In this document: positions 1 through 64,000 of the stretch, one piece after another | Position numbering within the stretch: the first letter of the stretch is position 1 | Layout of the letters: the number at the start of each line of letters is the position of its first letter | Assembly (NCBI RefSeq): GCF_040371085.1 | Contig: NZ_JAMBMT010000001.1 | Location: forward strand, 620,001-684,000 | Direction of reading: 5' to 3' | Length of the DNA: 64,000 nucleotides | From: Psychrobacter sp. AH5 | GTDB lineage: Bacteria > Pseudomonadota > Gammaproteobacteria > Pseudomonadales > Moraxellaceae | Position numbers and translations under genes: made by a program | Notes under the pieces: model-generated | Databases searched by the model: none | Told to the model about the DNA's origin: nothing | Seen by the model: the letters and a program-made list of their open reading frames with translations, nothing else

Positions 1-873
1 GGCTTGCTGCACAAGCGCAATTTGACTCGGATGAATTACGGTTTTTCCGACTAATCCTAAGCTGACATCACGCGTTAATTCTTGCATAAATAGCGTTGGC
101 TGATCTAAATACTCAAACACTGGCGCTGATAGATAAAAGCCATGCGGCACAAAGCAGCCAAGCAATTGATAAGCAAGGGTGCCGATAGGAGTATCATAGA
201 TGATACTGTTTTTGGGGCGACGCAGACGCAGCGCGGCAAACAAGTCATTACCACCGATACGCAAGGCAAAAACAGGCTGACTAAAAGCTTCTTTAAAGCC
301 GATAGCGAGCTCTTGGTTATGATGCGGATCAAATAAGGCGGCAGTCTCAAGCGTTGGCATCAATAGCTGCTCGGAGCTGAGGTTTTGACAAGACATACGC
401 CAATTAGACAAACTACACATATCGACTTTAGGCATGACAAAGCCGTCAAGCAATTCTATGTTTTGGTAGTGAGCCAGCTTTTGCAGCATCATCGGATTAC
501 GAGGCCGCACAAAAACCAATGGCCTTGTCGGCCGATTTTGCTGATTGTTTTCAGGGGCTGATGGAGTGTTAATACTATCACTATGCGCCGCCCAAGTATT
601 TAAAAGCTCTTGCAATCTCTCTAAGGCTAATTCGACATCGTTATGGCTGACCGCATCCTCAACACAGATAATAATACTGTTGATAGTTGGCAATTTATCG
701 CGCTTAATAACTTGCCAAATATCCTGCCGAGTCGCTGGCATATAAAGGCTTGCGCCTAATTGATAAGGATGATGATTGTACGTTTTGAGCAGCGCATGAC
801 GCTCAGTAATAAGATGCTCGTAGGACTGAGTATAATTATAAAGCTCTGACTCGTTGTTGGGGTTATCTGGCAT
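1..873 (-). CDS. HpcH/HpaI aldolase / citrate lyase beta (CitE)-like protein, 3' end outside window
   Basis: The minus strand reads open from an ATG at 873 to the left edge of the window (291 codons, no stop), so the C-terminus is missing. The product resembles CitE-type TIM-barrel C-C lyases: an early strand ending IIICVEDAV, then VFVRPRN, GFVMPKVD, ALRIGGNDLFAALRLRRP and GKTVIHPSQI, the last being typical of the family's C-terminal half. CitE-like lyases are a known component of the biosynthetic module of ter clusters. It lies 84 bp downstream of the StiP-like gene on the same strand and is probably its last or next-to-last operon member. No clear Shine-Dalgarno precedes the ATG. The substrate is unknown. 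Confidence 0.85.
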   Translation of the reverse strand, partial: MPDNPNNESELYNYTQSYEHLITERHALLKTYNHHPYQLGASLYMPATRQDIWQVIKRDKLPTINSIIICVEDAVSHNDVELALERLQELLNTWAAHSDSINTPSAPENNQQNRPTRPLVFVRPRNPMMLQKLAHYQNIELLDGFVMPKVDMCSLSNWRMSCQNLSSEQLLMPTLETAALFDPHHNQELAIGFKEAFSQPVFALRIGGNDLFAALRLRRPKNSIIYDTPIGTLAYQLLGCFVPHGFYLSAPVFEYLDQPTLFMQELTRDVSLGLVGKTVIHPSQIALVQQA

Positions 874-957
874 AGTTAGTATCATATATTGTGATAAATG
901 AGGGGAGCGGTTCGCTAGTATGACTAATCTGTTTATTGGTATATCTAGACAATAAAG

Positions 958-2121
958 CTATTTGACACGCTGCTTAATGAGAGTAATCGCTTGATAGGGC
1001 AGTATTTTAGCACCTAACACGTTAATTTCAATCTCTCTATCGGCGCATAAATGTCGCAGTAGTTCAGTATCCGGATGCGCTGCGCTCGCTAATAAAATAC
1101 GTTCAGGATCGCGGCGCAGTATAGCGCGGGTCGCCTCAGCGATAGTTGGCTTGATACGATTGTGATTATTGATATTATAATCTGTGGCTAGCTTATCAAT
1201 GATGCTTTGCGTACGATATCTAGGCTGCCTGAAGGTAGCTAATATTATGGGCGATAGGGTTAATTGCTGCCTTGCCGAATCAATTTGCTCAATAAAAGCT
1301 AAGCTGTGATCACTATCTACTAAGTTATCATAAAAAATAGCGCGATGTAGACCTGATTGAGGCTCAGTATAAAGCGAGCGTGATATTAGCCCAGATACCG
1401 TACTATTTAATAAGCCTGAAGGTATCAGCCAATCCTCCTCGCTAGCTGCAAGCCACGCTACGCCAGCTGGATCAGCGAGCGTTAATAGTGGTATCACCCC
1501 TTGACCTTGATGGAAGATATTGCCAAAGTTAGGATGGCTTTTATCATTGAAGACTTCAAGACTAGTTGCTAACTGCTGATAAATAGCGCCTTTACCCGTC
1601 CAGCCATCGACAAAGACCATTGGACTATCAGGATGATTGTCTAATATGAATTGCAGTGCAGCTGAGTCAACACCACGATCGCGAATGATACTGATACCAT
1701 AGTGCTTGCTAGGTAGTGAATAGCTGCTATTACTATCTGCCAAAGCTCGTTGCAATAATACGCCAATAGGCAATCCTGCCCGTACTAAGCTGACTATAAT
1801 TAGAGGATTTTTATCATCGACAGAGCTTTGGAAAATATTATGTAAAGTATAAGCTATATTGGCAATGTCACTAGCCATGCGCTGTTTGCCTTGAGTTAGA
1901 GCTTGCAAATAAAGCTGCTCATGCCTAGCCGTCGGCGCTTGCTCTAAAGTGAGCATCTCGGAATAATGACGCTGACCACTTTGAATCAGCGCTTCTTTTT
2001 CACTCACAGGCACATCCGCTACCGCCTGTTTGTCGACGATATCTAGTAGTACGGTCACATCGCTAGCCAAATAGCTGCCTGAGCCATATTTATTTAAATC
2101 TTGTAATCTAGCTCTTGTCAT
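958..2121 (-). CDS. StiP-family (PRTase-like) ter-cluster protein
   Basis: A 387-aa protein of the StiP family, often annotated 'cysteine protease StiP' and also described as a divergent phosphoribosyltransferase of ter clusters. What I see: a SLVRAGLPIG segment near residue 111 and a PRPP-loop-like VFVDGWTGKGA near 169-179, both typical of a phosphoribosyltransferase fold. I see no obvious protease triad, so the PRTase reading seems more plausible to me. It is 28 bp downstream of the HAD gene and upstream of the CitE-like gene, so it is probably co-transcribed. Inferred role: a step in synthesis of the proposed nucleoside-like ter metabolite. Its ribosome binding site is weak. Confidence 0.85.
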   Translation of the reverse strand: MTRARLQDLNKYGSGSYLASDVTVLLDIVDKQAVADVPVSEKEALIQSGQRHYSEMLTLEQAPTARHEQLYLQALTQGKQRMASDIANIAYTLHNIFQSSVDDKNPLIIVSLVRAGLPIGVLLQRALADSNSSYSLPSKHYGISIIRDRGVDSAALQFILDNHPDSPMVFVDGWTGKGAIYQQLATSLEVFNDKSHPNFGNIFHQGQGVIPLLTLADPAGVAWLAASEEDWLIPSGLLNSTVSGLISRSLYTEPQSGLHRAIFYDNLVDSDHSLAFIEQIDSARQQLTLSPIILATFRQPRYRTQSIIDKLATDYNINNHNRIKPTIAEATRAILRRDPERILLASAAHPDTELLRHLCADREIEINVLGAKILPYQAITLIKQRVK

Positions 2122-2149
2122 AATATCTGTATCGCTATGTTTTTATAGG

Positions 2150-2971
2150 CTATTTAGCAGCAAGCTGTTCGTGCAGCTGACCATGATTGGGCATACCATA
2201 CCAGTCTAATAGTTGCAAAAAAGGCAGATCGGCTAAGCTGTCACCAAAGCCAAAGCTTGGGCGCTCATTATCTAAATGCTGCGCTAATAAAAACTGTACC
2301 GCGTGACGCTTATGTACAACATGAGGCAAAATAGCTAAATTATTAGCGTTTACATGCACATAAAAATATTTATCAAAATCGCGTACAAGTTTAGGAAGCT
2401 GACTAGCCAATTCGATTAGGGCTTGATGATCTTTTTTCGCATGTTTAATCGCTAGATAAATAACTAACTTTTCACTGACGCTACCGTTAATAAAATCATC
2501 GCTATGGGCAGTAAATCTCAGCTGGCTGTTATCATTGCTGCTATGCTTGGCAAATAACTGACTAAGCTGACTAAGTTTATCCTGTAATGGCGCAAGCTCG
2601 TTATACATACGCTGCTGCCAAGTCTGTAATAGTTCGCCATTTTGGTTGAGGATTATCGCGCCATGGGTTAGTACCTGCCAGCTGGCAAAAGGCAGCTTAA
2701 CTCGCTTAATCTCACTACGGTCGCGAGCGGTAACGACTATCAACTCCGTGCTAGTCAATAACCAATTAAAAAAGATAGCTTGCCGAGTGGTCATAAAGCT
2801 AAGCGGCTCGCCTTGTTTATTGACACTGGCACACACCAAGCTATTTGCTTTAGCAGTAGGTAAATCCCAAGCCTCTATTTTGCGCTGCGTTTGAAATAGC
2901 GTATCGTCTAGATCCATTAGGGCATAGGGTTTGATAATATCAGAATTAACTTGGAAGAATGGGGCGGTCAT
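2150..2971 (-). CDS. HAD-superfamily hydrolase (ter-associated)
   Basis: A 273-aa HAD phosphatase. Motif I is DLDDT at residues 20-24 (nucleophile D20, acid D22). Motif IV is FGFGDSLADL at about 240-249, supplying Mg-binding aspartates. A Thr in VVTARD near residue 81 could serve as motif II. A cap domain lies between. HAD phosphatases accompany the PRTase, StiP, CitE and ATP-grasp genes in ter loci. Here the gene lies between the PRTase-TRSP gene (with a palindromic element in the 156-bp gap) and the StiP gene. A weak GGA precedes the ATG at 2971. Predicted to dephosphorylate an intermediate; the substrate is unknown. Confidence 0.85.
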   Translation of the reverse strand: MTAPFFQVNSDIIKPYALMDLDDTLFQTQRKIEAWDLPTAKANSLVCASVNKQGEPLSFMTTRQAIFFNWLLTSTELIVVTARDRSEIKRVKLPFASWQVLTHGAIILNQNGELLQTWQQRMYNELAPLQDKLSQLSQLFAKHSSNDNSQLRFTAHSDDFINGSVSEKLVIYLAIKHAKKDHQALIELASQLPKLVRDFDKYFYVHVNANNLAILPHVVHKRHAVQFLLAQHLDNERPSFGFGDSLADLPFLQLLDWYGMPNHGQLHEQLAAK

Positions 2972-2996
2972 ATATGGTCCACAATTAAAAGCTCTT

Positions 2997-3113
2997 GTAG
3001 GGTGCGGTTAGTTTTATTAAATTCTTATAAAGAATGAAGATAAAACGTCACCCACCGCTTAGTAAGTTTATAACGCTTAGATGATGGGTGACGCTGCGCT
3101 AACCTCACCCTAC
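2997..3113. repeat. Palindromic intergenic element (nested inverted repeats)
   Basis: The outer arms are 2997-3011 (GTAGGGTGCGGTTAG) and 3099-3113 (CTAACCTCACCCTAC), complementary except at one position. Inner arms at 3046-3054 (CGTCACCCA) and 3085-3093 (TGGGTGACG) are perfectly complementary, and a small hairpin sits at 3021-3035 (ATTCTT/AAGAAT). It lies between two genes of the ter metabolite operon, so its transcript would be strongly folded there. It resembles the GTAGGGTG-type REP/MITE repeats found scattered in many bacterial genomes. No other copy is in this window. Confidence 0.7.
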
Positions 3114-3127
3114 GGTAAATTAAAAGC

Positions 3128-4441
3128 TCAGCTGTCAACCCCTACTACTAACACATTATCCAAGTCCTGCCACATGGTATCCACACTATCGGCAGCGGTT
3201 TCTACACACAAGACAATCAAATCCCAATCCTTTGGCTCAACATTATAAACAAAGTTAGTCATGCCAAGGCCGTAATTATCATGGAAGCTTAGCATGGTAT
3301 TAATCGCGCCACCAAGCGCAATGGGCGAGCGAGTTAAGGCGCTAAATTTGACAGTAGTATCAGCATCATTACTAGCGTCATTACTAGCATCGTTATTAGC
3401 GCCGTTTGCATTAGTTTTAGATGTTAAAGTTGCAGATTCAAGCCATTCGGCTAACAAAAAAGGCAACCACACAAACTCATTACTCCCCAAGACCAAAATT
3501 CGCTTCGGCAATTGATTTTTGTCAAAAGTGGCTTGTCCGCTAAAATCTGCAAAAGCTTGCTGAAAATTATTTAGATAATCAGTAAAGCCCTCTGTACTAT
3601 CTAGCGTCGGAAAGCGTCCCCAATTACCAGTATCTCCCAAAGTCTGGCTACCAGCCTCGGTAGTATCTACCGACGGCATAACGATAGGCTGAGGATTGGG
3701 AGCGTCAGTCCATTGCCAAGCGCCGGAGAGTAGATGATGGCGCTGAAATTCTATATCTGGCAAGCGCGAAGATATAGTATCGTCAGCATTGTCAGTATGG
3801 TCCTTAGCTAATGACCAATCGACCAATGTAGTGAGATGTACTTGCTCTAATTGCTGTAGTCCTGCCTCGCGCAAAGCCGTCACTACGTTGACACAAGTAT
3901 TACCCGTTGACGCTTCGTCATCGACCATGATTAGCGTTTTGCTAGCAAGTAGCTGTTTTTGTAAGCTTTGCTCTTTACTTTGATAAATTAAATGCTGACT
4001 GGCATGACTATGATCTTCACTAAAGGTAGTAAATAAAGTCTCATGGTGGTTTTTGCTATGCTGAGCATGACGAGTAGAATTAAGCAGCAAGGCTTTTGAG
4101 TAACGCGTTTGTAGCGCTTGATGTACGCCCGCCGATAGTCCAACCGCGGTTTCTGCCATACCTATAACTAGTATCGGCTCAGGTAAATTATCAGGAATTA
4201 AATTCGCCAAATCAGTAAAAGCCCCGCGCATAGTGCTAGGCGCCACTGGAATATGACGACCCAAAACTTTGGAGACGAATAAAAAAGCGCGTTTAGGGTT
4301 AATGCGCTGAGCAAAACCTAGTAGGTCCTTAAGCTGATAGCTTTTATCATGAGTGCTTTTAGTATTAGTATTGGTCTGATAGGTTAAATCAAGCTTGCCA
4401 CGGGGTAGAGCAATGGTAGTGCTTTGTGACTGGTTTGGCAT
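3128..4441 (-). CDS. Phosphoribosyltransferase with C-terminal TRSP domain (ter-associated)
   Basis: A 437-aa protein. The N-terminal half is a PRTase (PRTase_2 type) with the PRPP-binding loop VDDEASTGNT at residues 173-182 and a preceding VIGMAETAVG strand-turn. The C-terminal part from about residue 280 matches the TRSP domain that follows PRTase_2 in ter clusters (GNWGRFPTLDST start). An Asn/Asp/Ala-rich linker with repeated NDAS units lies near residues 348-362 and is probably a recent low-complexity expansion. It is the first gene of the minus-strand ter metabolite operon; an SD-like AAGGAAG precedes the ATG at 4441. Predicted to form or break an N-glycosidic bond using PRPP; the substrate is unknown. 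Confidence 0.88.
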   Translation of the reverse strand: MPNQSQSTTIALPRGKLDLTYQTNTNTKSTHDKSYQLKDLLGFAQRINPKRAFLFVSKVLGRHIPVAPSTMRGAFTDLANLIPDNLPEPILVIGMAETAVGLSAGVHQALQTRYSKALLLNSTRHAQHSKNHHETLFTTFSEDHSHASQHLIYQSKEQSLQKQLLASKTLIMVDDEASTGNTCVNVVTALREAGLQQLEQVHLTTLVDWSLAKDHTDNADDTISSRLPDIEFQRHHLLSGAWQWTDAPNPQPIVMPSVDTTEAGSQTLGDTGNWGRFPTLDSTEGFTDYLNNFQQAFADFSGQATFDKNQLPKRILVLGSNEFVWLPFLLAEWLESATLTSKTNANGANNDASNDASNDADTTVKFSALTRSPIALGGAINTMLSFHDNYGLGMTNFVYNVEPKDWDLIVLCVETAADSVDTMWQDLDNVLVVGVDS

Positions 4442-4861
4442 TCATCTTCCTTAAGGGGACTCTTTTGAGATATCTTTCAAATAAATTATGTAAACTGCTT
4501 ATATAGTAGAGGTAGGCGGTGATGATAGCTGAAATTTTACGCTCTATCTCACACTTTATGCCTGCCTATTTAACGCTGTTTAGTCAATTATACTACGTCC
4601 TCATCCTTCACCATCAAATTTTAACTATTACTCGCGTGCTCTAGATATTATTTATTTCATATATTGTATCTTTAATATTTTGCTATAAGTAGTTTGTTTA
4701 TGAGCGATAAGCTTTGATAGTCGTTGTTTTTATTGTAAAAATTGCTTGATATATTGTCACACTGCTATCAGAATTGCGGGTTGACCCAGCTTTAGCTTTT
4801 CGTCTCATTTTGAGTCCATTTTAACTTTGATAAATCGACTCCTTTTTATAGAGTAGATTTT
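4442..4861. other. Intergenic region between divergent PRTase and sotB-like genes
   Basis: This 420-bp AT-rich divergent spacer should carry promoters for both the ter metabolite operon (minus) and the MFS gene (plus). A TTGATA (about 4828) with a TATAGA 15 bp later is a weak candidate for the plus direction. I see no open frame, RNA gene or strong hairpin. Confidence 0.5.
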
Positions 4862-6049
4862 ATGGAACATGCTATTGAGACCGATGAAGTCTCTCGTCAA
4901 AGCAAATACTTTCAAGTGATATTGATGGGCGTTAGCGCTTTTGTGGTCAATACTACAGAGTTCGTTCCTGTGGCACTGCTAAGTGATATTGCGCAAGACT
5001 TCTCTATTACTAGCGCCGAGACGGGTTGGATGTTGACTCTTTACGCATGGGTAGTTGCCGCTATGTCGCTGCCGCTTATGTTGCTGACTAGTCGCCTCGA
5101 GCGTAAGCGCTTGCTACTAGCTTTATTTGCCGTATTTATCGCCAGCCACGTTTTATCAGTATTTGCTTGGAGCTTTCAAGTGCTGCTCATTAGCCGCGTT
5201 GGGATTGCTTTGTCGCATGCGATATTTTGGGCCATCACCGCTGCCATAGCTTTGCGAGTAGCGCCTGCAGGCAAAAAAGCGTTGGCATTAAGTATACTAG
5301 CGACAGGAACGTCGTTAGCGCTAGTACTCGGCGTGCCTATAGGACGCATAGTGGGGCAGTGGTTTGGTTGGCGGATGACTTTTGCCGGTATTGGCGGGAT
5401 TGCTTTTATTATTTTCATCTTACAGATGAAGCTTTTACCCGATCTGCCTAGTATGTTTGATGGCTCTTTTAATAAGCTGCCAGAATTACTCAAAAATCCG
5501 CTATTGATCTGCTTGTATTTATTCTGCTTTGTGGTGTTTACGGCTGACTACGCCGCTTATTCGTATATCGAACCTTTTATGAATAAGATTGGCACTATTA
5601 GTGAAAACCAAGTCACTTTTATCCTGCTCCTATTTGGCGCGGCTGGACTCATCGGTAGTTATATCTTTAGCCGCTGGAACGAGAGATCGACTACCAAGCT
5701 AATGCTGGTGTCAATCCTGTTAATTTTATTGCCGATGATGCTGATGTTATGGGCAGTAAGCTCGATATGGCTACTTAGTATAGTAACTGTGGTTTGGGGC
5801 ACAGCGATGATACTACTGATGCTAACGATTCAGTCCAAAGTTATCGAGATCGATGTCAATGCTCAAGACATGGTAATGGCTATGTTCTCAGGAATTATCA
5901 ATTTAGGAATAGGTATGGGCGCCTTGCTCGGCGGCTACGCTGTAACCTATATCTCGCTATCAAGTGTCGGCTTCGTGGGCGGCGCTATTGCCGCTTTGGC
6001 ATTATTGATAATGATATATATGGTTAGACGCTTTCCTGAGCTAGGGTAA
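4862..6049 (+). CDS. sotB: SotB-like MFS efflux transporter (DHA1, sugar/drug efflux type)
   Basis: A 395-aa inner-membrane protein with about 12 hydrophobic segments. The N-terminal TTEFVPVALLSDIA motif in the first segment, the SRLERKRLL loop between segments 2 and 3, and the LGVPIGRIVGQ motif are characteristic of the SotB/AraJ branch of MFS exporters. The ATG at 4862 is preceded by AGAG. The gene lies alone on the plus strand between two ter-metabolite loci transcribed on minus. It could be an unrelated sugar exporter or could export the ter-linked metabolite; the sequence does not decide this. Confidence 0.8.
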   Translation: MEHAIETDEVSRQSKYFQVILMGVSAFVVNTTEFVPVALLSDIAQDFSITSAETGWMLTLYAWVVAAMSLPLMLLTSRLERKRLLLALFAVFIASHVLSVFAWSFQVLLISRVGIALSHAIFWAITAAIALRVAPAGKKALALSILATGTSLALVLGVPIGRIVGQWFGWRMTFAGIGGIAFIIFILQMKLLPDLPSMFDGSFNKLPELLKNPLLICLYLFCFVVFTADYAAYSYIEPFMNKIGTISENQVTFILLLFGAAGLIGSYIFSRWNERSTTKLMLVSILLILLPMMLMLWAVSSIWLLSIVTVVWGTAMILLMLTIQSKVIEIDVNAQDMVMAMFSGIINLGIGMGALLGGYAVTYISLSSVGFVGGAIAALALLIMIYMVRRFPELG

Positions 6050-6112
6050 AAATAGATAATAAGCTAACTATACTTAATACGGCCGCAGATTTGATTATAG
6101 CTGCCAAAGCTA

Positions 6113-7246
6113 CTATTCAAAACCGTTAGCTTCATCCACCTCAATCTTTACACTTGTCATAATAGAGCGTACCTGACAAGGAGTAATTTGCTTGACGACA
6201 TCAGCCAATTTGGGCTTGTCGGTCAAACCGAGCCAATAACTAAAGCCTACTTTTGTGAGATCGACGCCGCTGTGAGTAGTGTAGCCAATACCGCCCGAAG
6301 GACGACTGTTAATCTCCAATACTCGGTGCTGGCCTTGCTCATCTTCTTTGGTCTGTACGCTAACGATACCATCACACTGAAAAGCTTTGATTAGCGCGAT
6401 AACTACTTCCATCACCGACTCATCATAGCCAATATGCTGAACCTTGCCAGTTTTATAACGAGTGATAGCGGCCAGTACTTCACCAGCTTCACAAACCACG
6501 TCGATAGAGTACTCACGCCCCGATAAATAAGGCATGAGTAGCATCGGAATAGGCTGCTCTTTTACCAGTTGGCTATCGCGATAAGCAGCGATAAATTGAG
6601 TAGTATTGATTTTTTTATCTTCAGTAAAGTATAAGTGCTCAAAGCTGTCGTACTGATCTTCTGTTTTTTTATCGGCATCGAGTCGCCAAAATCCTTGTGC
6701 GAATATACCAGTTACTGGCTTTACGCAGAGGGGCTGATGACTATGCTTAGCCAATAGTGCCTCTAGCTCATCGATAGTATCAAAACGCCAAGCGGTCGCG
6801 ACTGGAATGTTATGAGCCTGACACTGCTGCATAAAAGCAAATTTATCATCGATCGTCTCAAGAGCAACTACGCTAGTGGCGCCAGTTAATAGCCGAATAC
6901 CTGCCTCGGTAAAGGCCGCTCTATGCGCCTCATAATCTATACTATTACGGCCAGTGAGTAATACTTTGACGTTATTTTGTTTGGCCTGTTTTAGCACATA
7001 CTGCCAACGCTCAACTAAGGGCTGAGCCTCAGCTTCGCTAGCTGACTGATAAGGCTCAAGATAAACCTTATCAGCAAATTCAAATATCTCAGGACGCTGG
7101 TGACGATGAGAGCCAATGATAGTAAATGGCGAGGTAGCTTGAGTTTTTAGCCATTGTAAGCTCTCTAACATATCGCGCTGGCTAGATTGACCCTCAGCAA
7201 GCCAAACGGCTTTTGTTTTCTCGTTGTTGCTTATGTCGTTAGTCAT
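6113..7246 (-). CDS. ATP-grasp domain protein (ter-associated ligase)
   Basis: A 377-aa ATP-grasp ligase. I chose the ATG at 7246 over an in-frame GTG at 7258 because GGAGAG (7251-7256) lies at good spacing from the ATG and overlaps the GTG. Visible family features are the central LCVKPVTGIFAQGF strand and loop, LSGREYSIDVVCEAGE, and the C-terminal metal/ATP site VLEINSRPSGGIGY. ATP-grasp enzymes join a carboxylate to an amine or thiol via an acyl phosphate. They occur with the CitE, PRTase, HAD and StiP genes in ter clusters, where they are proposed to modify a nucleoside-like compound. It is divergent from terA and convergent with the MFS gene. Confidence 0.85.
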   Translation of the reverse strand: MTNDISNNEKTKAVWLAEGQSSQRDMLESLQWLKTQATSPFTIIGSHRHQRPEIFEFADKVYLEPYQSASEAEAQPLVERWQYVLKQAKQNNVKVLLTGRNSIDYEAHRAAFTEAGIRLLTGATSVVALETIDDKFAFMQQCQAHNIPVATAWRFDTIDELEALLAKHSHQPLCVKPVTGIFAQGFWRLDADKKTEDQYDSFEHLYFTEDKKINTTQFIAAYRDSQLVKEQPIPMLLMPYLSGREYSIDVVCEAGEVLAAITRYKTGKVQHIGYDESVMEVVIALIKAFQCDGIVSVQTKEDEQGQHRVLEINSRPSGGIGYTTHSGVDLTKVGFSYWLGLTDKPKLADVVKQITPCQVRSIMTSVKIEVDEANGFE

Positions 7247-7415
7247 TACTCTCTCCACAATGCTCTCAAGACCCTAAGATATTCATCGCCATTATATACA
7301 AATGCGCTAGTATATAAATGTTTATAGCGATTTAATAATAAAAAGTGGCGCTATTAGTGCTTTTAATCCGCTGGTATGGATAATAACTTTGGACTAAAAG
7401 TCGTCATAAAAATAG

Positions 7416-7427
7416 ATGAATATTCAT
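7416..7427. promoter_or_regulatory. 12-bp perfect palindrome in the divergent ATP-grasp/terA spacer
   Basis: ATGAATATTCAT is a perfect palindrome 74 bp upstream of terA, within the 254-bp divergent spacer. It is a candidate operator for a dimeric regulator. An AT-rich palindrome of this length can also arise by chance, so support is weak. Confidence 0.3.
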
Positions 7428-7500
7428 GCTACTATACGGCTATAACTAGGATGATTGCTAAAACATAAAGACAAACTATAAAGACAAAAAGGACGAGATA

Positions 7501-8769
7501 ATGAGTCAAACCTCACCGCAAAAATTAGTTGCTGGTGCTAATGCGCCACTGCCTAATGATAATATTAGCATTCGTATTTTGAGCCAAAACGCTATCGACT
7601 GCGCCGCTTACCGCTTAACCAGTCAAGGAAAAGTACGTGGTGATGGTGATATGATTTTTTATGGTCAGACACGTAGCGATGATGGTAGCGTCAGCTTTCG
7701 CGGGCATGATAGCGATGGGTTTTTTGATATTAATTTGCCAGCGCAGGCAGGGGAGATTGAGAAAATAGCGCTAGCATTCTCAAGCGAGCAGACCCTTGCG
7801 CAGCTTGGCGATGTCGATATTCAAGTCATGCAAGGCAGTCAAGTACTTATTAGCTGTCAGCTTAGTAGCGCCGGACGTAGTGAGAAGGCTATCATTCTGG
7901 CAGAGTGCTATCGTCGGCAGGGCAGCTGGAAGTTTAGATTTATTGCCCAAGGTTTTGAGGGCGGGCTTAAGCCGCTATCTGAGCACTTTGGTGTTGAGAT
8001 TAGCGATGATACGCCAGCTCAAAATCAGTCAGCAAGCATCAACACGCAAAAGCCCATCAATACGCAAAAGGCTAGCAGTACGAATCAAAGCAGCGCTACT
8101 CAAAGTAGTCCGCCGCCAATTCCAGCTAGTCTCTCGGTCAATCTTAGTAAGATTACTTTAACCAAAAACCAATCCACTATTAATCTGACCAAGCGCGATG
8201 ACTTTGGCAAAATATCAGTCAATCTAAACTGGAATCAGCGGCCTAATGTCGATAAAGCCGCGCCCAAAAAAGGACTGCTTGGTGACTTATTTAAGCAGCG
8301 TGGTTCAGGCGGTATTGATCTTGATGTGGGAGCCATGGTACATCTAAAAAACGGCGAGAAAACGCTGATTCAAGCGCTAGGTAATCGCTTTGGTAGTTTA
8401 AACTCATCGCCTTTTGTATTGCTGCGCGCTGATGATAGAACAGGGCAGGTGAGCGATGGCGAATGGCTTGATATCAACGGGCAGCAGTGGTCGCAGATTC
8501 AAGAGGTGTTTATCTTTGCTTTTATCTATGAGGGCGTACCTAATTGGGCGCAGACCGATGGCGTGGTCACTATCCATGTACCCGGGCAGCCGCCGATCGA
8601 GACTCGGCTTACCGAAGGCGCAGGTAACGCGCCTATGTGCGCTATTGCGCGGCTGGTCAATCAGCAAGGTAGTATTAATGTTGAGCGTATTAACCAGTAT
8701 TTTAATGGTCACAAAGAGATGGATAACGCCTTTAATTGGGGCTTTAGTTGGAAGCGGGGTAGCAAATAG
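7501..8769 (+). CDS. terA: TerA-like protein with two TerD-fold domains
   Basis: A 422-aa cytoplasmic protein with two TerD-like calcium-binding beta domains. Domain 1 (about residues 15-170) contains GKVRGDGDMIFYGQ and ends WKFRFIAQGFEGGLKPLSEH. A Ser/Gln/Thr-rich linker spans about 175-215. Domain 2 (about 220-420) contains VNLNWNQ, a KKGLLGDLF insertion before IDLDVGAM, and the TerA-typical tail FNGHKEMDNAFNWGFSWK. Tandem architecture and tail identify TerA. Ter proteins act in resistance to tellurite and other envelope or DNA stresses. A GGACGAG sequence precedes the ATG. It is transcribed alone and ends at a strong terminator facing the minus-strand ter genes. Confidence 0.87.
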   Translation: MSQTSPQKLVAGANAPLPNDNISIRILSQNAIDCAAYRLTSQGKVRGDGDMIFYGQTRSDDGSVSFRGHDSDGFFDINLPAQAGEIEKIALAFSSEQTLAQLGDVDIQVMQGSQVLISCQLSSAGRSEKAIILAECYRRQGSWKFRFIAQGFEGGLKPLSEHFGVEISDDTPAQNQSASINTQKPINTQKASSTNQSSATQSSPPPIPASLSVNLSKITLTKNQSTINLTKRDDFGKISVNLNWNQRPNVDKAAPKKGLLGDLFKQRGSGGIDLDVGAMVHLKNGEKTLIQALGNRFGSLNSSPFVLLRADDRTGQVSDGEWLDINGQQWSQIQEVFIFAFIYEGVPNWAQTDGVVTIHVPGQPPIETRLTEGAGNAPMCAIARLVNQQGSINVERINQYFNGHKEMDNAFNWGFSWKRGSK

Positions 8770-8793
8770 ACGCTTTGTCGAATGCTACAATGC

Positions 8794-8826
8794 AAACAGC
8801 CTAGCTATCATAGCTAGGCTGTTTTT
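8794..8826. terminator. Intrinsic terminator after terA
   Basis: Perfect 14-bp stem (8794-8807 / 8811-8824) with a 3-nt loop and a T run on the plus side. It lies between convergent terA and the TerZ/TerX-type gene and probably serves terA, possibly both. Confidence 0.9.
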
Positions 8827-8845
8827 AAGGGTTTAATACTAAATT

Positions 8846-9454
8846 TTACGCATGCGGAGCGATAGCGGGCATCAAGTCATGGAAAGTTCGACCAGAGGCG
8901 GTTTCACCAATAGCATGCATCTTCCATTCATCGTTATGACGATAGACTTTTGCCATCACCATAGCGGTATGACCCCCTTGCGCCGATAAGTTATAACGTG
9001 CCACCTCTGAGTTGTTTTGTGCATTAACGATACGGCAAAAAGCATTCTCTACTGTCTCAAAAGTCTGACCGGTAAAGCTGTTTACGGTAAATACTAAAGA
9101 GGTCACATTAGCTGGAATTTTTGATAGATCGACATTGATCACTTCATCATCGCCATCTCCAGCGCCCGTACGATTATCACCGGTATGCAAAATGCTGCCG
9201 TCTTTTGATTGCAATTGACCAAACCAAATAGCATCGACCGCTTGCTTATTACTATCGAACATAATGCATGAGGCATCTAGATCAATAGTGTCGCCACCGC
9301 TACCACCGCCAAATAATTTACCCAAAAATCCGCCTTTTTGTGCTTGCGGGCTTTGGGCGACATCCCAACCTAGGCCAAGTTTAACCTGAGTCAGAGTGCC
9401 GCCTGCTTCTTTGCTTAAGGATATTTTCTGTCCCTTTTGTAGACTAACTGCCAT
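8846..9454 (-). CDS. TerD-domain protein, TerZ/TerX type
   Basis: A 202-aa single TerD-domain protein. It starts MAVSLQKGQKISL and has the conserved TerD calcium-site block [15 protein letters not shown]. Its tail, KMHAIGETASGRTFHDLMP, differs from TerD/TerE, which end KFRAVGQG, and places it in the TerZ/TerX branch. An insertion QKGGFLGKLFGGGSGG before IDLDASC matches the position and style of the insertion in domain 2 of TerA. I leave the symbol open because TerZ and TerX cannot be separated with confidence by eye. It is the third gene of a minus-strand series TerE, AIM24, TerZ/X; AAGGAT precedes the ATG. Confidence 0.87.
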   Translation of the reverse strand: MAVSLQKGQKISLSKEAGGTLTQVKLGLGWDVAQSPQAQKGGFLGKLFGGGSGGDTIDLDASCIMFDSNKQAVDAIWFGQLQSKDGSILHTGDNRTGAGDGDDEVINVDLSKIPANVTSLVFTVNSFTGQTFETVENAFCRIVNAQNNSEVARYNLSAQGGHTAMVMAKVYRHNDEWKMHAIGETASGRTFHDLMPAIAPHA

Positions 9455-9586
9455 AATATAATCCTTATCGTAGTTGAGAGTGTAATAGTTATAAATAATC
9501 TAAAAGTTTAATTTTTATATTAAAATATGACTAATAATTTAGGTTTACTGTTTTTCGACTATAAAATATTTTTTATAAAGAGTCTT

Positions 9587-10339
9587 TTATAAAATATTAT
9601 CCAAAAAACCACCACTTCCGCCGCGGCCACCTGAATTACTGCCTAATATACTTTGCAGCCAGCCTTGATAGCTATCCCGGTTACGCGAACAAATAATCAC
9701 TTTACCGCTGCCTGAGAAGTTAAGCACCATACCTTCGCCGCTAGTCACTGAGTTGATAATATTACTCATAATGCCTTTTTTCTTACTAGTAGAGACTGAT
9801 AATTTATAATCAAGATTGGAGTCCCAGCAGACCACATGACCGTTATCGATGACCACATCTTTACCAGGCTCAACATCAATTTCAAATAAGGAGCCAAAGC
9901 CTGAGACGACTACCTGACCTTTGCCTTGAGTCTGCATCACCATAAAGCCGCCGGTATCACCAAATACCGCGCCGCCTAGGTTACGCTGAATCTTCGCTCT
10001 AATATCGACATCTTTTTGGGCTGCGACAAAAGCGCCATCGCTTAAGGTGTATTGCTGAGCGCCTACATCAAGTATTTGCATATCGCCATCGAGGGTAGGG
10101 GCAAGTAGACAATCGCCTTCACCGCCCGTCGCTTCGATCTGCTGCTGAAATAGCGACTCATCATTAGCAAAGCGGCGCATTAAGGATTGCATCAGGCCAC
10201 CTTGCAGTTTGCCTTTTAGCTCAAGGTTTGACTCCATCATTACCATGGCATTGGCTTCACAATAGATAGAATCGCCTTTTTTGAGATTGCAGTGCAAAAA
10301 AGGTTCGATAGTGCCGATTAAACTAAAAGTCGCTGCCAT
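9587..10339 (-). CDS. AIM24-family (TIGR00266-type) protein
   Basis: A 250-aa protein of the AIM24/TIGR00266 family, a beta-rich fold of unknown biochemical role. Features include CEANAMVMME, GDCLLAPTLDGDMQ, the repeated glycine-rich FGDTGGFMVMQTQGKG and VVSGFGSLFEI strands, and DNGHVVCWDSNL. The C-terminus is Gly/Ser-rich and ends in the hydrophobic FLDNIL. AIM24 proteins are frequent ter-cluster neighbours. It lies between the TerE-type and TerZ-type genes on the same strand (166 and 132 bp gaps), and AAGGA precedes its ATG. It may form a membrane-associated assembly with Ter proteins (inference). Confidence 0.85.
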   Translation of the reverse strand: MAATFSLIGTIEPFLHCNLKKGDSIYCEANAMVMMESNLELKGKLQGGLMQSLMRRFANDESLFQQQIEATGGEGDCLLAPTLDGDMQILDVGAQQYTLSDGAFVAAQKDVDIRAKIQRNLGGAVFGDTGGFMVMQTQGKGQVVVSGFGSLFEIDVEPGKDVVIDNGHVVCWDSNLDYKLSVSTSKKKGIMSNIINSVTSGEGMVLNFSGSGKVIICSRNRDSYQGWLQSILGSNSGGRGGSGGFLDNIL

Positions 10340-10505
10340 AATAAATAAATCCTTACATCGATATTTTGATTAATAGTCTTACTTTTAATGGGAGTAGTGA
10401 TAAGTAGGGAAAAACGCTTGATGGATAAAATTAAAGCTAGCAAACACGGTGAATAATCGCACTTGATAGCTTTAATAAATGATGCTTTTGACTGGTTATT
10501 TAGGC

Positions 10506-11081
10506 TTAGACATTGACACCATAAGAAGAGGCTAATGGACCTAGACCACCGCTGAATCCTTGACCTACTGCACGGAATTTCCAGTCGCCACTGTGACGAT
10601 ATAGCTCACCAAAGATCATAGCGGTCTCAGTGCTACCGTCTTCTGATAAGTCGTAACGAGCGATTTCGCTGTTGCCATTATCATTGACAATACGGATGTA
10701 AGCGTCGCCTACTTGACCAAAGTTTTGATTACGTGCCTGACCTTCATAAATAATGGCACAAACCGCTACTTTGCTAACATCCGCTGGAAGGCTAGCAAGA
10801 TTGATTTTGATTTTTTCATCATCGCCGTCACCTTCGCCCGTACGGTTATCACCGGTGTGCTCAACTGCGCCGTTGTCAGACTTTAAATTGTTAAAGAAAA
10901 TAAAGTCTTGATCGTTACGTACTTTACCGCCTTCATTAACCAAAAAAGCAATAGCATCCAAATCAAACTCTTGGCCGTCAGTAGCACGAGGATCCCAACC
11001 AAGACCAACAGTAATGTTAGTCAAGCCTGGAGCTTCTTTTGATAAGTTTACGTTGCCGCCTTTCGTTAAGCTAATAGCCAT
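10506..11081 (-). CDS. terE: Tellurium resistance protein TerE-like (TerD domain)
   Basis: A 191-aa single TerD-domain protein. It starts [16 protein letters not shown] and contains [31 protein letters not shown] (calcium-site acidic loop), NQNFGQV and [18 protein letters not shown], ending YGVNV. The [20 protein letters not shown] ending resembles TerE; the paralogue at 13494 ends like TerD. The ATG at 11081 has AAAGGA at 11088-11093. It heads a minus-strand series TerE, AIM24, TerZ/X and is divergent from yhhQ. Confidence 0.88.
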
Positions 11082-11327
11082 AAAATTGTCCTTTGATTTA
11101 TTGATAAATGATTAGTTAGGATAATTGCTAACCGTAGACTATGTCCTGTCTATCGTTAAGTTTTACTATACTAAGCAGCTAAGCACTAAGCAAGTCGTAT
11201 TTTGTGGCTAACTGTTTAGAGATGTGTTTTAAAAGTATCTGTAATGGCCTCTACAAAAACTGGCTACAAAAAAGTGAATATAGCTATAATGTCAGATCTG
11301 CTATCTAAGGTTTTTATCCAAACCATT

Positions 11328-11357
11328 TTGGCTTTTGTAAGTGTTTTGCTTTATAAT
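11328..11357 (+). promoter_or_regulatory. Sigma-70-type promoter for yhhQ
   Basis: A -35 box TTGGCT (11328-11333), an 18-bp spacer and a consensus -10 TATAAT (11352-11357). The predicted start near 11364 falls immediately before the preQ1 aptamer, giving a leader of about 42 nt. Confidence 0.7.
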
Positions 11358-11365
11358 ATGCGCGC

Positions 11366-11399
11366 TCAGGTTCCCTCAACCCTGATTTAAAAAAAGGAC
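11366..11399 (+). promoter_or_regulatory. preQ1-I riboswitch (translational type)
   Basis: The RNA folds with P1 arms UCAGG (11366-11370) and CCUGA (11381-11385), a 10-nt loop ending CAAC, and a UUUAAAAAAAGGAC tail. Length (34 nt), loop size, loop ending in AAC and A-rich tail running into GG match class I preQ1 aptamers such as that of Thermoanaerobacter tengcongensis. The AAGGA of the tail is also the Shine-Dalgarno for yhhQ (ATG at 11406), so ligand-stabilised pseudoknot formation would hide the ribosome binding site. Linkage to a queuosine-precursor transporter supports the call. Confidence 0.88.
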
Positions 11400-11405
11400 T
11401 CTTCT

Positions 11406-12065
11406 ATGAGCATTAGTACTACCTTGATTACACCTATCCCATCCATTCGTTATAGCCGCGCTTTATTTTGGCTGGCGAGTCTACATATTTTTATTATCGC
11501 TATCAGTAACTACTTGGTGCAAATACCCGTAGCAGTATTTGGCTTTATCACCACTTGGGGCTCCATAACCTTCCCCTTTATCTTCTTAATTACTGATTTG
11601 ACCGTGCGTATCTTTGGTCAGCAGTTAGCTAGAAGAATCATATTTTTTGCGATGTTGCCAGCGCTGGCAATCTCTTATTACTTCTCAGTGGTGTTTGCAA
11701 AAGGGCAGTTTGTCGGTCACGAGCATCTGCTGGATTTTAATTTATTTGTCTTTCGTATTGTCCTAGCGAGCTTCAGCGCTTATGTCATTGGCCAGCTATT
11801 AGATATTCAGGTATTTAATAAACTGCGTCAGCTCAAAACTTGGTGGATTGCCCCCTTAGCCTCAACGCTTATCGGTAATCTGGTGGATAGTTTTTGCTTT
11901 TTTGCCATTGCCTTTTACAAAAGCCCAGATGCTTTTATGGCAGCAAACTGGATAGAGATTGGCAGCGTAGATTACCTGTTTAAGATGATAATGGGCGTGT
12001 TGATTTTCTTACCGCTGTATGGGGTGATATTAGCAAAACTGCAAAAGATGCTAGCAGGGAAGTAG
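11406..12065 (+). CDS. yhhQ: YhhQ-family 7-cyano-7-deazaguanine (preQ0/preQ1) transporter
   Basis: A 219-aa inner-membrane protein with about six hydrophobic segments, of usual YhhQ (VUT) length. Diagnostic stretches are ITFPFIFLITDLTVRIFGQ, IVLASFSAYVIGQLLDI, and STLIGNLVDSFCFFAIAF with GNLVDS. It imports queuosine precursors for the tRNA modification pathway. It sits directly behind a preQ1-I riboswitch, so it is expected to be shut down when preQ1 is plentiful. It interrupts the ter locus between terE and the DUF475 gene, both on the opposite strand. queC, about 15 kb away, completes a synthesis-plus-salvage picture. Confidence 0.9.
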   Translation: MSISTTLITPIPSIRYSRALFWLASLHIFIIAISNYLVQIPVAVFGFITTWGSITFPFIFLITDLTVRIFGQQLARRIIFFAMLPALAISYYFSVVFAKGQFVGHEHLLDFNLFVFRIVLASFSAYVIGQLLDIQVFNKLRQLKTWWIAPLASTLIGNLVDSFCFFAIAFYKSPDAFMAANWIEIGSVDYLFKMIMGVLIFLPLYGVILAKLQKMLAGK

Positions 12066-12112
12066 AGCGTATATATTAGATTACTTGTCCTTCTAAAATA
12101 ATAGACATAAAA

Positions 12113-12144
12113 AAGGGCTATAACGAATCATCGTTATAGCCCTT
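12113..12144. terminator. Bidirectional terminator between yhhQ and DUF475 gene
   Basis: Perfect 14-bp stem (12113-12126 / 12131-12144) with an ATCA loop, flanked by an A run on the left and T's in the stem base on the right. It separates two convergent genes. Confidence 0.85.
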
Positions 12145-12166
12145 TACTGTTTGTCATAACCTCAAA

Positions 12167-13267
12167 CTAATCTAGTTGCTTGGTTTTGAGCTGTGTTTCT
12201 GAGTCAGGATTGGCTAGGGCTTCTGCTTTACGATACTTTAATGAACCCCACAAAGCCAAACCAATAAAGGCAATACCGATAAGACCGGTGATCAGCTCTG
12301 GTACATGGAACTTAACCGAGAGCAGCATAATAACCGCTAGCGCACCGATAGCATAATGCGCGCCGTGTTCAAGGTAGATGAACTCATCAAGCGTGCCTTT
12401 ATCGACTAAGAAGATCGTCATTGAACGCACGAACATCGCACCGATAGCTAGACCTAACATAATGACGATAACATCATTGGTAATCGCGAATGCACCGATA
12501 ACGCCATCGAAACTAAAGGAGGCATCGAGCACTTCTAAATATAAGAAACCGATGATACCGCCGCGCAAAATGGCGCTAGTAACCTCACCGGTGCTATTGC
12601 CGTCTTCATCTAGCTCTTCTTCCAAATCGCCCTCTAACAAGCCTGAGATGACTTGCACGCCAAGATACACTAAGATACCCCAAACGCCAGCGATAAGGAC
12701 TGCTGCCGCTTGCGCTTCATTAGCAAAGGAGACGGCGATCATCAATACAATCAGTGCTATAAAGACGCTCATAGCATCGACTTTGCCAAATTTAGCCAAA
12801 CGGCTCTCAAGCCAATGAAACCAGTGAACGTCTTTATCGTCAAAGACAAAATTTAAGAATACGAGTAATAAGAAAATACCACCAAATGCTGAGATCTCAG
12901 CGTGATGGGCTAATAGCTTGGCTGAGTACTCTGTGGGGTTATTAAGCGCTAAGCGGATAACTTCCATCATGCCAAGATCGGCGGTGACCGCAACAATGAC
13001 AATCGGAAATACGAGGCGCATCCCGAACACGGCGATTAAGATACCAACCGTTAAGAAGATCATCTTCCAAAAGGCGTCCCAACGCTTTAGTACTGAGGCA
13101 TTGACTACCGCATTATCAAAGGATAATGAGATCTCCATTACCGCCAAAATAGCGGTGATAGATAGCGTGGATAACATGCCACTGATCCCACTATGTGAAT
13201 ATCCCCACCAAGCAGCTACGGCCAAAGCAATAGCGGTAAAGATAAAGTCTAAATAAAAATGTCTCAT
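12167..13267 (-). CDS. DUF475 (TerC-like) integral membrane protein
   Basis: A 366-aa membrane protein with roughly nine hydrophobic segments. Duplicated acidic membrane motifs, MEISLSFDNAVV (about residues 44-55) and VLDASFSFDGVIGAF in the second half, resemble the paired metal-site motifs of TerC/LysE-superfamily proteins. A charged EGDLEEELDEDGN cytoplasmic loop separates the halves. DUF475 proteins are recurrent ter-cluster partners. As no classical terC is in this window, this protein may fill the membrane-anchor or metal-transport role (inference). It is 226 bp downstream of terD, from which it is separated by a terminator. Confidence 0.87.
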   Translation of the reverse strand: MRHFYLDFIFTAIALAVAAWWGYSHSGISGMLSTLSITAILAVMEISLSFDNAVVNASVLKRWDAFWKMIFLTVGILIAVFGMRLVFPIVIVAVTADLGMMEVIRLALNNPTEYSAKLLAHHAEISAFGGIFLLLVFLNFVFDDKDVHWFHWLESRLAKFGKVDAMSVFIALIVLMIAVSFANEAQAAAVLIAGVWGILVYLGVQVISGLLEGDLEEELDEDGNSTGEVTSAILRGGIIGFLYLEVLDASFSFDGVIGAFAITNDVIVIMLGLAIGAMFVRSMTIFLVDKGTLDEFIYLEHGAHYAIGALAVIMLLSVKFHVPELITGLIGIAFIGLALWGSLKYRKAEALANPDSETQLKTKQLD

Positions 13268-13357
13268 GACATGTCCTGTCTAATGGCATAAAGTAATGCT
13301 GAGTTAATTTGGTCTAATAAAGATAAATGCAAACATTGTAAAAAACTAATACATGCT

Positions 13358-13387
13358 CAAAAAAGCAGCTATAAGTAGCTGCCTTTT
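13358..13387 (-). terminator. Intrinsic terminator of terD
   Basis: On minus: stem GCAGCTA/TAGCTGC (13365-13371 / 13376-13382) with a 4-nt loop followed by six T's. It lies 106 bp past the terD stop and upstream of the DUF475 gene, making DUF475 a separate unit. Confidence 0.8.
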
Positions 13388-13493
13388 TGGGGACGAAAAT
13401 TAACAGAAACATAAAGCATTTTTAATCGTTTAGCTATATAAAACTGTAGTATTTTGCAACTAATTGTACTTCGCCACTAATGATACTTTGCGA

Positions 13494-14069
13494 TTAGATA
13501 TCAACACCATATTGATGACACATCGCTTGTAGGCCACCTGAGTAGCCTTGACCTACCGCCCGAAACTTCCACTCATTGTTATGGCGATAGACCTCACCGA
13601 ACACCATAGCAGTCTCGACTGAATAATCCTCTGCCAGATCAAAGCGTACGACTTCGGTACCAGACTCTTCGTTAACGACGCGAATAAAAGCGTTAGCCAC
13701 TTGACCGAAGTTTTGGCTACGAGCAGCAGCATCATGAATAGTGACAGTGACGACGATTTTATCGACATCGCTTGGCACTTGGCTTAGATTGACTTTAATT
13801 ACTTCATCATCGCCGTCCCCTTCGCCAGTACGGTTATCACCGGTGTGTTCAACTGCGCCATTATCAGATTTTAGCTGATTATAGAAGATAAAATCGTGAT
13901 CGCCGCGCACTTTGCCGGCGTTACTTAATAAAAAAACACTAGCATCCAAATCAAACTCAGCACCAGAGGTGGCGCGCTCATCCCAGCCTAGACCGATAAG
14001 CAGTTTATTTAAGTTTGGGTCCGTTTTAGTTAGCGATAAATTACCGCCTTTATTTAATGATAAAGCCAT
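13494..14069 (-). CDS. terD: Tellurium resistance protein TerD
   Basis: A 191-aa single TerD-domain protein. I start it at the ATG at 14069 (AAGGAT at good spacing, family start [13 protein letters not shown]) rather than the in-frame codon at 14117, which adds 16 non-homologous residues. Motifs are [63 protein letters not shown] and [14 protein letters not shown]. The ending [11 protein letters not shown] is TerD-like. It is the upstream-most minus-strand ter gene of the window and is transcribed alone to its own terminator. Confidence 0.9.
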
Positions 14070-14179
14070 GGATAGATCCTTTTTATTAGGTTGATTTTTA
14101 TAGTTAAAAGTTTGCAATCAATAGAGTGTAAATGATAACTGTAATTGCTGCTAAATGATGTTCTATCATAACAACAAAA

Positions 14180-14209
14180 AATGACCCAATCAAAGCGGAT
14201 CGGGTCATT
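14180..14209 (-). terminator. Intrinsic terminator of rlmKL
   Basis: Arms AATGACCC (14180-14187) and GGGTCATT (14202-14209); reading on minus, the stem is followed by a TTTTTTGTTGT tail. It lies just beyond the rlmKL stop. Confidence 0.8.
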
Positions 14210-14247
14210 GTTGTAAAGCTTATTGTTGCTTTATTATTAAATAAAAA

Positions 14248-16557
14248 TCAGCGATGGCGAATCTCAAAGCTTTGATGGATAGGCTTTTTGATATTGAAGT
14301 CAAAACCTATGGTCTGAGGGGTAATATCAGTGATATTGTAGCGCTCCATCAACTGCTCATCGAGCTCAAAACGGCTAAAGTTATTGGAGAAATAGAGCAC
14401 GCCATCGGAGGTTAAGCGGTTCATAGCGCGATTGATTAAAGCGGCGTGATCGCGCTGCACATCAAAGGTGCCCTGAAACTTTTTGGAATTTGAGAAGGTT
14501 GGTGGATCAATAAAAATAATATCAAATTGTTCAGTATTATCTTTTATCCATTCAAAGATATCGGCGGCGACAAATTGGTAATTATTGCGACTAATATCAA
14601 GGCCATTTAATACAAAGTTTTGTTTGCCCCAATTAAGATAGTTTTGTGATAAATCGACGCTCGTGACCTTTTTGGCACCAGCTAAAGCGGCATGGACGCT
14701 AGCGGTACAAGTATAAGCAAAAAGGTTTAGCACCGATTTGCCTTCACTATTACGCTTGATACGCGCGCGCATATTACGGTGATCGATAAACAGCCCTGTA
14801 TCAAGATAGTCGGTAAAGTTGACATAAAAGTAAGCGCCATCTTCACGGGCGATATAGAACTTGCCTTTTTTATCTGAACTACCTTGTTTGCTATATTGCT
14901 CATTACCTGACTGACGCGCGCGAGTCTTGATAAATACTTGCTCGCGGTTGATGCCTAATACTTCACGAATACCCATAAGGGCCAGATTAAAGCGTTTTTT
15001 GGCAGTCTCAGGCGGAATGGTTTTTGGCGGTGCATACTCTTGCACATGCACGTAGTCGCCATATAGATCAACTGCCACTTTAAAGTCAGGTAAATCAGCA
15101 TCATAGACGCGGATATTACTGACCTTTTCTTTGTTCGCCTGTTTTCTGAGTTTCCCCAAATTCTTTTGTAGACGATTGATAAAGTCTTGGCCTTCCTCCA
15201 CGTTGATCTCGCGCTTCTCAAAGCGGCTAACTAGGCTACCTGTCTGTCCTGCAATGAGCTGACCGTAACGGAAATAAACGGTTATCGCGCCATTGTGGCA
15301 GCGCAGCGTTTTTGGCTCTTTAATAGGCAAGATATCAACTTGCTCAACGTTTGCTGCCAAGATACCAAGCATCGGCTCGATACCGCTACCGGCAAAGCTG
15401 TCTTGAATGATAAGTCCTAACGCCTGATAAAGCGGACGAATATAATCCTCATCGCCCAGACGCTCACCATAAGGCGGGTTGGTGATGATTAGCGGATTAG
15501 TTAAGCGGCCATCTTTAACCATCGGCTGTAAAGTGTCATTCAATTTACTAAGCGCGCGGGTCTCAAGATCAATCAGTGGTAATAACTCTTGCAAACCTGC
15601 GGCAATTAGGTTTTTCTCTGTGGCCAAAATAGCGCCGCTATCGGCATCAAAACCAAGTATCAGCGGCAAAGTATCAGGCTGCTCAAGCGCGATGGCTAGC
15701 GCTTCGCGAAAACGGGTCTGCGCCTCATCTATCATCGCAAGCCACAGCGTCTCATCATGATGCTGCCACTGATAAAAGCCAAATTGATTGGCGGCTTTAT
15801 CAATACCGACGGCATAATCTAAATGCATCAGCAGGCCTTCAATAATAAAAGTACCGGAGCCGCACATCGGGTCAATCAAGGCATTATACAAAGGCGCGTT
15901 ATTAGCCGCATTTTTTAGATGCCAACCTGAGCTATAGAGTAGGGCTGCGGCTAGGTTCTCTTTTAATGGGGCATCGGTCATCGCCACGCGGTAGCCACGG
16001 CGATGCAAACTTGTACCGGATAGATCTAAATATAACTCGGCCTGCTTATCATTAACTGTCGCAAAAATAGCAAAATCTGGGTTTTTACTATCGACATTAG
16101 GACGGCTCTCAAAAGCTTCATTAAAGGTATCGGCAATCGCATCTTTGATACGTAGCATCGCAAACTGCTGACTAACAGCGACTCGTTTATCCACTGACAA
16201 GCGAATAGCAAAGGTTTGCTCAAGATCGAATTGCTCCGTCCAGTTAATGGACTTCGCGAGGCCATAAAGCTGCTCTGCTACATCATAGTCGATGTTGATG
16301 TTTTTGCGCTTAATGAGCATAAGTACTCTAGAAGCTACTCGTGACCACAAACAGATCGTATATAAATCGCGCAAGCTAGCGCGAACCGTGAGTCGCCCGG
16401 TACTCTTGATATCACTAGCGATACCGAAGCTGGTCAGCTCAGTCTGTAGTGGTAGCTCTAAACCATCAGCACAAGTGATAACAAGATCGAGCGACAATTC
16501 GTTTGAGGCGGCTGGCGAGGTGGTTTGTGGCGAGGCGGGTAGGGTTACTTCGGTCAT
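14248..16557 (-). CDS. rlmL: Bifunctional 23S rRNA methyltransferase RlmK/RlmL
   Basis: A 769-aa two-enzyme fusion. The N-terminal THUMP domain is followed by the RlmL methyltransferase (m2G2445) with LIDPMCGSGTFIIEG as SAM motif and ITNPPYGERLGDE as catalytic NPPY. The C-terminal RlmK part (m7G2069) has VLNLFAYTCTASVHAA as SAM motif and FIDPPTFSN. Gammaproteobacterial proteins have the same fused layout, about 700 aa; the extra length is spread over linkers. CAGG precedes the ATG at 16557. It is transcribed alone. The two activities modify 23S rRNA in the peptidyl-transferase region. Confidence 0.95.
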   Translation of the reverse strand: MTEVTLPASPQTTSPAASNELSLDLVITCADGLELPLQTELTSFGIASDIKSTGRLTVRASLRDLYTICLWSRVASRVLMLIKRKNINIDYDVAEQLYGLAKSINWTEQFDLEQTFAIRLSVDKRVAVSQQFAMLRIKDAIADTFNEAFESRPNVDSKNPDFAIFATVNDKQAELYLDLSGTSLHRRGYRVAMTDAPLKENLAAALLYSSGWHLKNAANNAPLYNALIDPMCGSGTFIIEGLLMHLDYAVGIDKAANQFGFYQWQHHDETLWLAMIDEAQTRFREALAIALEQPDTLPLILGFDADSGAILATEKNLIAAGLQELLPLIDLETRALSKLNDTLQPMVKDGRLTNPLIITNPPYGERLGDEDYIRPLYQALGLIIQDSFAGSGIEPMLGILAANVEQVDILPIKEPKTLRCHNGAITVYFRYGQLIAGQTGSLVSRFEKREINVEEGQDFINRLQKNLGKLRKQANKEKVSNIRVYDADLPDFKVAVDLYGDYVHVQEYAPPKTIPPETAKKRFNLALMGIREVLGINREQVFIKTRARQSGNEQYSKQGSSDKKGKFYIAREDGAYFYVNFTDYLDTGLFIDHRNMRARIKRNSEGKSVLNLFAYTCTASVHAALAGAKKVTSVDLSQNYLNWGKQNFVLNGLDISRNNYQFVAADIFEWIKDNTEQFDIIFIDPPTFSNSKKFQGTFDVQRDHAALINRAMNRLTSDGVLYFSNNFSRFELDEQLMERYNITDITPQTIGFDFNIKKPIHQSFEIRHR

Positions 16558-16777
16558 ACGGATACCTGTTGCAAAAAGAGCGAATCAGAGAATAAAAGAG
16601 GTTTTATTTAGCCGGCAATTTTAGCACAATTCAGTTGGCTAAGGTTTAAAGCCATAGGGTTAAATAAGTTAGCCGCCCAAAAGTAACGAAGCTAACAGTA
16701 ATATTAAGTAAATTTTAAGAAAGTATTGCCAAATACTTGTTAATTTGTCTCTATTAATTCTAAATAAGAGGGATTAT

Positions 16778-16795
16778 ATGCTTTATACTAAATAA
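16778..16795 (+). other. Five-codon minicistron abutting the response-regulator start
   Basis: ATG CTT TAT ACT AAA TAA (MLYTK) has AGAGGGA (16767-16773) at ideal spacing, and its stop is directly followed by the ATG of the regulator at 16796. The regulator lacks its own close Shine-Dalgarno. Translation of the minicistron could therefore bring ribosomes to the regulator start. The arrangement is visible; the function is inference. Confidence 0.4.
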
Positions 16796-17422
16796 ATGAA
16801 GACGCTAACCACATTAATCGTAGCTGATGACCATCCTATATTTTTGGAAGGCTTAATCATGCTGTTTGAGCGCTTAGAGTGTTTTGAGTTATTGGCTAGC
16901 GCGACGGATGGCGATCAAGCATTAGCCATGATTGAGCAATATCAGCCTAATATTGCGCTTATTGATTTATCGATGACAGGCGTCTCGATAGAGCACATGA
17001 TTGAGCACCTTAAACAAAACAGCTTTGATACTAAATTGATCGTGCTGACAATGCTAAAAGATAGCTATAGAGCACAGCAGCTGCTTAGTTTAGGATTAGC
17101 AGGTTATGTATTAAAAGACATGGCATTTGAGGATTTGATTACCTCTATTGAACAAGTGCTTTTGAATAAAAGCTTTATATCACCGTCCTTAATTTGTGAA
17201 GAGGTATCCCTAGTAGTTATTCCCTGCCTGACGGAGCGAGAGCTTGAAGTGCTAACCTGTGTTGCAAGCGGTGATAGCAATAAGCAAATCGCTCGTAAAT
17301 TAGGAATCTCTCAGCGTACTGTCTGCTTTCATATGACCAATTGTTTTATAAAAACAGACGCTAGCAATCGTACAGAAGCTATCGTCAAAGCCGTAAGTTA
17401 TGGCTTGATAGATATAGTTTGA
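16796..17422 (+). CDS. NarL/FixJ-type response regulator
   Basis: A 208-aa regulator. The receiver domain has the acidic pair D11/D12, phospho-acceptor D57 (IALIDLS), T85 and K107 (VLKDM). The C-terminal LuxR-type helix-turn-helix has LTERELEVLTCVASGDSNKQIARKL and SQRTVCFHM. It regulates transcription after phosphorylation by a HisKA_3-type kinase; the obvious partner is the kinase encoded convergently 39 bp away. No good Shine-Dalgarno is positioned for the ATG, but a minicistron stop touches it. Targets are unknown; the adjacent secreted-protein genes are candidates. Confidence 0.9.
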   Translation: MKTLTTLIVADDHPIFLEGLIMLFERLECFELLASATDGDQALAMIEQYQPNIALIDLSMTGVSIEHMIEHLKQNSFDTKLIVLTMLKDSYRAQQLLSLGLAGYVLKDMAFEDLITSIEQVLLNKSFISPSLICEEVSLVVIPCLTERELEVLTCVASGDSNKQIARKLGISQRTVCFHMTNCFIKTDASNRTEAIVKAVSYGLIDIV

Positions 17423-17461
17423 TAGTTAGATAGCTAACAGCATTTATTTAATGATAAGTTA

Positions 17462-19273
17462 CTAATGCTTTTTTGCAAGAATAATGCTGATAGTAGTGCC
17501 TTTTCCTTTTTTAGAGGATAGCTGCAATTGACCGTTGATTAGCGCTACGCGTTCATGGAGACTAACTAGACCAAAACCGTATTGTTTTGAGAATAAAGAC
17601 AGGTTCTTGGGATCAAAACCCAAACCATTATCCCTTATCACCAGCTTAATCTGATTTTTATTCACGAGCAGTTGTACTTTAATAAATGATGCTTGACCGT
17701 GCCTAATAGCATTGTGCAGCGCTTCTTGGATAATGCGAAAAAGCTGCTTTTCTATCTTTTTTTCAAGCTTAACCTTGCCCATTGTCAACTCAATAGCTAC
17801 CGGATATAGGCGTTGCAAGCGCGTAACTTCTCTATTAAGCGCCTCATCAAAACGATAGTGCTCCAAAAAGACAGGATGCAGCCCTTCCATAATCTCTCGC
17901 GTAGACTGGATAGCGGCGTTTATCTCTTGCTGTATAAAATGGATTGACACCTTTGTCTCGCCTTGATGATAGAGCAGTAGTTGCAATTTTGCCGCCGATA
18001 AGTGCTGGCCCAAATCATCATGGAGATCGCGAGCTATCTCTTTTTTATGATCCTCAATAGTAGTTAATAGGCGCTTAGAGAGCTGTTTATATTGGCTACT
18101 CATCTCAGTGATACGCTGAAAATAAGAAAACAGTAAAGCATAACGAAATATAAGGGTGCCAATAATAATATTGCGGTGCTCAAATAAATCATTCGGCAAC
18201 CACTGCGTACGGATGGAGGCAATATAAATAACCAAACCAATGAGCTGAACCATTGCCCCAGTACAGCGCTGTTTAATGCCATATAATACTGATAATAGAC
18301 AGTACAAATAAGTCACTGTCGCAAGTGCCGTCCAGCCAAGCCAGCTATACTCTTTGATACTAGTAGCAATATTAGGAATAATAATCAGCCCAATCAATAT
18401 CAGGCCTATAGCAGTAATAAACCAAATAAGGTGTTTTGAGAGATTGTGATAGACCGCTTGAAAATATAAGGCACTAGTAAAAGGCACAATAAGAATAGAG
18501 AGAATCAATAATAGATTAAGACCATTAGGCGGCGACTCCAATACCACATAATGATCGAGCAACAACGAACCACATAGCATAGATAAGCTACTAATCAATA
18601 GCCACCAAAACTCTCTAAAGTGATGAATAGACTTACGAAATAAAAAGACAATAATAAAGATATCGATGACACCTAATACGATGAGTATGGTATCAAAACG
18701 AGTGCTTTTTATCAGGCGCTTAGTATAAATATCATAGACGCTTTGTGCTTGACCAATACCGATAGTATTGCCGCCAATACCTACGCCGCCAGGATACATC
18801 GCGCCCCAAGCTTGTCCGATCCCTAGATTGACCTTGACAGCCAATAGATTATTAGAGGGCTTTAATAAATTGGGCGGAATTGTATATTTGCGTGCCATAT
18901 TTTGTGGATTAGAAGTATTAAAATCCCATGGCTTTAGAATTTGACCTAGCCCACCGATACGCTGACCGTTCAGCCAAGTCTCATCGGCATAACGAATGCT
19001 TTGCAAGTAGAGTAGCCAATCTTTATCAGTCGCCTGTGTCCAGTCAAAAGACACTTGATACCAGCCATAGATGCCATGCTTAGCATTGGTGCTCAAAAGC
19101 TTGGGCGGATAAACTACTTGCCAGTCAGAATCTGGAACATCACTGTAGCTAAGGGTAATATTATCCGTCTGATAAAACTGCCATTGTCCCTCAATAGGCA
19201 TCAGCTTATCTGTTGACCAGGCCATTGAGCTCATGATAATGAGCCCTATTAGGAGAATGAGCTGTTTTATCAT
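17462..19273 (-). CDS. Membrane sensor histidine kinase (7TM, HisKA_3 type)
   Basis: A 603-aa kinase. It has a signal peptide (about residues 1-20) and a periplasmic beta-sandwich of about 20-180 with sugar-binding-like features (GIYGWYQVSF, DETWLNGQRIGG). About seven membrane segments fall in 195-390, followed by HisKA_3 with the phospho-His in RDLHDDLGQH at about 418. The ATPase has N-box EALHNAIRHG (Asn about 521), DNGLGFDP (about 548) and GFGLVSLHERV. This is the 7TMR-DISM-like architecture of NarX/UhpB-type kinases. It follows the two small secreted-protein genes (43 bp gap) on the same strand, suggesting co-expression. The ligand is unknown; it probably phosphorylates the convergent regulator. 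Confidence 0.9.
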   Translation of the reverse strand: MIKQLILLIGLIIMSSMAWSTDKLMPIEGQWQFYQTDNITLSYSDVPDSDWQVVYPPKLLSTNAKHGIYGWYQVSFDWTQATDKDWLLYLQSIRYADETWLNGQRIGGLGQILKPWDFNTSNPQNMARKYTIPPNLLKPSNNLLAVKVNLGIGQAWGAMYPGGVGIGGNTIGIGQAQSVYDIYTKRLIKSTRFDTILIVLGVIDIFIIVFLFRKSIHHFREFWWLLISSLSMLCGSLLLDHYVVLESPPNGLNLLLILSILIVPFTSALYFQAVYHNLSKHLIWFITAIGLILIGLIIIPNIATSIKEYSWLGWTALATVTYLYCLLSVLYGIKQRCTGAMVQLIGLVIYIASIRTQWLPNDLFEHRNIIIGTLIFRYALLFSYFQRITEMSSQYKQLSKRLLTTIEDHKKEIARDLHDDLGQHLSAAKLQLLLYHQGETKVSIHFIQQEINAAIQSTREIMEGLHPVFLEHYRFDEALNREVTRLQRLYPVAIELTMGKVKLEKKIEKQLFRIIQEALHNAIRHGQASFIKVQLLVNKNQIKLVIRDNGLGFDPKNLSLFSKQYGFGLVSLHERVALINGQLQLSSKKGKGTTISIILAKKH

Positions 19274-19316
19274 CTGCTATCTCCTATAGGCATAGGAAAA
19301 TAACTAGCTCTATAGT

Positions 19317-19763
19317 CTATTCAGACTCCGTATAAGACGGAACGCCTAAGAGATCTATAGGAGACGTTATTCCAGACTCCAGCATTGCTGAAGGGTTAAT
19401 CTCCATTCTTCTTTCCCTAACTTCGCACGCTACTCTAAGGGTTTTACCGCCAATAGTAACGGTAGGTGGATTACCATAACGACGATAGCACTCTGATTTT
19501 TTCTCATCATGATAAAGCTCTTTTTCTTCATTAGCGGAAGGTCTAGTAGGATTGGTTTGCGCTAAAGGTTTAATAGTTTGGCGCCTAACTCCGCCGCTTT
19601 CTTGAGTGAGCATTGGTTGCTTTACGTTCGTAGTGACAAAACCTGCTTCGGTAACAATGACGTCAATACCTGTGATGGGATCGTAACCACCTGCAGCAAA
19701 AGCCATAGAAACGGTTAAGGGCGCAATCGCTAAGCTGAGCATTAAATTTCTTAAAATAGTCAT
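19317..19763 (-). CDS. Small secreted Cys protein (paralogue of 19845-20186)
   Basis: A 148-aa protein of unknown family. The signal peptide ends about residue 23 (SMAFA/AGG). The mature part has two cysteines in a C-terminal block: CYRRYGNPPTV then VACEV 22 residues later, suited to one disulfide. The neighbour at 19845 has the same block (CYAQFGNPPVY ... DCNYY), so the two are paralogues. AGGGAGA precedes the ATG. It lies 43 bp upstream of the kinase gene in an apparent operon. An accessory or ligand-presenting role for the kinase's periplasmic domain is possible but only inferred. Confidence 0.75.
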   Translation of the reverse strand: MTILRNLMLSLAIAPLTVSMAFAAGGYDPITGIDVIVTEAGFVTTNVKQPMLTQESGGVRRQTIKPLAQTNPTRPSANEEKELYHDEKKSECYRRYGNPPTVTIGGKTLRVACEVRERRMEINPSAMLESGITSPIDLLGVPSYTESE

Positions 19764-19844
19764 GATATTCTCCCTGAGTTATTTATCTCGTCTAAATCTT
19801 TTTATAGTATCTGCCAAAATTTATAGAAATGACTATATGAATGG

Positions 19845-20186
19845 TTAGTCTATGATGTAGTAATTGCAATCTATAGGCATGGCCGTTCCCAAAACGTAAT
19901 ACACTGGTGGGTTACCAAACTGCGCATAACATGCTTGCGTGTTGATCTCGCTGTGACGAAGGTGTGGTGTTGGGGTTGCAACAGCCAAATCCGTTTTTAC
20001 GACAGCGCCTATAGCGCTCTTTTTTGCTGTTACTTGCGAGTCTGTAATTGGTTTAATGGTTAAAGTGGCTCTTTTTGACATCGCCTCAGCAGGTTTTTTG
20101 TCACGACTACCTTCTTGAGCAGAAGCGATAGAGACGCTAAGAGCCACTGCCCCTAAACCAGTCAATAAGGTCTTGATAATAGTCAT
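19845..20186 (-). CDS. Small secreted Cys protein (paralogue of 19317-19763)
   Basis: A 113-aa protein of unknown family. The signal peptide ends about residue 23 (SIASA/QEG). The mature part is basic, then has CYAQFGNPPVYYVLGTAMP and DCNYY near the end, giving two cysteines about 21 residues apart as in the paralogue downstream. AAGGAG at good spacing supports the ATG at 20186. It is the first gene of the apparent operon small protein, small protein, histidine kinase. Its promoter would lie in the AT-rich stretch next to the interrupted gene at 20381. Confidence 0.75.
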   Translation of the reverse strand: MTIIKTLLTGLGAVALSVSIASAQEGSRDKKPAEAMSKRATLTIKPITDSQVTAKKSAIGAVVKTDLAVATPTPHLRHSEINTQACYAQFGNPPVYYVLGTAMPIDCNYYIID

Positions 20187-20393
20187 CTTATGCTCCTTAA
20201 GTTTTAGATCATTATTTCTACTATCAGTTCATCATAACAATGATTTTTTAACAATGTACCTGTCAATATCTACAGGTACATTGCTTTAGCTCGTTGGTTA
20301 AACTGGTTTTAGGGCAAAATCATATTTTCTAGATCGATAGCTACGATGCAGAATTTATTACTGGTTTAGAGGAGGGTATTATGAAAAAGATTA

Positions 20394-20409
20394 GGGACTG
20401 TATAGAATT
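20394..20409. repeat. Left terminal inverted repeat of the IS
   Basis: GGGACTGTATAGAATT, matching 14 of 16 positions with the inverted right end. Confidence 0.88.
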
Positions 20410-20481
20410 GAGAAAGCATTGAAAAAAATAAGCAACGCCTTACTCTAATGTTTACCACAACAAAGAAACAAGGCGTCACTT

Positions 20482-21240
20482 ATGGCTCGCACTAAGCTCA
20501 ACGATGAACATTGGCACAAGCTATTTATTATATTGCGACAAATTAACGTATATAACAAGCCCAATCTAAGACGTACCGTTGAAGGCATGTTGTACCGCAT
20601 ACGAGTAGGCTGTCCATGGCGAGACTTACCTTCTTATTTTGGTCATTGGTCTAGCATATATCATCAATACCGTTACTGGCGTAAAACCGGTAAATGGCAA
20701 AAGCTCATGAAGATAGTCACAGCAAACTATGATAGTGAATGGTTATTTATAGACGGTAGCGTGGTTAAAGCTCATCAGCATAGTACAGGCGCAGCCAGTC
20801 ATCTTGATGAGGCCATTGGTAAAAGCGTTGCAGGTAATAGCAGCAAACTGCACTTAGTGGTCGATGCTTGTGGCAACCCTATACATGTTGAGCTGTCAGG
20901 TGGGCAAGTACATGACTCTAAGATGGCAAAGGCGTTGATATGTAGCACCATTAACAACCAGACTAAAGCGGTGATTGCAGACAGGGGCTACGATAGTAGC
21001 GATATTAGAGAGTGTATCTTCAAGCACTGTGCTCAGTCAGTCATACCTGTTAAGTCGAACTCTAAAAGCAGTAACGACACACTAGATTGGTATTTGTATC
21101 GTTGCCGTCATTTGGTAGAAAACGCTTTTGCTAGATTGAAACATTTTAGGGGCATTGCCACGCGATATGATAAGCTCAAAGATAGCTTTGCAGCGGCGGT
21201 AATGCTCGCTTGTGTCTTTATCTGGTTGCCCTTGATTTGA
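20482..21240 (+). CDS. IS5-family transposase
   Basis: A 252-aa transposase, full length for this compact IS5 group. The N-terminal DUF4096-like region has GMLYRIRVGCPWRDLP and FGHWSSIYHQYRYWRKTG. The catalytic DDE residues are D91 (LFIDGSVVKAHQ), D167 (VIADRGYDS) and E213 (VENAFARLKHFRGIATRYDK). It catalyses cut-and-paste movement of the surrounding element. It is read from a single frame with no frameshift. AAGGCG precedes the ATG. Confidence 0.93.
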   Translation: MARTKLNDEHWHKLFIILRQINVYNKPNLRRTVEGMLYRIRVGCPWRDLPSYFGHWSSIYHQYRYWRKTGKWQKLMKIVTANYDSEWLFIDGSVVKAHQHSTGAASHLDEAIGKSVAGNSSKLHLVVDACGNPIHVELSGGQVHDSKMAKALICSTINNQTKAVIADRGYDSSDIRECIFKHCAQSVIPVKSNSKSSNDTLDWYLYRCRHLVENAFARLKHFRGIATRYDKLKDSFAAAVMLACVFIWLPLI

Positions 21241-21255
21241 ATTCTATACACACCC
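21240..21255. repeat. Right terminal inverted repeat of the IS
   Basis: AATTCTATACACACCC. It begins at the last base of the transposase stop codon and is followed by the second TA target copy. Confidence 0.88.
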
Positions 21256-22267
21256 TACTAAAAATAATTATAAAATCAGGGTTTTAGCGCTCTTGGCTTT
21301 TGGGTCGTTATGGCTGCTCTCAAGCCCTGCGATGTCAAAAGTAAATACCAATCAAGAGATGATAGAGAGTTTATCGAGTCATAATATTGTTGATATTACT
21401 GATATCGACGCGGTGCTAAAAACGGTTATGGATCATACGCCAGAACGGATTACAGTGTATCCAACGGAAGGCTATTATTATTTTTGGTTTTATCATCAAG
21501 GTAATGTGATACGCGGTAATCTTCGCTTCAGTCACAAGCTGGTTGATAAAGCTCAACTCTCTTTAGCTTATTATTATGATATAGAGGCAAAGGGCGGGCA
21601 GGATTCTGAGGTTTATTACAAGACGTATTCAGCGGCAGACGGATTGGTATTGACTAAGACAGCAGAGCGCCAATATCAGCTTAGCTTTGATGGAGTAGAG
21701 AAGGCAGTTAGCCTTAATATTCCCACTAGCGATTACCTGACTAGTGCGCAAGAGGTGTTCTTAGGCGATATGCAGGATGAATCTGGAGTGGTATTTACTT
21801 TAGTATTCAATCAGCAGCTGAAGCAATTTTACTATCTCTTGGATGAGAGCCAAAGTTACGAATACTATTATGACTTGTCACCACATATCAGCGTGGGTGC
21901 TAGAACGGGATTTGTCTATTTTCATGATAATAACAGAGTACAGCCTCGTAAGATTTTAGTGGGGATAGCGAGCCGTAATTCAGCGCTTAATAATTATTAT
22001 GATGGTCCCTTCGATCAACTGCCAGATCATAGTCTTGGGCAGACGGCATTTAAACAATATGCTGAGTCAGTATACCCTAGCGTTAAAGGTAACATAGATA
22101 CTCATGGTCACTTTTTGGACCAAGAAAACACTCGTCTAGTGATAAATAATTATATTTATTACAAAGATTTAGCAGTATTTAAGTATCTAGAGCAATGCCA
22201 CAACCAATCCTTGCACTGTGTACAAAATTTTATAAGCTTAAGTAAGCGCTAGCTGATAGTTCTCCCT

Positions 22268-23479
22268 TTACTCCTCTTTGTTATCCGGTAACTTGTTATT
22301 TGGTAACTCTTCGCTCACTATTTGCGTAGTAGTAGCAAAAGGCTTGGTTGGAATCGAGTAATCGACGTCTTTTGGCATAAGCAGGCGCATATGCGGATAA
22401 GGAGTTGAGATGTTAGCGGCATCAAAAGCAAGCTTGATATTCTCTTGCAGATCTTCTTTGATTTTTGGCATGCGAGCGACAGAAGCAGGCTTGACCCAAA
22501 AGCGTACAATAAAAAATACCCCATATTCGCCAATCTCTGCCACCGTAGCAGAGGCTTCAGGGCGGTTTAGTACTACCTCAGTATCTGTCAGCACTTGCAA
22601 TATTTGTTGACGGGCTTTTTCGATATCATCCTCAAAAGCTATGCGAGCTCTTATGTCAAAACGAATGAAGTTTTTGGAGGTCAGATTGGTCACCTCGGAG
22701 GAGGCGACATTGGAGTTGGGGATGATAACGGTAATATTGTCTCGGGTCAGCACATGTGTGGTACGCAGCGCAATCACTACGACGCGGCCTTCATTACCAT
22801 TAATATTGACCCAATCGCCGACTTGAAAGGACTGCTCAAGTAAAATAGTAATACCAGCAATAAAGTTGGCAAGCGTTGACTGTGCGGCAAAACCAACGGC
22901 CAAACCAGCAATACCTAAACCAGCTACCAAAGAGACAATATCAAAACCAAACTGCGCCATGACACTGGCAAGACCCAATACCAGTAGTAGGACCGATAAA
23001 ATATTTTTGAGCAGCTGCTCAATAGAAGCATTAAGACCATAATGCTGTAAGACTCTATGGATGATTTGTCCTGATGACGTCCATAAGATGTAATAAACCC
23101 CAGCCCAAATACTGGCTTTCGCTGTTGCTTTTACCGTTTCTGGCTCAAAATTAAGCTGACTCATAACCGCAATTAAGCTGGCGACAATCCAGATATAACG
23201 AAAGATAGAACGAGCGATTTTGGCGCGGCGATCATTGAGACGAAAGCGCTTTTTATTGTGCTTTAAAAAATAAATAGCTAACCAATAAAAAAATCCTATT
23301 ACCGCCAAAAGTATTAAGATTTTGATACCCGTACTGGTCAGCTCTACAGCATAAGAAGACCAATCTAGCGTGTCCTCCTCAATAGAGCCTCCTAATGCTA
23401 AATAAAGACTGGCATGCAAATCACGAATGATTTCTTGAAAAAAATCAGTAATACTAGCGATTGCCATCTTATTATCCAT
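22268..23479 (-). CDS. mscS: Small-conductance mechanosensitive channel (MscS family)
   Basis: A 403-aa inner-membrane channel. Hydrophobic segments lie at about 50-70, 90-107 and 120-150, then the pore helix block GLGIAGLAVGFAAQSTLANF. The beta domain starts FQVGDWVNINGNEGRV. It opens on membrane tension during osmotic downshock. The start is either the codon at 23479 or the Met four residues later (23467), which has a better-placed GGA. It is convergent with the interrupted secreted-protein gene. Confidence 0.88.
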   Translation of the reverse strand: MDNKMAIASITDFFQEIIRDLHASLYLALGGSIEEDTLDWSSYAVELTSTGIKILILLAVIGFFYWLAIYFLKHNKKRFRLNDRRAKIARSIFRYIWIVASLIAVMSQLNFEPETVKATAKASIWAGVYYILWTSSGQIIHRVLQHYGLNASIEQLLKNILSVLLLVLGLASVMAQFGFDIVSLVAGLGIAGLAVGFAAQSTLANFIAGITILLEQSFQVGDWVNINGNEGRVVVIALRTTHVLTRDNITVIIPNSNVASSEVTNLTSKNFIRFDIRARIAFEDDIEKARQQILQVLTDTEVVLNRPEASATVAEIGEYGVFFIVRFWVKPASVARMPKIKEDLQENIKLAFDAANISTPYPHMRLLMPKDVDYSIPTKPFATTTQIVSEELPNNKLPDNKEE

Positions 23480-23558
23480 GCCAGTTTTTATCAGTAATAA
23501 GGGTCTATTTAATAAAATAGTATTTTGCAGCTTTATTATCTACAAAAATGAAACAACA

Positions 23559-25067
23559 CTAAAAGCCATCTTCTTGAGTATCTAAAGCTTGATAAGGAAT
23601 AGCCATTTTATGCTGTACATCGCGTAGAGCCGTTCGCAGTCCCTCTAAAATAGTGGGATGATAAAAAGGCGTATCTAGTAGCTGCTTGACGCAGATATCA
23701 TTGGTGATAGCGGTCGCTAAGATATGACCGATATATTCAGCGTCAGGGCCAACCATACTGGCTCCCAATACTTTGTCGGTTTGCTTGCAGCCATAAATAT
23801 GTAATAGGCCACAGTTGACGCCCATAATACGACTACGTCCTTGATTATCAAAACTCACTTTACCAATGACATACTCTAGCTCCGGATCTTCTTCTATTTG
23901 CTGCTGAGTCATACCAACATTGACGATTTGTGGTGAGGTAAAAACAATAGAGAAGGGTATCGCTGGCGGGCGGATATAAGCATCGGTATTTTGATTACAA
24001 ACAATACTACCAGCACTATAGCCTTCATCACTAGCGACATGCAACAAGGGAATATGAGCATTAGCATCGCCTACAATATACACTTCAAGCTCACCGATTT
24101 GACCGGTATGAATATCTAAGTTTTGTGGCCGGTTTTTGTCATCTAGCTCTACTCCTAGATTTTCGACACCTAACGATTTGATATTATTGCGCCGACCGGT
24201 AGCTACCAAGACGCGCTCACCTTCCCAGCGATGATCATTGCCATCTTTGTCGGTATATTCGATAAAGGCTGAGAGCTTATCATCGCTATCGATGTGAGTG
24301 CCTAAATCGTTAATGGTACTTTTCAGATTCAAGGTTAGATCATTGCTCAAGCAATCAATAGCTTTTGCATTGATATCGGTATCTTTTAGGCCAGCCACGC
24401 GGTTTTCACGATTAAATACCGTGACCGCCACTCCTAAACGGGTAAAGGCTTGGGCAAGCTCTAGTCCTACCGAACCTGTCCCTATCACTGCCATCGAAAC
24501 TGGCAAATCGGCTAAATCAAATACGCTATCAGAGGTGAGTAACGTCTCGCCTAGCTTATCGCTCCATCCATCTGGGATAAAAGGCGAGCTACCAGTAGCA
24601 ATAATAATCTTGTTAGCTTTAATCAGCTCATCATTGACTTCGATAAGACCATCAGCATTTATATGAGCCGTACCTGCTATTTTCTTATCATCAGGCCAAC
24701 TCTCTACCTGCTTTTCGATAAAGCTCTCAAAGTGGCTACGCTCTGCTTGTACGCGCGCCATAACTTGCTTGCCATTAATAGTAACGTCACTGTGAATGCC
24801 AAACTCCTCTGAATACTTAGCATCATTCGCACGCTCAGCGGCAGCAATAAGTAGTTTACTTGGCATACAGCCTACAGTGACGCAGGTGGTGGTCCAAAAC
24901 CCGTCATTGATAATAATAATATCTTTATTGATTTTACTCGCTTGCCGAAAAGCGTTTTGTCCAGCCGTACCTGCCCCGATAACGGCTACTGAAACCTTGC
25001 GAGTGATTTTATTATTATCTCGGTTGTCAGCCACATTATCAGCGGTTTGCTCAGTCGATTTACTCAT
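23559..25067 (-). CDS. Dihydrolipoyl dehydrogenase-type flavoprotein disulfide reductase
   Basis: A 502-aa FAD/NAD(P) oxidoreductase. The FAD-binding GAGTAGQNAF is at about 31-40, the redox-active disulfide C62/C67 in CVTVGCMPSKLL, the second nucleotide-binding GTGSVGLELAQAF, and the C-terminal active-site base in FYHPTILEGL. It is annotated as dihydrolipoyl dehydrogenase in relatives. It is not next to 2-oxoacid dehydrogenase genes and is not with the gcv operon 32 kb away, so whether it serves as L-protein for these or reduces another disulfide is open. The N-terminus has about 20 extra polar residues. Confidence 0.85.
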   Translation of the reverse strand: MSKSTEQTADNVADNRDNNKITRKVSVAVIGAGTAGQNAFRQASKINKDIIIINDGFWTTTCVTVGCMPSKLLIAAAERANDAKYSEEFGIHSDVTINGKQVMARVQAERSHFESFIEKQVESWPDDKKIAGTAHINADGLIEVNDELIKANKIIIATGSSPFIPDGWSDKLGETLLTSDSVFDLADLPVSMAVIGTGSVGLELAQAFTRLGVAVTVFNRENRVAGLKDTDINAKAIDCLSNDLTLNLKSTINDLGTHIDSDDKLSAFIEYTDKDGNDHRWEGERVLVATGRRNNIKSLGVENLGVELDDKNRPQNLDIHTGQIGELEVYIVGDANAHIPLLHVASDEGYSAGSIVCNQNTDAYIRPPAIPFSIVFTSPQIVNVGMTQQQIEEDPELEYVIGKVSFDNQGRSRIMGVNCGLLHIYGCKQTDKVLGASMVGPDAEYIGHILATAITNDICVKQLLDTPFYHPTILEGLRTALRDVQHKMAIPYQALDTQEDGF

Positions 25068-25288
25068 AATATTCTCAAATTAAAAAGGGGGATTTTAGTT
25101 ATCGCTTTTTATAACGAATTTATCCTATAATAAATTTATTACTATCAGCTGTGTAGCTGACATTTAATAAACACTCATTATGTTAAGCCAAAGTTGATAA
25201 CGACTCAGCAAGATAAGCGTAGCAGGTTGTTGAAAAAATGTTTAACGAGCTTTGCTATAGCTTATAGTTTACTGATGTTTATTGGGAA

Positions 25289-25792
25289 CTAGTCGACCGA
25301 TAGTACCGTCAATAGACGTTCTGCGTAGTCCTTAGCGCGTAGATTGCGCTGCGCGTGAGTCAAAGTGCCTTGTTTATCAAATACAAAAGCTGAGCGTACC
25401 AAACCAAGCGTCTTTTTGCCGTACATATTTTTTTCTTTGATCACCTCAAAATACTGACAGAGCTTCTCATCGCTATCGCTGATAAGCGGGATTTGTAACT
25501 CATGTTTTTCTATGAAGTTTTTGTGAGATTCAATACTATCACGCGAGACGCCGATAATATCGTAGCCAAGCTTACCAAAATCATGTAGATGCTTAGTGAA
25601 GTCGATAGCTTGCGTAGTACAACCTGGGGTATTATCTTTAGGATAAAAATAAAGTATCAAGCCTTTTTGTCTATCTTTCATCAGCGCAGATAAGCTAATA
25701 GCATCATCAATAAACTGTCCGTCTAACTTACGAGTTAAAGTAACTGGAAAATCAGGTAAAGCAATAACTTCAGTAGTTGGCTTTGCCATCAT
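25289..25792 (-). CDS. bcp: Thiol peroxidase Bcp (peroxiredoxin)
   Basis: A 167-aa peroxiredoxin. The peroxidatic Cys is C58 in PKDNTPGCTTQAIDF, followed by GVSRDSIESHKNF and LISDSDEKLCQYF. The resolving cysteine found five residues later in many Bcp proteins is absent (Ala/Ile there); the Cys in KLCQYF is the only other candidate. It reduces hydrogen and alkyl peroxides in the cytoplasm. AAGGAG precedes the ATG. It is transcribed alone. Confidence 0.9.
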   Translation of the reverse strand: MMAKPTTEVIALPDFPVTLTRKLDGQFIDDAISLSALMKDRQKGLILYFYPKDNTPGCTTQAIDFTKHLHDFGKLGYDIIGVSRDSIESHKNFIEKHELQIPLISDSDEKLCQYFEVIKEKNMYGKKTLGLVRSAFVFDKQGTLTHAQRNLRAKDYAERLLTVLSVD

Positions 25793-26182
25793 AAGCTCCT
25801 TTTTTAATTATTTTTTAGTCATAATATGAGTGAATCATCATCAAGCTTCAGTTTTACACTTTGAGCGTATATTGGCAACTAGTAAGCATAAAAAAAGACT
25901 GACAATAGCCAGCCCTTTTGGGATATATCCTAATAGATATACCCTAATAAAAGATAAATACAGCAATCAAAAACACTCAAGTCATAAAAAAGCTATGGTA
26001 GCTATAATTGTGTTTAAACTTATATTTATACTATAGTCAATATACTTTAAAAATGACATAGCGATGCTGCAATGAATTTTGTGCAGCCTCTGTATAAACA
26101 GCAAGCCAACCAAATTTATACCAGTAGCGCGCTTAAATCTATAACCCTTTTATTTTCAGCTGACTCTATCATTTAATGGCGC
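25793..26182. other. 390-bp intergenic region upstream of bcp
   Basis: This AT-rich region should hold the bcp promoter (minus). It contains one copy of a palindromic repeat (26067-26124). A short plus-strand frame at 25830 has no ribosome binding site and no recognisable features, and I do not call it a gene. Confidence 0.5.
26067..26124 (-). repeat. Dispersed inverted-repeat element, copy A
   Basis: Read on minus it starts CTGGTATAAATTT and contains ACAGAGGCTGCA near its other end, shared exactly with copy B at 54074-54147. The middle is shorter than in copy B and the far arm is degenerate. It looks like a MITE-like or REP-like intergenic element. Confidence 0.55.
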
Positions 26183-26512
26183 TTAAGAAGGTTTTTGTGG
26201 CGGCTTTAGATCTAAGCCTTCAGTGCATTGCTGCAAATCTCTTTGCATAGTTTTTACATAAGGCAAGCTTGAGGGATCTTTATTATCTTGCGCGTAACTC
26301 TCAATCTCCCACATCTGACCGATAGTCATTTTACTACGCACGTTAATAGTACAACTACAAAGTTTAGTAGCCGTATTTTTATCCGCTACTTTGTACTTCA
26401 TCGCGCCATTGACGCATTGATTGATATTATTTTGTTTAATATCGACAGCGTTCGCTTGCGACATAGCAAAAAAACTAAATAGCGCCAAAGGCAGGATAGG
26501 TAACAGCTTCAT
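26183..26512 (-). CDS. Small secreted four-Cys protein, function unknown
   Basis: A 109-aa protein. The signal peptide is about residues 1-22 (LALFSFFAMSQANA). The mature part has cysteines in INQCVNG, LCSCTIN and QQCTEG, enough for two disulfides. I do not recognise the family; small exported proteins of this kind are common in Moraxellaceae. AGAGGA lies upstream of the ATG at 26512. It is monocistronic. Confidence 0.7.
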   Translation of the reverse strand: MKLLPILPLALFSFFAMSQANAVDIKQNNINQCVNGAMKYKVADKNTATKLCSCTINVRSKMTIGQMWEIESYAQDNKDPSSLPYVKTMQRDLQQCTEGLDLKPPQKPS

Positions 26513-26699
26513 AAAAATCCTCTTACAGGTAAGTCATTAAATAATAAATCAGCAAGTCGCTAGATGATAATCATAATTTTGAGCCCTACCATATCAACTA
26601 TGGTTAATGAATAACACCGCAGAGATGCTGTAATCATGCAAGCAAATGTTACGCTTTTATTTTAGATTATCATCTAAACGATCCCATTTTTTTTACTGA

Positions 26700-27479
26700 T
26701 CACTGAACGTAGGCTTTATAGCGGGTCGGGTCAGCAACTCCGGCTTGCATAAAGCCTTCGCGGCGTAGCGTACAGCTATCACATATTGCGCATGCTCGCC
26801 CATCATCATCGGCCTGATAACAGGAGATAGTTTGTCCATAATCTACGCCAAGCGCCAAGCCAAGCTGGATAGTTTGCGCCTTTGATAGCTGCTGTAATGG
26901 CGTTTGAATACGTAAAGGATGACCAGTAACCCCAGCTTTGGTTGCTAGATTGGCCATTTTTTCGAAGGCCTCGATATACTCAGGGCGACAGTCTGGATAG
27001 CCAGAATAATCGATAGAGCTCACTCCGATAACGATGTGATTGGCATTACTCACTTCAGCCACTGCTAAAGCATAAGATAAAAAAATGGTATTGCGAGCCG
27101 GAACATAAGTATTCGGAATCGCTTCATTATCGAGCTGCTCATGCTCTTTATTAGAGAATTTATCTGTATCACCATCTGGCACTGTCATACTGTGATCGGT
27201 CAATGAAGAACCACCAAGCTGAGCAATATCAATATCGATAATACGATGAGCAACCGCTGCCATCGCCGCTATATTTTTGGCGGCTACTAACTCACTATTA
27301 TGACGCTGACCATAGTTGAAGCTCACTGCTGTCACTGAAGCGTAGCGAGCTTTTGCCCAATAAAGGCAAGTCACTGAATCAAGGCCACCGGATAGTAGAA
27401 CGACCGCGTTTTCACTGCTTTTAATAGCTTGATTGTCGTTTGGCGTCTCAGAGTTAGAGGGCAAAGTAGCATGGGTCAT
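26700..27479 (-). CDS. queC: 7-cyano-7-deazaguanine (preQ0) synthase QueC
   Basis: A 259-aa enzyme from the ATG at 27479. It carries the PP-loop SGGLDS (30-35) for ATP and the zinc site formed by CYQAD and CAICDSC near the C-terminus. It converts 7-carboxy-7-deazaguanine to preQ0 in queuosine synthesis. The frame is open to 27578, but those 33 residues are hydrophobic and unlike QueC, so I prefer the internal start despite its weak Shine-Dalgarno. It is divergent from ttcA, another tRNA-modification gene. Confidence 0.92.
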
Positions 27480-27668
27480 AATAAGATCTATCAGTAGAAT
27501 AAAAGCGGCTATTTTAACAAATTTAGACTGATAACGACAGCTGGCGCTAACTACAAGTGTTTTATTATAGCCAAGCATCGCTTTTTAGTCTGCTTGGAAT
27601 ATTTGTTATAATCTATCCTGTTTTTAATACGTTTTAACAAGCCCTAATATATAGATATTGAGTCATTT

Positions 27669-28724
27669 ATGAACACCGTTTCCTCAAATACAGCTACTTT
27701 ATTTACTCCTAATAGCGACTCTCAAGTAGAAATGTCTGCCCTTGATCATTCTATCCTTGATAAAGAAACAGACGCTCCACTATCAGCTGAATCTAAAAAA
27801 TTACAGAAAAAACTACGTCGCCAAGTCTCTCAAGCTATTCATGATTTTAATATGATAGAAGAGGGCGATGTGATAATGGTCTGCGTCTCAGGCGGTAAAG
27901 ACAGCTATACTTTGCTTGATATGCTGCTAAAGTTACAACGCGCAGCGCCTATTCATTTTGATGTCGTCGCGGTCAATCTTGATCAAAAACAGCCGGGCTA
28001 TCCAGAAGAGATACTACCCAACTATCTAAACGAGCAAGGCATAGCCCATTATATTTTAGAAAAAGATACTTATAGTATTGTCAAAAGCGTGGTTCCTGAA
28101 GGTAAAACTTACTGCTCAGCTTGCTCGCGGCTACGTCGTGGCTCACTTTATGGTTTTGCCAAACAAATTGGCGCGACCAAAATCGCTTTGGGTCATCACC
28201 GCGATGATATGCTCGCCACTTTTTTCTTAAACCTATTTCATGGCGGCGCGCTCAAATCTATGCCACCAAAACTACTTAGCGATGATAAACAAAACATCCT
28301 CATTCGCCCGCTAGCTTATGTTGAAGAAAAAGACATTATAGAGTACGCCCACTTAAAGCAGTTTCCGATTATTCCTTGTAATCTTTGCGGCAGCCAAACC
28401 AATCTACAACGAGCTATCATCAATGACATGCTGCGCGAATGGGATGATGCCCATCCGCAGCGTTTAGCTTCTATCTTTAAAGCTATGCAAAATGTAGCGC
28501 CATCGCAGCTAGCAGATCGAGAGTTATTTGATTTTGAGACGCTAAGTTTGCAGCGCGATGAGAGTGAACGCTCATTTGAGGGGGAGAATATTCAGGTAGG
28601 TCAGCAGCATAGTCTTGATGATATGGGTCTACCTATACAGCCTAAAACGCAAACGTTTGCGCCAAAGACTGACCACAACAGCGCGCAGCCGCATAAAATT
28701 CCAACTATTAATCCCGTACTATAA
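27669..28724 (+). CDS. ttcA: tRNA 2-thiocytidine synthetase TtcA
   Basis: A 351-aa PP-loop ATPase. SGGKDS is at 74-79, followed by the Fe-S cysteines CSAC and [11 protein letters not shown], plus [20 protein letters not shown]. It thiolates C32 of some tRNAs. Extra N-terminal (about 40) and C-terminal (about 40) polar tails exceed the E. coli length (311). It is divergent from queC and ends at a strong terminator. Confidence 0.95.
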
Positions 28725-28755
28725 ATAAAGTGGTTTCTTAGTTTAAGCCAATTAA

Positions 28756-28790
28756 AAAAACCAGCGAACTTTTGATGTTCACTGGTTTTT
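28756..28790. terminator. Bidirectional terminator between ttcA and ccoH
   Basis: A 14-bp stem with one mismatch (28756-28769 / 28777-28790), bounded by A5 and T5, between convergent genes. Confidence 0.9.
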
Positions 28791-28814
28791 GTCTTAAACA
28801 CTTTGATAGCTTTA

Positions 28815-29399
28815 TTAGGAGTTTTTCTCAAAGACTGGTAGCGGATCAAAGCTGACCTCAGCACGTGGCAGTTTAGCCACATCTTGCATACGCCAATCAT
28901 CTTTCCCATCATTACTAACTTGTAAATAGTACTTGGCCTTTAAAGGGTCAATATCCGCTTGAGCCGTATACTTATTAGCACCCTGATACTCCAATATGAC
29001 ATCACGATCTTTTTTGACATCAGTCGCATGAGAGATGGATAACTCTAGTTTTTCAGGATAGCTAACCGGCTCACCATTTAGTAGTTTGCCCGATTGTAAG
29101 CTTTGTTCAGGATAATTAAGATAAAAGGTAATATCGCCAGTCTCAGAGAACTGCATTTGACCATGTAAATCAAGATCATAAGTGAGCTTGTCACGCGAGA
29201 CATCATGATATAGCGTTTTGCCATCCATGTACCAATCATCACGAACCACGCTATCACGAATCTGATAAGAGTAATAAACGAAAAAAATACAAGCCACTAC
29301 CACAAAGGCCGGTAGACCAATAACGAAGATAATCACCATGTAGTTTTTATACCACGGCTGACTGTCTTGATGCTTAAAGTCTGATGAAGAAGTAGACAT
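28815..29399 (-). CDS. ccoH: FixH/CcoH cbb3 oxidase assembly protein
   Basis: A 194-aa protein with one N-terminal membrane segment (about 22-46) and a periplasmic domain. Typical FixH start: WYKNYMVIIFVIGLPAFVV, then VRDDWYMDGKTLYHD. CcoH stabilises the assembling cbb3 complex. It is encoded 170 bp downstream of ccoG on the same strand. Confidence 0.85.
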   Translation of the reverse strand: MSTSSSDFKHQDSQPWYKNYMVIIFVIGLPAFVVVACIFFVYYSYQIRDSVVRDDWYMDGKTLYHDVSRDKLTYDLDLHGQMQFSETGDITFYLNYPEQSLQSGKLLNGEPVSYPEKLELSISHATDVKKDRDVILEYQGANKYTAQADIDPLKAKYYLQVSNDGKDDWRMQDVAKLPRAEVSFDPLPVFEKNS

Positions 29400-29568
29400 A
29401 AAATACCTATGAATATAATAGCGTTTAAAACGTTAGCGTTTGGTGTGTCAGCGTTTACTGCATTAGCCCCTGCCCATATTAAAAAGTGTGAAACAATCTA
29501 ATAAGGACATTGGCTATAATTAACTAGGAGCACTATCTTATACTATTAGCTCATGTTACGGGCTCACA

Positions 29569-30978
29569 CTACTGACCTTGAGTGGTAAAGACGTTATCTT
29601 TACTAACCTTATATTTACCATCTTCACTCTCAACGTTGAGCGTAATGGGAGTCTGACCCGGTTCAACAATCGCTGGATCACCATAGATACTGACCGACAT
29701 ATCAAAGCTTTCACCTGGCGCTAAAGGGACATCATTGAAGCGTAATTGCAAGCTTAAACCCTCTTCTGGCGCTAAAGTAATCTTGTAGGTATGCTCATCT
29801 TGAGTCTTGTTAGTAAGCTTCACCACATAGCTATTCTCAATCATACCTTGCTGGTTCAATGAAGACAATTGATTACGGTCACGACGTATATCAATCTCTA
29901 ACGGTACGCGATCGGTCAATGCATAAATCAAGCCACCACAGAGCACAATAAGTAGAGCCATATAAGCAAATAAGCGCTTACTAATGACTTTAGTATCCTC
30001 TTTTTCTACCAATTGACGCTCAGTAGTATAACGAATCAAACCACGCGGATAACCCACCTTATCCATGATCTCATTACAAGCATCGACACAAGCAGCGCAC
30101 TGAATACAAGCGACTTGTAGCCCATCACGAATATCGATACCGGTAGGGCAGACCTGCACACACATTTGGCATTCAATACAGTCGCCTAAATCATCAGGAT
30201 TGGTTCCTTTTTTGCGGGGACCACGCGGCTCACCACGGTCGTAATCATAAGAAACAACCAGCGTATCTTTATCAAACATAACACTTTGAAAACGGCCATA
30301 CGGACAAATCTGAATACACATCTGCTCACGCATGTAGCCGGCGTTAGCATAAGTAGCAAAAGTAAAAATAAATACAGCTACCCATATCCAGGTCGGCCAA
30401 TCAGGAAAAGGAATAAAGCCTATCATCTGCCAGCTTTGATAAATATAATCAGTACCAGCCACATAGCTAACAAAGGTAGTTGCTGTAATCACCGAAAATA
30501 TAAACCAAATAAGGTATATCAGAGAGCGCTTAAGTACCTTTTTTGGACCTAAAGGTTCTTTATCGAACTTAAGACGCTTATTACGATCACCAATCACCCA
30601 TTTTTCGACATGCTGATAAAGATGAGTCCAGATAGTTTGGGGACAAGCGTACCCACACCACACCCGACCAGCATAGACCGTCACCATAAACAGTGTAAAG
30701 GCAGCAATGATGGCAAATATAGCAACAAAATAAAAATCTTGAGTCAAAAATGTCATGCCAAAGATGTAGTAATGCTGCGAGGGTACATCTAACCAAATAG
30801 CTTGCCTACCGTCATAACGCAGCCAAGGCAAAAGCAAAAATAGCGCCAAAAAGAAGTACATACTAACGACACGAATATTTTGATAAAAACCCTTTACAAA
30901 ACGTGGATGCACACGATGCTTAGTAGCATCCATGTCTACTTGTTGTACGGGGATTTTATTGGGTTGTGGAGCTGACAT
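29569..30978 (-). CDS. ccoG: CcoG/FixG/RdxA iron-sulfur cbb3 oxidase assembly protein
   Basis: A 469-aa membrane protein started at the ATG at 30978 (AGAGG upstream; the open frame extends to 31047 without support). It has membrane segments plus CGYACPQTIW, CIQICPYGRF and two 4Fe-4S ferredoxin clusters CIECQMCVQVCP and CIQCAACVDAC, then a C-terminal Ig-like periplasmic domain. It reduces copper for delivery to the cbb3 oxidase. It follows the ccoNOQP operon across a terminator. Confidence 0.93.
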   Translation of the reverse strand: MSAPQPNKIPVQQVDMDATKHRVHPRFVKGFYQNIRVVSMYFFLALFLLLPWLRYDGRQAIWLDVPSQHYYIFGMTFLTQDFYFVAIFAIIAAFTLFMVTVYAGRVWCGYACPQTIWTHLYQHVEKWVIGDRNKRLKFDKEPLGPKKVLKRSLIYLIWFIFSVITATTFVSYVAGTDYIYQSWQMIGFIPFPDWPTWIWVAVFIFTFATYANAGYMREQMCIQICPYGRFQSVMFDKDTLVVSYDYDRGEPRGPRKKGTNPDDLGDCIECQMCVQVCPTGIDIRDGLQVACIQCAACVDACNEIMDKVGYPRGLIRYTTERQLVEKEDTKVISKRLFAYMALLIVLCGGLIYALTDRVPLEIDIRRDRNQLSSLNQQGMIENSYVVKLTNKTQDEHTYKITLAPEEGLSLQLRFNDVPLAPGESFDMSVSIYGDPAIVEPGQTPITLNVESEDGKYKVSKDNVFTTQGQ

Positions 30979-31188
30979 AAACTTGCCTCTTTTAGAAAAA
31001 GAATCAGTCTGCTGGCTGACTAAACAAAATGAATATATTGCTATCATTCATCATTGATAACTATAATATGTTAATTAGTATTTTAACATTACCCTTAACA
31101 TAAATGGGGTTTTAATCCTTAAAAACAATATCTCTAAAGCTATTGATATCGCTTTTTGACGGAGTATAAAGCTAGCTTTATAAGCAAA

Positions 31189-31218
31189 AAGGGAGAACTG
31201 CATTAACAGTTCTCCCTT
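31189..31218 (-). terminator. Terminator of the ccoNOQP operon
   Basis: Perfect 12-bp stem (31189-31200 / 31207-31218) with a 6-nt loop, followed on minus by TTTTTG. Confidence 0.88.
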
Positions 31219-31262
31219 AATTAAAATCCATCTCTATAACACTTAATCAACTACTCACTATC

Positions 31263-32414
31263 TTAATTAGCGCTAGCTTCTTGCTTAGCAGGAGCAGAGG
31301 TTGCTGTATTGTTAGCAGTCATATTAGTGCTTGTAGCTGCAGATCTGTCTGATAGGGAATAAACGTAAGCGGCAAGCAACATGATACGCTCGTTACCTAG
31401 TTTAGTTTCCCACTCAGGCATAACACCTGCACGGCCATAACGTAGAGTGTCACGTACCGTCTCACGATCACCACCATATAACCAAATATCATCAGTTAAG
31501 TTTGGCGCGCCTGCTGAGATCATACCTTTACCATCTGGACCATGACATAAAGCACAGTTCTGCGAGAAAACAGCTTCCCCTTGTTTGACCAAGGTTTGAT
31601 CTAGAGGACCGTTACTTTCACTACCATTTTTTGGTGATAATGATAAAACGTACTCTGATGCGGCGCGGACTCCATCCTCACCGATCTGATCACGCCATGC
31701 TGGCATACCGCCAACGCGGCCTTTATGCAAAGTCGTTAAAATATGATCAGCACCGCCGCCATACAACCATTCATTATCAGTCAAGTTTGGATAGCCCACA
31801 GCGCCTTTGGCGTTAGAACCATGGCAGACTGAACAGTTCTGTAAGAACAGACGGCTACCTACTTTCAAGGCATTTGGATCTTGAGCCAATTTTTCGACCG
31901 CAGGAGATAGAGCCGCAATTTTTTCGTCTATTTGGGTTTGTAGATCTGCTGGTGGCTCTTCACTACGACGTAACGTTGTTTGTAGCTCGCTCAACTCATT
32001 AAGAGTCGTTGTCGCTTCAATAGCATTAGCTTTTGCAAGAATGCTTTGTTCAAAGTTATCAGTGAAAACCTTGTCGTTGGCTTCAAGTTCGCTATACAGC
32101 TCGTTCTTTGAGGTCCATGGCACTGTCTCGCCATCAACTTCTACAGTGGCAACGCCGTTCCAGCTGCCAGGTTGGATAGCTGGAAAAAAGATCCAGTAAG
32201 CAGCACCCCAAGCGATAGTGCCAAAGAAAATCACTAGCCACCATTTTGGTAGCGGTTTATCGTATTCCTGAATGCCGTCATAGCTATGTCCAGTAGTACC
32301 GTCTTCTTCGACCTCTGGCTTATATTTGAGTACAAATAATAAGAGGGCAAGAATACCGACCCAACAGGCAACACTTAATATGGTGATCCAGGAACTCCAA
32401 AAGAATGTCATCAT
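31263..32414 (-). CDS. ccoP: cbb3-type cytochrome c oxidase subunit III (CcoP)
   Basis: A 383-aa dihaem cytochrome c. Two N-terminal membrane segments (about 10-30 and 58-79) are followed by haem sites CSVCH (194-198) and CALCH (287-291), with distal Met ligands in GGMPAW and GVMPEW. It passes electrons to the CcoN centre. The ATG overlaps the ccoQ stop (ATGA). A low-complexity Thr/Ala/Asn tail ends the protein. Confidence 0.95.
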   Translation of the reverse strand: MMTFFWSSWITILSVACWVGILALLLFVLKYKPEVEEDGTTGHSYDGIQEYDKPLPKWWLVIFFGTIAWGAAYWIFFPAIQPGSWNGVATVEVDGETVPWTSKNELYSELEANDKVFTDNFEQSILAKANAIEATTTLNELSELQTTLRRSEEPPADLQTQIDEKIAALSPAVEKLAQDPNALKVGSRLFLQNCSVCHGSNAKGAVGYPNLTDNEWLYGGGADHILTTLHKGRVGGMPAWRDQIGEDGVRAASEYVLSLSPKNGSESNGPLDQTLVKQGEAVFSQNCALCHGPDGKGMISAGAPNLTDDIWLYGGDRETVRDTLRYGRAGVMPEWETKLGNERIMLLAAYVYSLSDRSAATSTNMTANNTATSAPAKQEASAN

Positions 32415-32590
32415 TTATCCTTATCGCGCTGCTCATCCGATGAGCGATCTTTCATCTCATCATCAAGCGCAAGTTGTGCATCTTCTTCGAAGCGTTTTTT
32501 GTTTTTTGGCGAATAAGCCCACCAAGCAACGCCTATAAAGGCGATGAAGGCAGAAACAGTTGCAATTGTTTGTAATTCACCAATACCCAT
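32411..32590 (-). CDS. ccoQ: cbb3 oxidase subunit CcoQ (FixQ)
   Basis: A 59-aa protein not easily seen because of its size: [20 protein letters not shown], one membrane segment continuing VAWWAYSP, then a charged tail KNKKRFEEDAQLALDDE. The W-x-Y-SP and KKRFEEDA features match the CcoQ family. Its ATG shares one base with the ccoO stop, and its TGA overlaps the ccoP start, so all are translationally coupled. It stabilises the oxidase. Confidence 0.9.
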   Translation of the reverse strand: MGIGELQTIATVSAFIAFIGVAWWAYSPKNKKRFEEDAQLALDDEMKDRSSDEQRDKDK

Positions 32591-33228
32591 TAGCGCTGTC
32601 CTTCCATTGCGGTACCTAACTGCTGCAAATAAGCAACTAGAGCATCAAGCTCGGTAGCACCAAGTACGGCATCAGGTGCGCCCTCGATATCCTCTTCAGT
32701 ATAAGGTACGCCAAAACGATCACGGAATAGACGCATTTTAGTTTGAACCTTAACACCATCCACTTCGTTGGTAGCAAGCCATGGGAAACCTGGCATTACT
32801 GACTCAGGAACTAAAGATCTTGGCGCAATGAGATGCTGCTTTTGCCAATCTTCTGAGTAGCGACCACCCACTCGTGCTAAATCAGGTCCAGTACGCTTTG
32901 ATCCCCATAAAAAAGGGTGATCCCACGTCGACTCTGCAGCACGAGAGTAGGGGCCATAGCGCTCTACTTCTGCGCGCAATGGACGTACCATTTGAGTATG
33001 ACAGACGTGACAACCTTCACGGATATAAATATCACGACCTTCAAACTCAAGGGCAGTCCAAGGCTCCATAGAGGGAAGGGGTGTATTGACACCGCCATCC
33101 TCAGGGCTCTTGTTATCATAAATCAGCGGTACGATTTCAACTAGCGTTGCAAAGCTAATAGCGATAACGATAAAGATGACCAACAAGCCTGTATTTTTCT
33201 CAATAATTTCATGCGGTGTACCAGCCAT
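32590..33228 (-). CDS. ccoO: cbb3-type cytochrome c oxidase subunit II (CcoO)
   Basis: A 212-aa membrane-anchored monohaem cytochrome c. The single membrane segment is about 14-36 and the haem site CHVCH is at 73-77 followed by TQMVRPL, with [16 protein letters not shown] typical of CcoO. It lies 9 bp downstream of ccoN with GGAG before its ATG and overlaps ccoQ by one base. Confidence 0.95.
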
Positions 33229-33237
33229 GATCGCTCC

Positions 33238-34719
33238 TTATACTTTAGCTGTCGAAGTTTGTTCGACACTAGGTTCATGATCCGTAGGGTCAGCGATATC
33301 AACAGGCTTACCTTCTGGCATCTTGACAGTACGATAGACGTTATAGGCCATAACAAACATACCAGACACGTATAACAGACCACCAAATGCACGGCCAATA
33401 TAGGGGAAATGAGAGAACTCAACCGTATCTACAAAGCTATATACCAAAGTACCGTCTGGGTTAGTGGCAAGCCACATCATGCCTTGACCGATACCTGAGA
33501 TCCACATCGAGACGATATAGAAAATAGTACCTGCTGTCGCAAGCCAGAAGTGAGTAGTGATAAGGCTGATTGAGTACATTTTTGGCTTGTTATAAATACG
33601 TGGTAGTAGTACGTATAGCGAACCAATAGTAATCATACCTACCCAGCCAAGTGCACCTGAGTGTACGTGACCTACTGTCCAGTCGGTATTATGTGAGAGC
33701 GCGTTGACTGTCTTAATAGACATCATTGGACCCTCAAAAGTAGACATTGCATAGAATGACAATGCTACAATCATAAAGCGAATGATCGGATCGGTACGCA
33801 GCTTATCCCAGCTACCTGATAAGGTTAGAACACCGTTAATCATACCACCCCAAGAAGGTGCGAATAGAATGATTGAGAACACCATAGCTAACGACTGAGT
33901 CCAGTCTGGTAGCGCTGAATAGTGTAGATGGTGACCACCTGCCCACATATATGAAGCAATCAATGCCCAAAAGTGAACGATAGAGAGGCGATAAGAATAA
34001 ATAGGACGACCAATCTGTACCGGAACGAAATAGTACATCATACCCAAGAAGGCCGCAGTTAGGTAGAAACCTACCGCGTTATGTCCGTACCACCACTGCA
34101 CCATGGCATCAGTTGCACCGCCAAATAATGAATATGACTTAAAGGCACCAACAGGAATCGCCATACTATTGACGATATGCAGTAAAGCAATCGTAATAAT
34201 AAAAGCAGCAAAGAACCAGTTAGCCACATAAATATGCGAGGTTTTACGTTTGATAAGAGTACCAAAGAAAACAATGGCATAAGAGACCCATACCAAAGCA
34301 ATCAAGATATCGATTGGCCACTCAAGCTCAGCATATTCTTTAGTCGTCGTTATACCTAGCGGCAAAGTGATAACTGCGGCTACGATAACCGCTTGCCAAC
34401 CCCAAAAGGTAAACCAAGCTAGGTACGGTGCAAATAGTCTAGTCTTACAAGTACGCTGAACAATATAGTAGGAAGTTGCGAACAGGGCACAGCCACCGAA
34501 CGCAAAAATGACCGCATTGGTGTGCAGTGGTCTTAGGCGACTAAATGTCAGCCATGGAATGTCAAAGTTAAGTGCTGGCCACGCCAATTGCGATGCCAAG
34601 AACACACCAAGACTCATTCCGACAATACCCCAAACGACAGTCATAATCGTAAAGAATCTTACGATAGTGATCTCGTACTCGCGGTCAACTGGGGCGACTG
34701 CTGTGTTTTGTAAACTCAT
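33238..34719 (-). CDS. ccoN: cbb3-type cytochrome c oxidase subunit I (CcoN)
   Basis: A 493-aa catalytic haem-copper subunit with about 12 membrane segments. Features include the haem and copper histidines in [37 protein letters not shown] and [11 protein letters not shown]. It reduces oxygen to water with high affinity at the inner membrane. It is the first gene of ccoNOQP. AAAGGAATC lies upstream of the ATG. I looked for an FNR/ANR box upstream and found no convincing one. Confidence 0.96.
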
Positions 34720-35640
34720 TGGATGATTCCTTTACAGCCTAAATTATCAACAGAATTAACTAAATCTCCGAGTATCTAAACCATAACAAAGCTAAAGTCT
34801 AAAAGGCAATGTCATAAAATAGATAGGGATTGCGGCACATGCTGTCATCAGGATTATCTATCACTGTAACGGTGTATTAACTAGTGAGCCAAACGTTGCT
34901 ATCTCGGTACTTACTAAGCTAAATGAACACTTGTAAAGTAAGCAATGATTAGACAAAGTTAGGATGATTAATATATCGTTAAAGTTAATTATAAATAATA
35001 GTATTTAGATCTGAATCACTCAGTAGTTATCTCTACATCAGACACTAACTATCGACCAAAATACAGGCTGACATTAATCTGCAATAAAAGCTGTTAAGGA
35101 ACAGATAGATGCTAGCGGCTGCTGACAAAAACATGTGGAGGTAACGTTTAGTTAAAACTCCCGACTCTGTTTAAGGGTATTGTAACGCAATATTAATAAA
35201 ATATCATCAGAACTATGTGTCAAAATACAAAATCTTTGGTAAATAATTTATCTGACAACTTATTATAATAACCCATTGAAGTATCACAGTATTAACAAGC
35301 ATCTATTTGATATTAAAATAATTATATTAAATTATTTTGAAATTAACACAGCATTACAGCGACTGGTTTGACGATCATTTTTACTCTAAATATTTTGTAA
35401 AAAATGCCTAGGGATAGTCAAGAGTTAGGCGTTTTTTATAGTCACATAGAGGTAACTAATTGTAAAAGAACGCTGATAGTTAAGTTTTATACCTAAAGTC
35501 TATGATTAAGTTTTTTGTTACAGTTTAGCAATCAATGCTAGTATTAGCTTTTATTTCTCTTTAATCTGAGCCCTATACCGCAAAATAAATTTTTATTACA
35601 ATAATCGCAATTTAATATATGATTGTAGAGACTATGATCG
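34720..35640. other. Approximately 0.9-kb non-coding region upstream of ccoN
   Basis: No plausible protein frame on either strand. It is AT-rich and should carry the ccoN promoter (minus). Its only strong element is a terminator-like hairpin at 35399-35437 that belongs to no gene, which makes an unannotated small RNA possible. Confidence 0.5.
35399..35437. terminator. Orphan terminator-like hairpin
   Basis: Arms AAAAAATGCCTA (35399-35410) and TAGGCGTTTTTT (35426-35437) pair with one T-G position. A6 and T6 flanks make it a terminator in either direction. No coding gene ends nearby. Confidence 0.6.
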
Positions 35641-35668
35641 TTGCACTAGGCAATGACTGTATTATAAC
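35641..35668 (+). promoter_or_regulatory. Sigma-70-type promoter for the SCP2 gene
   Basis: TTGCAC (35641-35646), a 16-bp spacer and TATAAC (35663-35668), about 60 bp upstream of the ATG at 35736. Confidence 0.5.
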
Positions 35669-35735
35669 TTCTGTCTCAATTCAACCTATTGAGGCAATTA
35701 GTGGTCTACAATGAGTATTTACTAAGGATAATGAT

Positions 35736-36125
35736 ATGGCTGTTTTTTTGACCGATACCTGGTTTGAGCAAGTTGAGCAAATGGGTAATGAAGCAGGTGA
35801 GCTCAATCTGCCACCAGCGCTAGCGGATATGGTGATTAACCTAAAAGTCACTGATGATAATGAAGTTATCGAAAGTAACTATGCTAATGGTCTGCTCCAT
35901 AAAGGCTTAAATTCTGAGGCAACCACGACGCTACTGCTTGATCGTAGTACGCTACAGTCTATCATCACAGATTTCGACATGAACGAGATTATGGGCGCCT
36001 TTATGAGTGGTAAGATTCGTGTAGAAGGCGATATGTCGCAGTTGATGGCTTTGCAAACGGCGCGCCCGAGTACTGAGCAAAAAGAGCTATTCAAAAATAT
36101 CAAATCAATAACCACTTTAGCTTAA
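35736..36125 (+). CDS. SCP2 sterol-binding-domain protein
   Basis: A 129-aa single-domain protein of the SCP2 fold: FLTDTWFEQVEQM start, LLLDRSTLQSII, and the family-typical MSGKIRVEGDMSQLMALQ. It is a soluble lipid-binding fold; the bacterial ligand is unknown. AAGGA precedes the ATG. It is monocistronic, with its own promoter and terminator. Confidence 0.85.
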   Translation: MAVFLTDTWFEQVEQMGNEAGELNLPPALADMVINLKVTDDNEVIESNYANGLLHKGLNSEATTTLLLDRSTLQSIITDFDMNEIMGAFMSGKIRVEGDMSQLMALQTARPSTEQKELFKNIKSITTLA

Positions 36126-36146
36126 GCTATTTTGCGGTACAAAAAG

Positions 36147-36172
36147 GCCCCTATATGAACTAGGGGCTTTTT
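36147..36172 (+). terminator. Terminator of the SCP2 gene
   Basis: Stem GCCCCTA/TAGGGGC with a 7-nt loop and a T5 tail on plus; an A5 run on the left may make it bidirectional. Confidence 0.85.
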
Positions 36173-36219
36173 CGATGATAACCATAACAGGCGCAGGCTA
36201 TGGCTTTATTGCTCTAGCT

Positions 36220-37176
36220 TTATGCTTGAAGCTGTTGATTTTCTTTATAAATCGCCGCTTGTAGCCAAATATTGGCTTGGACGTAGTCGTGCACCTCGAT
36301 AGCTTGAGTCTCATCAGTGAGACAAGCGCCGATACGCACTACAAAAGGCTGAGTATCTTGTTCACGCAGTATCACCACATCAAACAAAATGATAGGCTTA
36401 TTATTAAAGACAGTTTGCTGCTTGCCTAGAACTTGTCCTTGACACCAAGCTTCATCCTCTTGTCCTAGAGTATCGCCAAATAGATAGGCGCACATGTGAC
36501 CGAGATTGATCTCTACCGGTGCCATTTGCTCCTTGGTCTCTGGACGCCAAGCTTTGATCTGCTCCTGCAAATCATCGGGTATTTTGCCATCATTAGCGGC
36601 GACAATGTCGTTAAAAGCGCGGTGATAACGAATAGCTTCCTCGTCTTCAACTCTGATCACCTCATTTTGTTCACTAATAGAGATCTCATGCGCCCAAGCA
36701 CTGAAATTGACAAAATAAGTAGTTCCTTGCTCATACAAATGACGGTTAGGAGTATAGAGCTGATCAAAAGCATAAACAATACTGCCATCGCTGCCACGCA
36801 GTCTTAATACTGCATCATGCGAGTTTTCATTAACTATTACCCGCTCGATTTTACAGGTCATACCATAAGGACTATCCACACAAGGATAAGCGTTGATAAA
36901 ACGCTCCGGTCGACCCTCTTTCATCGCTAATACTTGATTGATATGACAAGGCTTGTTTTCAGATAATAGCAGGCAGCTATCTTGAGCACTAACATTACCA
37001 TTAAGGCCTTTAGGCATAGTAGCGTGATCTATCATTTGCTGTAACCATTCAGGCACATCCTGACTCATATCGCTAGTCAAAATACGCCAGTGATCGGCGT
37101 GACCTGCGGTTTGTTCGTCAGATAAAGTGATTTTGGTAGGGGATTGTACGTTTTTATAATGATAATTAATGGTCAT
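36220..37176 (-). CDS. Conserved hypothetical protein, 318 aa
   Basis: I do not recognise the family. The start is placed at ATG 37176; the frame continues to a TTG at 37242 without a ribosome binding site. The protein is soluble and acidic with no signal peptide or membrane segment. It has evenly spread cysteines (QDSCLLL, KPCHINQ, YPCVDSP, MTCKIER, HMCAYLF, EAWCQGQ, GACLTDE), and the YPCVDSPYGMTCKIE and INLGHMCAYLFGD blocks look conserved. It is transcribed alone, convergent with the SCP2 gene. Confidence 0.75.
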   Translation of the reverse strand: MTINYHYKNVQSPTKITLSDEQTAGHADHWRILTSDMSQDVPEWLQQMIDHATMPKGLNGNVSAQDSCLLLSENKPCHINQVLAMKEGRPERFINAYPCVDSPYGMTCKIERVIVNENSHDAVLRLRGSDGSIVYAFDQLYTPNRHLYEQGTTYFVNFSAWAHEISISEQNEVIRVEDEEAIRYHRAFNDIVAANDGKIPDDLQEQIKAWRPETKEQMAPVEINLGHMCAYLFGDTLGQEDEAWCQGQVLGKQQTVFNNKPIILFDVVILREQDTQPFVVRIGACLTDETQAIEVHDYVQANIWLQAAIYKENQQLQA

Positions 37177-37291
37177 AGAGATACTCAAACTTAGCTCAGT
37201 GGTGAAGTTGGAACAGCAAGCTGTAATAATTAATAAACGCAACTAATGCAGTAAGCCATTAGCTTAGGGGTATATAATACCTCCGCTAAAA

Positions 37292-37480
37292 CTATTGCCT
37301 CATAGCTACTAATACTTTATCAAGCCAGCTACCAAACCATGATAATGGGTTAATGACATTCGTCTTTAGCATATAATATATAGGTATGCAGGCAAACAAT
37401 AGCAAGCCTGAGTATAAAAATAATATCAAACAGCGAAGTTTTATCGAAAAACCGTGATAGTTTATGCTAATCGTTGGCAT
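37292..37480 (-). CDS. Possible small membrane protein, 62 aa
   Basis: An open frame with one strong membrane segment (LRCLILFLYSGLLLFACIPI) and short charged ends. There is no recognisable Shine-Dalgarno and no known family. It fills the gap between two genes, but may be chance in AT-rich DNA. Confidence 0.3.
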   Translation of the reverse strand: MPTISINYHGFSIKLRCLILFLYSGLLLFACIPIYYMLKTNVINPLSWFGSWLDKVLVAMRQ

Positions 37481-37678
37481 ATTTTGAGGAAACTATGTCA
37501 AACTATCCCCCTTTTATCAGAGTGTGATTATCTCTGTAGTATGATTATTGATGCACTAAACTAATAGATCCGTCTAAAACCATGTTTATATACCTGTTTA
37601 TTGGGCTATAGTCGCTTTTTTGTGGCTATTAAAAGTCAGTATATATAGAGGTATGTGAATAAGATAAAGAGTTTGACT

Positions 37679-38917
37679 ATGTTTCGTCCTTTAGCATTAT
37701 TTATTGGCCTGCGTTATACCCGAGCTGAGCGCAGTAACCGCTTTATCTCCTTTATATCGCTGATCTCTATGATAGGTTTGACGCTTGGAGTTGCGGTACT
37801 TATCACCGTATTATCGGTGATGAATGGCTTTGATCGCGAGCTCAAAACTCGCATACTAGGTATGGTGCCACAAGCGACCGTAACCTCAGCTGAGGTCATT
37901 AGTGATTGGCAGCCGCTTGCAGATCGTATCAAAGCTGAAGATCCAGAAGTGGCAGCAGTGGCTCCTTTTATTCAGTTGCAAGGAATGCTGACCTCAAATG
38001 GTCAAGTAGCCGGAATCATGGTCACTGGTATCGACCCTGAGTACGAAAAAAATGTCTCTATTATCAATAATCACATGACAGAAGGCAGCATCGACACCTT
38101 AAAAGATGGCGACTTCGCTATCGTATTAGGGTTGGAGATGGTGCAGTCGCTTGGGCTTAATATCGGCGATAAGGTGACTTTGGTATTGCCTGAAGCTTCG
38201 CCATCACCAGCCGGCGTTATCCCTAGGTTTAAGCGCTTTACCTTGACAGGTATCTTTGATATCAGTCCTGATGTTAATACTCTAGCGGCCTTTATTCCGA
38301 TGAACGATGCGGCAAAGCTGCTCAGGCTACCGGCTGGCGCGCAAGGTATTCGCTTAAAGCTAGATGATATCTTCCAAGCCCCCATTGCGGCGCAAAAAGC
38401 GGCTAGCATCGCGCCCGCTCAGCTTTATCCGAGCGACTGGACACAAACCCATGGTAATTTATTTGGGGCTATCCAGATGGAAAAAGCGATGGTTGGTTTA
38501 CTGCTCTTTCTAATTATTTTAGTCGCCGCCTTCAACATTGTTTCAAGTCTTGTGATGTTAGTGACCGATAAAAAAGCTGATATTGCTATTTTAAAGACCT
38601 TTGGTGCCTCACCGCGCTTGATTACGCAAGTATTTATGGTGCAAGGGGTAGTGATAGGGGTTATTGGAACGGTGGCAGGAACGATATTGGGTATTATATT
38701 TGCGCTTACGGTCAGCGATATTTTGGGCTTTATTAATCAAGTTTTCGGTCTGAATCTATTTGATGCCTATTTTGTCAATTATCTGCCTTCACAATTACGT
38801 TTAGCCGATGTGGTATTGATTACAGGCGCCTCTTTTGTCCTCAGCTTTTTGGCGACAATTTATCCAGCGCGCCGAGCGGCTAAAATTCAACCGGCACAAA
38901 CGCTACGTTATGAGTAG
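37679..38917 (+). CDS. lolC: Lipoprotein-releasing ABC transporter permease, LolC/LolF type
   Basis: A 412-aa permease. I start at ATG 37679 (MFRPLALFIGLRY, the family start, with AAAGAG upstream) rather than GTG 37655. It has one N-terminal membrane helix, a large periplasmic MacB-like domain (about 45-250) and three C-terminal helices with LLLFLIILVAAFNIVSSLVM, ending AAKIQPAQTLRYE. It extracts mature lipoproteins from the inner membrane for LolA. Only one permease gene precedes lolD, consistent with the single-permease LolDF arrangement. Confidence 0.92.
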   Translation: MFRPLALFIGLRYTRAERSNRFISFISLISMIGLTLGVAVLITVLSVMNGFDRELKTRILGMVPQATVTSAEVISDWQPLADRIKAEDPEVAAVAPFIQLQGMLTSNGQVAGIMVTGIDPEYEKNVSIINNHMTEGSIDTLKDGDFAIVLGLEMVQSLGLNIGDKVTLVLPEASPSPAGVIPRFKRFTLTGIFDISPDVNTLAAFIPMNDAAKLLRLPAGAQGIRLKLDDIFQAPIAAQKAASIAPAQLYPSDWTQTHGNLFGAIQMEKAMVGLLLFLIILVAAFNIVSSLVMLVTDKKADIAILKTFGASPRLITQVFMVQGVVIGVIGTVAGTILGIIFALTVSDILGFINQVFGLNLFDAYFVNYLPSQLRLADVVLITGASFVLSFLATIYPARRAAKIQPAQTLRYE

Positions 38918-39029
38918 CCAAGCCTGTACTGAGCTATTACACGGTCATCTATAGCCTACGTAAACATATCGAAGTAGTCGAGGGTGAATATATAGCAACT
39001 GTAAGCAATTAAAGAATAAAGGAAGCGGA

Positions 39030-39710
39030 ATGTCAGCTATTTTGAAGGCAAGCAATATCAGTAAGATCTATGATGAAGGGGCGGTACACACTCAAGTGCT
39101 AACTGGTTTGGATCTTAATATCAATGCCGGCGAGCGTATAGCTATCGTTGGCACTAGTGGTTCGGGCAAGAGTACCTTATTGCATCTATTAGGTGGTCTT
39201 GATACGCCTACTAGCGGTGAAGTTTGGTTACATGGGGAGTGTCTTAATCATATGAATGAGACCGAACGCGGTGCCATGCGCAATAAATATCTAGGTTTTA
39301 TTTACCAGTTTCATCATCTATTAGCGGAGTTTACCGCAATAGAAAATGTCGCTATGCCGCTGCTTATGCGCCCAAAAGTATCAACTACTGAGGCTCGTAA
39401 GCAGGCGATTGAGATTTTAGAAAATGTGGGTTTGGGTCATCGTTTGGAGCACAGACCTGGTGAGCTATCCGGTGGTGAGCGTCAAAGGGTTGCTATTGCT
39501 CGCGCTTTGGTCACTAAGCCTTCGCTTATTTTAGCCGATGAGCCTACCGGAAACTTGGATTATGATAATGCACAAAGTGTTTTTGGGCTACTCTCAGAGC
39601 TACAAAGCACTATGAAAACGGCATTATTAATGGTGACTCATGATCGTAGCCTCGCTGCGCTAGCGGATCGTCAGCTACTATTACGCAATGGCCACTGGGA
39701 AAACTACTAG
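39030..39710 (+). CDS. lolD: Lipoprotein-releasing ABC transporter ATPase LolD
   Basis: A 226-aa ATPase. Walker [10 protein letters not shown] is at about 42-50, the LolD motif region is [16 protein letters not shown], the signature is [15 protein letters not shown] and Walker B is [12 protein letters not shown]. It powers the adjacent permease 112 bp upstream. AAGGAAG precedes the ATG. Confidence 0.95.
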
Positions 39711-39883
39711 TAAAGAGCCATAATGAAGTTAACAGTAAAGCGGTATTAGCAGTAAGCGATAGATGTTGAGTTACAGACAATGAGCTAGTCGTTAGAAAAG
39801 CTACTAGATCTCTAAAAAGCAGATATTGTTTATAACAATGGCTAATGGTATGGTTTTTTATATTATATTATGAGTATTGAGCC

Positions 39884-40222
39884 ATGAGTTTAATCGATAT
39901 TATTGAGAGTAAAGTTATAGATAATAAAGACGATCCTATTGCCGCTTTTGGCAGCGCTGAGGAAGGTGAGGATCCTTTATTTCCATATATTGACCCTCAA
40001 GCGTTTGAGCGAGTAGGGGTAGCAGCTCAAAAAGAGCAATTCACAGCGATATTTGATGCTATTACTTTAGCCGGTGTGGATTATTATTTGAAAGTGCAAG
40101 AAACGGTGGGCGGTAAGCAATATCATTTAACTAAAGATGATAAAGTCATTACGACACAAGTGATGGATAGTCAATTCAAAGATACTATTCTTGACGCCTT
40201 GGAAACTCATCAACAAAGCTAG
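39884..40222 (+). CDS. Hypothetical acidic protein, 112 aa
   Basis: Family not recognised. A soluble, acidic protein: SLIDIIESKVIDNKDDPIAA start, then a C-terminal part predicted alpha/beta (FDAITLAGVDYYLKVQE, KQYHLTKDDKVITTQVMD). No signal peptide. No strong Shine-Dalgarno precedes the ATG (GAGCC only), though base composition and codon use look coding. It is 173 bp downstream of lolD on the same strand. Confidence 0.65.
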   Translation: MSLIDIIESKVIDNKDDPIAAFGSAEEGEDPLFPYIDPQAFERVGVAAQKEQFTAIFDAITLAGVDYYLKVQETVGGKQYHLTKDDKVITTQVMDSQFKDTILDALETHQQS

Positions 40223-40322
40223 ACACTGCTAGAAGATTTATAGCTATTAAGGTTATAGCTACTACATTACTATAGTAATGTTTTAAAGCGTCAAAACTTT
40301 GCACCATTGAGCCTTTAAGCCA

Positions 40323-40898
40323 CTAAGGTTTTGGTGTTTTATCATTACGTAATCCTTGTCGTTTTTGCCAACTGACTACTGTTTTATAACGCCAAATCGC
40401 TTTGAATGCCAAACCACAAACGATGCTAGTAATGATAGCTAAAATAGTCAGTCCCAAACAAAAAGCGGTAATCGATACTTTGCCGCTATGCGTGACAAAA
40501 GGATTGGCGCCATCTGATAATACCCACAAGCTAAAATCAGCAATCATCCTACCAATCAGCCGTAAGCTAATCATCGGCACATCGATGATTTTTGCGCCAA
40601 TATAATAGCCGGCATAAAAGATGGGCAGAGTCGTCAACGGATTGGTAATCCAAGTCAGACCAAGCGCCATCGGCACATTAGCGCGAAAGATAAGCGCGCC
40701 AATCAAAGCTAATAGCATCTGTCCTGGTAGCGGAAAAAACGCACTAAGCACCCCAATATAAACCGCTTTATTTAGGCTATGGCGATTAAACTGCCACAAC
40801 CTAGGATCCGCTAAATGCGGCGCAAATAGTTTTAGACTACGGCTTTGTAAGATTTGTTCGGGAGTAGGAAGTAGGTTTTTTAGACGTTTTTTGGACAC
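40323..40898 (-). CDS. DUF2062-domain membrane protein
   Basis: A 191-aa protein of the DUF2062 family: basic N-terminus, then FNRHSLNKAVYIGVLSAFFP, PGQMLLALIGALIFRANVP and LTWITNPLTTLPIFYAGYYI, the family core. There are about three membrane segments and a C-terminal basic tail. Function unknown. It is divergent from comEC. Confidence 0.85.
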   Translation of the reverse strand: MSKKRLKNLLPTPEQILQSRSLKLFAPHLADPRLWQFNRHSLNKAVYIGVLSAFFPLPGQMLLALIGALIFRANVPMALGLTWITNPLTTLPIFYAGYYIGAKIIDVPMISLRLIGRMIADFSLWVLSDGANPFVTHSGKVSITAFCLGLTILAIITSIVCGLAFKAIWRYKTVVSWQKRQGLRNDKTPKP

Positions 40899-41161
40899 AA
40901 GCTTGCCTTTAGTCGCTAATTATTACCTGCCGATACCAATATATTAAGCAGATAAGTGATTACGTTTTTAGACAAAAGTATATCAACAGTAATAGTGCTA
41001 TAATTAAATCATAGCGACTTTTGAGCTCTGATCTAGCTTTTGACAAAGTTTTTTACGGCGACATTTTGTTTTAAGTAAGCTGGTTAGTATAGGTCAATAT
41101 AAAGGCGAATACTATCGCTAGCAGGTGATAAAAAAACTAAATCAGCGGCTAAGGAGTGCCA

Positions 41162-44100
41162 GTGTATTGGTTGATTGGCACTTTAATTATAGTCGCTATG
41201 ATTGGCGTATTAACGGTAGCGGCCGATAGTGAGTTATCAGCTCTGGAGAGTCTACCGCTGATAGTGACTAGTAATGGTTGGTTTTTACCTTTGCTACTTT
41301 TTGCAATGGCTTTTATTTTGATCCTCTTTAAGCTGCGAACCGCTTTAGTATTCTCACCTCCCATAGCGCTAGTAACCGAGCAACCAGCAATAGAGGAATT
41401 AGCTTTAACAGCTAATAGCAACTCTGCAAAAACTACCTTACCTGTCACTGCTTCAATAACACGCCTTTATAATCGCGCCTTACTTATCAAAGCTATCCGT
41501 TATCTAATCGTAGCGTTATTAGCGCTCGCTTTACTTACTGGCAGTATCTTACAGGCATTAACTCAGCATCAACAGTTGCAGCTTACCAAAGTGAGCACAG
41601 CTATGCGGGTACAAGCTTGGGTAACTATCGAGGGTATTAGAGATAGCGTCTATGATGCCAGTACCAATAGCGGCTATCGACAAGTCGCTACTTTGAGCCA
41701 TATAGCGCCACTGACAGCTGAGCTAAGCTCCAACGATTTAACAGCGCAAAGTATCGAGAACGCAAACAACCCTTTGCCCAAAAGCAACCAATTAAACGAG
41801 CGGCGCGTATTACTAAGCTTATACCCCAAAAAAGCCAATGATGACCCTAGTATTGTCACCCTCAATAATCTAAAGCCTGGCTCGCGTATATTAATGAGCT
41901 TATCACTAGCGCCGCTAGCCAGCTCTGAGCAAACGCTAAATAATCCGACTGGTTTTGATAGTTATCGTTGGCTACGTGCTCGTCATATTGATGGGGTAGC
42001 GACTATTATTGCAGTGAGCTCAGTCACTGAGCACTCATCAAGCTTAGCGCTAGCTAACGATGACGCTACCTTATTTTGGCAGCGAGCGCGTAACACTATC
42101 GATAATTGGCGTTTGCAACTACGTCAGCATTTTTATCAAGATTGGTCCGCTAAAACCGCTAGTGAACAACAAGCGCAAGCCGTGACCTTGAGCCTACTTA
42201 CCGGTGATCGCAGCTTAATCAATCGCGAGACCAAAGATCTGTACCAGCTAGCCGGTATCTCGCATTTGTTAGCGATTTCGGGTACTCATGTGCTATTTAT
42301 GGCTATTATGTTAGCGGCTATGGCAGTGCTATTAGTTCAGCGATTTTATCCGGCACTCTATCGCACCGCGGCGCGCTGGCAAGTACGTTGGTGGGTGATA
42401 ATAGCGTCGGCTTTTATTTATGCGTTATTTACAGGTTTTGATGTACCCGCAGCACGTACCGCTTGGATGCTATTAGCTCTAGGGCTAGTGCGCCTAACCT
42501 TGGTGCCTATTAGCACCATGCGAGTGCTGCTGGCATTAGCGATCATTATGGCTTGGATGGATCCGTACGTGTTATGGCAAGCGGGTTATTGGCTGTCTTT
42601 TATTGCGGTAGCTTTATTACTAAAATACGAGGATGTGCTACAAAGCCAAACTTTAAACTCTAATTCTTCATTATCTCTATCATATTCTACTAGCTCGTCA
42701 ATAATCAGCGAAAATCGGCAAAGCTTTATCAAGTTAAAGCTCTTGAATAGTAAAGGCTGGTTACTATTCAAGCGTATCTTTAGATTGCAGCTTTGGTTAT
42801 TTATCGCGCTGCTGCCTATCACTTTATTGTTATTTGGCAAAGTCTCGCTATGGGGACTTGTGATTAACTTATTTGCTATTGGTTTATTCGGTTGGCTCAT
42901 TGTGCCGCTAAATTTACTAGCCGGGCTTTGCTATTTATTATCGCCAGCTATCGCTGATAGCATTTGGGCGTTGGTTAGTAGCATTGTCAGTTATTTACAT
43001 CAATTGATTGAGTGGCTAACGACGCTGCCTATACTAAGTAGCGCTTGGTTATATACGCCTATCAATTTTGCTATGGTATTGATGGCGGTACTGGTGATAT
43101 TGCCATGGCTACTGCCACGCGGACTGCTGAGCCGCTTATTGTCACTACCGCCGCTGACGCTTTTGCTGATGACTATTTATGCCAATCAGCACTCTTTTTC
43201 TCAGACACCAACCCTCTATATTTTGCCGACAGGCGATCGTTATATCACGTCAGCAGTACTTATTTATCCTATTGATAAAAATAATGCTAACCAAAGTAAA
43301 GAGGGTGAAAAATCACTGAGGCAAGATAAGATAAGCTGGCTATTTTTGGCAGATCATAGAGTGCAAGGTGAGGATAGTAAGCCAAGCTCATTAATCGCTG
43401 ATAAGCTTACGAAAATATTAGAGCAGCAACTGCGCACACTCGCTATAAAAAATCTGCAAGGTATCATCGTGCAAAGTAGCGACTCAGCTTTGACGGCAAC
43501 TTTGTCTGATACTACTAAAAGCGATAAGCGTAAAGCAAGTTCTAAAAATACTAAAGGCTTGCAAGATTTGCAAAACTTATCAGGCGCGCAGCCGCTATTA
43601 GCGTTGACGGTAGCGCGATTAAGCCAAGTGTTACCTACGGCGCAATATTGGCAGGCAGGGCGGCATGAGCTTTGGCCAGCGCTTTTACCACAAACCCAAA
43701 AAAGCCAATCGTCACTTACTAATACACCTTATATTAGTGCCCAAGACTGTCAAACAGGTAAGCGGTGGCAAGATTTGAGCGGACAGCTAAAATTACAAGT
43801 GCTGACTGGTTGGCGTGAGATTGATGATGCTAGCGTTTGGGATTGTAGTGTGGCTATCGACAGCTCGTTGCCGATAACGGTAGTGCATTATAAGGCTAGT
43901 AATCCTCAGCAGCCTACTAAAGCTACTGTGCAAATGCTTGTTGATGATAAAGGATTAGCTATCTTAGATAAAGCTAAGACTGACTCGACAGTTGAGACCA
44001 TAACTGAGCCTACAGCTTCGTCGCGGCTTATTCTGGATAGTGCTACTCACAAACGCAGCTGGCAGTTGTGGTCGCTAATGTGTCGCGCTGAACCTTTCGC

Positions 44101-44260
44101 GTTAGATATCAGCCAAGCCGCGACTACTTCAAGCGCTTGGCTGAGTCATAGTAGCTCAAGGGTGTCGACACAGGTGTTAGAGATGCAGCAGGCTAAGCAA
44201 ATAATAACTTATGATGAGCAACCCTTGGAGGCCGCGTTGATGCTTGAGGATAATTATTAA
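41162..44260 (+). CDS. comEC: DNA-uptake channel ComEC/Rec2
   Basis: A 1032-aa membrane protein. I prefer GTG 41162 to GTG 41156 because AAGGAG (41151-41156) is correctly spaced for the later codon. It has N-terminal helices with the OB-like DUF4131 region, then the competence core with LLAISGTHVLFMAIMLAAMA, FDVPAARTAWML and further helices to about residue 660. The C-terminal part (about 670-1032) is where family members carry a metallo-hydrolase domain, but no HxHxDH motif is visible here. It transports single-stranded DNA across the inner membrane. It is longer than usual (about 750-850). Confidence 0.88.
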   Translation: MYWLIGTLIIVAMIGVLTVAADSELSALESLPLIVTSNGWFLPLLLFAMAFILILFKLRTALVFSPPIALVTEQPAIEELALTANSNSAKTTLPVTASITRLYNRALLIKAIRYLIVALLALALLTGSILQALTQHQQLQLTKVSTAMRVQAWVTIEGIRDSVYDASTNSGYRQVATLSHIAPLTAELSSNDLTAQSIENANNPLPKSNQLNERRVLLSLYPKKANDDPSIVTLNNLKPGSRILMSLSLAPLASSEQTLNNPTGFDSYRWLRARHIDGVATIIAVSSVTEHSSSLALANDDATLFWQRARNTIDNWRLQLRQHFYQDWSAKTASEQQAQAVTLSLLTGDRSLINRETKDLYQLAGISHLLAISGTHVLFMAIMLAAMAVLLVQRFYPALYRTAARWQVRWWVIIASAFIYALFTGFDVPAARTAWMLLALGLVRLTLVPISTMRVLLALAIIMAWMDPYVLWQAGYWLSFIAVALLLKYEDVLQSQTLNSNSSLSLSYSTSSSIISENRQSFIKLKLLNSKGWLLFKRIFRLQLWLFIALLPITLLLFGKVSLWGLVINLFAIGLFGWLIVPLNLLAGLCYLLSPAIADSIWALVSSIVSYLHQLIEWLTTLPILSSAWLYTPINFAMVLMAVLVILPWLLPRGLLSRLLSLPPLTLLLMTIYANQHSFSQTPTLYILPTGDRYITSAVLIYPIDKNNANQSKEGEKSLRQDKISWLFLADHRVQGEDSKPSSLIADKLTKILEQQLRTLAIKNLQGIIVQSSDSALTATLSDTTKSDKRKASSKNTKGLQDLQNLSGAQPLLALTVARLSQVLPTAQYWQAGRHELWPALLPQTQKSQSSLTNTPYISAQDCQTGKRWQDLSGQLKLQVLTGWREIDDASVWDCSVAIDSSLPITVVHYKASNPQQPTKATVQMLVDDKGLAILDKAKTDSTVETITEPTASSRLILDSATHKRSWQLWSLMCRAEPFALDISQAATTSSAWLSHSSSRVSTQVLEMQQAKQIITYDEQPLEAALMLEDNY

Positions 44261-44448
44261 TAGCAACCAATAGCTAGGCCGATACCTAACCTGTAAGCTT
44301 ATTGATGCAATAAGCTCACCTTTTACTATTGAACCTTGGCTATAATGCCACCATACTTAGCACACTGTTTATTTTTTATCAGTTAGACCTGTATTTTTAT
44401 AGACGATATTTATACCTTGTTTAGATCGATTTTAACTTAGGAAGTTAT

Positions 44449-45504
44449 ATGCCCAACTGGCCACCAGACCCTAACAAACGTCCTGATAATTCGGCAAATC
44501 AACCGCTACCTTTACAGCAGGTACCGGCCAATCAGCCAAGCGGACAAGAATGGCGTCTTATCGAAAAAACCTTATTAGCCAGTGTTGAAGAGCAGCGCCG
44601 CTCTAGGCGTTGGAGTATCTTTTTTAAGCTGCTGACCTTTGGTTATATCTTGTTGTTATTCTTTAGCTTCAGCCGAGGCTGTAGTACCAAAACGCCTACT
44701 GGTATTGAAGGAACTAACTCTCCACATCTGGCAGTGGTTGAGCTACAAGGCGTCATCAGCAACGGCGATATAGCCAATGCTTATGATATCAGCGAAGCTT
44801 TGACTCGCGCTTTTGAGAATAACAATGCAAAAGCGGTAGCTTTAGATATCAACTCTCCAGGCGGCTCACCAGTGCAGTCTGATGAGATCTGGCAAACGAT
44901 GATGGATCTGCGCAAACAGTATCCTGATAAAAAGCTCTACGCGGTCATCGGTGATATCGGTGCTTCTGGTGCTTATTATATTGCTTCTGCAGCGGATGAG
45001 ATCTATGTCAATCCATCAAGTTTGGTGGGCTCTATCGGCGTTATTATGCCAAGTTATAACATCGAAGGCTTGATGGATAAAGTGGGTGTCGAAGATCGCA
45101 CTATTACCGCTGGCGAATATAAAGACATCTTAAGCCTATCGCGTCCGCTTACTGCTTATGAAGAGCAGCATGTTGAGAAGGTGCTAGCTAATACCCATAA
45201 GCACTTCATTAATGCGGTAAAAGAGGGCCGCGGTGATCGTCTCAAAAATCCTGAAGCTAATAAATTATTCTCAGGGTTATTTTGGACCGGCGAGCAGTCT
45301 ATCGCTTTGGGCTTGGCCGATAAAAAGGGTAGTATTGCTAGCTTAGAGAAGCAATTGAAGCTTAATAACGTCGTGAACTACTCTCCTGTTGATCCGTTCC
45401 AGTTATTTATGGATCGTTTTGCCGTAAAATTAGGCGCTGGCGTGGGCTCAAGTATTATCCTTGATATGTTGCCGCAACAAGAGGGCAGTGCTGAGATGCG
45501 TTAG
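44449..45504 (+). CDS. sppA: Signal peptide peptidase SppA, 36-kDa type (S49)
   Basis: A 351-aa inner-membrane protease. The cytoplasmic Pro/Asn-rich N-terminus is followed by one membrane segment (about 57-75) and the S49 domain with INSPGGSPVQSDEIW and the nucleophile S173 in GASGAYYIAS, then PSSLVGSIGVIMPSYN. It degrades cleaved signal peptides. AGGAAG precedes the ATG and a terminator follows. Confidence 0.92.
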   Translation: MPNWPPDPNKRPDNSANQPLPLQQVPANQPSGQEWRLIEKTLLASVEEQRRSRRWSIFFKLLTFGYILLLFFSFSRGCSTKTPTGIEGTNSPHLAVVELQGVISNGDIANAYDISEALTRAFENNNAKAVALDINSPGGSPVQSDEIWQTMMDLRKQYPDKKLYAVIGDIGASGAYYIASAADEIYVNPSSLVGSIGVIMPSYNIEGLMDKVGVEDRTITAGEYKDILSLSRPLTAYEEQHVEKVLANTHKHFINAVKEGRGDRLKNPEANKLFSGLFWTGEQSIALGLADKKGSIASLEKQLKLNNVVNYSPVDPFQLFMDRFAVKLGAGVGSSIILDMLPQQEGSAEMR

Positions 45505-45537
45505 TGGTTTTAGTTAAGCTTTATGGTGTCAGTGTTG

Positions 45538-45567
45538 AGGCTGAGCTAGTAAATAGCTCAGCCTTTT
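45538..45567 (+). terminator. Terminator of sppA
   Basis: Perfect 11-bp stem (45538-45548 / 45554-45564) with a 5-nt loop and T4 tail. Confidence 0.85.
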
Positions 45568-45655
45568 GCTATAACTAACATTGATTTTTAGCTAGTGCTA
45601 TCGTGGCTAGGTATAAATAAAATAGCGAGATTATTAAAATAATAGAGAGCCCGTC

Positions 45656-46573
45656 ATGAGTGTAAATAACCCTGTAGCAAATAATCAAAACAACCATGAA
45701 ATGCAGAGATTTTCGCAATTACCCGTATCAAAACTAACGCAAAAGCCGGTGCTACATTTTGCTCATGCTAATGGCATGCCAAGTGCCGTTTATGAGCCTT
45801 TTTTTGCTGGATTAGCTGAGTTTTTTACTATCGAATATATCCCAATGTTAGGGGAGACGCCTGGTTATCGAGTAGATGATCAATGGCGTAGTTTGACGCA
45901 GCAAGTCATCGATAGTGTGGCAGATGCTTGCGCGCGTCACGGTGTGGCGCAACTCGTTGCGGTAGGTCACTCTTTGGGAGCTATGTGTACTTTACAAGCG
46001 CTATACCGTGCGCCCAAGTACTTTAATCAAGCGGTATTAATGGATCCGCCTTGGATTTATGGGCGTAGTAGCTTATTTTGGCATCTGGCCAAAACGCTAG
46101 ATAGATTACCAATGATGAATAATCGCTTGATGGATAAAATATCGCCATCAGGCATCTCCAAACATCGCCGTGATGTCTGGAATAGTCGAGCGGACGCTTA
46201 TGAGCAATTACGCCATAAAGGTTTTTTTAAGCATTTTGATGAGCGTAGCTTTCAAGGATATATCGAGCATGGATTACATGAGCGCGCTGATGGCAAAGTG
46301 ACTTTGGCTATCTCAAAACAAAGCGAAGTGGCAGTGTTTCGAACCAATCCATCGATGTATTGGTTGACGCCTAACAAAGGACCCAAGCCACCAGCTACGC
46401 TAATCATTGGCAAAGATAGTATCTTTTTAAAACGTAAATTCCCTCATAAAATAAAAGCGCGTTTGGGTATAGATTTTCAGACTCATGCCGGCGGTCATAT
46501 GTTTCCGCTTGAGCATCCAGACTCAGTGTCAGCGCTGGTATTAGATATCATTGAGCAGCAGTTATCTGAGTAG
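45656..46573 (+). CDS. Alpha/beta hydrolase
   Basis: A 305-aa alpha/beta-hydrolase. The oxyanion strand is HFAHANGMPSAVY (about 34-46), the nucleophile elbow is GHSLG with S106, the lid region is around 145-220 and the probable catalytic His is in HAGGHMFPLEHPDS near the C-terminus. Substrate unknown. GAG precedes the ATG. It is monocistronic or followed by the CPBP gene (68 bp gap). Confidence 0.85.
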   Translation: MSVNNPVANNQNNHEMQRFSQLPVSKLTQKPVLHFAHANGMPSAVYEPFFAGLAEFFTIEYIPMLGETPGYRVDDQWRSLTQQVIDSVADACARHGVAQLVAVGHSLGAMCTLQALYRAPKYFNQAVLMDPPWIYGRSSLFWHLAKTLDRLPMMNNRLMDKISPSGISKHRRDVWNSRADAYEQLRHKGFFKHFDERSFQGYIEHGLHERADGKVTLAISKQSEVAVFRTNPSMYWLTPNKGPKPPATLIIGKDSIFLKRKFPHKIKARLGIDFQTHAGGHMFPLEHPDSVSALVLDIIEQQLSE

Positions 46574-46641
46574 TAGCAGACTTCATAGAGTAAGCCGTTC
46601 TATTAGTTTGCTTCGCCTCTTATCCCTTTGAGTCAATATTT

Positions 46642-47442
46642 ATGCCAAAACTCACCCGCTTATCTGCTCAAACTCCACAGCCGCTATTCTCTCTTTTTGA
46701 AGCTATGGCGCTGCTAGTTGGTATGGTGTTTGCTTTTTTTGCCAGTCAGCTGTTAGGGGTTTATATTGCCGGCAGGCTGCTATTACCAGCGTTTAAAACG
46801 CAAACGGTAGCGGACGTTTTTTATCATGCTAGCGGTAATGGAACTATTGTTAGTAGCTCTATCTTCTTAAGTTTGCTGTTTTTGAGCGCTCTGATAGTGC
46901 TCCTTATCCGTTCAAAAGGCGGTAGGGTTAGTGACTATTTAGCACTAAAGCGCTTTAATTTGAAAGTAGCTATCGGCAGCTTTGGACTGTTATTGATATT
47001 TTTGATCGGCAGTCAAGCGCTGACTTATCTATTAGATAAATCGCCTTCACTATTTGTCGATCCTCTGTACCAGTCGGTAAGCTCAGTGTGGCTACTGATT
47101 ATCGCTTTGGTGATTGTCGCGCCTATTTATGAAGAGCTGGTGTTTCGCGGGATTATCTGGTCAGCGCTCAAAGAGCAGTTTTCGTTGAGGTATGTCGCAA
47201 ACTCGCTATCGCTAGCAGAGGCGAGAGCGAAGTCTGAGGCACATGGCGCGCTAATGGCTAGCTTGATCACCAGCTTAGTGTTTGCCATTATGCATTTGCA
47301 ATACGGCTTGTATGAGATCAGTACTATCGTTTTGCTCGCCATGATATTTTGTTACGCTCGCTACAAATCAGGCTCACTATTATTGCCAATATTATTGCAT
47401 ATCTTTAATAACGGTTTGGCGATGGGGCAGTATTTATTATAA
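46642..47442 (+). CDS. CPBP-family intramembrane protease
   Basis: A 266-aa membrane protein with about seven segments. It carries the CPBP/Abi motifs EELVFRG (glutamate pair and Arg), AIMHLQYG (His) and a late FNNGLAM. The family includes CAAX-prenyl-type proteases and bacteriocin self-immunity proteins; the bacterial substrate is unknown. The gene is 68 bp downstream of the hydrolase. Confidence 0.85.
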   Translation: MPKLTRLSAQTPQPLFSLFEAMALLVGMVFAFFASQLLGVYIAGRLLLPAFKTQTVADVFYHASGNGTIVSSSIFLSLLFLSALIVLLIRSKGGRVSDYLALKRFNLKVAIGSFGLLLIFLIGSQALTYLLDKSPSLFVDPLYQSVSSVWLLIIALVIVAPIYEELVFRGIIWSALKEQFSLRYVANSLSLAEARAKSEAHGALMASLITSLVFAIMHLQYGLYEISTIVLLAMIFCYARYKSGSLLLPILLHIFNNGLAMGQYLL

Positions 47443-47479
47443 GTTTGTTAACTCAAAAAAAGGTTTTTAGCTTAAGCCA

Positions 47480-48451
47480 TTAAACCTCAGGATTAAGCGC
47501 TAATACCTCAGCTGCCGCCGCTTCAACATCTTCTACTGTCAAACTTGGTTTACCGCTCAAAGCCTGTCGCCATCTGCGTGCTCCATTCAAGCCTTGAAAG
47601 AGCCCTAAATAGTGCCGAGACATAGTCGGTAACGCTTCGCCTTGCGCTATTTGCTGACGAAGATAAGGGTACAGCTGAGCTAAGATAGCAGAGCGTTTTG
47701 GTGCAGGCTCGCCCCATAAGCTATTGGCTTGAGCAAGCAGATAAGGATTGTGATAAAAAGCACGGCCAATCATTACTCCATCAATATATTGTAGATGGTT
47801 TTCGATATCCTGCACCGTCTCGATACCGCCATTAATCTCGATATCAAGCTCAGGGAACTCCTGTTTGAGGCGGTAGACATCCTCATAACGTAGCGGCGGT
47901 ATTTCACGATTTTGTTTGGGACTAAGACCTTGTAGCAAAGCGGTACGAGCATGGACGATAAAACGGCTGCAACCTGCTGCTGCCACGGTTTCAACAAAAT
48001 CCTTCATAAACTCATAACTATCAAAATCATCAATCCCAATGCGGTGTTTGACAGTTACCGGAATATCGACCGCCGCTTGCATGTGTTTGACTAAGCTTGC
48101 CACGGTATCGGGCTCTGCCATCAAGCAAGCACCTATCTTATTATGCTGTACGCGATCTGAGGGACAACCGACATTTATATTGACCTCATCATAGTGATGC
48201 TGCTGAGCAAACTCAGCGCACTGAGTCATCTCGGTGATATCGGCGCCGCCTAATTGCAAAACGAGAGGATGTTCGCGCGCATCGAAACGCAAATGCCGGG
48301 CGCGATTACCATGTATCAGCGCACCAGTGCTAATCATCTCCGTATACAGATAAACATGCGGATTAAACAGACGGGCAAAATAACGATAATCGGTAGTCGT
48401 CCAATCAATCATTGGAGCGACTGACAAGCGCTTATTGGTCATATCAACCAT
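47480..48451 (-). CDS. dusA: tRNA-dihydrouridine(20/20a) synthase DusA
   Basis: A 323-aa FMN enzyme. LSVAPMIDWTTTDYRYF start (DusA-typical), YTEMISTGALIHGN, INVGCPSDRVQHNKIGACLM with the catalytic Cys, and VKHRIGIDD and GGIETVQDIENHL flavin-binding strands. It reduces U20/U20a in tRNA. It is monocistronic, convergent with the CPBP gene. Confidence 0.95.
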   Translation of the reverse strand: MVDMTNKRLSVAPMIDWTTTDYRYFARLFNPHVYLYTEMISTGALIHGNRARHLRFDAREHPLVLQLGGADITEMTQCAEFAQQHHYDEVNINVGCPSDRVQHNKIGACLMAEPDTVASLVKHMQAAVDIPVTVKHRIGIDDFDSYEFMKDFVETVAAAGCSRFIVHARTALLQGLSPKQNREIPPLRYEDVYRLKQEFPELDIEINGGIETVQDIENHLQYIDGVMIGRAFYHNPYLLAQANSLWGEPAPKRSAILAQLYPYLRQQIAQGEALPTMSRHYLGLFQGLNGARRWRQALSGKPSLTVEDVEAAAAEVLALNPEV

Positions 48452-48552
48452 AACTATAAAACTCTTTTTAAAAATAAGGTGGCGTCTGGTTTTAGCAGAG
48501 CGACTTTAGCAACAGCCAAGGTTTAGAGAAATCAGCTTTTAGGCAACGCGAT

Positions 48553-49860
48553 TTAAATAATACGATCCAGCTTTCTAGACTCAGGTAAATGATAAAAATA
48601 TAGACCAATCATAATGCCTATAGCGCCAATAAAGGCGACATATAGCGCTGGAGAAAAGCTAATATATGAGGTGGCATAACCGAGAATAAAAGGTAGAGTT
48701 CCGCCAACAATGGCATACATCACATTGTAAGAGAAGGCTATACCCGTTAGACGTACGTTAGTTGGAAATAATTGAACAAAAATAGCCGGCACCATGCCGA
48801 CAATACCGGCAAAAAAGCCTAAGAGCGCATACATAATCAAGATGTAATCACCGCCTGCTTGCAAATGATAATAAAAGGCGAACATCTGACCGATGAGCAG
48901 CACTGATCCTATCACAAGTATTTTACCAAAATTCTCATAATTGGAGAGAATACCGTAAAAAATACAGCCAAAAACCATAAAGATAATGCCTAAACTATGC
49001 GAAAAACCAAACAGATCAGTATCTAAAACAAAGCGTAGTTCAATCAAGCTTGGCAATAGTAATGCAACTACCGTAGTGATACTGGCAATGATTAGACTAA
49101 GCATAAGACCCAAAAATACCGCATGCTTACAGTATTTTAGTAGTAAAGTAAAAGGCTCAGTAATAGCCGTTTTATCCAAAGCTTTTTTTGCCTGCATTTC
49201 AATAAAAAACGGTGATTCGTTAATCAAACGCCAAGCAAATAGTGGCAAAAAGCTCAGTACGGCAGCTGAGATAAAAGGCACACGCCAGCCGTAGTCCAAT
49301 AGCTGAACAGGCGTCATTGAGCCTGTTAGCCAGACAAAAAAGGCATTAGAAAATAACACGCCAACAAAGAAGCTAGCCGTTACATAGCTACAACCCACAG
49401 ATAAATACTGGCGCGGCACTTGCTCAGCGATATATATCCAAGACAAAGGCACATAAACCCCAAACGCCATCCCCTGAATCAGCCGTAAAACAATAAACAA
49501 AATAGGAGCCATCAAACCCCACTGCGCATAAGTAGGCAGTACCGACATGGTCATCATACAAGCTGCGGTAACCAATATACTGATCAATAATAAAGGTTTT
49601 CTTCCCTTAATATCGCCATAGCGGCCAAAAATAACACCGCCAAGAGGGCGAGCTAAATAGCCGATAGCAAATAAGCCTAAACCTTGTAATCTAGTAACCC
49701 GAGGATCAACGTTTATCGGAAAAAAAGCAGAAGAGATATAATCTGCCATATACAAATAAATCAAAAAGTCAAAAAAAGTGATAGCACTAGTTAGGCAGAC
49801 AAAAATCATCATATTTCTGTCTTTAGAAGACATTAGTGCATATTGGGGACGAGAAGGCAT
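48553..49860 (-). CDS. MFS transporter, metabolite:H+ symporter (ProP/MHS) type
   Basis: A 435-aa protein with about 12 membrane segments. MHS-branch features are GYLARPLGGVIFGRYGDIKG, RLIQGMAFGVYVPLSWIYI and LFPTNVRLTGIAFSYNV. The MHS group carries citrate, shikimate, proline/betaine and other small acids; the substrate here cannot be told. The segment spacing is normal. Confidence 0.88.
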   Translation of the reverse strand: MPSRPQYALMSSKDRNMMIFVCLTSAITFFDFLIYLYMADYISSAFFPINVDPRVTRLQGLGLFAIGYLARPLGGVIFGRYGDIKGRKPLLLISILVTAACMMTMSVLPTYAQWGLMAPILFIVLRLIQGMAFGVYVPLSWIYIAEQVPRQYLSVGCSYVTASFFVGVLFSNAFFVWLTGSMTPVQLLDYGWRVPFISAAVLSFLPLFAWRLINESPFFIEMQAKKALDKTAITEPFTLLLKYCKHAVFLGLMLSLIIASITTVVALLLPSLIELRFVLDTDLFGFSHSLGIIFMVFGCIFYGILSNYENFGKILVIGSVLLIGQMFAFYYHLQAGGDYILIMYALLGFFAGIVGMVPAIFVQLFPTNVRLTGIAFSYNVMYAIVGGTLPFILGYATSYISFSPALYVAFIGAIGIMIGLYFYHLPESRKLDRII

Positions 49861-50007
49861 GGTTAGTTATTTTTCCGTATACAAGCAAAGCATTACAACG
49901 GCCATTAAAATAACCGTCTCTCCTAAAGCTAAAAAAGTTGAAAGGTTACGCGTTAATAAAGACAAAAGCGCTAAAAAGATAAACCTTTGATTTGGATTTA
50001 GCCAAAG

Positions 50008-51861
50008 TTATAGTAGCCAATCAATTGGCAACCAGGACATAATGGTCAGCCAAATATGGTCAGACAAACCCACTCGCGGCTCAGCCTCATAGATCTTTAC
50101 CTCACCTTCCTCAATAGTGTGCCACTGCAGATGATTCTCATCGGTTAATTTGACCTCATAAGCCTGAGTCAATAGATCGGCACTTAGCGACTCATGGAGC
50201 TGGCGCGCGAGCTCATCATCATTAATAATGACCCCCATCTCAGTATTGATATTTGCTGAGCGTGGATCGACATTGTAAGAACCAATAAACACTTGATGAT
50301 CATCAATAGCAAAGGTCTTGGCATGTAAACTAGTAGAGGATTGACTGCGAGCTTTCCAAAGCTTATTTTCGCGGTTCTCTTCGCTAGCTGTTGATTTTAA
50401 CTCGTATATTTTTATCCCAGCTTTTAGCAGCTTAGGTCGCCATTGGCTATAACCCGAATGCACTGCGGTCACATCAGTAGCATCAAAAGAATTGGTTAGT
50501 ATTTTTATAGTGATGCCGCTTTTGGCTAACTGTACTAAAGTATCCACACCATCTTTGGTAGGCACAAAATAGGATGAAATGATTGTCAGCTCTTTTGAGG
50601 GGCGACCTAGTAAGGTACGTAGCTGCTGCACCAAATTGGTATCGGTAGCCACGCTTTTGGTCAGCTTACCGACATCATCACTCAAAAATTGCATATCCGT
50701 CCAGCGAAAAGGAATACGCTTATTTAATAAGTCGGTATCAATGGAGGAGTCCTCAATAGCGGAGCGATAGACGGATAAGCTACTTTGGCTATCGTTTTTT
50801 TCATCCTCATCAAGCTGATCTAAACCGGCTATAAAATCAGTAGGTTTATCTTTATCAAAGCTTACCAAAGTTTCAATATCATAAGAGATTGGCGCTGACC
50901 AATAGCTACCAAAGCTGTTATCGATATCAGCGACCACTTTACCGATAAGCAGCACATCTAAATCTGCAAATTGACTATTTTGATCATTACTTAAGTATTC
51001 GTTACCGATATTACGGCCACCGATAATAGTGATTTGTTTGTCAAAAGTCATGCTCTTATTATGCATGCGCCGATTAATACGAGGCAAACCAGTGACAAAA
51101 TTTAACGCCTGAAACTTACGATGCATCAGCGGATTGGCTATGCGTACCGCTATGTTAGGATGGTTTGAGAAGCGCAGCAACTGCTGATCTAAATCACTAC
51201 TACTGTTAAAATCATCAATCAATAAGCGCACGATAACACCGCGTTCAGCCGCTTCCCACAAGTCTTTTAGCAGCAATTGACCGGACTGATCGTTATGCCA
51301 AATATAATACTGAGCATCGATAGTTCGATTTGCCATATCGGTTAAGACACTGCGCGCCGCAAAAGCATTGGCACCAGTAACAATAGGATGATAGCCTGAC
51401 AAATCAGGGTGAATCTTGTTTTGCTCACTAATAGCCGCGACCAAATCAGTATGATTTACGCTGTTATTAATATCGCTATTCACGTTGTTATTTACATCGT
51501 TACTTATACTATTGGTCAGCTCTTGAGACTTTTTGGTCTCAGTGTCAAAGGTGCTGCTTTTGCCAGCTTCTAGCTCATTGGCAGCTTCCATATCGGTAGC
51601 GCTCTGCTTATCTTCTTTATCTATCGTATCTGCTACAACTGGGTCACTTACGGCGTCTGCACTAGCTGACGTCTCTATAGTGTTTTTGGCTGCGTCATCG
51701 CCCTGATTGCCATTTTGGTACAAAGCATTGACACGCGCAGACAAGGCTTTACTTTTTGGTAAATGCGCTACCTCAGGCAAACTTTGACAGCCTACCATAC
51801 TCAAAGATAAGCCAAGAGTTAGGCTCAGCGTCATTCTATTTATATACCTATTTAACGACAT
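50008..51861 (-). CDS. Phospholipase D-family lipoprotein, ClsC/YmdC-like
   Basis: A 617-aa protein. The lipobox SMVGC/QS places the lipidated Cys at residue 25. An Asn/Ser/Glu-rich segment (about 55-145, including repeated NN-V-N units) is followed by two PLD domains. HKD motif 1 is HNKSMTFDKQITIIGGRN and HKD motif 2 is HAKTFAIDDHQVFIGSYN. E. coli ClsC makes cardiolipin from PE and PG with a partner protein; the present protein adds the disordered insert. It is monocistronic. Confidence 0.88.
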   Translation of the reverse strand: MSLNRYINRMTLSLTLGLSLSMVGCQSLPEVAHLPKSKALSARVNALYQNGNQGDDAAKNTIETSASADAVSDPVVADTIDKEDKQSATDMEAANELEAGKSSTFDTETKKSQELTNSISNDVNNNVNSDINNSVNHTDLVAAISEQNKIHPDLSGYHPIVTGANAFAARSVLTDMANRTIDAQYYIWHNDQSGQLLLKDLWEAAERGVIVRLLIDDFNSSSDLDQQLLRFSNHPNIAVRIANPLMHRKFQALNFVTGLPRINRRMHNKSMTFDKQITIIGGRNIGNEYLSNDQNSQFADLDVLLIGKVVADIDNSFGSYWSAPISYDIETLVSFDKDKPTDFIAGLDQLDEDEKNDSQSSLSVYRSAIEDSSIDTDLLNKRIPFRWTDMQFLSDDVGKLTKSVATDTNLVQQLRTLLGRPSKELTIISSYFVPTKDGVDTLVQLAKSGITIKILTNSFDATDVTAVHSGYSQWRPKLLKAGIKIYELKSTASEENRENKLWKARSQSSTSLHAKTFAIDDHQVFIGSYNVDPRSANINTEMGVIINDDELARQLHESLSADLLTQAYEVKLTDENHLQWHTIEEGEVKIYEAEPRVGLSDHIWLTIMSWLPIDWLL

Positions 51862-52223
51862 AATAGCTTGGCCTCAATGGACTGAAGTTTTATTTAGCAG
51901 CGAAGTCAACTGCCATTAATAGCAATGCTTATGAGCCATAGCCAGTGTAAGCGCAGTAATCCCATGGTTATACAAAATTATTTTTGCCAAGCTTAGCAGG
52001 TACAAGGATATCTGCCTATAAAAAATACGTTAAGTTTTTTAATCAGCCGCTTTAACAAAAATTGTGTTTGGTAAAATGGCAGTTGCAAAAAAAAAGCTTA
52101 GCAGGTGTCTCAAAGCCAGAGGCATGATATGATATTGTGCAGCCTAAAGCCATGGCTAGCCCCTACATTAATAATCCTTTAGATAACAGTCACCACAGAA
52201 TTAACTCTTACTACGGAACAACT
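51862..52223. other. Intergenic region between clsC-like gene and metZ
   Basis: A 362-bp divergent spacer. The metZ frame is open back to a GTG at 52137, but family length favours the ATG at 52224. I looked for a SAM-type riboswitch before metZ and saw no convincing match. Confidence 0.45.
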
Positions 52224-53498
52224 ATGAGCCAAACATCAACGCAGCAAAATAATGACGATAATGGTTTGGATAGCAATTGGCGCTCAGATGCCTTAGATTT
52301 GAGTCTTGATTATGGTATGCAAACCATCGCTGTGCGTGCCGGTCAACACCGTACCGATGAAGGCGAGCATTCAGAAGCTATTTTTACCACAAGCTCTTAT
52401 GTTTATAGCTCAGCTAGTGATGCAGCAGCGCATTTCGATGGTACTAAGACGGGTAATGTCTACTCGCGCCATACCAATCCTAGTGTGCGCACCTTTGAGA
52501 GGCGTTTAGCGGCGCTTGAGAATGGCGAGCGCGCCGTGGCGACTGCCTCAGGTATGGGAGCTATTTTGACCATGTGTTTGGCTTATCTAAAAGCCGGCGA
52601 TCATCTGCTAGCGGCCAATCAACTCTTTGGCTCCTCCATTGGCCTATTTAATAATTATATGGCCAAGTTTGGCGTAGAAGTCAGTTACGTCGATTGCTTT
52701 GATAATGACGCTTGGGCGGCGGCGGTGCAGCCAAATACTAAGCTTATTTATTGTGAAAGCCCCAGTAATCCGCTGGCGCAAATTTGTGATATTGGTTTTT
52801 TGAGTGAATTATCAAAGGCTAACGATATTTTACTGGTGGTGGATAACTGCTTTGCCTCTCCTGCTATTCAGCGTCCGCTTGATTTGGGCGCGGATGTGGT
52901 GATTCATTCGGCGACCAAATACTTAGATGGTCAAGGCCGTGTCTTAGGCGGCGCGCTTGTCGGTAGTGATAAGCTAATGCAAGAGGCTTTTACCGTCGTG
53001 CGTTCAGGCGGTATAAGTATGAGTCCCTTTAATGCTTGGGTATTTACCAAAGGGCTTGAGACGCTCAAATTGCGAATGAGGGCGCACTGCGCCAATGCCA
53101 ATCAAGTGGCGCAGTTTTTGGTCAATCATCCTAAGGTAAGTCAAGTACATTTCTCTGGCCTAAAAGATCATCCCGCGCACAAGCTTGCCAAACGCCAGCA
53201 TCATATGCAGGACGGGTTTGGCGCGATTATGGGCTTTGAGGTCAAAGCCACTGAGTCAGATGATGCCAAGGCTGCTGCTTGGCACGTCATTGACTCTACG
53301 CAAATGATCTCCATTACCAATAATTTGGGCGATGCTAAGACCACGATTACCCATCCAGCGACTACTACTCATTTTCGTTTGACTGCCGAAGCGCGTTTAG
53401 AGGCAGGCGTTAATGATAGTCTGCTACGATTGTCAGTTGGGCTTGAAGATGCTGAAGATATTATCAAAGATTTGGCACGCGGCTTAGACAGTCTGTAA
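52224..53498 (+). CDS. metZ: O-succinylhomoserine sulfhydrylase MetZ
   Basis: A 424-aa PLP enzyme from ATG 52224 (ACGGAAC upstream). Cys/Met-metabolism fold: TIAVRAGQHRTDEGEHSEAI start, YSRHTNPSVRTFERRLAALE, ASGMGAIL, ESPSNPLAQ, and the PLP lysine in IHSATKYLDGQGRVLGGALV. The IYSR-type substrate region and GLEDAEDIIKDL ending are MetZ-like. It makes homocysteine directly from O-succinylhomoserine and sulfide. Confidence 0.92.
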   Translation: MSQTSTQQNNDDNGLDSNWRSDALDLSLDYGMQTIAVRAGQHRTDEGEHSEAIFTTSSYVYSSASDAAAHFDGTKTGNVYSRHTNPSVRTFERRLAALENGERAVATASGMGAILTMCLAYLKAGDHLLAANQLFGSSIGLFNNYMAKFGVEVSYVDCFDNDAWAAAVQPNTKLIYCESPSNPLAQICDIGFLSELSKANDILLVVDNCFASPAIQRPLDLGADVVIHSATKYLDGQGRVLGGALVGSDKLMQEAFTVVRSGGISMSPFNAWVFTKGLETLKLRMRAHCANANQVAQFLVNHPKVSQVHFSGLKDHPAHKLAKRQHHMQDGFGAIMGFEVKATESDDAKAAAWHVIDSTQMISITNNLGDAKTTITHPATTTHFRLTAEARLEAGVNDSLLRLSVGLEDAEDIIKDLARGLDSL

Positions 53499-53513
53499 AG
53501 ATAACGTTATAAT
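53484..53513 (+). promoter_or_regulatory. Putative promoter for ybaB
   Basis: TTAGAC (53484-53489), an 18-bp spacer and a consensus TATAAT (53508-53513), overlapping the metZ end, about 60 bp before the ybaB ATG. Confidence 0.45.
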
Positions 53514-53572
53514 CAGCTCCATGCTTTACTGTTTTTATACCCGTTTTTTATTATAAAGAAGAAGAGACTATT

Positions 53573-53902
53573 ATGAATATTCAAGCTTTAATGCAACAAG
53601 CACAAACCATGCAAAAGAAAGTTGAAGCCAATGTTGAGTCGGCCAAAAAAGAGCTTGCTAACAAAGAAGTACAGGCCGAAGCGGGCAGTGGTCTTGTCAA
53701 AGTCACTATGACCGGTCGCCATGTGGTCAAACGTATCACTATCGATCCAAGCTTACTTGATGATGAGCCTGATATGATTGAAGATCTCATCGCTGCTGCT
53801 GTCAACGACGCGGTTCGTCAAGCCGATGAGCTGTATGAACAAACCATGGCAGGCGCAACCTCAGGCATGGGTCTACCACCTGGTATGCAAGGTATGTTCT
53901 AA
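53573..53902 (+). CDS. ybaB: YbaB/EbfC nucleoid-associated protein
   Basis: A 109-aa protein of standard length: [17 protein letters not shown] helix, [21 protein letters not shown] strands, [18 protein letters not shown] helix, Gly/Met-rich tail. It is a DNA-binding dimer. It usually lies just before recR, as here, though the typical upstream dnaX is replaced by metZ. Confidence 0.95.
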
Positions 53903-53972
53903 GCTTTTATATAAAGTTAACTAATAGGGTTAATTAGCACAAAAAGCTTATAAATATTGAATTTAGCAGTCA

Positions 53973-54012
53973 AAAAATGGGGTTGTTATCGCGATGATAC
54001 GACCCCATTTTT
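53973..54012. terminator. Terminator after ybaB
   Basis: 11-bp perfect arms AAAAATGGGGT (53973-53983) and ACCCCATTTTT (54002-54012) with an 18-nt loop; T tail on plus. It would uncouple recR from ybaB. Confidence 0.75.
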
Positions 54013-54073
54013 ATCACTAGAATCTAACTTATAGTGTCAATATTCTATAAAGTAGCAACACTAGTAAGAGAGA

Positions 54074-54147
54074 CTAGTATAAATTTTTCTGGCGTACTGT
54101 GTCTATGCGTTTCGGGACTGACAGAGGCTGCAAAAAATTTATACCAG
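54074..54147 (+). repeat. Dispersed inverted-repeat element, copy B
   Basis: The ends are inverted repeats: CTAGTATAAATTTTT (54074-54088) and AAAAAATTTATACCAG (54132-54147). The centre contains ACAGAGGCTGCA, shared with copy A at 26067-26124 in opposite orientation. It ends 40 bp before recR. Confidence 0.6.
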
Positions 54148-54187
54148 CCTCGCAGAATCTTCTTTATAACAGTGAAAGGATAATAAT

Positions 54188-54781
54188 TTGCTTACTGCCA
54201 AATTCGATCAACTGGTCAAACAATTACGTGTCCTGCCAGGTGTCGGTCAAAAAAGTGCTCAGCGTATGGCTTTGCATCTGCTAACCAAAAAGCGACCCCA
54301 AGGTATGGCGCTCGCGCAAGCGCTGGATGAAGCGATGCGTGAGATTGTGGAGTGCCAGCGCTGCCACAGCTTTAGTGATGAGAGTATCTGTCCGTTGTGT
54401 CAAGATCCAAGACGCGATACTACTCAGCTTTGTGTAGTTGAGACCGCCGCTGATGTCATGGCTATCGAGCAAACGGCGGGTTATCGTGGTCTGTATTTTG
54501 TGTTGGGCGGTCATCTGTCGCCTATTGATGGTATTAGCGCTGATGATCTTAATATTGATCAACTGGTATGGCGCGTCAAAGAAGAGCCGGTAGAGGAGCT
54601 GATACTAGCTACAGGCACCACCGTTGAGGGTCAGACCACCGCCCACTTTATTAGCGAAGCGGTAACTCGCCATGTCAAAAAGATTACGCGCCTAGCACAA
54701 GGCGTACCGATGGGCGGCGAGCTTGAATACCTTGATAGCATGACGCTGGGTCAAGCGCTGCAAAATCGCTCCTTTTTATAA
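54188..54781 (+). CDS. recR: Recombination mediator protein RecR
   Basis: A 197-aa protein. It uses a TTG start at 54188, set by AAAGGA (54175-54180) at 7-bp spacing; no upstream in-frame ATG fits. Order: HhH region [20 protein letters not shown], zinc finger CQRC..CPLC, Toprim domain with [12 protein letters not shown], and the C-terminal [20 protein letters not shown]. With RecFO it loads RecA at gaps. Confidence 0.95.
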
Positions 54782-54906
54782 TATTAAAATGCTTTATAGT
54801 TAGTAATTTTGCTAAAACCGCAGTTTGCTAGCTATTATTGTTATACTTACCAGTTTTTATCATAAATCTTATTACAAACTTTTCTTAATTTAGCAGGTAT
54901 CTGCCC

Positions 54907-56220
54907 GTGTCAAGCCCTTCTTTAGCAACAACAGCAACAGCGCCAATCTCTCAAGATGATAGGGCTACTATTGACGATGAGTCCGTAGCCGCGACTTTTA
55001 ATCCGTCCGATGCTTTGCCTGTCGAGCCTGATATTGATGCTTTGCTTGATAGCGCTGATGAGCTGCCAGTCACTTGGATCAAAGAGCAATCGCAACTGAC
55101 AGCGGTCATTGCAGCGTTAGAGAGCTGCGGACGGGTGGCTTTAGATACGGAGTTTATCAAGCGTGATACTTATTATCCGCGTCTGGCGTTGGTGCAAATT
55201 AACGTCGGCGATCATATTTATTTATTGGATGCACCAAGGCTACAATTACAAGAATTATGGCAAGCTCTCATTGCAGTGGATGTAGCGATTTGGCATGCTT
55301 GTGGTGAGGATTTGGGTATTTTTTATTTGCTATCAGGTTGTCCGCCATTGACCAATATCTTTGATACGCAAATTGCTTTGGCTTATCTAACGGGGCAATT
55401 GCAAATGGGCTATCAGCAAGCGCTTGATGATCAGCTAGATATGCATATTGATAAGGAACATAGCCAGTCTGATTGGCTACGTCGTCCTTTGTCAGAGGAG
55501 CAAGAGCAGTACGCGATAGATGATGTGCGCTTTTTGCCAGCGCTGTATTTAAGCTTGGAGTATGAGCTAAAAAAGCAGGGTTTGTATGACTATGTTTGGG
55601 ATGATTGTCAGCTTTATGCTTATGAGCTTTATGAAACCCAGCAGGTTGCCGATGAAGAGATGTACCTAACCATGGCGGATTATCGTTATACCTCGCAGCA
55701 AATGGCAATACTACAAGCAGTGGCGACTTGGCGCGAACAGCTAGCGCGCGCGACCAATCAGCCGCGTACCTTTATTATAAAAAAACAAGCGGTACGAGAG
55801 ATTGTCACTGAAAAGCCTAATACTATGCGCGAGCTGGCGCACAAGACTACTATGCACCGTAGTATGCTCAGACTCTATGGTGAGGAGCTACTAGGTGTCA
55901 TAAAACAGGCCAAAGATACGCATCCTGCTGAGCAGCCCCCGCGCTTACCTGCGCCTTATCGCTCAAAAAACAAGATACTCTCTAAAGCGGTGCAGCAACA
56001 GATTGATCTACAAGCAAAAAAAACAGCTATACCAGCCAATGTGTTGATGCGAAAAAAATGGCTCAGCCAATTATATGAAGTCATCGCCTATGACAAGGCT
56101 TTGAATGAAATGCCAGAGGGTTTGCAAGGCTGGCGTTATAAGTGGGTAACTCAGCAGTTAATACCTATTATTATTGAGCACAAAGCAGAATTACAGCAGG
56201 GCATGGGCGTTAGCGTCTAA
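54907..56220 (+). CDS. rnd: Ribonuclease D
   Basis: A 437-aa enzyme from GTG 54907 (AGCAGG upstream). The DEDDy exonuclease has VALDTEFIKRDTYYP (D80, E82), DTQIALAYLTGQ and YAIDDVRFLPALY; an HRDC domain follows (YTSQQMAILQAVATWRE). The first 50 residues are acidic, Ala/Ser-rich and not part of the fold. It trims tRNA 3' ends. Its 3' end overlaps the convergent hydrolase gene by 11 bp. Confidence 0.93.
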   Translation: MSSPSLATTATAPISQDDRATIDDESVAATFNPSDALPVEPDIDALLDSADELPVTWIKEQSQLTAVIAALESCGRVALDTEFIKRDTYYPRLALVQINVGDHIYLLDAPRLQLQELWQALIAVDVAIWHACGEDLGIFYLLSGCPPLTNIFDTQIALAYLTGQLQMGYQQALDDQLDMHIDKEHSQSDWLRRPLSEEQEQYAIDDVRFLPALYLSLEYELKKQGLYDYVWDDCQLYAYELYETQQVADEEMYLTMADYRYTSQQMAILQAVATWREQLARATNQPRTFIIKKQAVREIVTEKPNTMRELAHKTTMHRSMLRLYGEELLGVIKQAKDTHPAEQPPRLPAPYRSKNKILSKAVQQQIDLQAKKTAIPANVLMRKKWLSQLYEVIAYDKALNEMPEGLQGWRYKWVTQQLIPIIIEHKAELQQGMGVSV

Positions 56221-56884
56221 ACTCGCCATTTGCTAAAAAATACATAGCTTGCTTAATCACCTCTTTATTCATCAGCATTCCGGTATGCGTCACTGGCATT
56301 ACGATATGATCAGTGGCGCTTACAAGTTTAGTCTCTGCTACATAAACAGTGCCGTCATGAGCTAAGCAATCATTGGTTATTGAGCCGTCCGCTTTACGCC
56401 GCTTATGATTATGATAGCTCAAAATAGGCTGACCGAGCCCTTGAGCTTTGTTGCCTGCAATGACGCCAAGCTCAATCCCCTCTGGCAGCGGCGCAACCGT
56501 GCCATCCAAAGCTTGCTCATACGACTTACCAACAATAATCGGCGCTAGTCGCCAAATATAATCGCCACTAATGCTACCATTATGCGGTGTGCCGAGTGTC
56601 ACACAACGCCCAACTCTCCACTGTGGATAGTGAGCGACAAAGTCACGAATTATTAAGCCGCCTAAGCTATGACCCACTAGATCGATAGGCTCGCTAGGAT
56701 TATGATTAGTCTCAAGCCAACTGTTTAGACGTGCGCTGTTAGTCTTGATATCGTCGCGCATGCTGCGGTAGCCAAACGTATGCGTCTTAAAACCTGCTAT
56801 CTGCAAGTGCTTGGCCATAGGCCGCATAATAAATGGAAATTGATGTAGACCATGAATAAGGATAAGGCGGTTTTTTTGACTCAT
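56210..56884 (-). CDS. Alpha/beta hydrolase (esterase/lipase-like)
   Basis: A 224-aa protein started at ATG 56884 (MSQKNRLILIHGLHQ), not at 56911. The HG oxyanion motif, GHSLGG nucleophile elbow and TLGTPHNGS segment are typical of PGAP1/lipase-class hydrolases. A late HTGM segment probably gives the catalytic His. No signal peptide. Tail-to-tail with rnd. Confidence 0.85.
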   Translation of the reverse strand: MSQKNRLILIHGLHQFPFIMRPMAKHLQIAGFKTHTFGYRSMRDDIKTNSARLNSWLETNHNPSEPIDLVGHSLGGLIIRDFVAHYPQWRVGRCVTLGTPHNGSISGDYIWRLAPIIVGKSYEQALDGTVAPLPEGIELGVIAGNKAQGLGQPILSYHNHKRRKADGSITNDCLAHDGTVYVAETKLVSATDHIVMPVTHTGMLMNKEVIKQAMYFLANGEFRR

Positions 56885-57055
56885 AGAGGGTTCCAAAAAA
56901 GTTAATAACAACGCTAAGCTAATAGTTAGAGTGACACGTTACTTTTTATTATGATAAATTTGGCATAAGCTGGGGCTTTAGCCCAGGGCTTTTATTCTAC
57001 AAAATATAGCTTATGCTAGGCTAAGGTTAAATCGTTATTTATATAACCAAAACAG

Positions 57056-57088
57056 AAACCTCCAAATCAGTGGCTGACTTGGAGGTTT
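57056..57088. terminator. Terminator of the gcv operon
   Basis: A 15-bp stem with one mismatch (57056-57070 / 57074-57088) with a 3-nt loop, located 26 bp past the gcvP stop. On minus it is followed by CTGTTTTGG; the better T run is on plus. Confidence 0.75.
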
Positions 57089-57113
57089 GTTTTTAAACTA
57101 AATTTGCTAAAGA

Positions 57114-60011
57114 CTACATATAATTCTCGATGCTAGGGCAAGAACACATAAGGTTCTTATCGCCATAAACATCATCGATACGCCCGACACTTGGCCAGAA
57201 CTTATTGGCGCGGATATACGGTAATGGGAAAGCGGCTGTCTCACGGCTGTACGGATGTGACCACTCTTCACTAGTGATAACAGCAGCGGTGTGCGGAGCA
57301 TTGACTACTGGATTATCCTCTAATGTCCAACCCTCATCGCCTGATTTGGCTTTCATGATCTCCGCTTTGATCGATTTTAGCGCACTAATAAAGCGATCAA
57401 GCTCCTCTTTAGACTCAGATTCAGTCGGCTCAATCATCAGCGTACCGGCAACAGGGAAGCTCATGGTTGGCGCATGGAAGCCATAATCCATCAAGCGTTT
57501 AGCAATGTCGCTCTCACTAATGCCTGTCTCGTCTTTGAGCGGACGGATATCGATGATACATTCGTGGGCAACGCGGCCGTTTTTGCCTGCATAGAGTACC
57601 GGATAGTCGTCTTTGAGCTGATCAGCGACGTAGTTGGCATTTAGCAGCGCTAAGTTTGTCGCCTCAAGTAAGCCATCACGGCCCATCATGGTGATATACA
57701 TCCACGAGATCGGTAGAATGCTCGCTGAACCATAAGGAGCGGCCGATACTGCTGAGCATTGATTTGGGGCGTTGTGTACTGGCACAACCGTGTGGTTGGC
57801 CTTAAACGGGGCCAAATGTGCTTGCATACCGATAGGACCCATACCTGGACCACCGCCGCCATGAGGGATACAGAAAGTCTTATGCAAGTTCATGTGTAGC
57901 ACGTCTGCACCTACCTCTGCTGGCTGCATGATAGCGACCTGAGCATTCATGTTGGCGCCATCCATATAGACCTGACCGCCATGGCTATGAATAAGGTCAC
58001 AAATCTTGCGGATACCTTCTTCAAACACTCCATGAGTTGAGGGATAAGTAATCATCAGCGCGCCTAGATTAGCGCTGTGCTCTTCGCATTTCGCGGTTAA
58101 GTCCTCAATATCGACGTTACCGTTGTCATCGGTTTTGACTACCACCACTTCCATACCCATCATAATAGCGGTGGCAGGGTTAGTACCGTGTGCCGACATA
58201 GGGATTAGGCAGATATTGCGATTGGTTTCTCCCAAGGACTCATGGTAGCGACGAATGGCTAGAATACCGGCGTATTCACCAGAAGCGCCAGAGTTTGGCT
58301 GCATAGAGATATCATCAAAACCGGTGATGGCTTTGAGCTGCTCTTGTAAGCTATCGATCATCTCAATATAACCTGAGACTTGATCGAGCGGTGCAAACGG
58401 ATGGACATTAGCAAATTCAGGCCAAGTGATAGGCAACATCTCGCTAGTAGCGTTGAGCTTCATGGTACAGCTGCCTAGAGCAATCATACTGCGGTTCATT
58501 GCCAGATCTTTATCTTCCAAAGACTTTAGGTAGCGGAGCATCTCATGCTCAGTATGATGCGAGTTAAATACCGGATGGCTCAAGATATCATCGGTACGCA
58601 GATGCGCCTCATCTAATGAGACCGTAGCCGCCTCTGGTAGCTCATGCGCTTTATTAACAAATAGCTGGGTTAAGACTTTAAAGTCCTCTTCGTCACTGGT
58701 TTCACTAAAAGCCACCCCAATCTTGGTCTCATCAAAACGCCATAAGTTATAGCCGACGTTATCCGCGTTCTCAAAAATCTCTGTCGCTAGCTGCTCTGAA
58801 CCACAATCGACGACGACAGTATCAAAGAACTGCTCATGTACCACGCTAAGTTTATTTTCACCGTTAGCCTTAATTACCTTGGCAAAAGCAGTCGCAAAGG
58901 CATGAATACGGGTAGCGATACGCTTGACGCCACTTGGGCCATGATAAACAGCGTACATACCTGCGAGGTTGGCTAGCAACACTTGTGAGGTACAGATATT
59001 GGAGTTGGCTTTTTCACGGCGAATATGCTGCTCACGCGTTTGTAACGCCATACGTAGAGCAGTATTGCCTTGCGCGTCTTTAGATACGCCAATGATACGG
59101 CCTGGCGCTGAGCGTTTGGCTTTATCAGTAAAGGCGAAGTAAGCGGCGTGCGGACCACCATAGCCCATAGGAATACCGAAACGCTGCGTGCTACCTAGCG
59201 CCACATCAGCGCCCATATCAGCAGGGGACTTGAGCAACACTAAGCTCATGATATCACTTACCACACTGACATAAGTTTTCTTTTCTTTTACTGCGCTGAT
59301 GACGTCAGTTAGATCCTGAACATCGCCCTCTTTACCAACGTATTGGAAGATAGCGCCGAAATAATCGCCTGATTTGGCTAATTCAAAGTCACCGACGATG
59401 ACTTCCCAGCCAAAGTACTTGGCGCGGGTATGAATGACATCTAAAGTTTGCGGATAGATACGCTCATCAACAAAAAACTGCGTTGATTTGCTTTTACTCA
59501 TGCGCTTAGACATCGCCATCGCTTCCGCTGCTGCGGTGGCTTCGTCAAGTAGGGAGGCGCCTGCCATCTCAAGGCCAGTCAGATCGATACAAACTTGTTG
59601 AAAATTAAGCAAAGCCTCCAAGCGACCTTGCGCGATTTCGGCTTGATACGGGGTGTAAGCAGTATACCAGCCTGGGTTTTCAAGCACGTTACGCTGAATA
59701 ACCGCGGGCATACGCACCGGCGAGTAACCTTGTCCGATATAGCTCTTATTGACAGTAACTTTGTCCGCCATCTTACGTAGCTTAGCTAAAGCGGCATGCT
59801 CGCTCATGGCTAGTGGCAAGTCTAGGTCTTTATGCAAGCGTACTGGCTCTGGCACCGTATCATCGATAAAGCTTGCCATGTCTTGGTAGCCAATTGCGCT
59901 TAGAAGATCAGCTTGCTTGCTTTCATTTGAGCCTAAGTGACGATATACAAATTCAGACTCATTGAATAAACCTTTAAAAGTATCGAACGTCGGTTTTTGA
60001 GAAGTAGTCAT
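57114..60011 (-). CDS. gcvP: Glycine dehydrogenase (decarboxylating), P-protein
   Basis: A 965-aa PLP enzyme of full P-protein length: N-terminal [32 protein letters not shown], and the PLP lysine in [20 protein letters not shown]. It decarboxylates glycine and passes the aminomethyl group to lipoyl-GcvH. It is the last gene of the minus-strand gcv operon, separated from gcvH by a nitroreductase gene. Confidence 0.97.
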
Positions 60012-60092
60012 GACAGTCCTTATTAGCGTTTGAGAAGAGACGCAAAATTAAAGTACAAAATAGTAGTAGATGAATAGAATAAAGCCAAAGAA

Positions 60093-60950
60093 TTAAACGT
60101 AATGTACCGATTGCTGTTGATTAAAGCGAAACTGCTCATGATAAATACCATTATCAGCTCGCTCGCCGGCACCAATCATCATTACGATATGATGGTCATC
60201 GGTAAGGTTAAGTAGTTGCTTCATAGCCGGCTCATCAAAACCGCCCATCGGACAGCTATCAAAACCATGTGCTCTTAGCGCTAGCATCAAGTTCTCTGCG
60301 GCCAAAGCGGTATTATTAGTAGCCCAGTTTTTGATATCGTCAAAAGTATAGTAGGGCGATTTGATAGGCCCTTTGACTTGTCTAAAGACTTTGGTAGCAC
60401 TCCATTTGGCCGCTGAGATCACATTAACAGGACCACGTAAAAAGTCTAAGGTCACCACTTTGGTATAGTAGTCTTTGACCTTTTTGGGTACCGGCTGATC
60501 CGGATATTCCTTAAGGATTTGCTGAGCATTATCATGCCAGTTGTCAGTACGTGCTACCACTGCTATCAGGCGCGCTGCGGTTCTGGCGGCATTTTGATTC
60601 ATACAGTTTTTGATCGCGCGTTTGCGCTTGTCAGTACTATCAATGACATAAAACTCCCAAGGCTGCAGATTGCTAGAGTTCGGCGCAAGCATAGCCAGAC
60701 GCAGACAGTCTGCCATGACGTCATCTGGAATAGGCGTATCGGTAAAGCGGCGCACGGAGCGACGCGACTCAACCACTTGCGTAAAAGCCTCTAGCTGCGG
60801 GGTATGATTAGGCATAGCCAAATCGGTTTGAGCCGTTTGCTCGCTTTGATGAATTTGACGATTATTATCAATATCAGCAGTCATATCAGAATCCGGGCTT
60901 GTATTATGGGTAATACCAGTCTTATAGGCATTGTCAAGGCTTAGTATCAC
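60093..60950 (-). CDS. Nitroreductase-family flavoprotein inside the gcv operon
   Basis: Up to 285 aa. The nitroreductase fold has ESRRSVRRFTDTPIPDDV (FMN phosphate-binding Arg/Ser), MLAPNSSNLQPWEFYVID, WATNNTALAAENLMLALRAHG and CPMGGFDE. About 55 polar N-terminal residues precede the fold; the true start may be ATG 60884 or 60815, none with a good ribosome binding site. It lies between gcvH (115 bp) and gcvP (81 bp), same strand. Substrate unknown. Confidence 0.85.
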   Translation of the reverse strand: MILSLDNAYKTGITHNTSPDSDMTADIDNNRQIHQSEQTAQTDLAMPNHTPQLEAFTQVVESRRSVRRFTDTPIPDDVMADCLRLAMLAPNSSNLQPWEFYVIDSTDKRKRAIKNCMNQNAARTAARLIAVVARTDNWHDNAQQILKEYPDQPVPKKVKDYYTKVVTLDFLRGPVNVISAAKWSATKVFRQVKGPIKSPYYTFDDIKNWATNNTALAAENLMLALRAHGFDSCPMGGFDEPAMKQLLNLTDDHHIVMMIGAGERADNGIYHEQFRFNQQQSVHYV

Positions 60951-61065
60951 CAGTGCTTGTATCGACTTTTAGTATTGAGAGGCGGATAAGATGAATAGAT
61001 TTTGAAAATTAAAATAGATACCAATGTACGTCAGCACACCAGTATCTACTTTTTATCAGGATAGA

Positions 61066-61446
61066 TTACAGCTCGCTTTCGTACTCATCAGCGGTCAATA
61101 ATGCTTCGTAGTCTTCCATATTGTCAGGCTTCATTCTAAAGAACCAACCTTCGCCATAAGGGTCTGAGTTGATGATTTCAGGATCGTCTTCAAGCGCTTC
61201 ATTGATAGCTACAATCTCGCCTGAAAGAGGAGCATAGACGTCAGAGGCGGCTTTGACGGACTCAACGACTGAGATCTCATCATCAACAGCGATAGTATCG
61301 CCAACATCAGGAAGCTCAACGAATACCACATCGCCTAATAAATCTTGGGCATGATCGGTGATGCCGACAGTGATAGTACCGTCATCTTCTAAACGTAGCC
61401 ACTCATGGCTTGCGATATACTTTAATTCTGCTGGGATATTGCTCAT
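61066..61446 (-). CDS. gcvH: Glycine cleavage H-protein
   Basis: A 126-aa lipoyl carrier. Start at ATG 61446 with GGAGAG at ideal spacing; the in-frame TTG at 61458 overlaps that site. [20 protein letters not shown], and the lipoylated lysine in [14 protein letters not shown]. It shuttles the aminomethyl group between P, T and L proteins. Middle of the operon. Confidence 0.97.
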
Positions 61447-61561
61447 GGTTCTCTCCAAATAATAGAGGGTGGTTTGTAATAAATAACACTTTAATCAATT
61501 AACGCCGCTTTGTAAGCTAAAGACAATAATATCAGGCAAAGCAAAGTTAAACCAAATAATA

Positions 61562-62746
61562 TTAGTCAAACTGCTGCTGACCATTACGTACAAAAGGTAA
61601 TTTCAGTACGCGCACGTCGACGAATTTGCCTTTACCGCGTAGATCGATCTGTACTTTATCGTCCTCTGAGAGGCTAGCGGGTACGCGGGCAATAGCGATA
61701 GAGTTTTTTAGGCTAGGCGAGAAAGTACCGCTAGTAATGATGCCGGTTTGCTCATTATCTGTGCCTTGATTGATAGTGACCTCCATCCCTTCACGTAGCA
61801 CGCCGCGGCTGGTCATCAATAGACCTACCTGCTTCATCGCAGTATTGTCCTCTTTTGCCTGCTTACGTTTACTTACTAGGGCTTCACGGCCAATAAAGTC
61901 GCGCTCATCTTTTAGCGCTAAAGTCCAGCCCATGTTGCACTCATACGGACTGACATTATCATCCATATCATGACCATAAAGGTTCATTCCCGCTTCCATG
62001 CGCAAGGTGTCACGTGCGCCAAGGCCAGCAGGCTTGATATCAGTATCCTTTAGTAAGTCAAAAAACTCTGGCGCATCATTGCCATGCATAATGACTTCAA
62101 CACCATCTTCACCCGTATAGCCGGTACGCGCGACAAACCAATCTTGGCCTTCAATATCTGTCAAATCAGCACCCACAAAAGGCTTTAGAGCTGCTAAAGT
62201 ATCCGCCCAGCTTGGTTTAGCTTGCGTAAGCTTCTCAACCGCTTTAGGACCTTGCACAGCTATCATCGCAAGCTCAGTACGCTCATTCAAAGTGACATCG
62301 AAGCCTTCAGCGACTTTATGGAACTGCGCCATATCTTTATCGCGAGTCGCGGCGTTTGAGACGATACGGTACGCTGTCTCATCTTCATTCATCAAGTAAA
62401 CAATTAGATCATCAATGATACCGCCTTGCTCATTAAGCATAGGCGAGTACAGCGCTTTGCCTACCGTTTTGAGCTTATCAACATCGTTAGCTAGCAGCTT
62501 TTGTAACCAAGCTTTGCTATCTTTGCCAGCCACATCAACCACCACCATGTGCGAGACGTCAAACATCCCCGCATCAGTACGCACGGCTTCATGCTCTTCG
62601 ATTTGTGAACCGTAATGAATTGGTAGCTCCCAACCGGAGAAATCAACAAGTTTGCCATTACTATCTACATGCGACTGATAAAGAGGCGTGCGCTGAGGGG
62701 CTTGATTAGCTGTAGAGTCGGTATTTTGAGTATTGGTATCGGTCAT
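61562..62746 (-). CDS. gcvT: Glycine cleavage T-protein (aminomethyltransferase)
   Basis: A 394-aa folate enzyme: [57 protein letters not shown] and [18 protein letters not shown]. It transfers the methylene to tetrahydrofolate. First gene of the operon, 177 bp after a tandem glycine riboswitch. AAGGA precedes the ATG. Confidence 0.97.
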
Positions 62747-62922
62747 AACAAATCCTTGTGTTTATGCTATCTGGACTATAGAGAATTAATTCTTAATAGT
62801 ACAAATTGAGCAGTTAAACAATAGTGAGAGACAAAAATGCAAGATGTAAACCTTACAATAAAGGGTGACACAAAATAAAGCCACACAAACAGACACTAAT
62901 GGTCAATTTGTGTTTAAGCCCT

Positions 62923-63257
62923 ATCTGTCCTGTGACCTGAGATTTTCAACAGACTATATAGCTATGAATTATCACTTTTATTAAAGCAAAAGTAATAGTC
63001 GCCATGATAGCCTATTTTCTCCCCTTCGGTGGGCAAAGCACTAATGGTCTTTGCCGCTCTCCAGATTTGTTATGCCATGATATGAGTGCTAATGATAATT
63101 TATTTGACTAATATTCAAACTTATCATTTGACTATAAATAGGCATGTGTTTTTCAGTCCTTTTACCTGAGCGATTAGCAGGGTAGATGCGCCTTCGGTGG
63201 TTGTGTGGTCATTGATGGCTATTTATTGGCTTAATCACAAAACTCTCTCCTGAAATA
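62923..63257 (-). promoter_or_regulatory. Tandem glycine riboswitch upstream of gcvT
   Basis: Two aptamers on minus. Aptamer 1 (63151-63257): TTTCAGGAGAGAG, then ACCACCGAAGGCGCA, then CGCTCAGGTAAAAGGACTGAAA, with P1 TTTCAG/CTGAAA. Aptamer 2 (62923-63066): ATCTGGAGAGCGG, CCACCGAAGGGG, then ATCTCAGGTCACAGGACAGAT, with P1 ATCTG/CAGAT. Aptamer 2 has a long variable stem. Both cores carry the family's CCGAAGG and CTCAGG-AGGAC blocks. A CACAAA..TTTGTG hairpin lies downstream (about 62880-62915). In this setting glycine normally turns gcv expression on. Confidence 0.93.
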
Positions 63258-63264
63258 CCCTTTT

Positions 63265-63293
63265 ATTATGAAAGGTTCATAGCTGTTTTACAA
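63265..63293 (-). promoter_or_regulatory. Sigma-70-type promoter of the gcv operon
   Basis: On minus: TTGTAA (63288-63293), a 17-bp spacer, CATAAT (63265-63270). The predicted start near 63258 coincides with the first base of the riboswitch. Confidence 0.7.
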
Positions 63294-63501
63294 GGCATCA
63301 CCGCCTTTAATAGCAATTAATTTTTAAAATCGTGGATTATAGCTGTCTTTTTTGGCTAACTATCTACTAACTAAAAGTCACTACTGATAATTAGCCGAAT
63401 TATGCTAGGCTACTGAATAATAATTTTGATAGCTTTTATAACCTTAACAAGCTTTGATAACTTGGATTGTTTTATAACCGTTTAATAAATAGGTGACACT
63501 G

Positions 63502-63822
63502 ATGCATTGTGATATTTATAAATTTCCCAAACACTCTGATATGTACGTTTATATCGCTCGTCCTGATTATCCTGATGATACCGATGAGATTAGAGACTGG
63601 CTAAGTGTTTTGCCCAAAGATTTTAGAGCAGGACTAGGTGCTAGTCAGTTCGTTATGCACTTAGATTTAGGCAATACCGAAAAACTTGCTCGCGTAGACA
63701 AAGCAGAGGTACTAACCAAACTACAATCGCAAGGCTACTTTGTGCAAATGCCGCCACAAGATGTGATGCGCCGGCAAGCTGAGATGCGCGCGAAAGAGGC
63801 GCAAGATAATAAGTACGATTGA
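63502..63822 (+). CDS. ycgL: YcgL-domain protein
   Basis: A 106-aa protein of the YcgL family. Start at ATG 63502 (MHCDIYKF), with GGTGA upstream; an in-frame GTG lies at 63493. MYVYIARPDYPDDTDEI, LVMHLDL-type strand, LQSQGYFVQMPP. A small alpha/beta fold of unknown role. A charged tail follows. Confidence 0.9.
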   Translation: MHCDIYKFPKHSDMYVYIARPDYPDDTDEIRDWLSVLPKDFRAGLGASQFVMHLDLGNTEKLARVDKAEVLTKLQSQGYFVQMPPQDVMRRQAEMRAKEAQDNKYD

Positions 63823-63829
63823 TAAAACC

Positions 63830-63938
63830 TACTCTCGTAGCTTAGCTTGATAGTCAGTGCACCTTTATCTTAACTCGTGATAAACTAGCGGCTTAATTTG
63901 GGCAATTTTATCTCTTTAGGCAAGACGCTACGAGAGTA
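63830..63938. repeat. Inverted repeat, 12-bp perfect arms
   Basis: TACTCTCGTAGC (63830-63841) and GCTACGAGAGTA (63927-63938) enclose 85 bp without a frame. A possible short mobile or structural element downstream of ycgL. Confidence 0.45.
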
Positions 63939-63978
63939 ATCTGCCACCAGATCTACGAACGCAGGTAATTGAATACGC

Positions 63979-64000
63979 ATGGATTGGTTAAAAGGTCTTT
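63979..64000 (+). CDS. Possible start of a gene cut by the window edge
   Basis: ATG at 63979 followed by codons for DWLKGL, with GCAGGTAA about 11 bp upstream. Too short to identify. Confidence 0.3.

Follow-up and report, generated by a model that had tools for sequence, protein, structure and literature searches.

A terB-less chromosomal ter locus of Psychrobacter sp. AH5 with AIM24 and a linked metabolite module

Introduction

Ter-dependent stress systems that carry a metabolite module together with TerD and TerC proteins were reportedly described by Anantharaman, Iyer and Aravind in 2012, and the locus analysed here is like them in joining such a module to TerD/TerC proteins. Psychrobacter is placed in group I of their scheme in the main text of a paper published in 2018 (PMC5822837), which presents a ter cluster of Psychrobacter glacincola BNF20. 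This cluster consists of terA, terZ, terE, terC and terD without terB, with terA on the opposite strand and a TIGR00266 (AIM24) gene inside; individual promoters were proposed for it, and a similar context was noted in other Psychrobacter, P. arcticus 273-4 among them. A tellurite MIC of 2.3 mM is given there for one Psychrobacter with such a terB-less cluster, as a co-occurrence. In contrast to what we describe here, the main text of that paper does not mention StiP, ATP-grasp, phosphoribosyl, citrate lyase, HpcH, haloacid or biosynthesis.

Which ter genes confer tellurite resistance has been investigated in Escherichia coli. According to excerpts of PMC8115787, the Klebsiella genes terZ-F alone made strain MG1655 tellurite resistant; thus, the enzymes are not needed for tellurite resistance. 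With the Pseudomonas citronellolis cluster, terB was dispensable, terCD protected weakly and terACD well (excerpts of PMC8779313), whereas older work cited in PMC8115787 and PMC5822837 counts terB among the required genes.

Results

Gene content of the locus

We analyzed a stretch of 64,000 nucleotides from Psychrobacter sp. AH5 (the window), in which the locus occupies the first 14,069 positions. Its features are the following:

1..885, minus strand: CitE-like C-C bond lyase (C-C_Bond_Lyase PF15617, E 4.5e-98; 3' end cut by the window)
958..2121, minus strand: StiP (PF11202, E 6.6e-82, and PELOTA_1)
2150..2971, minus strand: HAD-IIB type phosphatase (Pfam Hydrolase_3, E 8.7e-06)
3128..4441, minus strand: PRTase_2-TRSP phosphoribosyltransferase, PRT (PRTase_2, E 1.7e-53; TRSP, E 5.1e-16)
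4862..6049, plus strand: MFS transporter (NCBIfam PRK03545, above cut-off), a variable insertion in the gap between PRT and ATP-grasp
6113..7258, minus strand: ATP-grasp ligase of the Ter module (Pfam ATPgrasp_Ter, E 6.7e-35)
7501..8769, plus strand: TerA, TerD family (Pfam TerD PF02342, E 2.7e-27)
8846..9454, minus strand: TerZ/X-like TerD-family protein (Pfam TerD, E 8.9e-57)
9587..10339, minus strand: AIM24/TIGR00266 protein (Pfam, E 2.6e-55; TIGR00266 above cut-off)
10506..11081, minus strand: TerE-like TerD-family protein (Pfam TerD, E 2.8e-85)
11406..12065, plus strand: YhhQ-type transporter (Vut_1; Pfam, E 7.6e-35), a variable insertion
12112..12145, no strand: terminator-like hairpin with a T tail, a consensus match only, between the converging YhhQ and DUF475 genes
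12167..13267, minus strand: DUF475 protein (Pfam DUF475, E 1.4e-112; TerC PF03741, E 3.3e-14)
13494..14069, minus strand: TerD (Pfam TerD, E 1.4e-87), with a likely ATG at 14069, preceded by AGGA

Profile searches thus confirmed, above cut-off, all genes named in the initial annotation: the five module enzymes (PRTase-TRSP, StiP-PELOTA, HAD, CitE-like and ATP-grasp), four TerD-family paralogs, AIM24 and DUF475. The CitE-like gene extends 192 bases beyond the left edge of the window (L006:13809-14885) and in full encodes 358 amino acids. Alignments of the enzymes revealed invariant positions in each: the KT.IHP.Q and IGGNDL stretches of the CitE-like protein (7 sequences), D20, D22, T24, K176, G243 and D248 of the HAD phosphatase (8 sequences), the LEIN-R-SGG residues of the ATP-grasp ligase (5 sequences), and D175, E176, G180 and T182 (VDDE-STG-T loop) together with T370-P373 (TRSP) of PRT (9 sequences). 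The predicted model of PRT had a mean pLDDT of 63.3, too poor for fold comparison.

Grouped by strand, the genes of the window locus form seven blocks: CitE-StiP-HAD-PRT; MFS; ATP-grasp; TerA; TerZ-AIM24-TerE; YhhQ; and DUF475-TerD. The initial annotation had proposed at least six transcription units on both strands, a fair estimate since the strands alone give seven blocks; its term "compact" is relative, as some related loci are tighter. Terminator-like hairpins were found at 14 sites, with 12.0 expected.

The arrangement is typical of the genus

Of 20 Psychrobacter stretches, 19 agree in gene order and strands over the part that each one covers (CitE, DUF475 or TerD fall outside some of them); the 20th, from a StiP-negative genome, contains DUF475 only. 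StiP was found in 55 of 60 Psychrobacter genomes. The arrangement is therefore typical of Psychrobacter, an ordinary chromosomal version of a known system. The initial annotation was right to see a metabolite module linked to ter genes among which terB and classical terC are missing, and implied a more unusual locus than this one, which is genus-typical and, going by the main text of PMC5822837, largely published.

A wider set comprises 61 Psychrobacter loci, window included; five PRT sequences in it are duplicated, leaving 56 distinct ones. Relatives were collected with patterns from the window PRT, which recover close ones only. Among the 58 loci with both PRT and ATP-grasp genes, the MFS insertion between the two is present in 12 (window included). 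A TerD-trypsin gene lies at this place in 34/58, or in 32/53 after duplicates were removed by hand, with a partial match in L097; this gene, common in Psychrobacter, is absent from the window locus. YhhQ was detected in 13 of the 61 loci, not all of which reach that point.

Palindromes were considered as common regulatory sites when present in 30% of the loci. Seven passed this threshold and only one occurred in two units: TTGCT-N5-AGCAA, found upstream of TerE (57%) and TerD (33%). It was rejected because it has no match in the window's locus (3 matches in the window, 5.3 expected). A 24-base stretch upstream of terD has no second copy in the window. The PADLOC families of a 2023 library gave no match for 10 of the locus proteins other than CitE, and a defence role may still apply.

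terB and classical terC are missing

The TerB profile PF05099 matched nothing anywhere in the genome, which has 7 contigs and a listed completeness of 100%, while the same search detected TerB in 4 of 14 control genomes, including E. coli. DUF475 was the only genome-wide match to the TerC family PF03741, and a classical TerC was not found. Compared to a classical terZABCDEF operon, the locus thus lacks TerB and classical TerC, as the initial annotation had noted from the window. This also holds to the left: in the adjoining 14 kb, all ORFs of at least 90 amino acids read as non-ter genes, with no terB, classical terC or other ter gene among them. TerF was sought locally with VWA, TerY, PP2C and kinase queries; across the window, L006 and L007, the only matches were those of one query to TerD domains.

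Among 60 Psychrobacter genomes, TerB was detected in one, as an 805 amino acid TerB_N/TerB/TerB_C protein that is not an operon terB, and tblastn found TerB in none of the 61 loci (some stretches do not span the whole locus). Outside the genus, 17 of 18 module-bearing genomes encode TerB, the single miss being a 58% complete genome, and in 12/18 it lies within 20 kb of the module on the same contig. Given this distribution, the loss of terB in Psychrobacter looks lineage-specific.

A gain of AIM24, functionally replacing TerB, could have allowed the cluster to lose terB. AIM24 is indeed located inside the cluster in 19/19 StiP-bearing Psychrobacter stretches, all without terB, and among the 18 other module-bearing genomes it was found in only three, each time off the module's contig. 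Against this, plasmid 1 of Aromatoleum carries an AIM24 gene (60% identical) alongside terB, which is located about 10 kb off in a second operon. Since the absence of terB comes from one genus, a single loss accounts for it equally well, and we regard replacement by AIM24 as quite unlikely.

DUF475 as a TerC-family member

Gene neighbourhood and shared acidic residues support the suggestion of the initial annotation that DUF475 may take the place of TerC. In four further genomes with the module (L139, L141, L142, L153), a DUF475-type gene directly adjoins terB. In an alignment of eight sequences, DUF475 and classical TerC share E45, D51, N52, E245, D248 and D254 without variation, and we take these residues to be a metal site. 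The DUF475 profile had one match in the PDB (E 0.9). Four StiP-negative Psychrobacter genomes have kept DUF475 without the rest of the cluster; therefore, its role need not be Ter-specific. A riboswitch upstream of DUF475 was considered and rejected, as positions 1-18000 gave no Rfam match at gathering score; up to E 1, two weak matches to one sRNA family at 8790-8826 and none to yybP-ykoY were obtained.

The gene order resembles that of plasmid-borne operons

On pPNAP04 of Polaromonas naphthalenivorans, the genes follow each other on one strand as DUF475-TerD-TerD-(AIM24 remnant)-TerD-ATPgrasp-PRT-HAD-StiP-CitE-TerA, where the AIM24 remnant is unannotated and consists of two pieces over 31%. 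Plasmid 1 of Aromatoleum aromaticum EbN1 encodes TerD paralogs, AIM24, ATP-grasp, PRT, HAD, StiP, CitE and TerA in nearly the window order; DUF475 heads the Polaromonas row, and the Aromatoleum plasmid carries a second block with a classical-type TerC and terB. In both, unlike in the window, the module and the TerD genes share one strand, and TerY, PP2C and kinase genes are nearby. Judged by gene order, the window locus looks like a broken-up version of such a compact operon from a betaproteobacterial plasmid.

The five enzymes and TerD-family genes are likewise found together on a Pseudomonas fulva plasmid (L182, which also has a trypsin-like gene), in the gammaproteobacterial stretches L170-L172 and, according to excerpts of PMC8115787, in Klebsiella. 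These terZABCDEF-type clusters differ from the window in having terB, a classical-type terC and the ter genes in one row; AIM24 had no match in L182 and L170-L172.

Enzymes and Ter proteins might also be neighbours by descent only. Psychrobacter would then retain the Ter proteins to handle metals and the enzymes for a nucleoside pathway unconnected with them, and the separation of the units would be accounted for. The dispersal of the units, the retention of DUF475 alone in StiP-negative genomes and the sufficiency of terZ-F for tellurite resistance agree with this, as do five of the 18 outside genomes (L140, L144, L145, L173, L178; two of them short contigs) in which the fetched stretch has the module without any TerD-family gene. 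In the other 13, a TerD-family gene is present in the same stretch, in one case solely as a TerD-trypsin fusion, and TerD-family genes lie beside the module on the plasmids of P. fulva, Aromatoleum and Polaromonas. Moreover, the order is kept across Psychrobacter despite the broken operons, and we consider mere neighbourhood by descent unlikely.

StiP is predicted to adopt a phosphoribosyltransferase fold

NCBI and Pfam name StiP a cysteine protease, which would give the module a proteolytic step. The AlphaFold2 model (pLDDT 88.2, pTM 0.90) instead has a type-I PRTase fold followed by an L7Ae/PELOTA-like C-terminal domain. It matches HPRT and PyrR structures with Z up to 11.2, with modest Foldseek TM-scores; protease folds are absent from the list of matching folds, an absence that does not prove that the folds differ. 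The window StiP has one cysteine, residue 359, located outside the StiP domain, and no cysteine is invariant among 47 sequences, so that a conserved catalytic cysteine is lacking. A proteolytic role is thus highly improbable.

In the same 47 sequences, D172, W174, T175, K177 and G178 are invariant. They belong to the stretch VFVDGWTGKG, which the model places between a strand (168-171) and a helix (179-191). This candidate PRPP loop contains one acid only, while two adjacent acids, the HPRT consensus, are what we take to define a PRPP-binding loop. Comparison of StiP with the PRTase_2 profile was not significant (probability 1.3%). Searched against the PDB, the StiP profile matched L7Ae-type proteins at the C-terminus and gave one weak unrelated match, and the single sequence gave one chance-level match. 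From the model, StiP appears to be the second PRTase-fold protein of the module, a better reading than that of a cysteine protease. A further idea, which we regard as a long shot, is that the PRTase-fold pair makes or senses the Ter metabolite and works without TerB in Psychrobacter; StiP would then be an RNA-binding PRTase acting in base or ribosyl transfer or exchange on RNA, or a PyrR-like RNA-bound product sensor. Among 72556 plasmid records, 2568 carry a gene for StiP (ter linkage was examined in few). In the open literature, subscription papers being outside our scope, no paper on StiP function or the module product was found.

Discussion

Very probably, the locus represents the known Ter stress-response system, in the form with AIM24 and a linked metabolite module, on a Psychrobacter chromosome, where an operon-like ancestor was broken into units and lost terB. 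Gene content, order, conservation, enzyme motifs and the modelled PRTase fold of StiP carry this explanation. We infer the product, the order of the pathway and the coupling to the Ter proteins, and the initial annotation had likewise put forward its pathway order as inference.

As a working model, DUF475 would be a TerC-family membrane metal exporter or metal chaperone, with which the TerD-family proteins and AIM24 would act on the cytoplasmic side. Upon metal or envelope stress, the enzyme set would make a small modified nucleoside. PRT would attach the phosphoribosyl group, and StiP might perform a second PRTase-type step or sense the product via its RNA-binding-type domain. HAD would remove a phosphate, the CitE-like enzyme would make or break a C-C bond and the ATP-grasp ligase would join an acid to an amine. 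Several observations count against the main explanation: one Klebsiella study argues against TerC as an efflux transporter for Zn/Mn (PMC12054061), and the TerB of genome G661 has no ter neighbour within 18 kb. To these are added the tellurite resistance conferred by Klebsiella terZ-F without the enzymes, the older work that required terB, the five outside stretches with the module but no TerD-family gene, the absence here of the one palindrome shared by two units, and the persistence of DUF475 alone in Psychrobacter.

The terB-less Psychrobacter cluster with terA reversed and AIM24 inside is largely in print already, as the main text of PMC5822837 documents. The present analysis adds the distribution of terB, the DUF475/TerC link (the terC gene of the BNF20 report is here recognised as DUF475-type), the predicted StiP fold, the likeness to the order of plasmid operons and the missing TerD-trypsin gene. 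Reading StiP as a PRTase-fold protein and not as a cysteine protease changes which assays biochemists should run. Psychrobacter, an environmental genus, offers a single-copy chromosomal version of the system without terB. As most of the enzyme genes lie in a unit apart from the ter genes, the enzymes could be knocked out there while the ter genes stay intact.

The ter locus and its surroundings

On a 2.97 Mb contig of a 3.24 Mb genome, the window spans 620001-684000. Profile searches identified all of the ter and metabolite genes that the initial annotation had named at 1..14069: the module of PRT (PRTase_2-TRSP), StiP, HAD, CitE-like lyase and ATP-grasp, and TerA, TerZ/X-like, TerE-like, TerD, AIM24 and DUF475. 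The CitE-like gene, which is cut by the window edge, is complete on the contig (358 amino acids). The contig was extended beyond it, as proposed in that annotation, and the translations showed an alpha/beta hydrolase, an enoyl-CoA hydratase-like gene, aconitase and lipA, with no ter genes seen. The HAD, CitE-like and ATP-grasp proteins retain their conserved motifs, and DUF475 shares acidic residues with classical TerC. We read StiP as a predicted PRTase-fold protein; our search of freely accessible papers found nothing on StiP or on the product of the module. In one StiP homologue (P0023) a segment of about 30 residues is repeated internally. Just outside the ter locus, at 16796-19273 of the window, translations revealed a response regulator gene and, converging with it, a sensor-kinase-like gene.

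TerB and classical TerC are missing from the genome

A profile search detected no TerB in the genome (listed completeness 100%), extending the absence noted in the window to the whole genome; 4 of 14 control genomes, including E. coli, were positive. DUF475 was the sole TerC-family match of the genome; no classical TerC was detected. In a local search for TerF, covering the window and the stretches L006 and L007 of this genome, VWA and TerY queries gave no match, except that one query picked up TerD domains. The genome has a fifth gene of the TerD family, a divergent one (L007:10083-10733, minus strand; G000:C1:1028083-1028733), which adjoins a WYL-domain regulator about 0.4 Mb from the locus.

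The arrangement is typical of Psychrobacter

All 41 PRT relatives found in a scan ranging over close relatives only belong to Psychrobacter; one from a metagenome assembly is 97% identical to the PRT of the window, and those of other Psychrobacter show 64-82% identity. Two PRT-region copies (L067 and L068, 97% and 82% identity) come from one metagenome bin, which is possibly mixed. Of 60 Psychrobacter genomes, 55 encode StiP and all have a TerC-family match, and TerB was matched in a single one, by an 805-amino-acid TerB_N/TerB/TerB_C protein. Among the matches listed, classical-type TerC (E < 1e-40) occurs in 12/60; the surroundings fetched for three of these (L150-L152) yielded no TerD-family gene.

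In 19 of 20 fetched Psychrobacter stretches, each as far as covered, CitE-StiP-HAD-PRT-ATPgrasp lie on the same strand, TerA is reversed, and TerZ-AIM24-TerE-DUF475-TerD follow. The remaining stretch holds DUF475 only, and its source genome is StiP-negative. Psychrobacter genomes that lack StiP retain DUF475 as the only ter gene of the fetched stretch (L146:11060-12145, L147:10078-11163, L148:9745-10830 and L066); translations of L146-L148 show a carbamoyl-phosphate-synthase-like gene nearby.

MFS and YhhQ genes are variable insertions among the Psychrobacter loci, and a TerD-trypsin gene separates PRT and ATP-grasp in 34 of the 58 loci holding both. Between these genes the window (4442-6112) contains no TerD-trypsin gene, only the MFS gene. 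Pfam detected the fusion in L138 and L139. The TerD-trypsin gene of L097 was matched in part only and is possibly decayed; in L057 and L061 a TerD-family match in this place does not extend into the trypsin part, and the gene may be of a different type or divergent.

The module in other lineages

PRTase_2 exceeded the cut-off in 9/369 genomes of the class and StiP in 12/398 at phylum level, the window's own genome counted in both. Outside Psychrobacter, 17 of 18 module-bearing genomes encode TerB, the exception being 58% complete; TerB of one other genome (G661) has no ter neighbour within the 18 kb fetched. A DUF475-type gene directly adjoins terB in four non-Psychrobacter genomes (L139, L141, L142, L153), and classical-type TerC stands beside terB in L157 and L169-L172. 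For 13 of these 18 genomes the fetched stretch includes a TerD-family gene, once solely as a TerD-trypsin fusion; none was found in the stretches of the other five (L140, L144, L145, L173, L178), two of which are contigs of 5 and 10 kb. L145 carries strongly diverged PRT, StiP and HAD (25-28% identity), with no CitE or TerD-family match in its 20 kb.

AIM24 occurs in three of the 18, never on the contig of the module. Polaromonas pPNAP04 and Aromatoleum plasmid 1 have AIM24-type ter loci whose module genes share a strand. The gene orders of Psychrobacter and Polaromonas match with three exceptions: TerA has moved and is reversed, DUF475 and TerD stand in a different order, and Psychrobacter has the insertions. 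The co-occurrence of AIM24 and terB in Aromatoleum speaks against a simple replacement of TerB by AIM24. We infer that the Psychrobacter locus is an AIM24-type operon of this kind that was opened up and lacks terB.

Relation to known ter systems

A 2018 paper (PMC5822837) describes a Psychrobacter cluster that lacks terB, has terA reversed, includes AIM24 and has proposed individual promoters; a term search of the main text of that paper did not find the enzyme genes of the module. Bacillus TerC proteins have Mn efflux activity and supply Mn to secreted enzymes (PMC10550928). In Klebsiella, terC has a part in resistance to Zn, Mn and tellurite, although the protein itself was argued not to be a transporter for Zn/Mn efflux (PMC12054061); envelope stress has been connected with the ter operon of this genus (PMC9933665). 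One tested cluster could dispense with terB, its minimal pair for tellurite resistance being terC and terD (PMC8779313); older work counts terB among the genes needed (cited in PMC8115787, PMC5822837), and Klebsiella terZ-F alone made E. coli resistant (PMC8115787).

The locus is genuine and typical of its genus; it belongs to a known system, and most of it has been described before. It fits a metal-stress system accompanied by synthesis of a nucleoside-like compound; the two would be coupled, and product and step order are likewise presumed. What it usefully adds is the lineage-specific absence of terB, DUF475 in the place of terC, and StiP as a predicted PRTase-fold protein.
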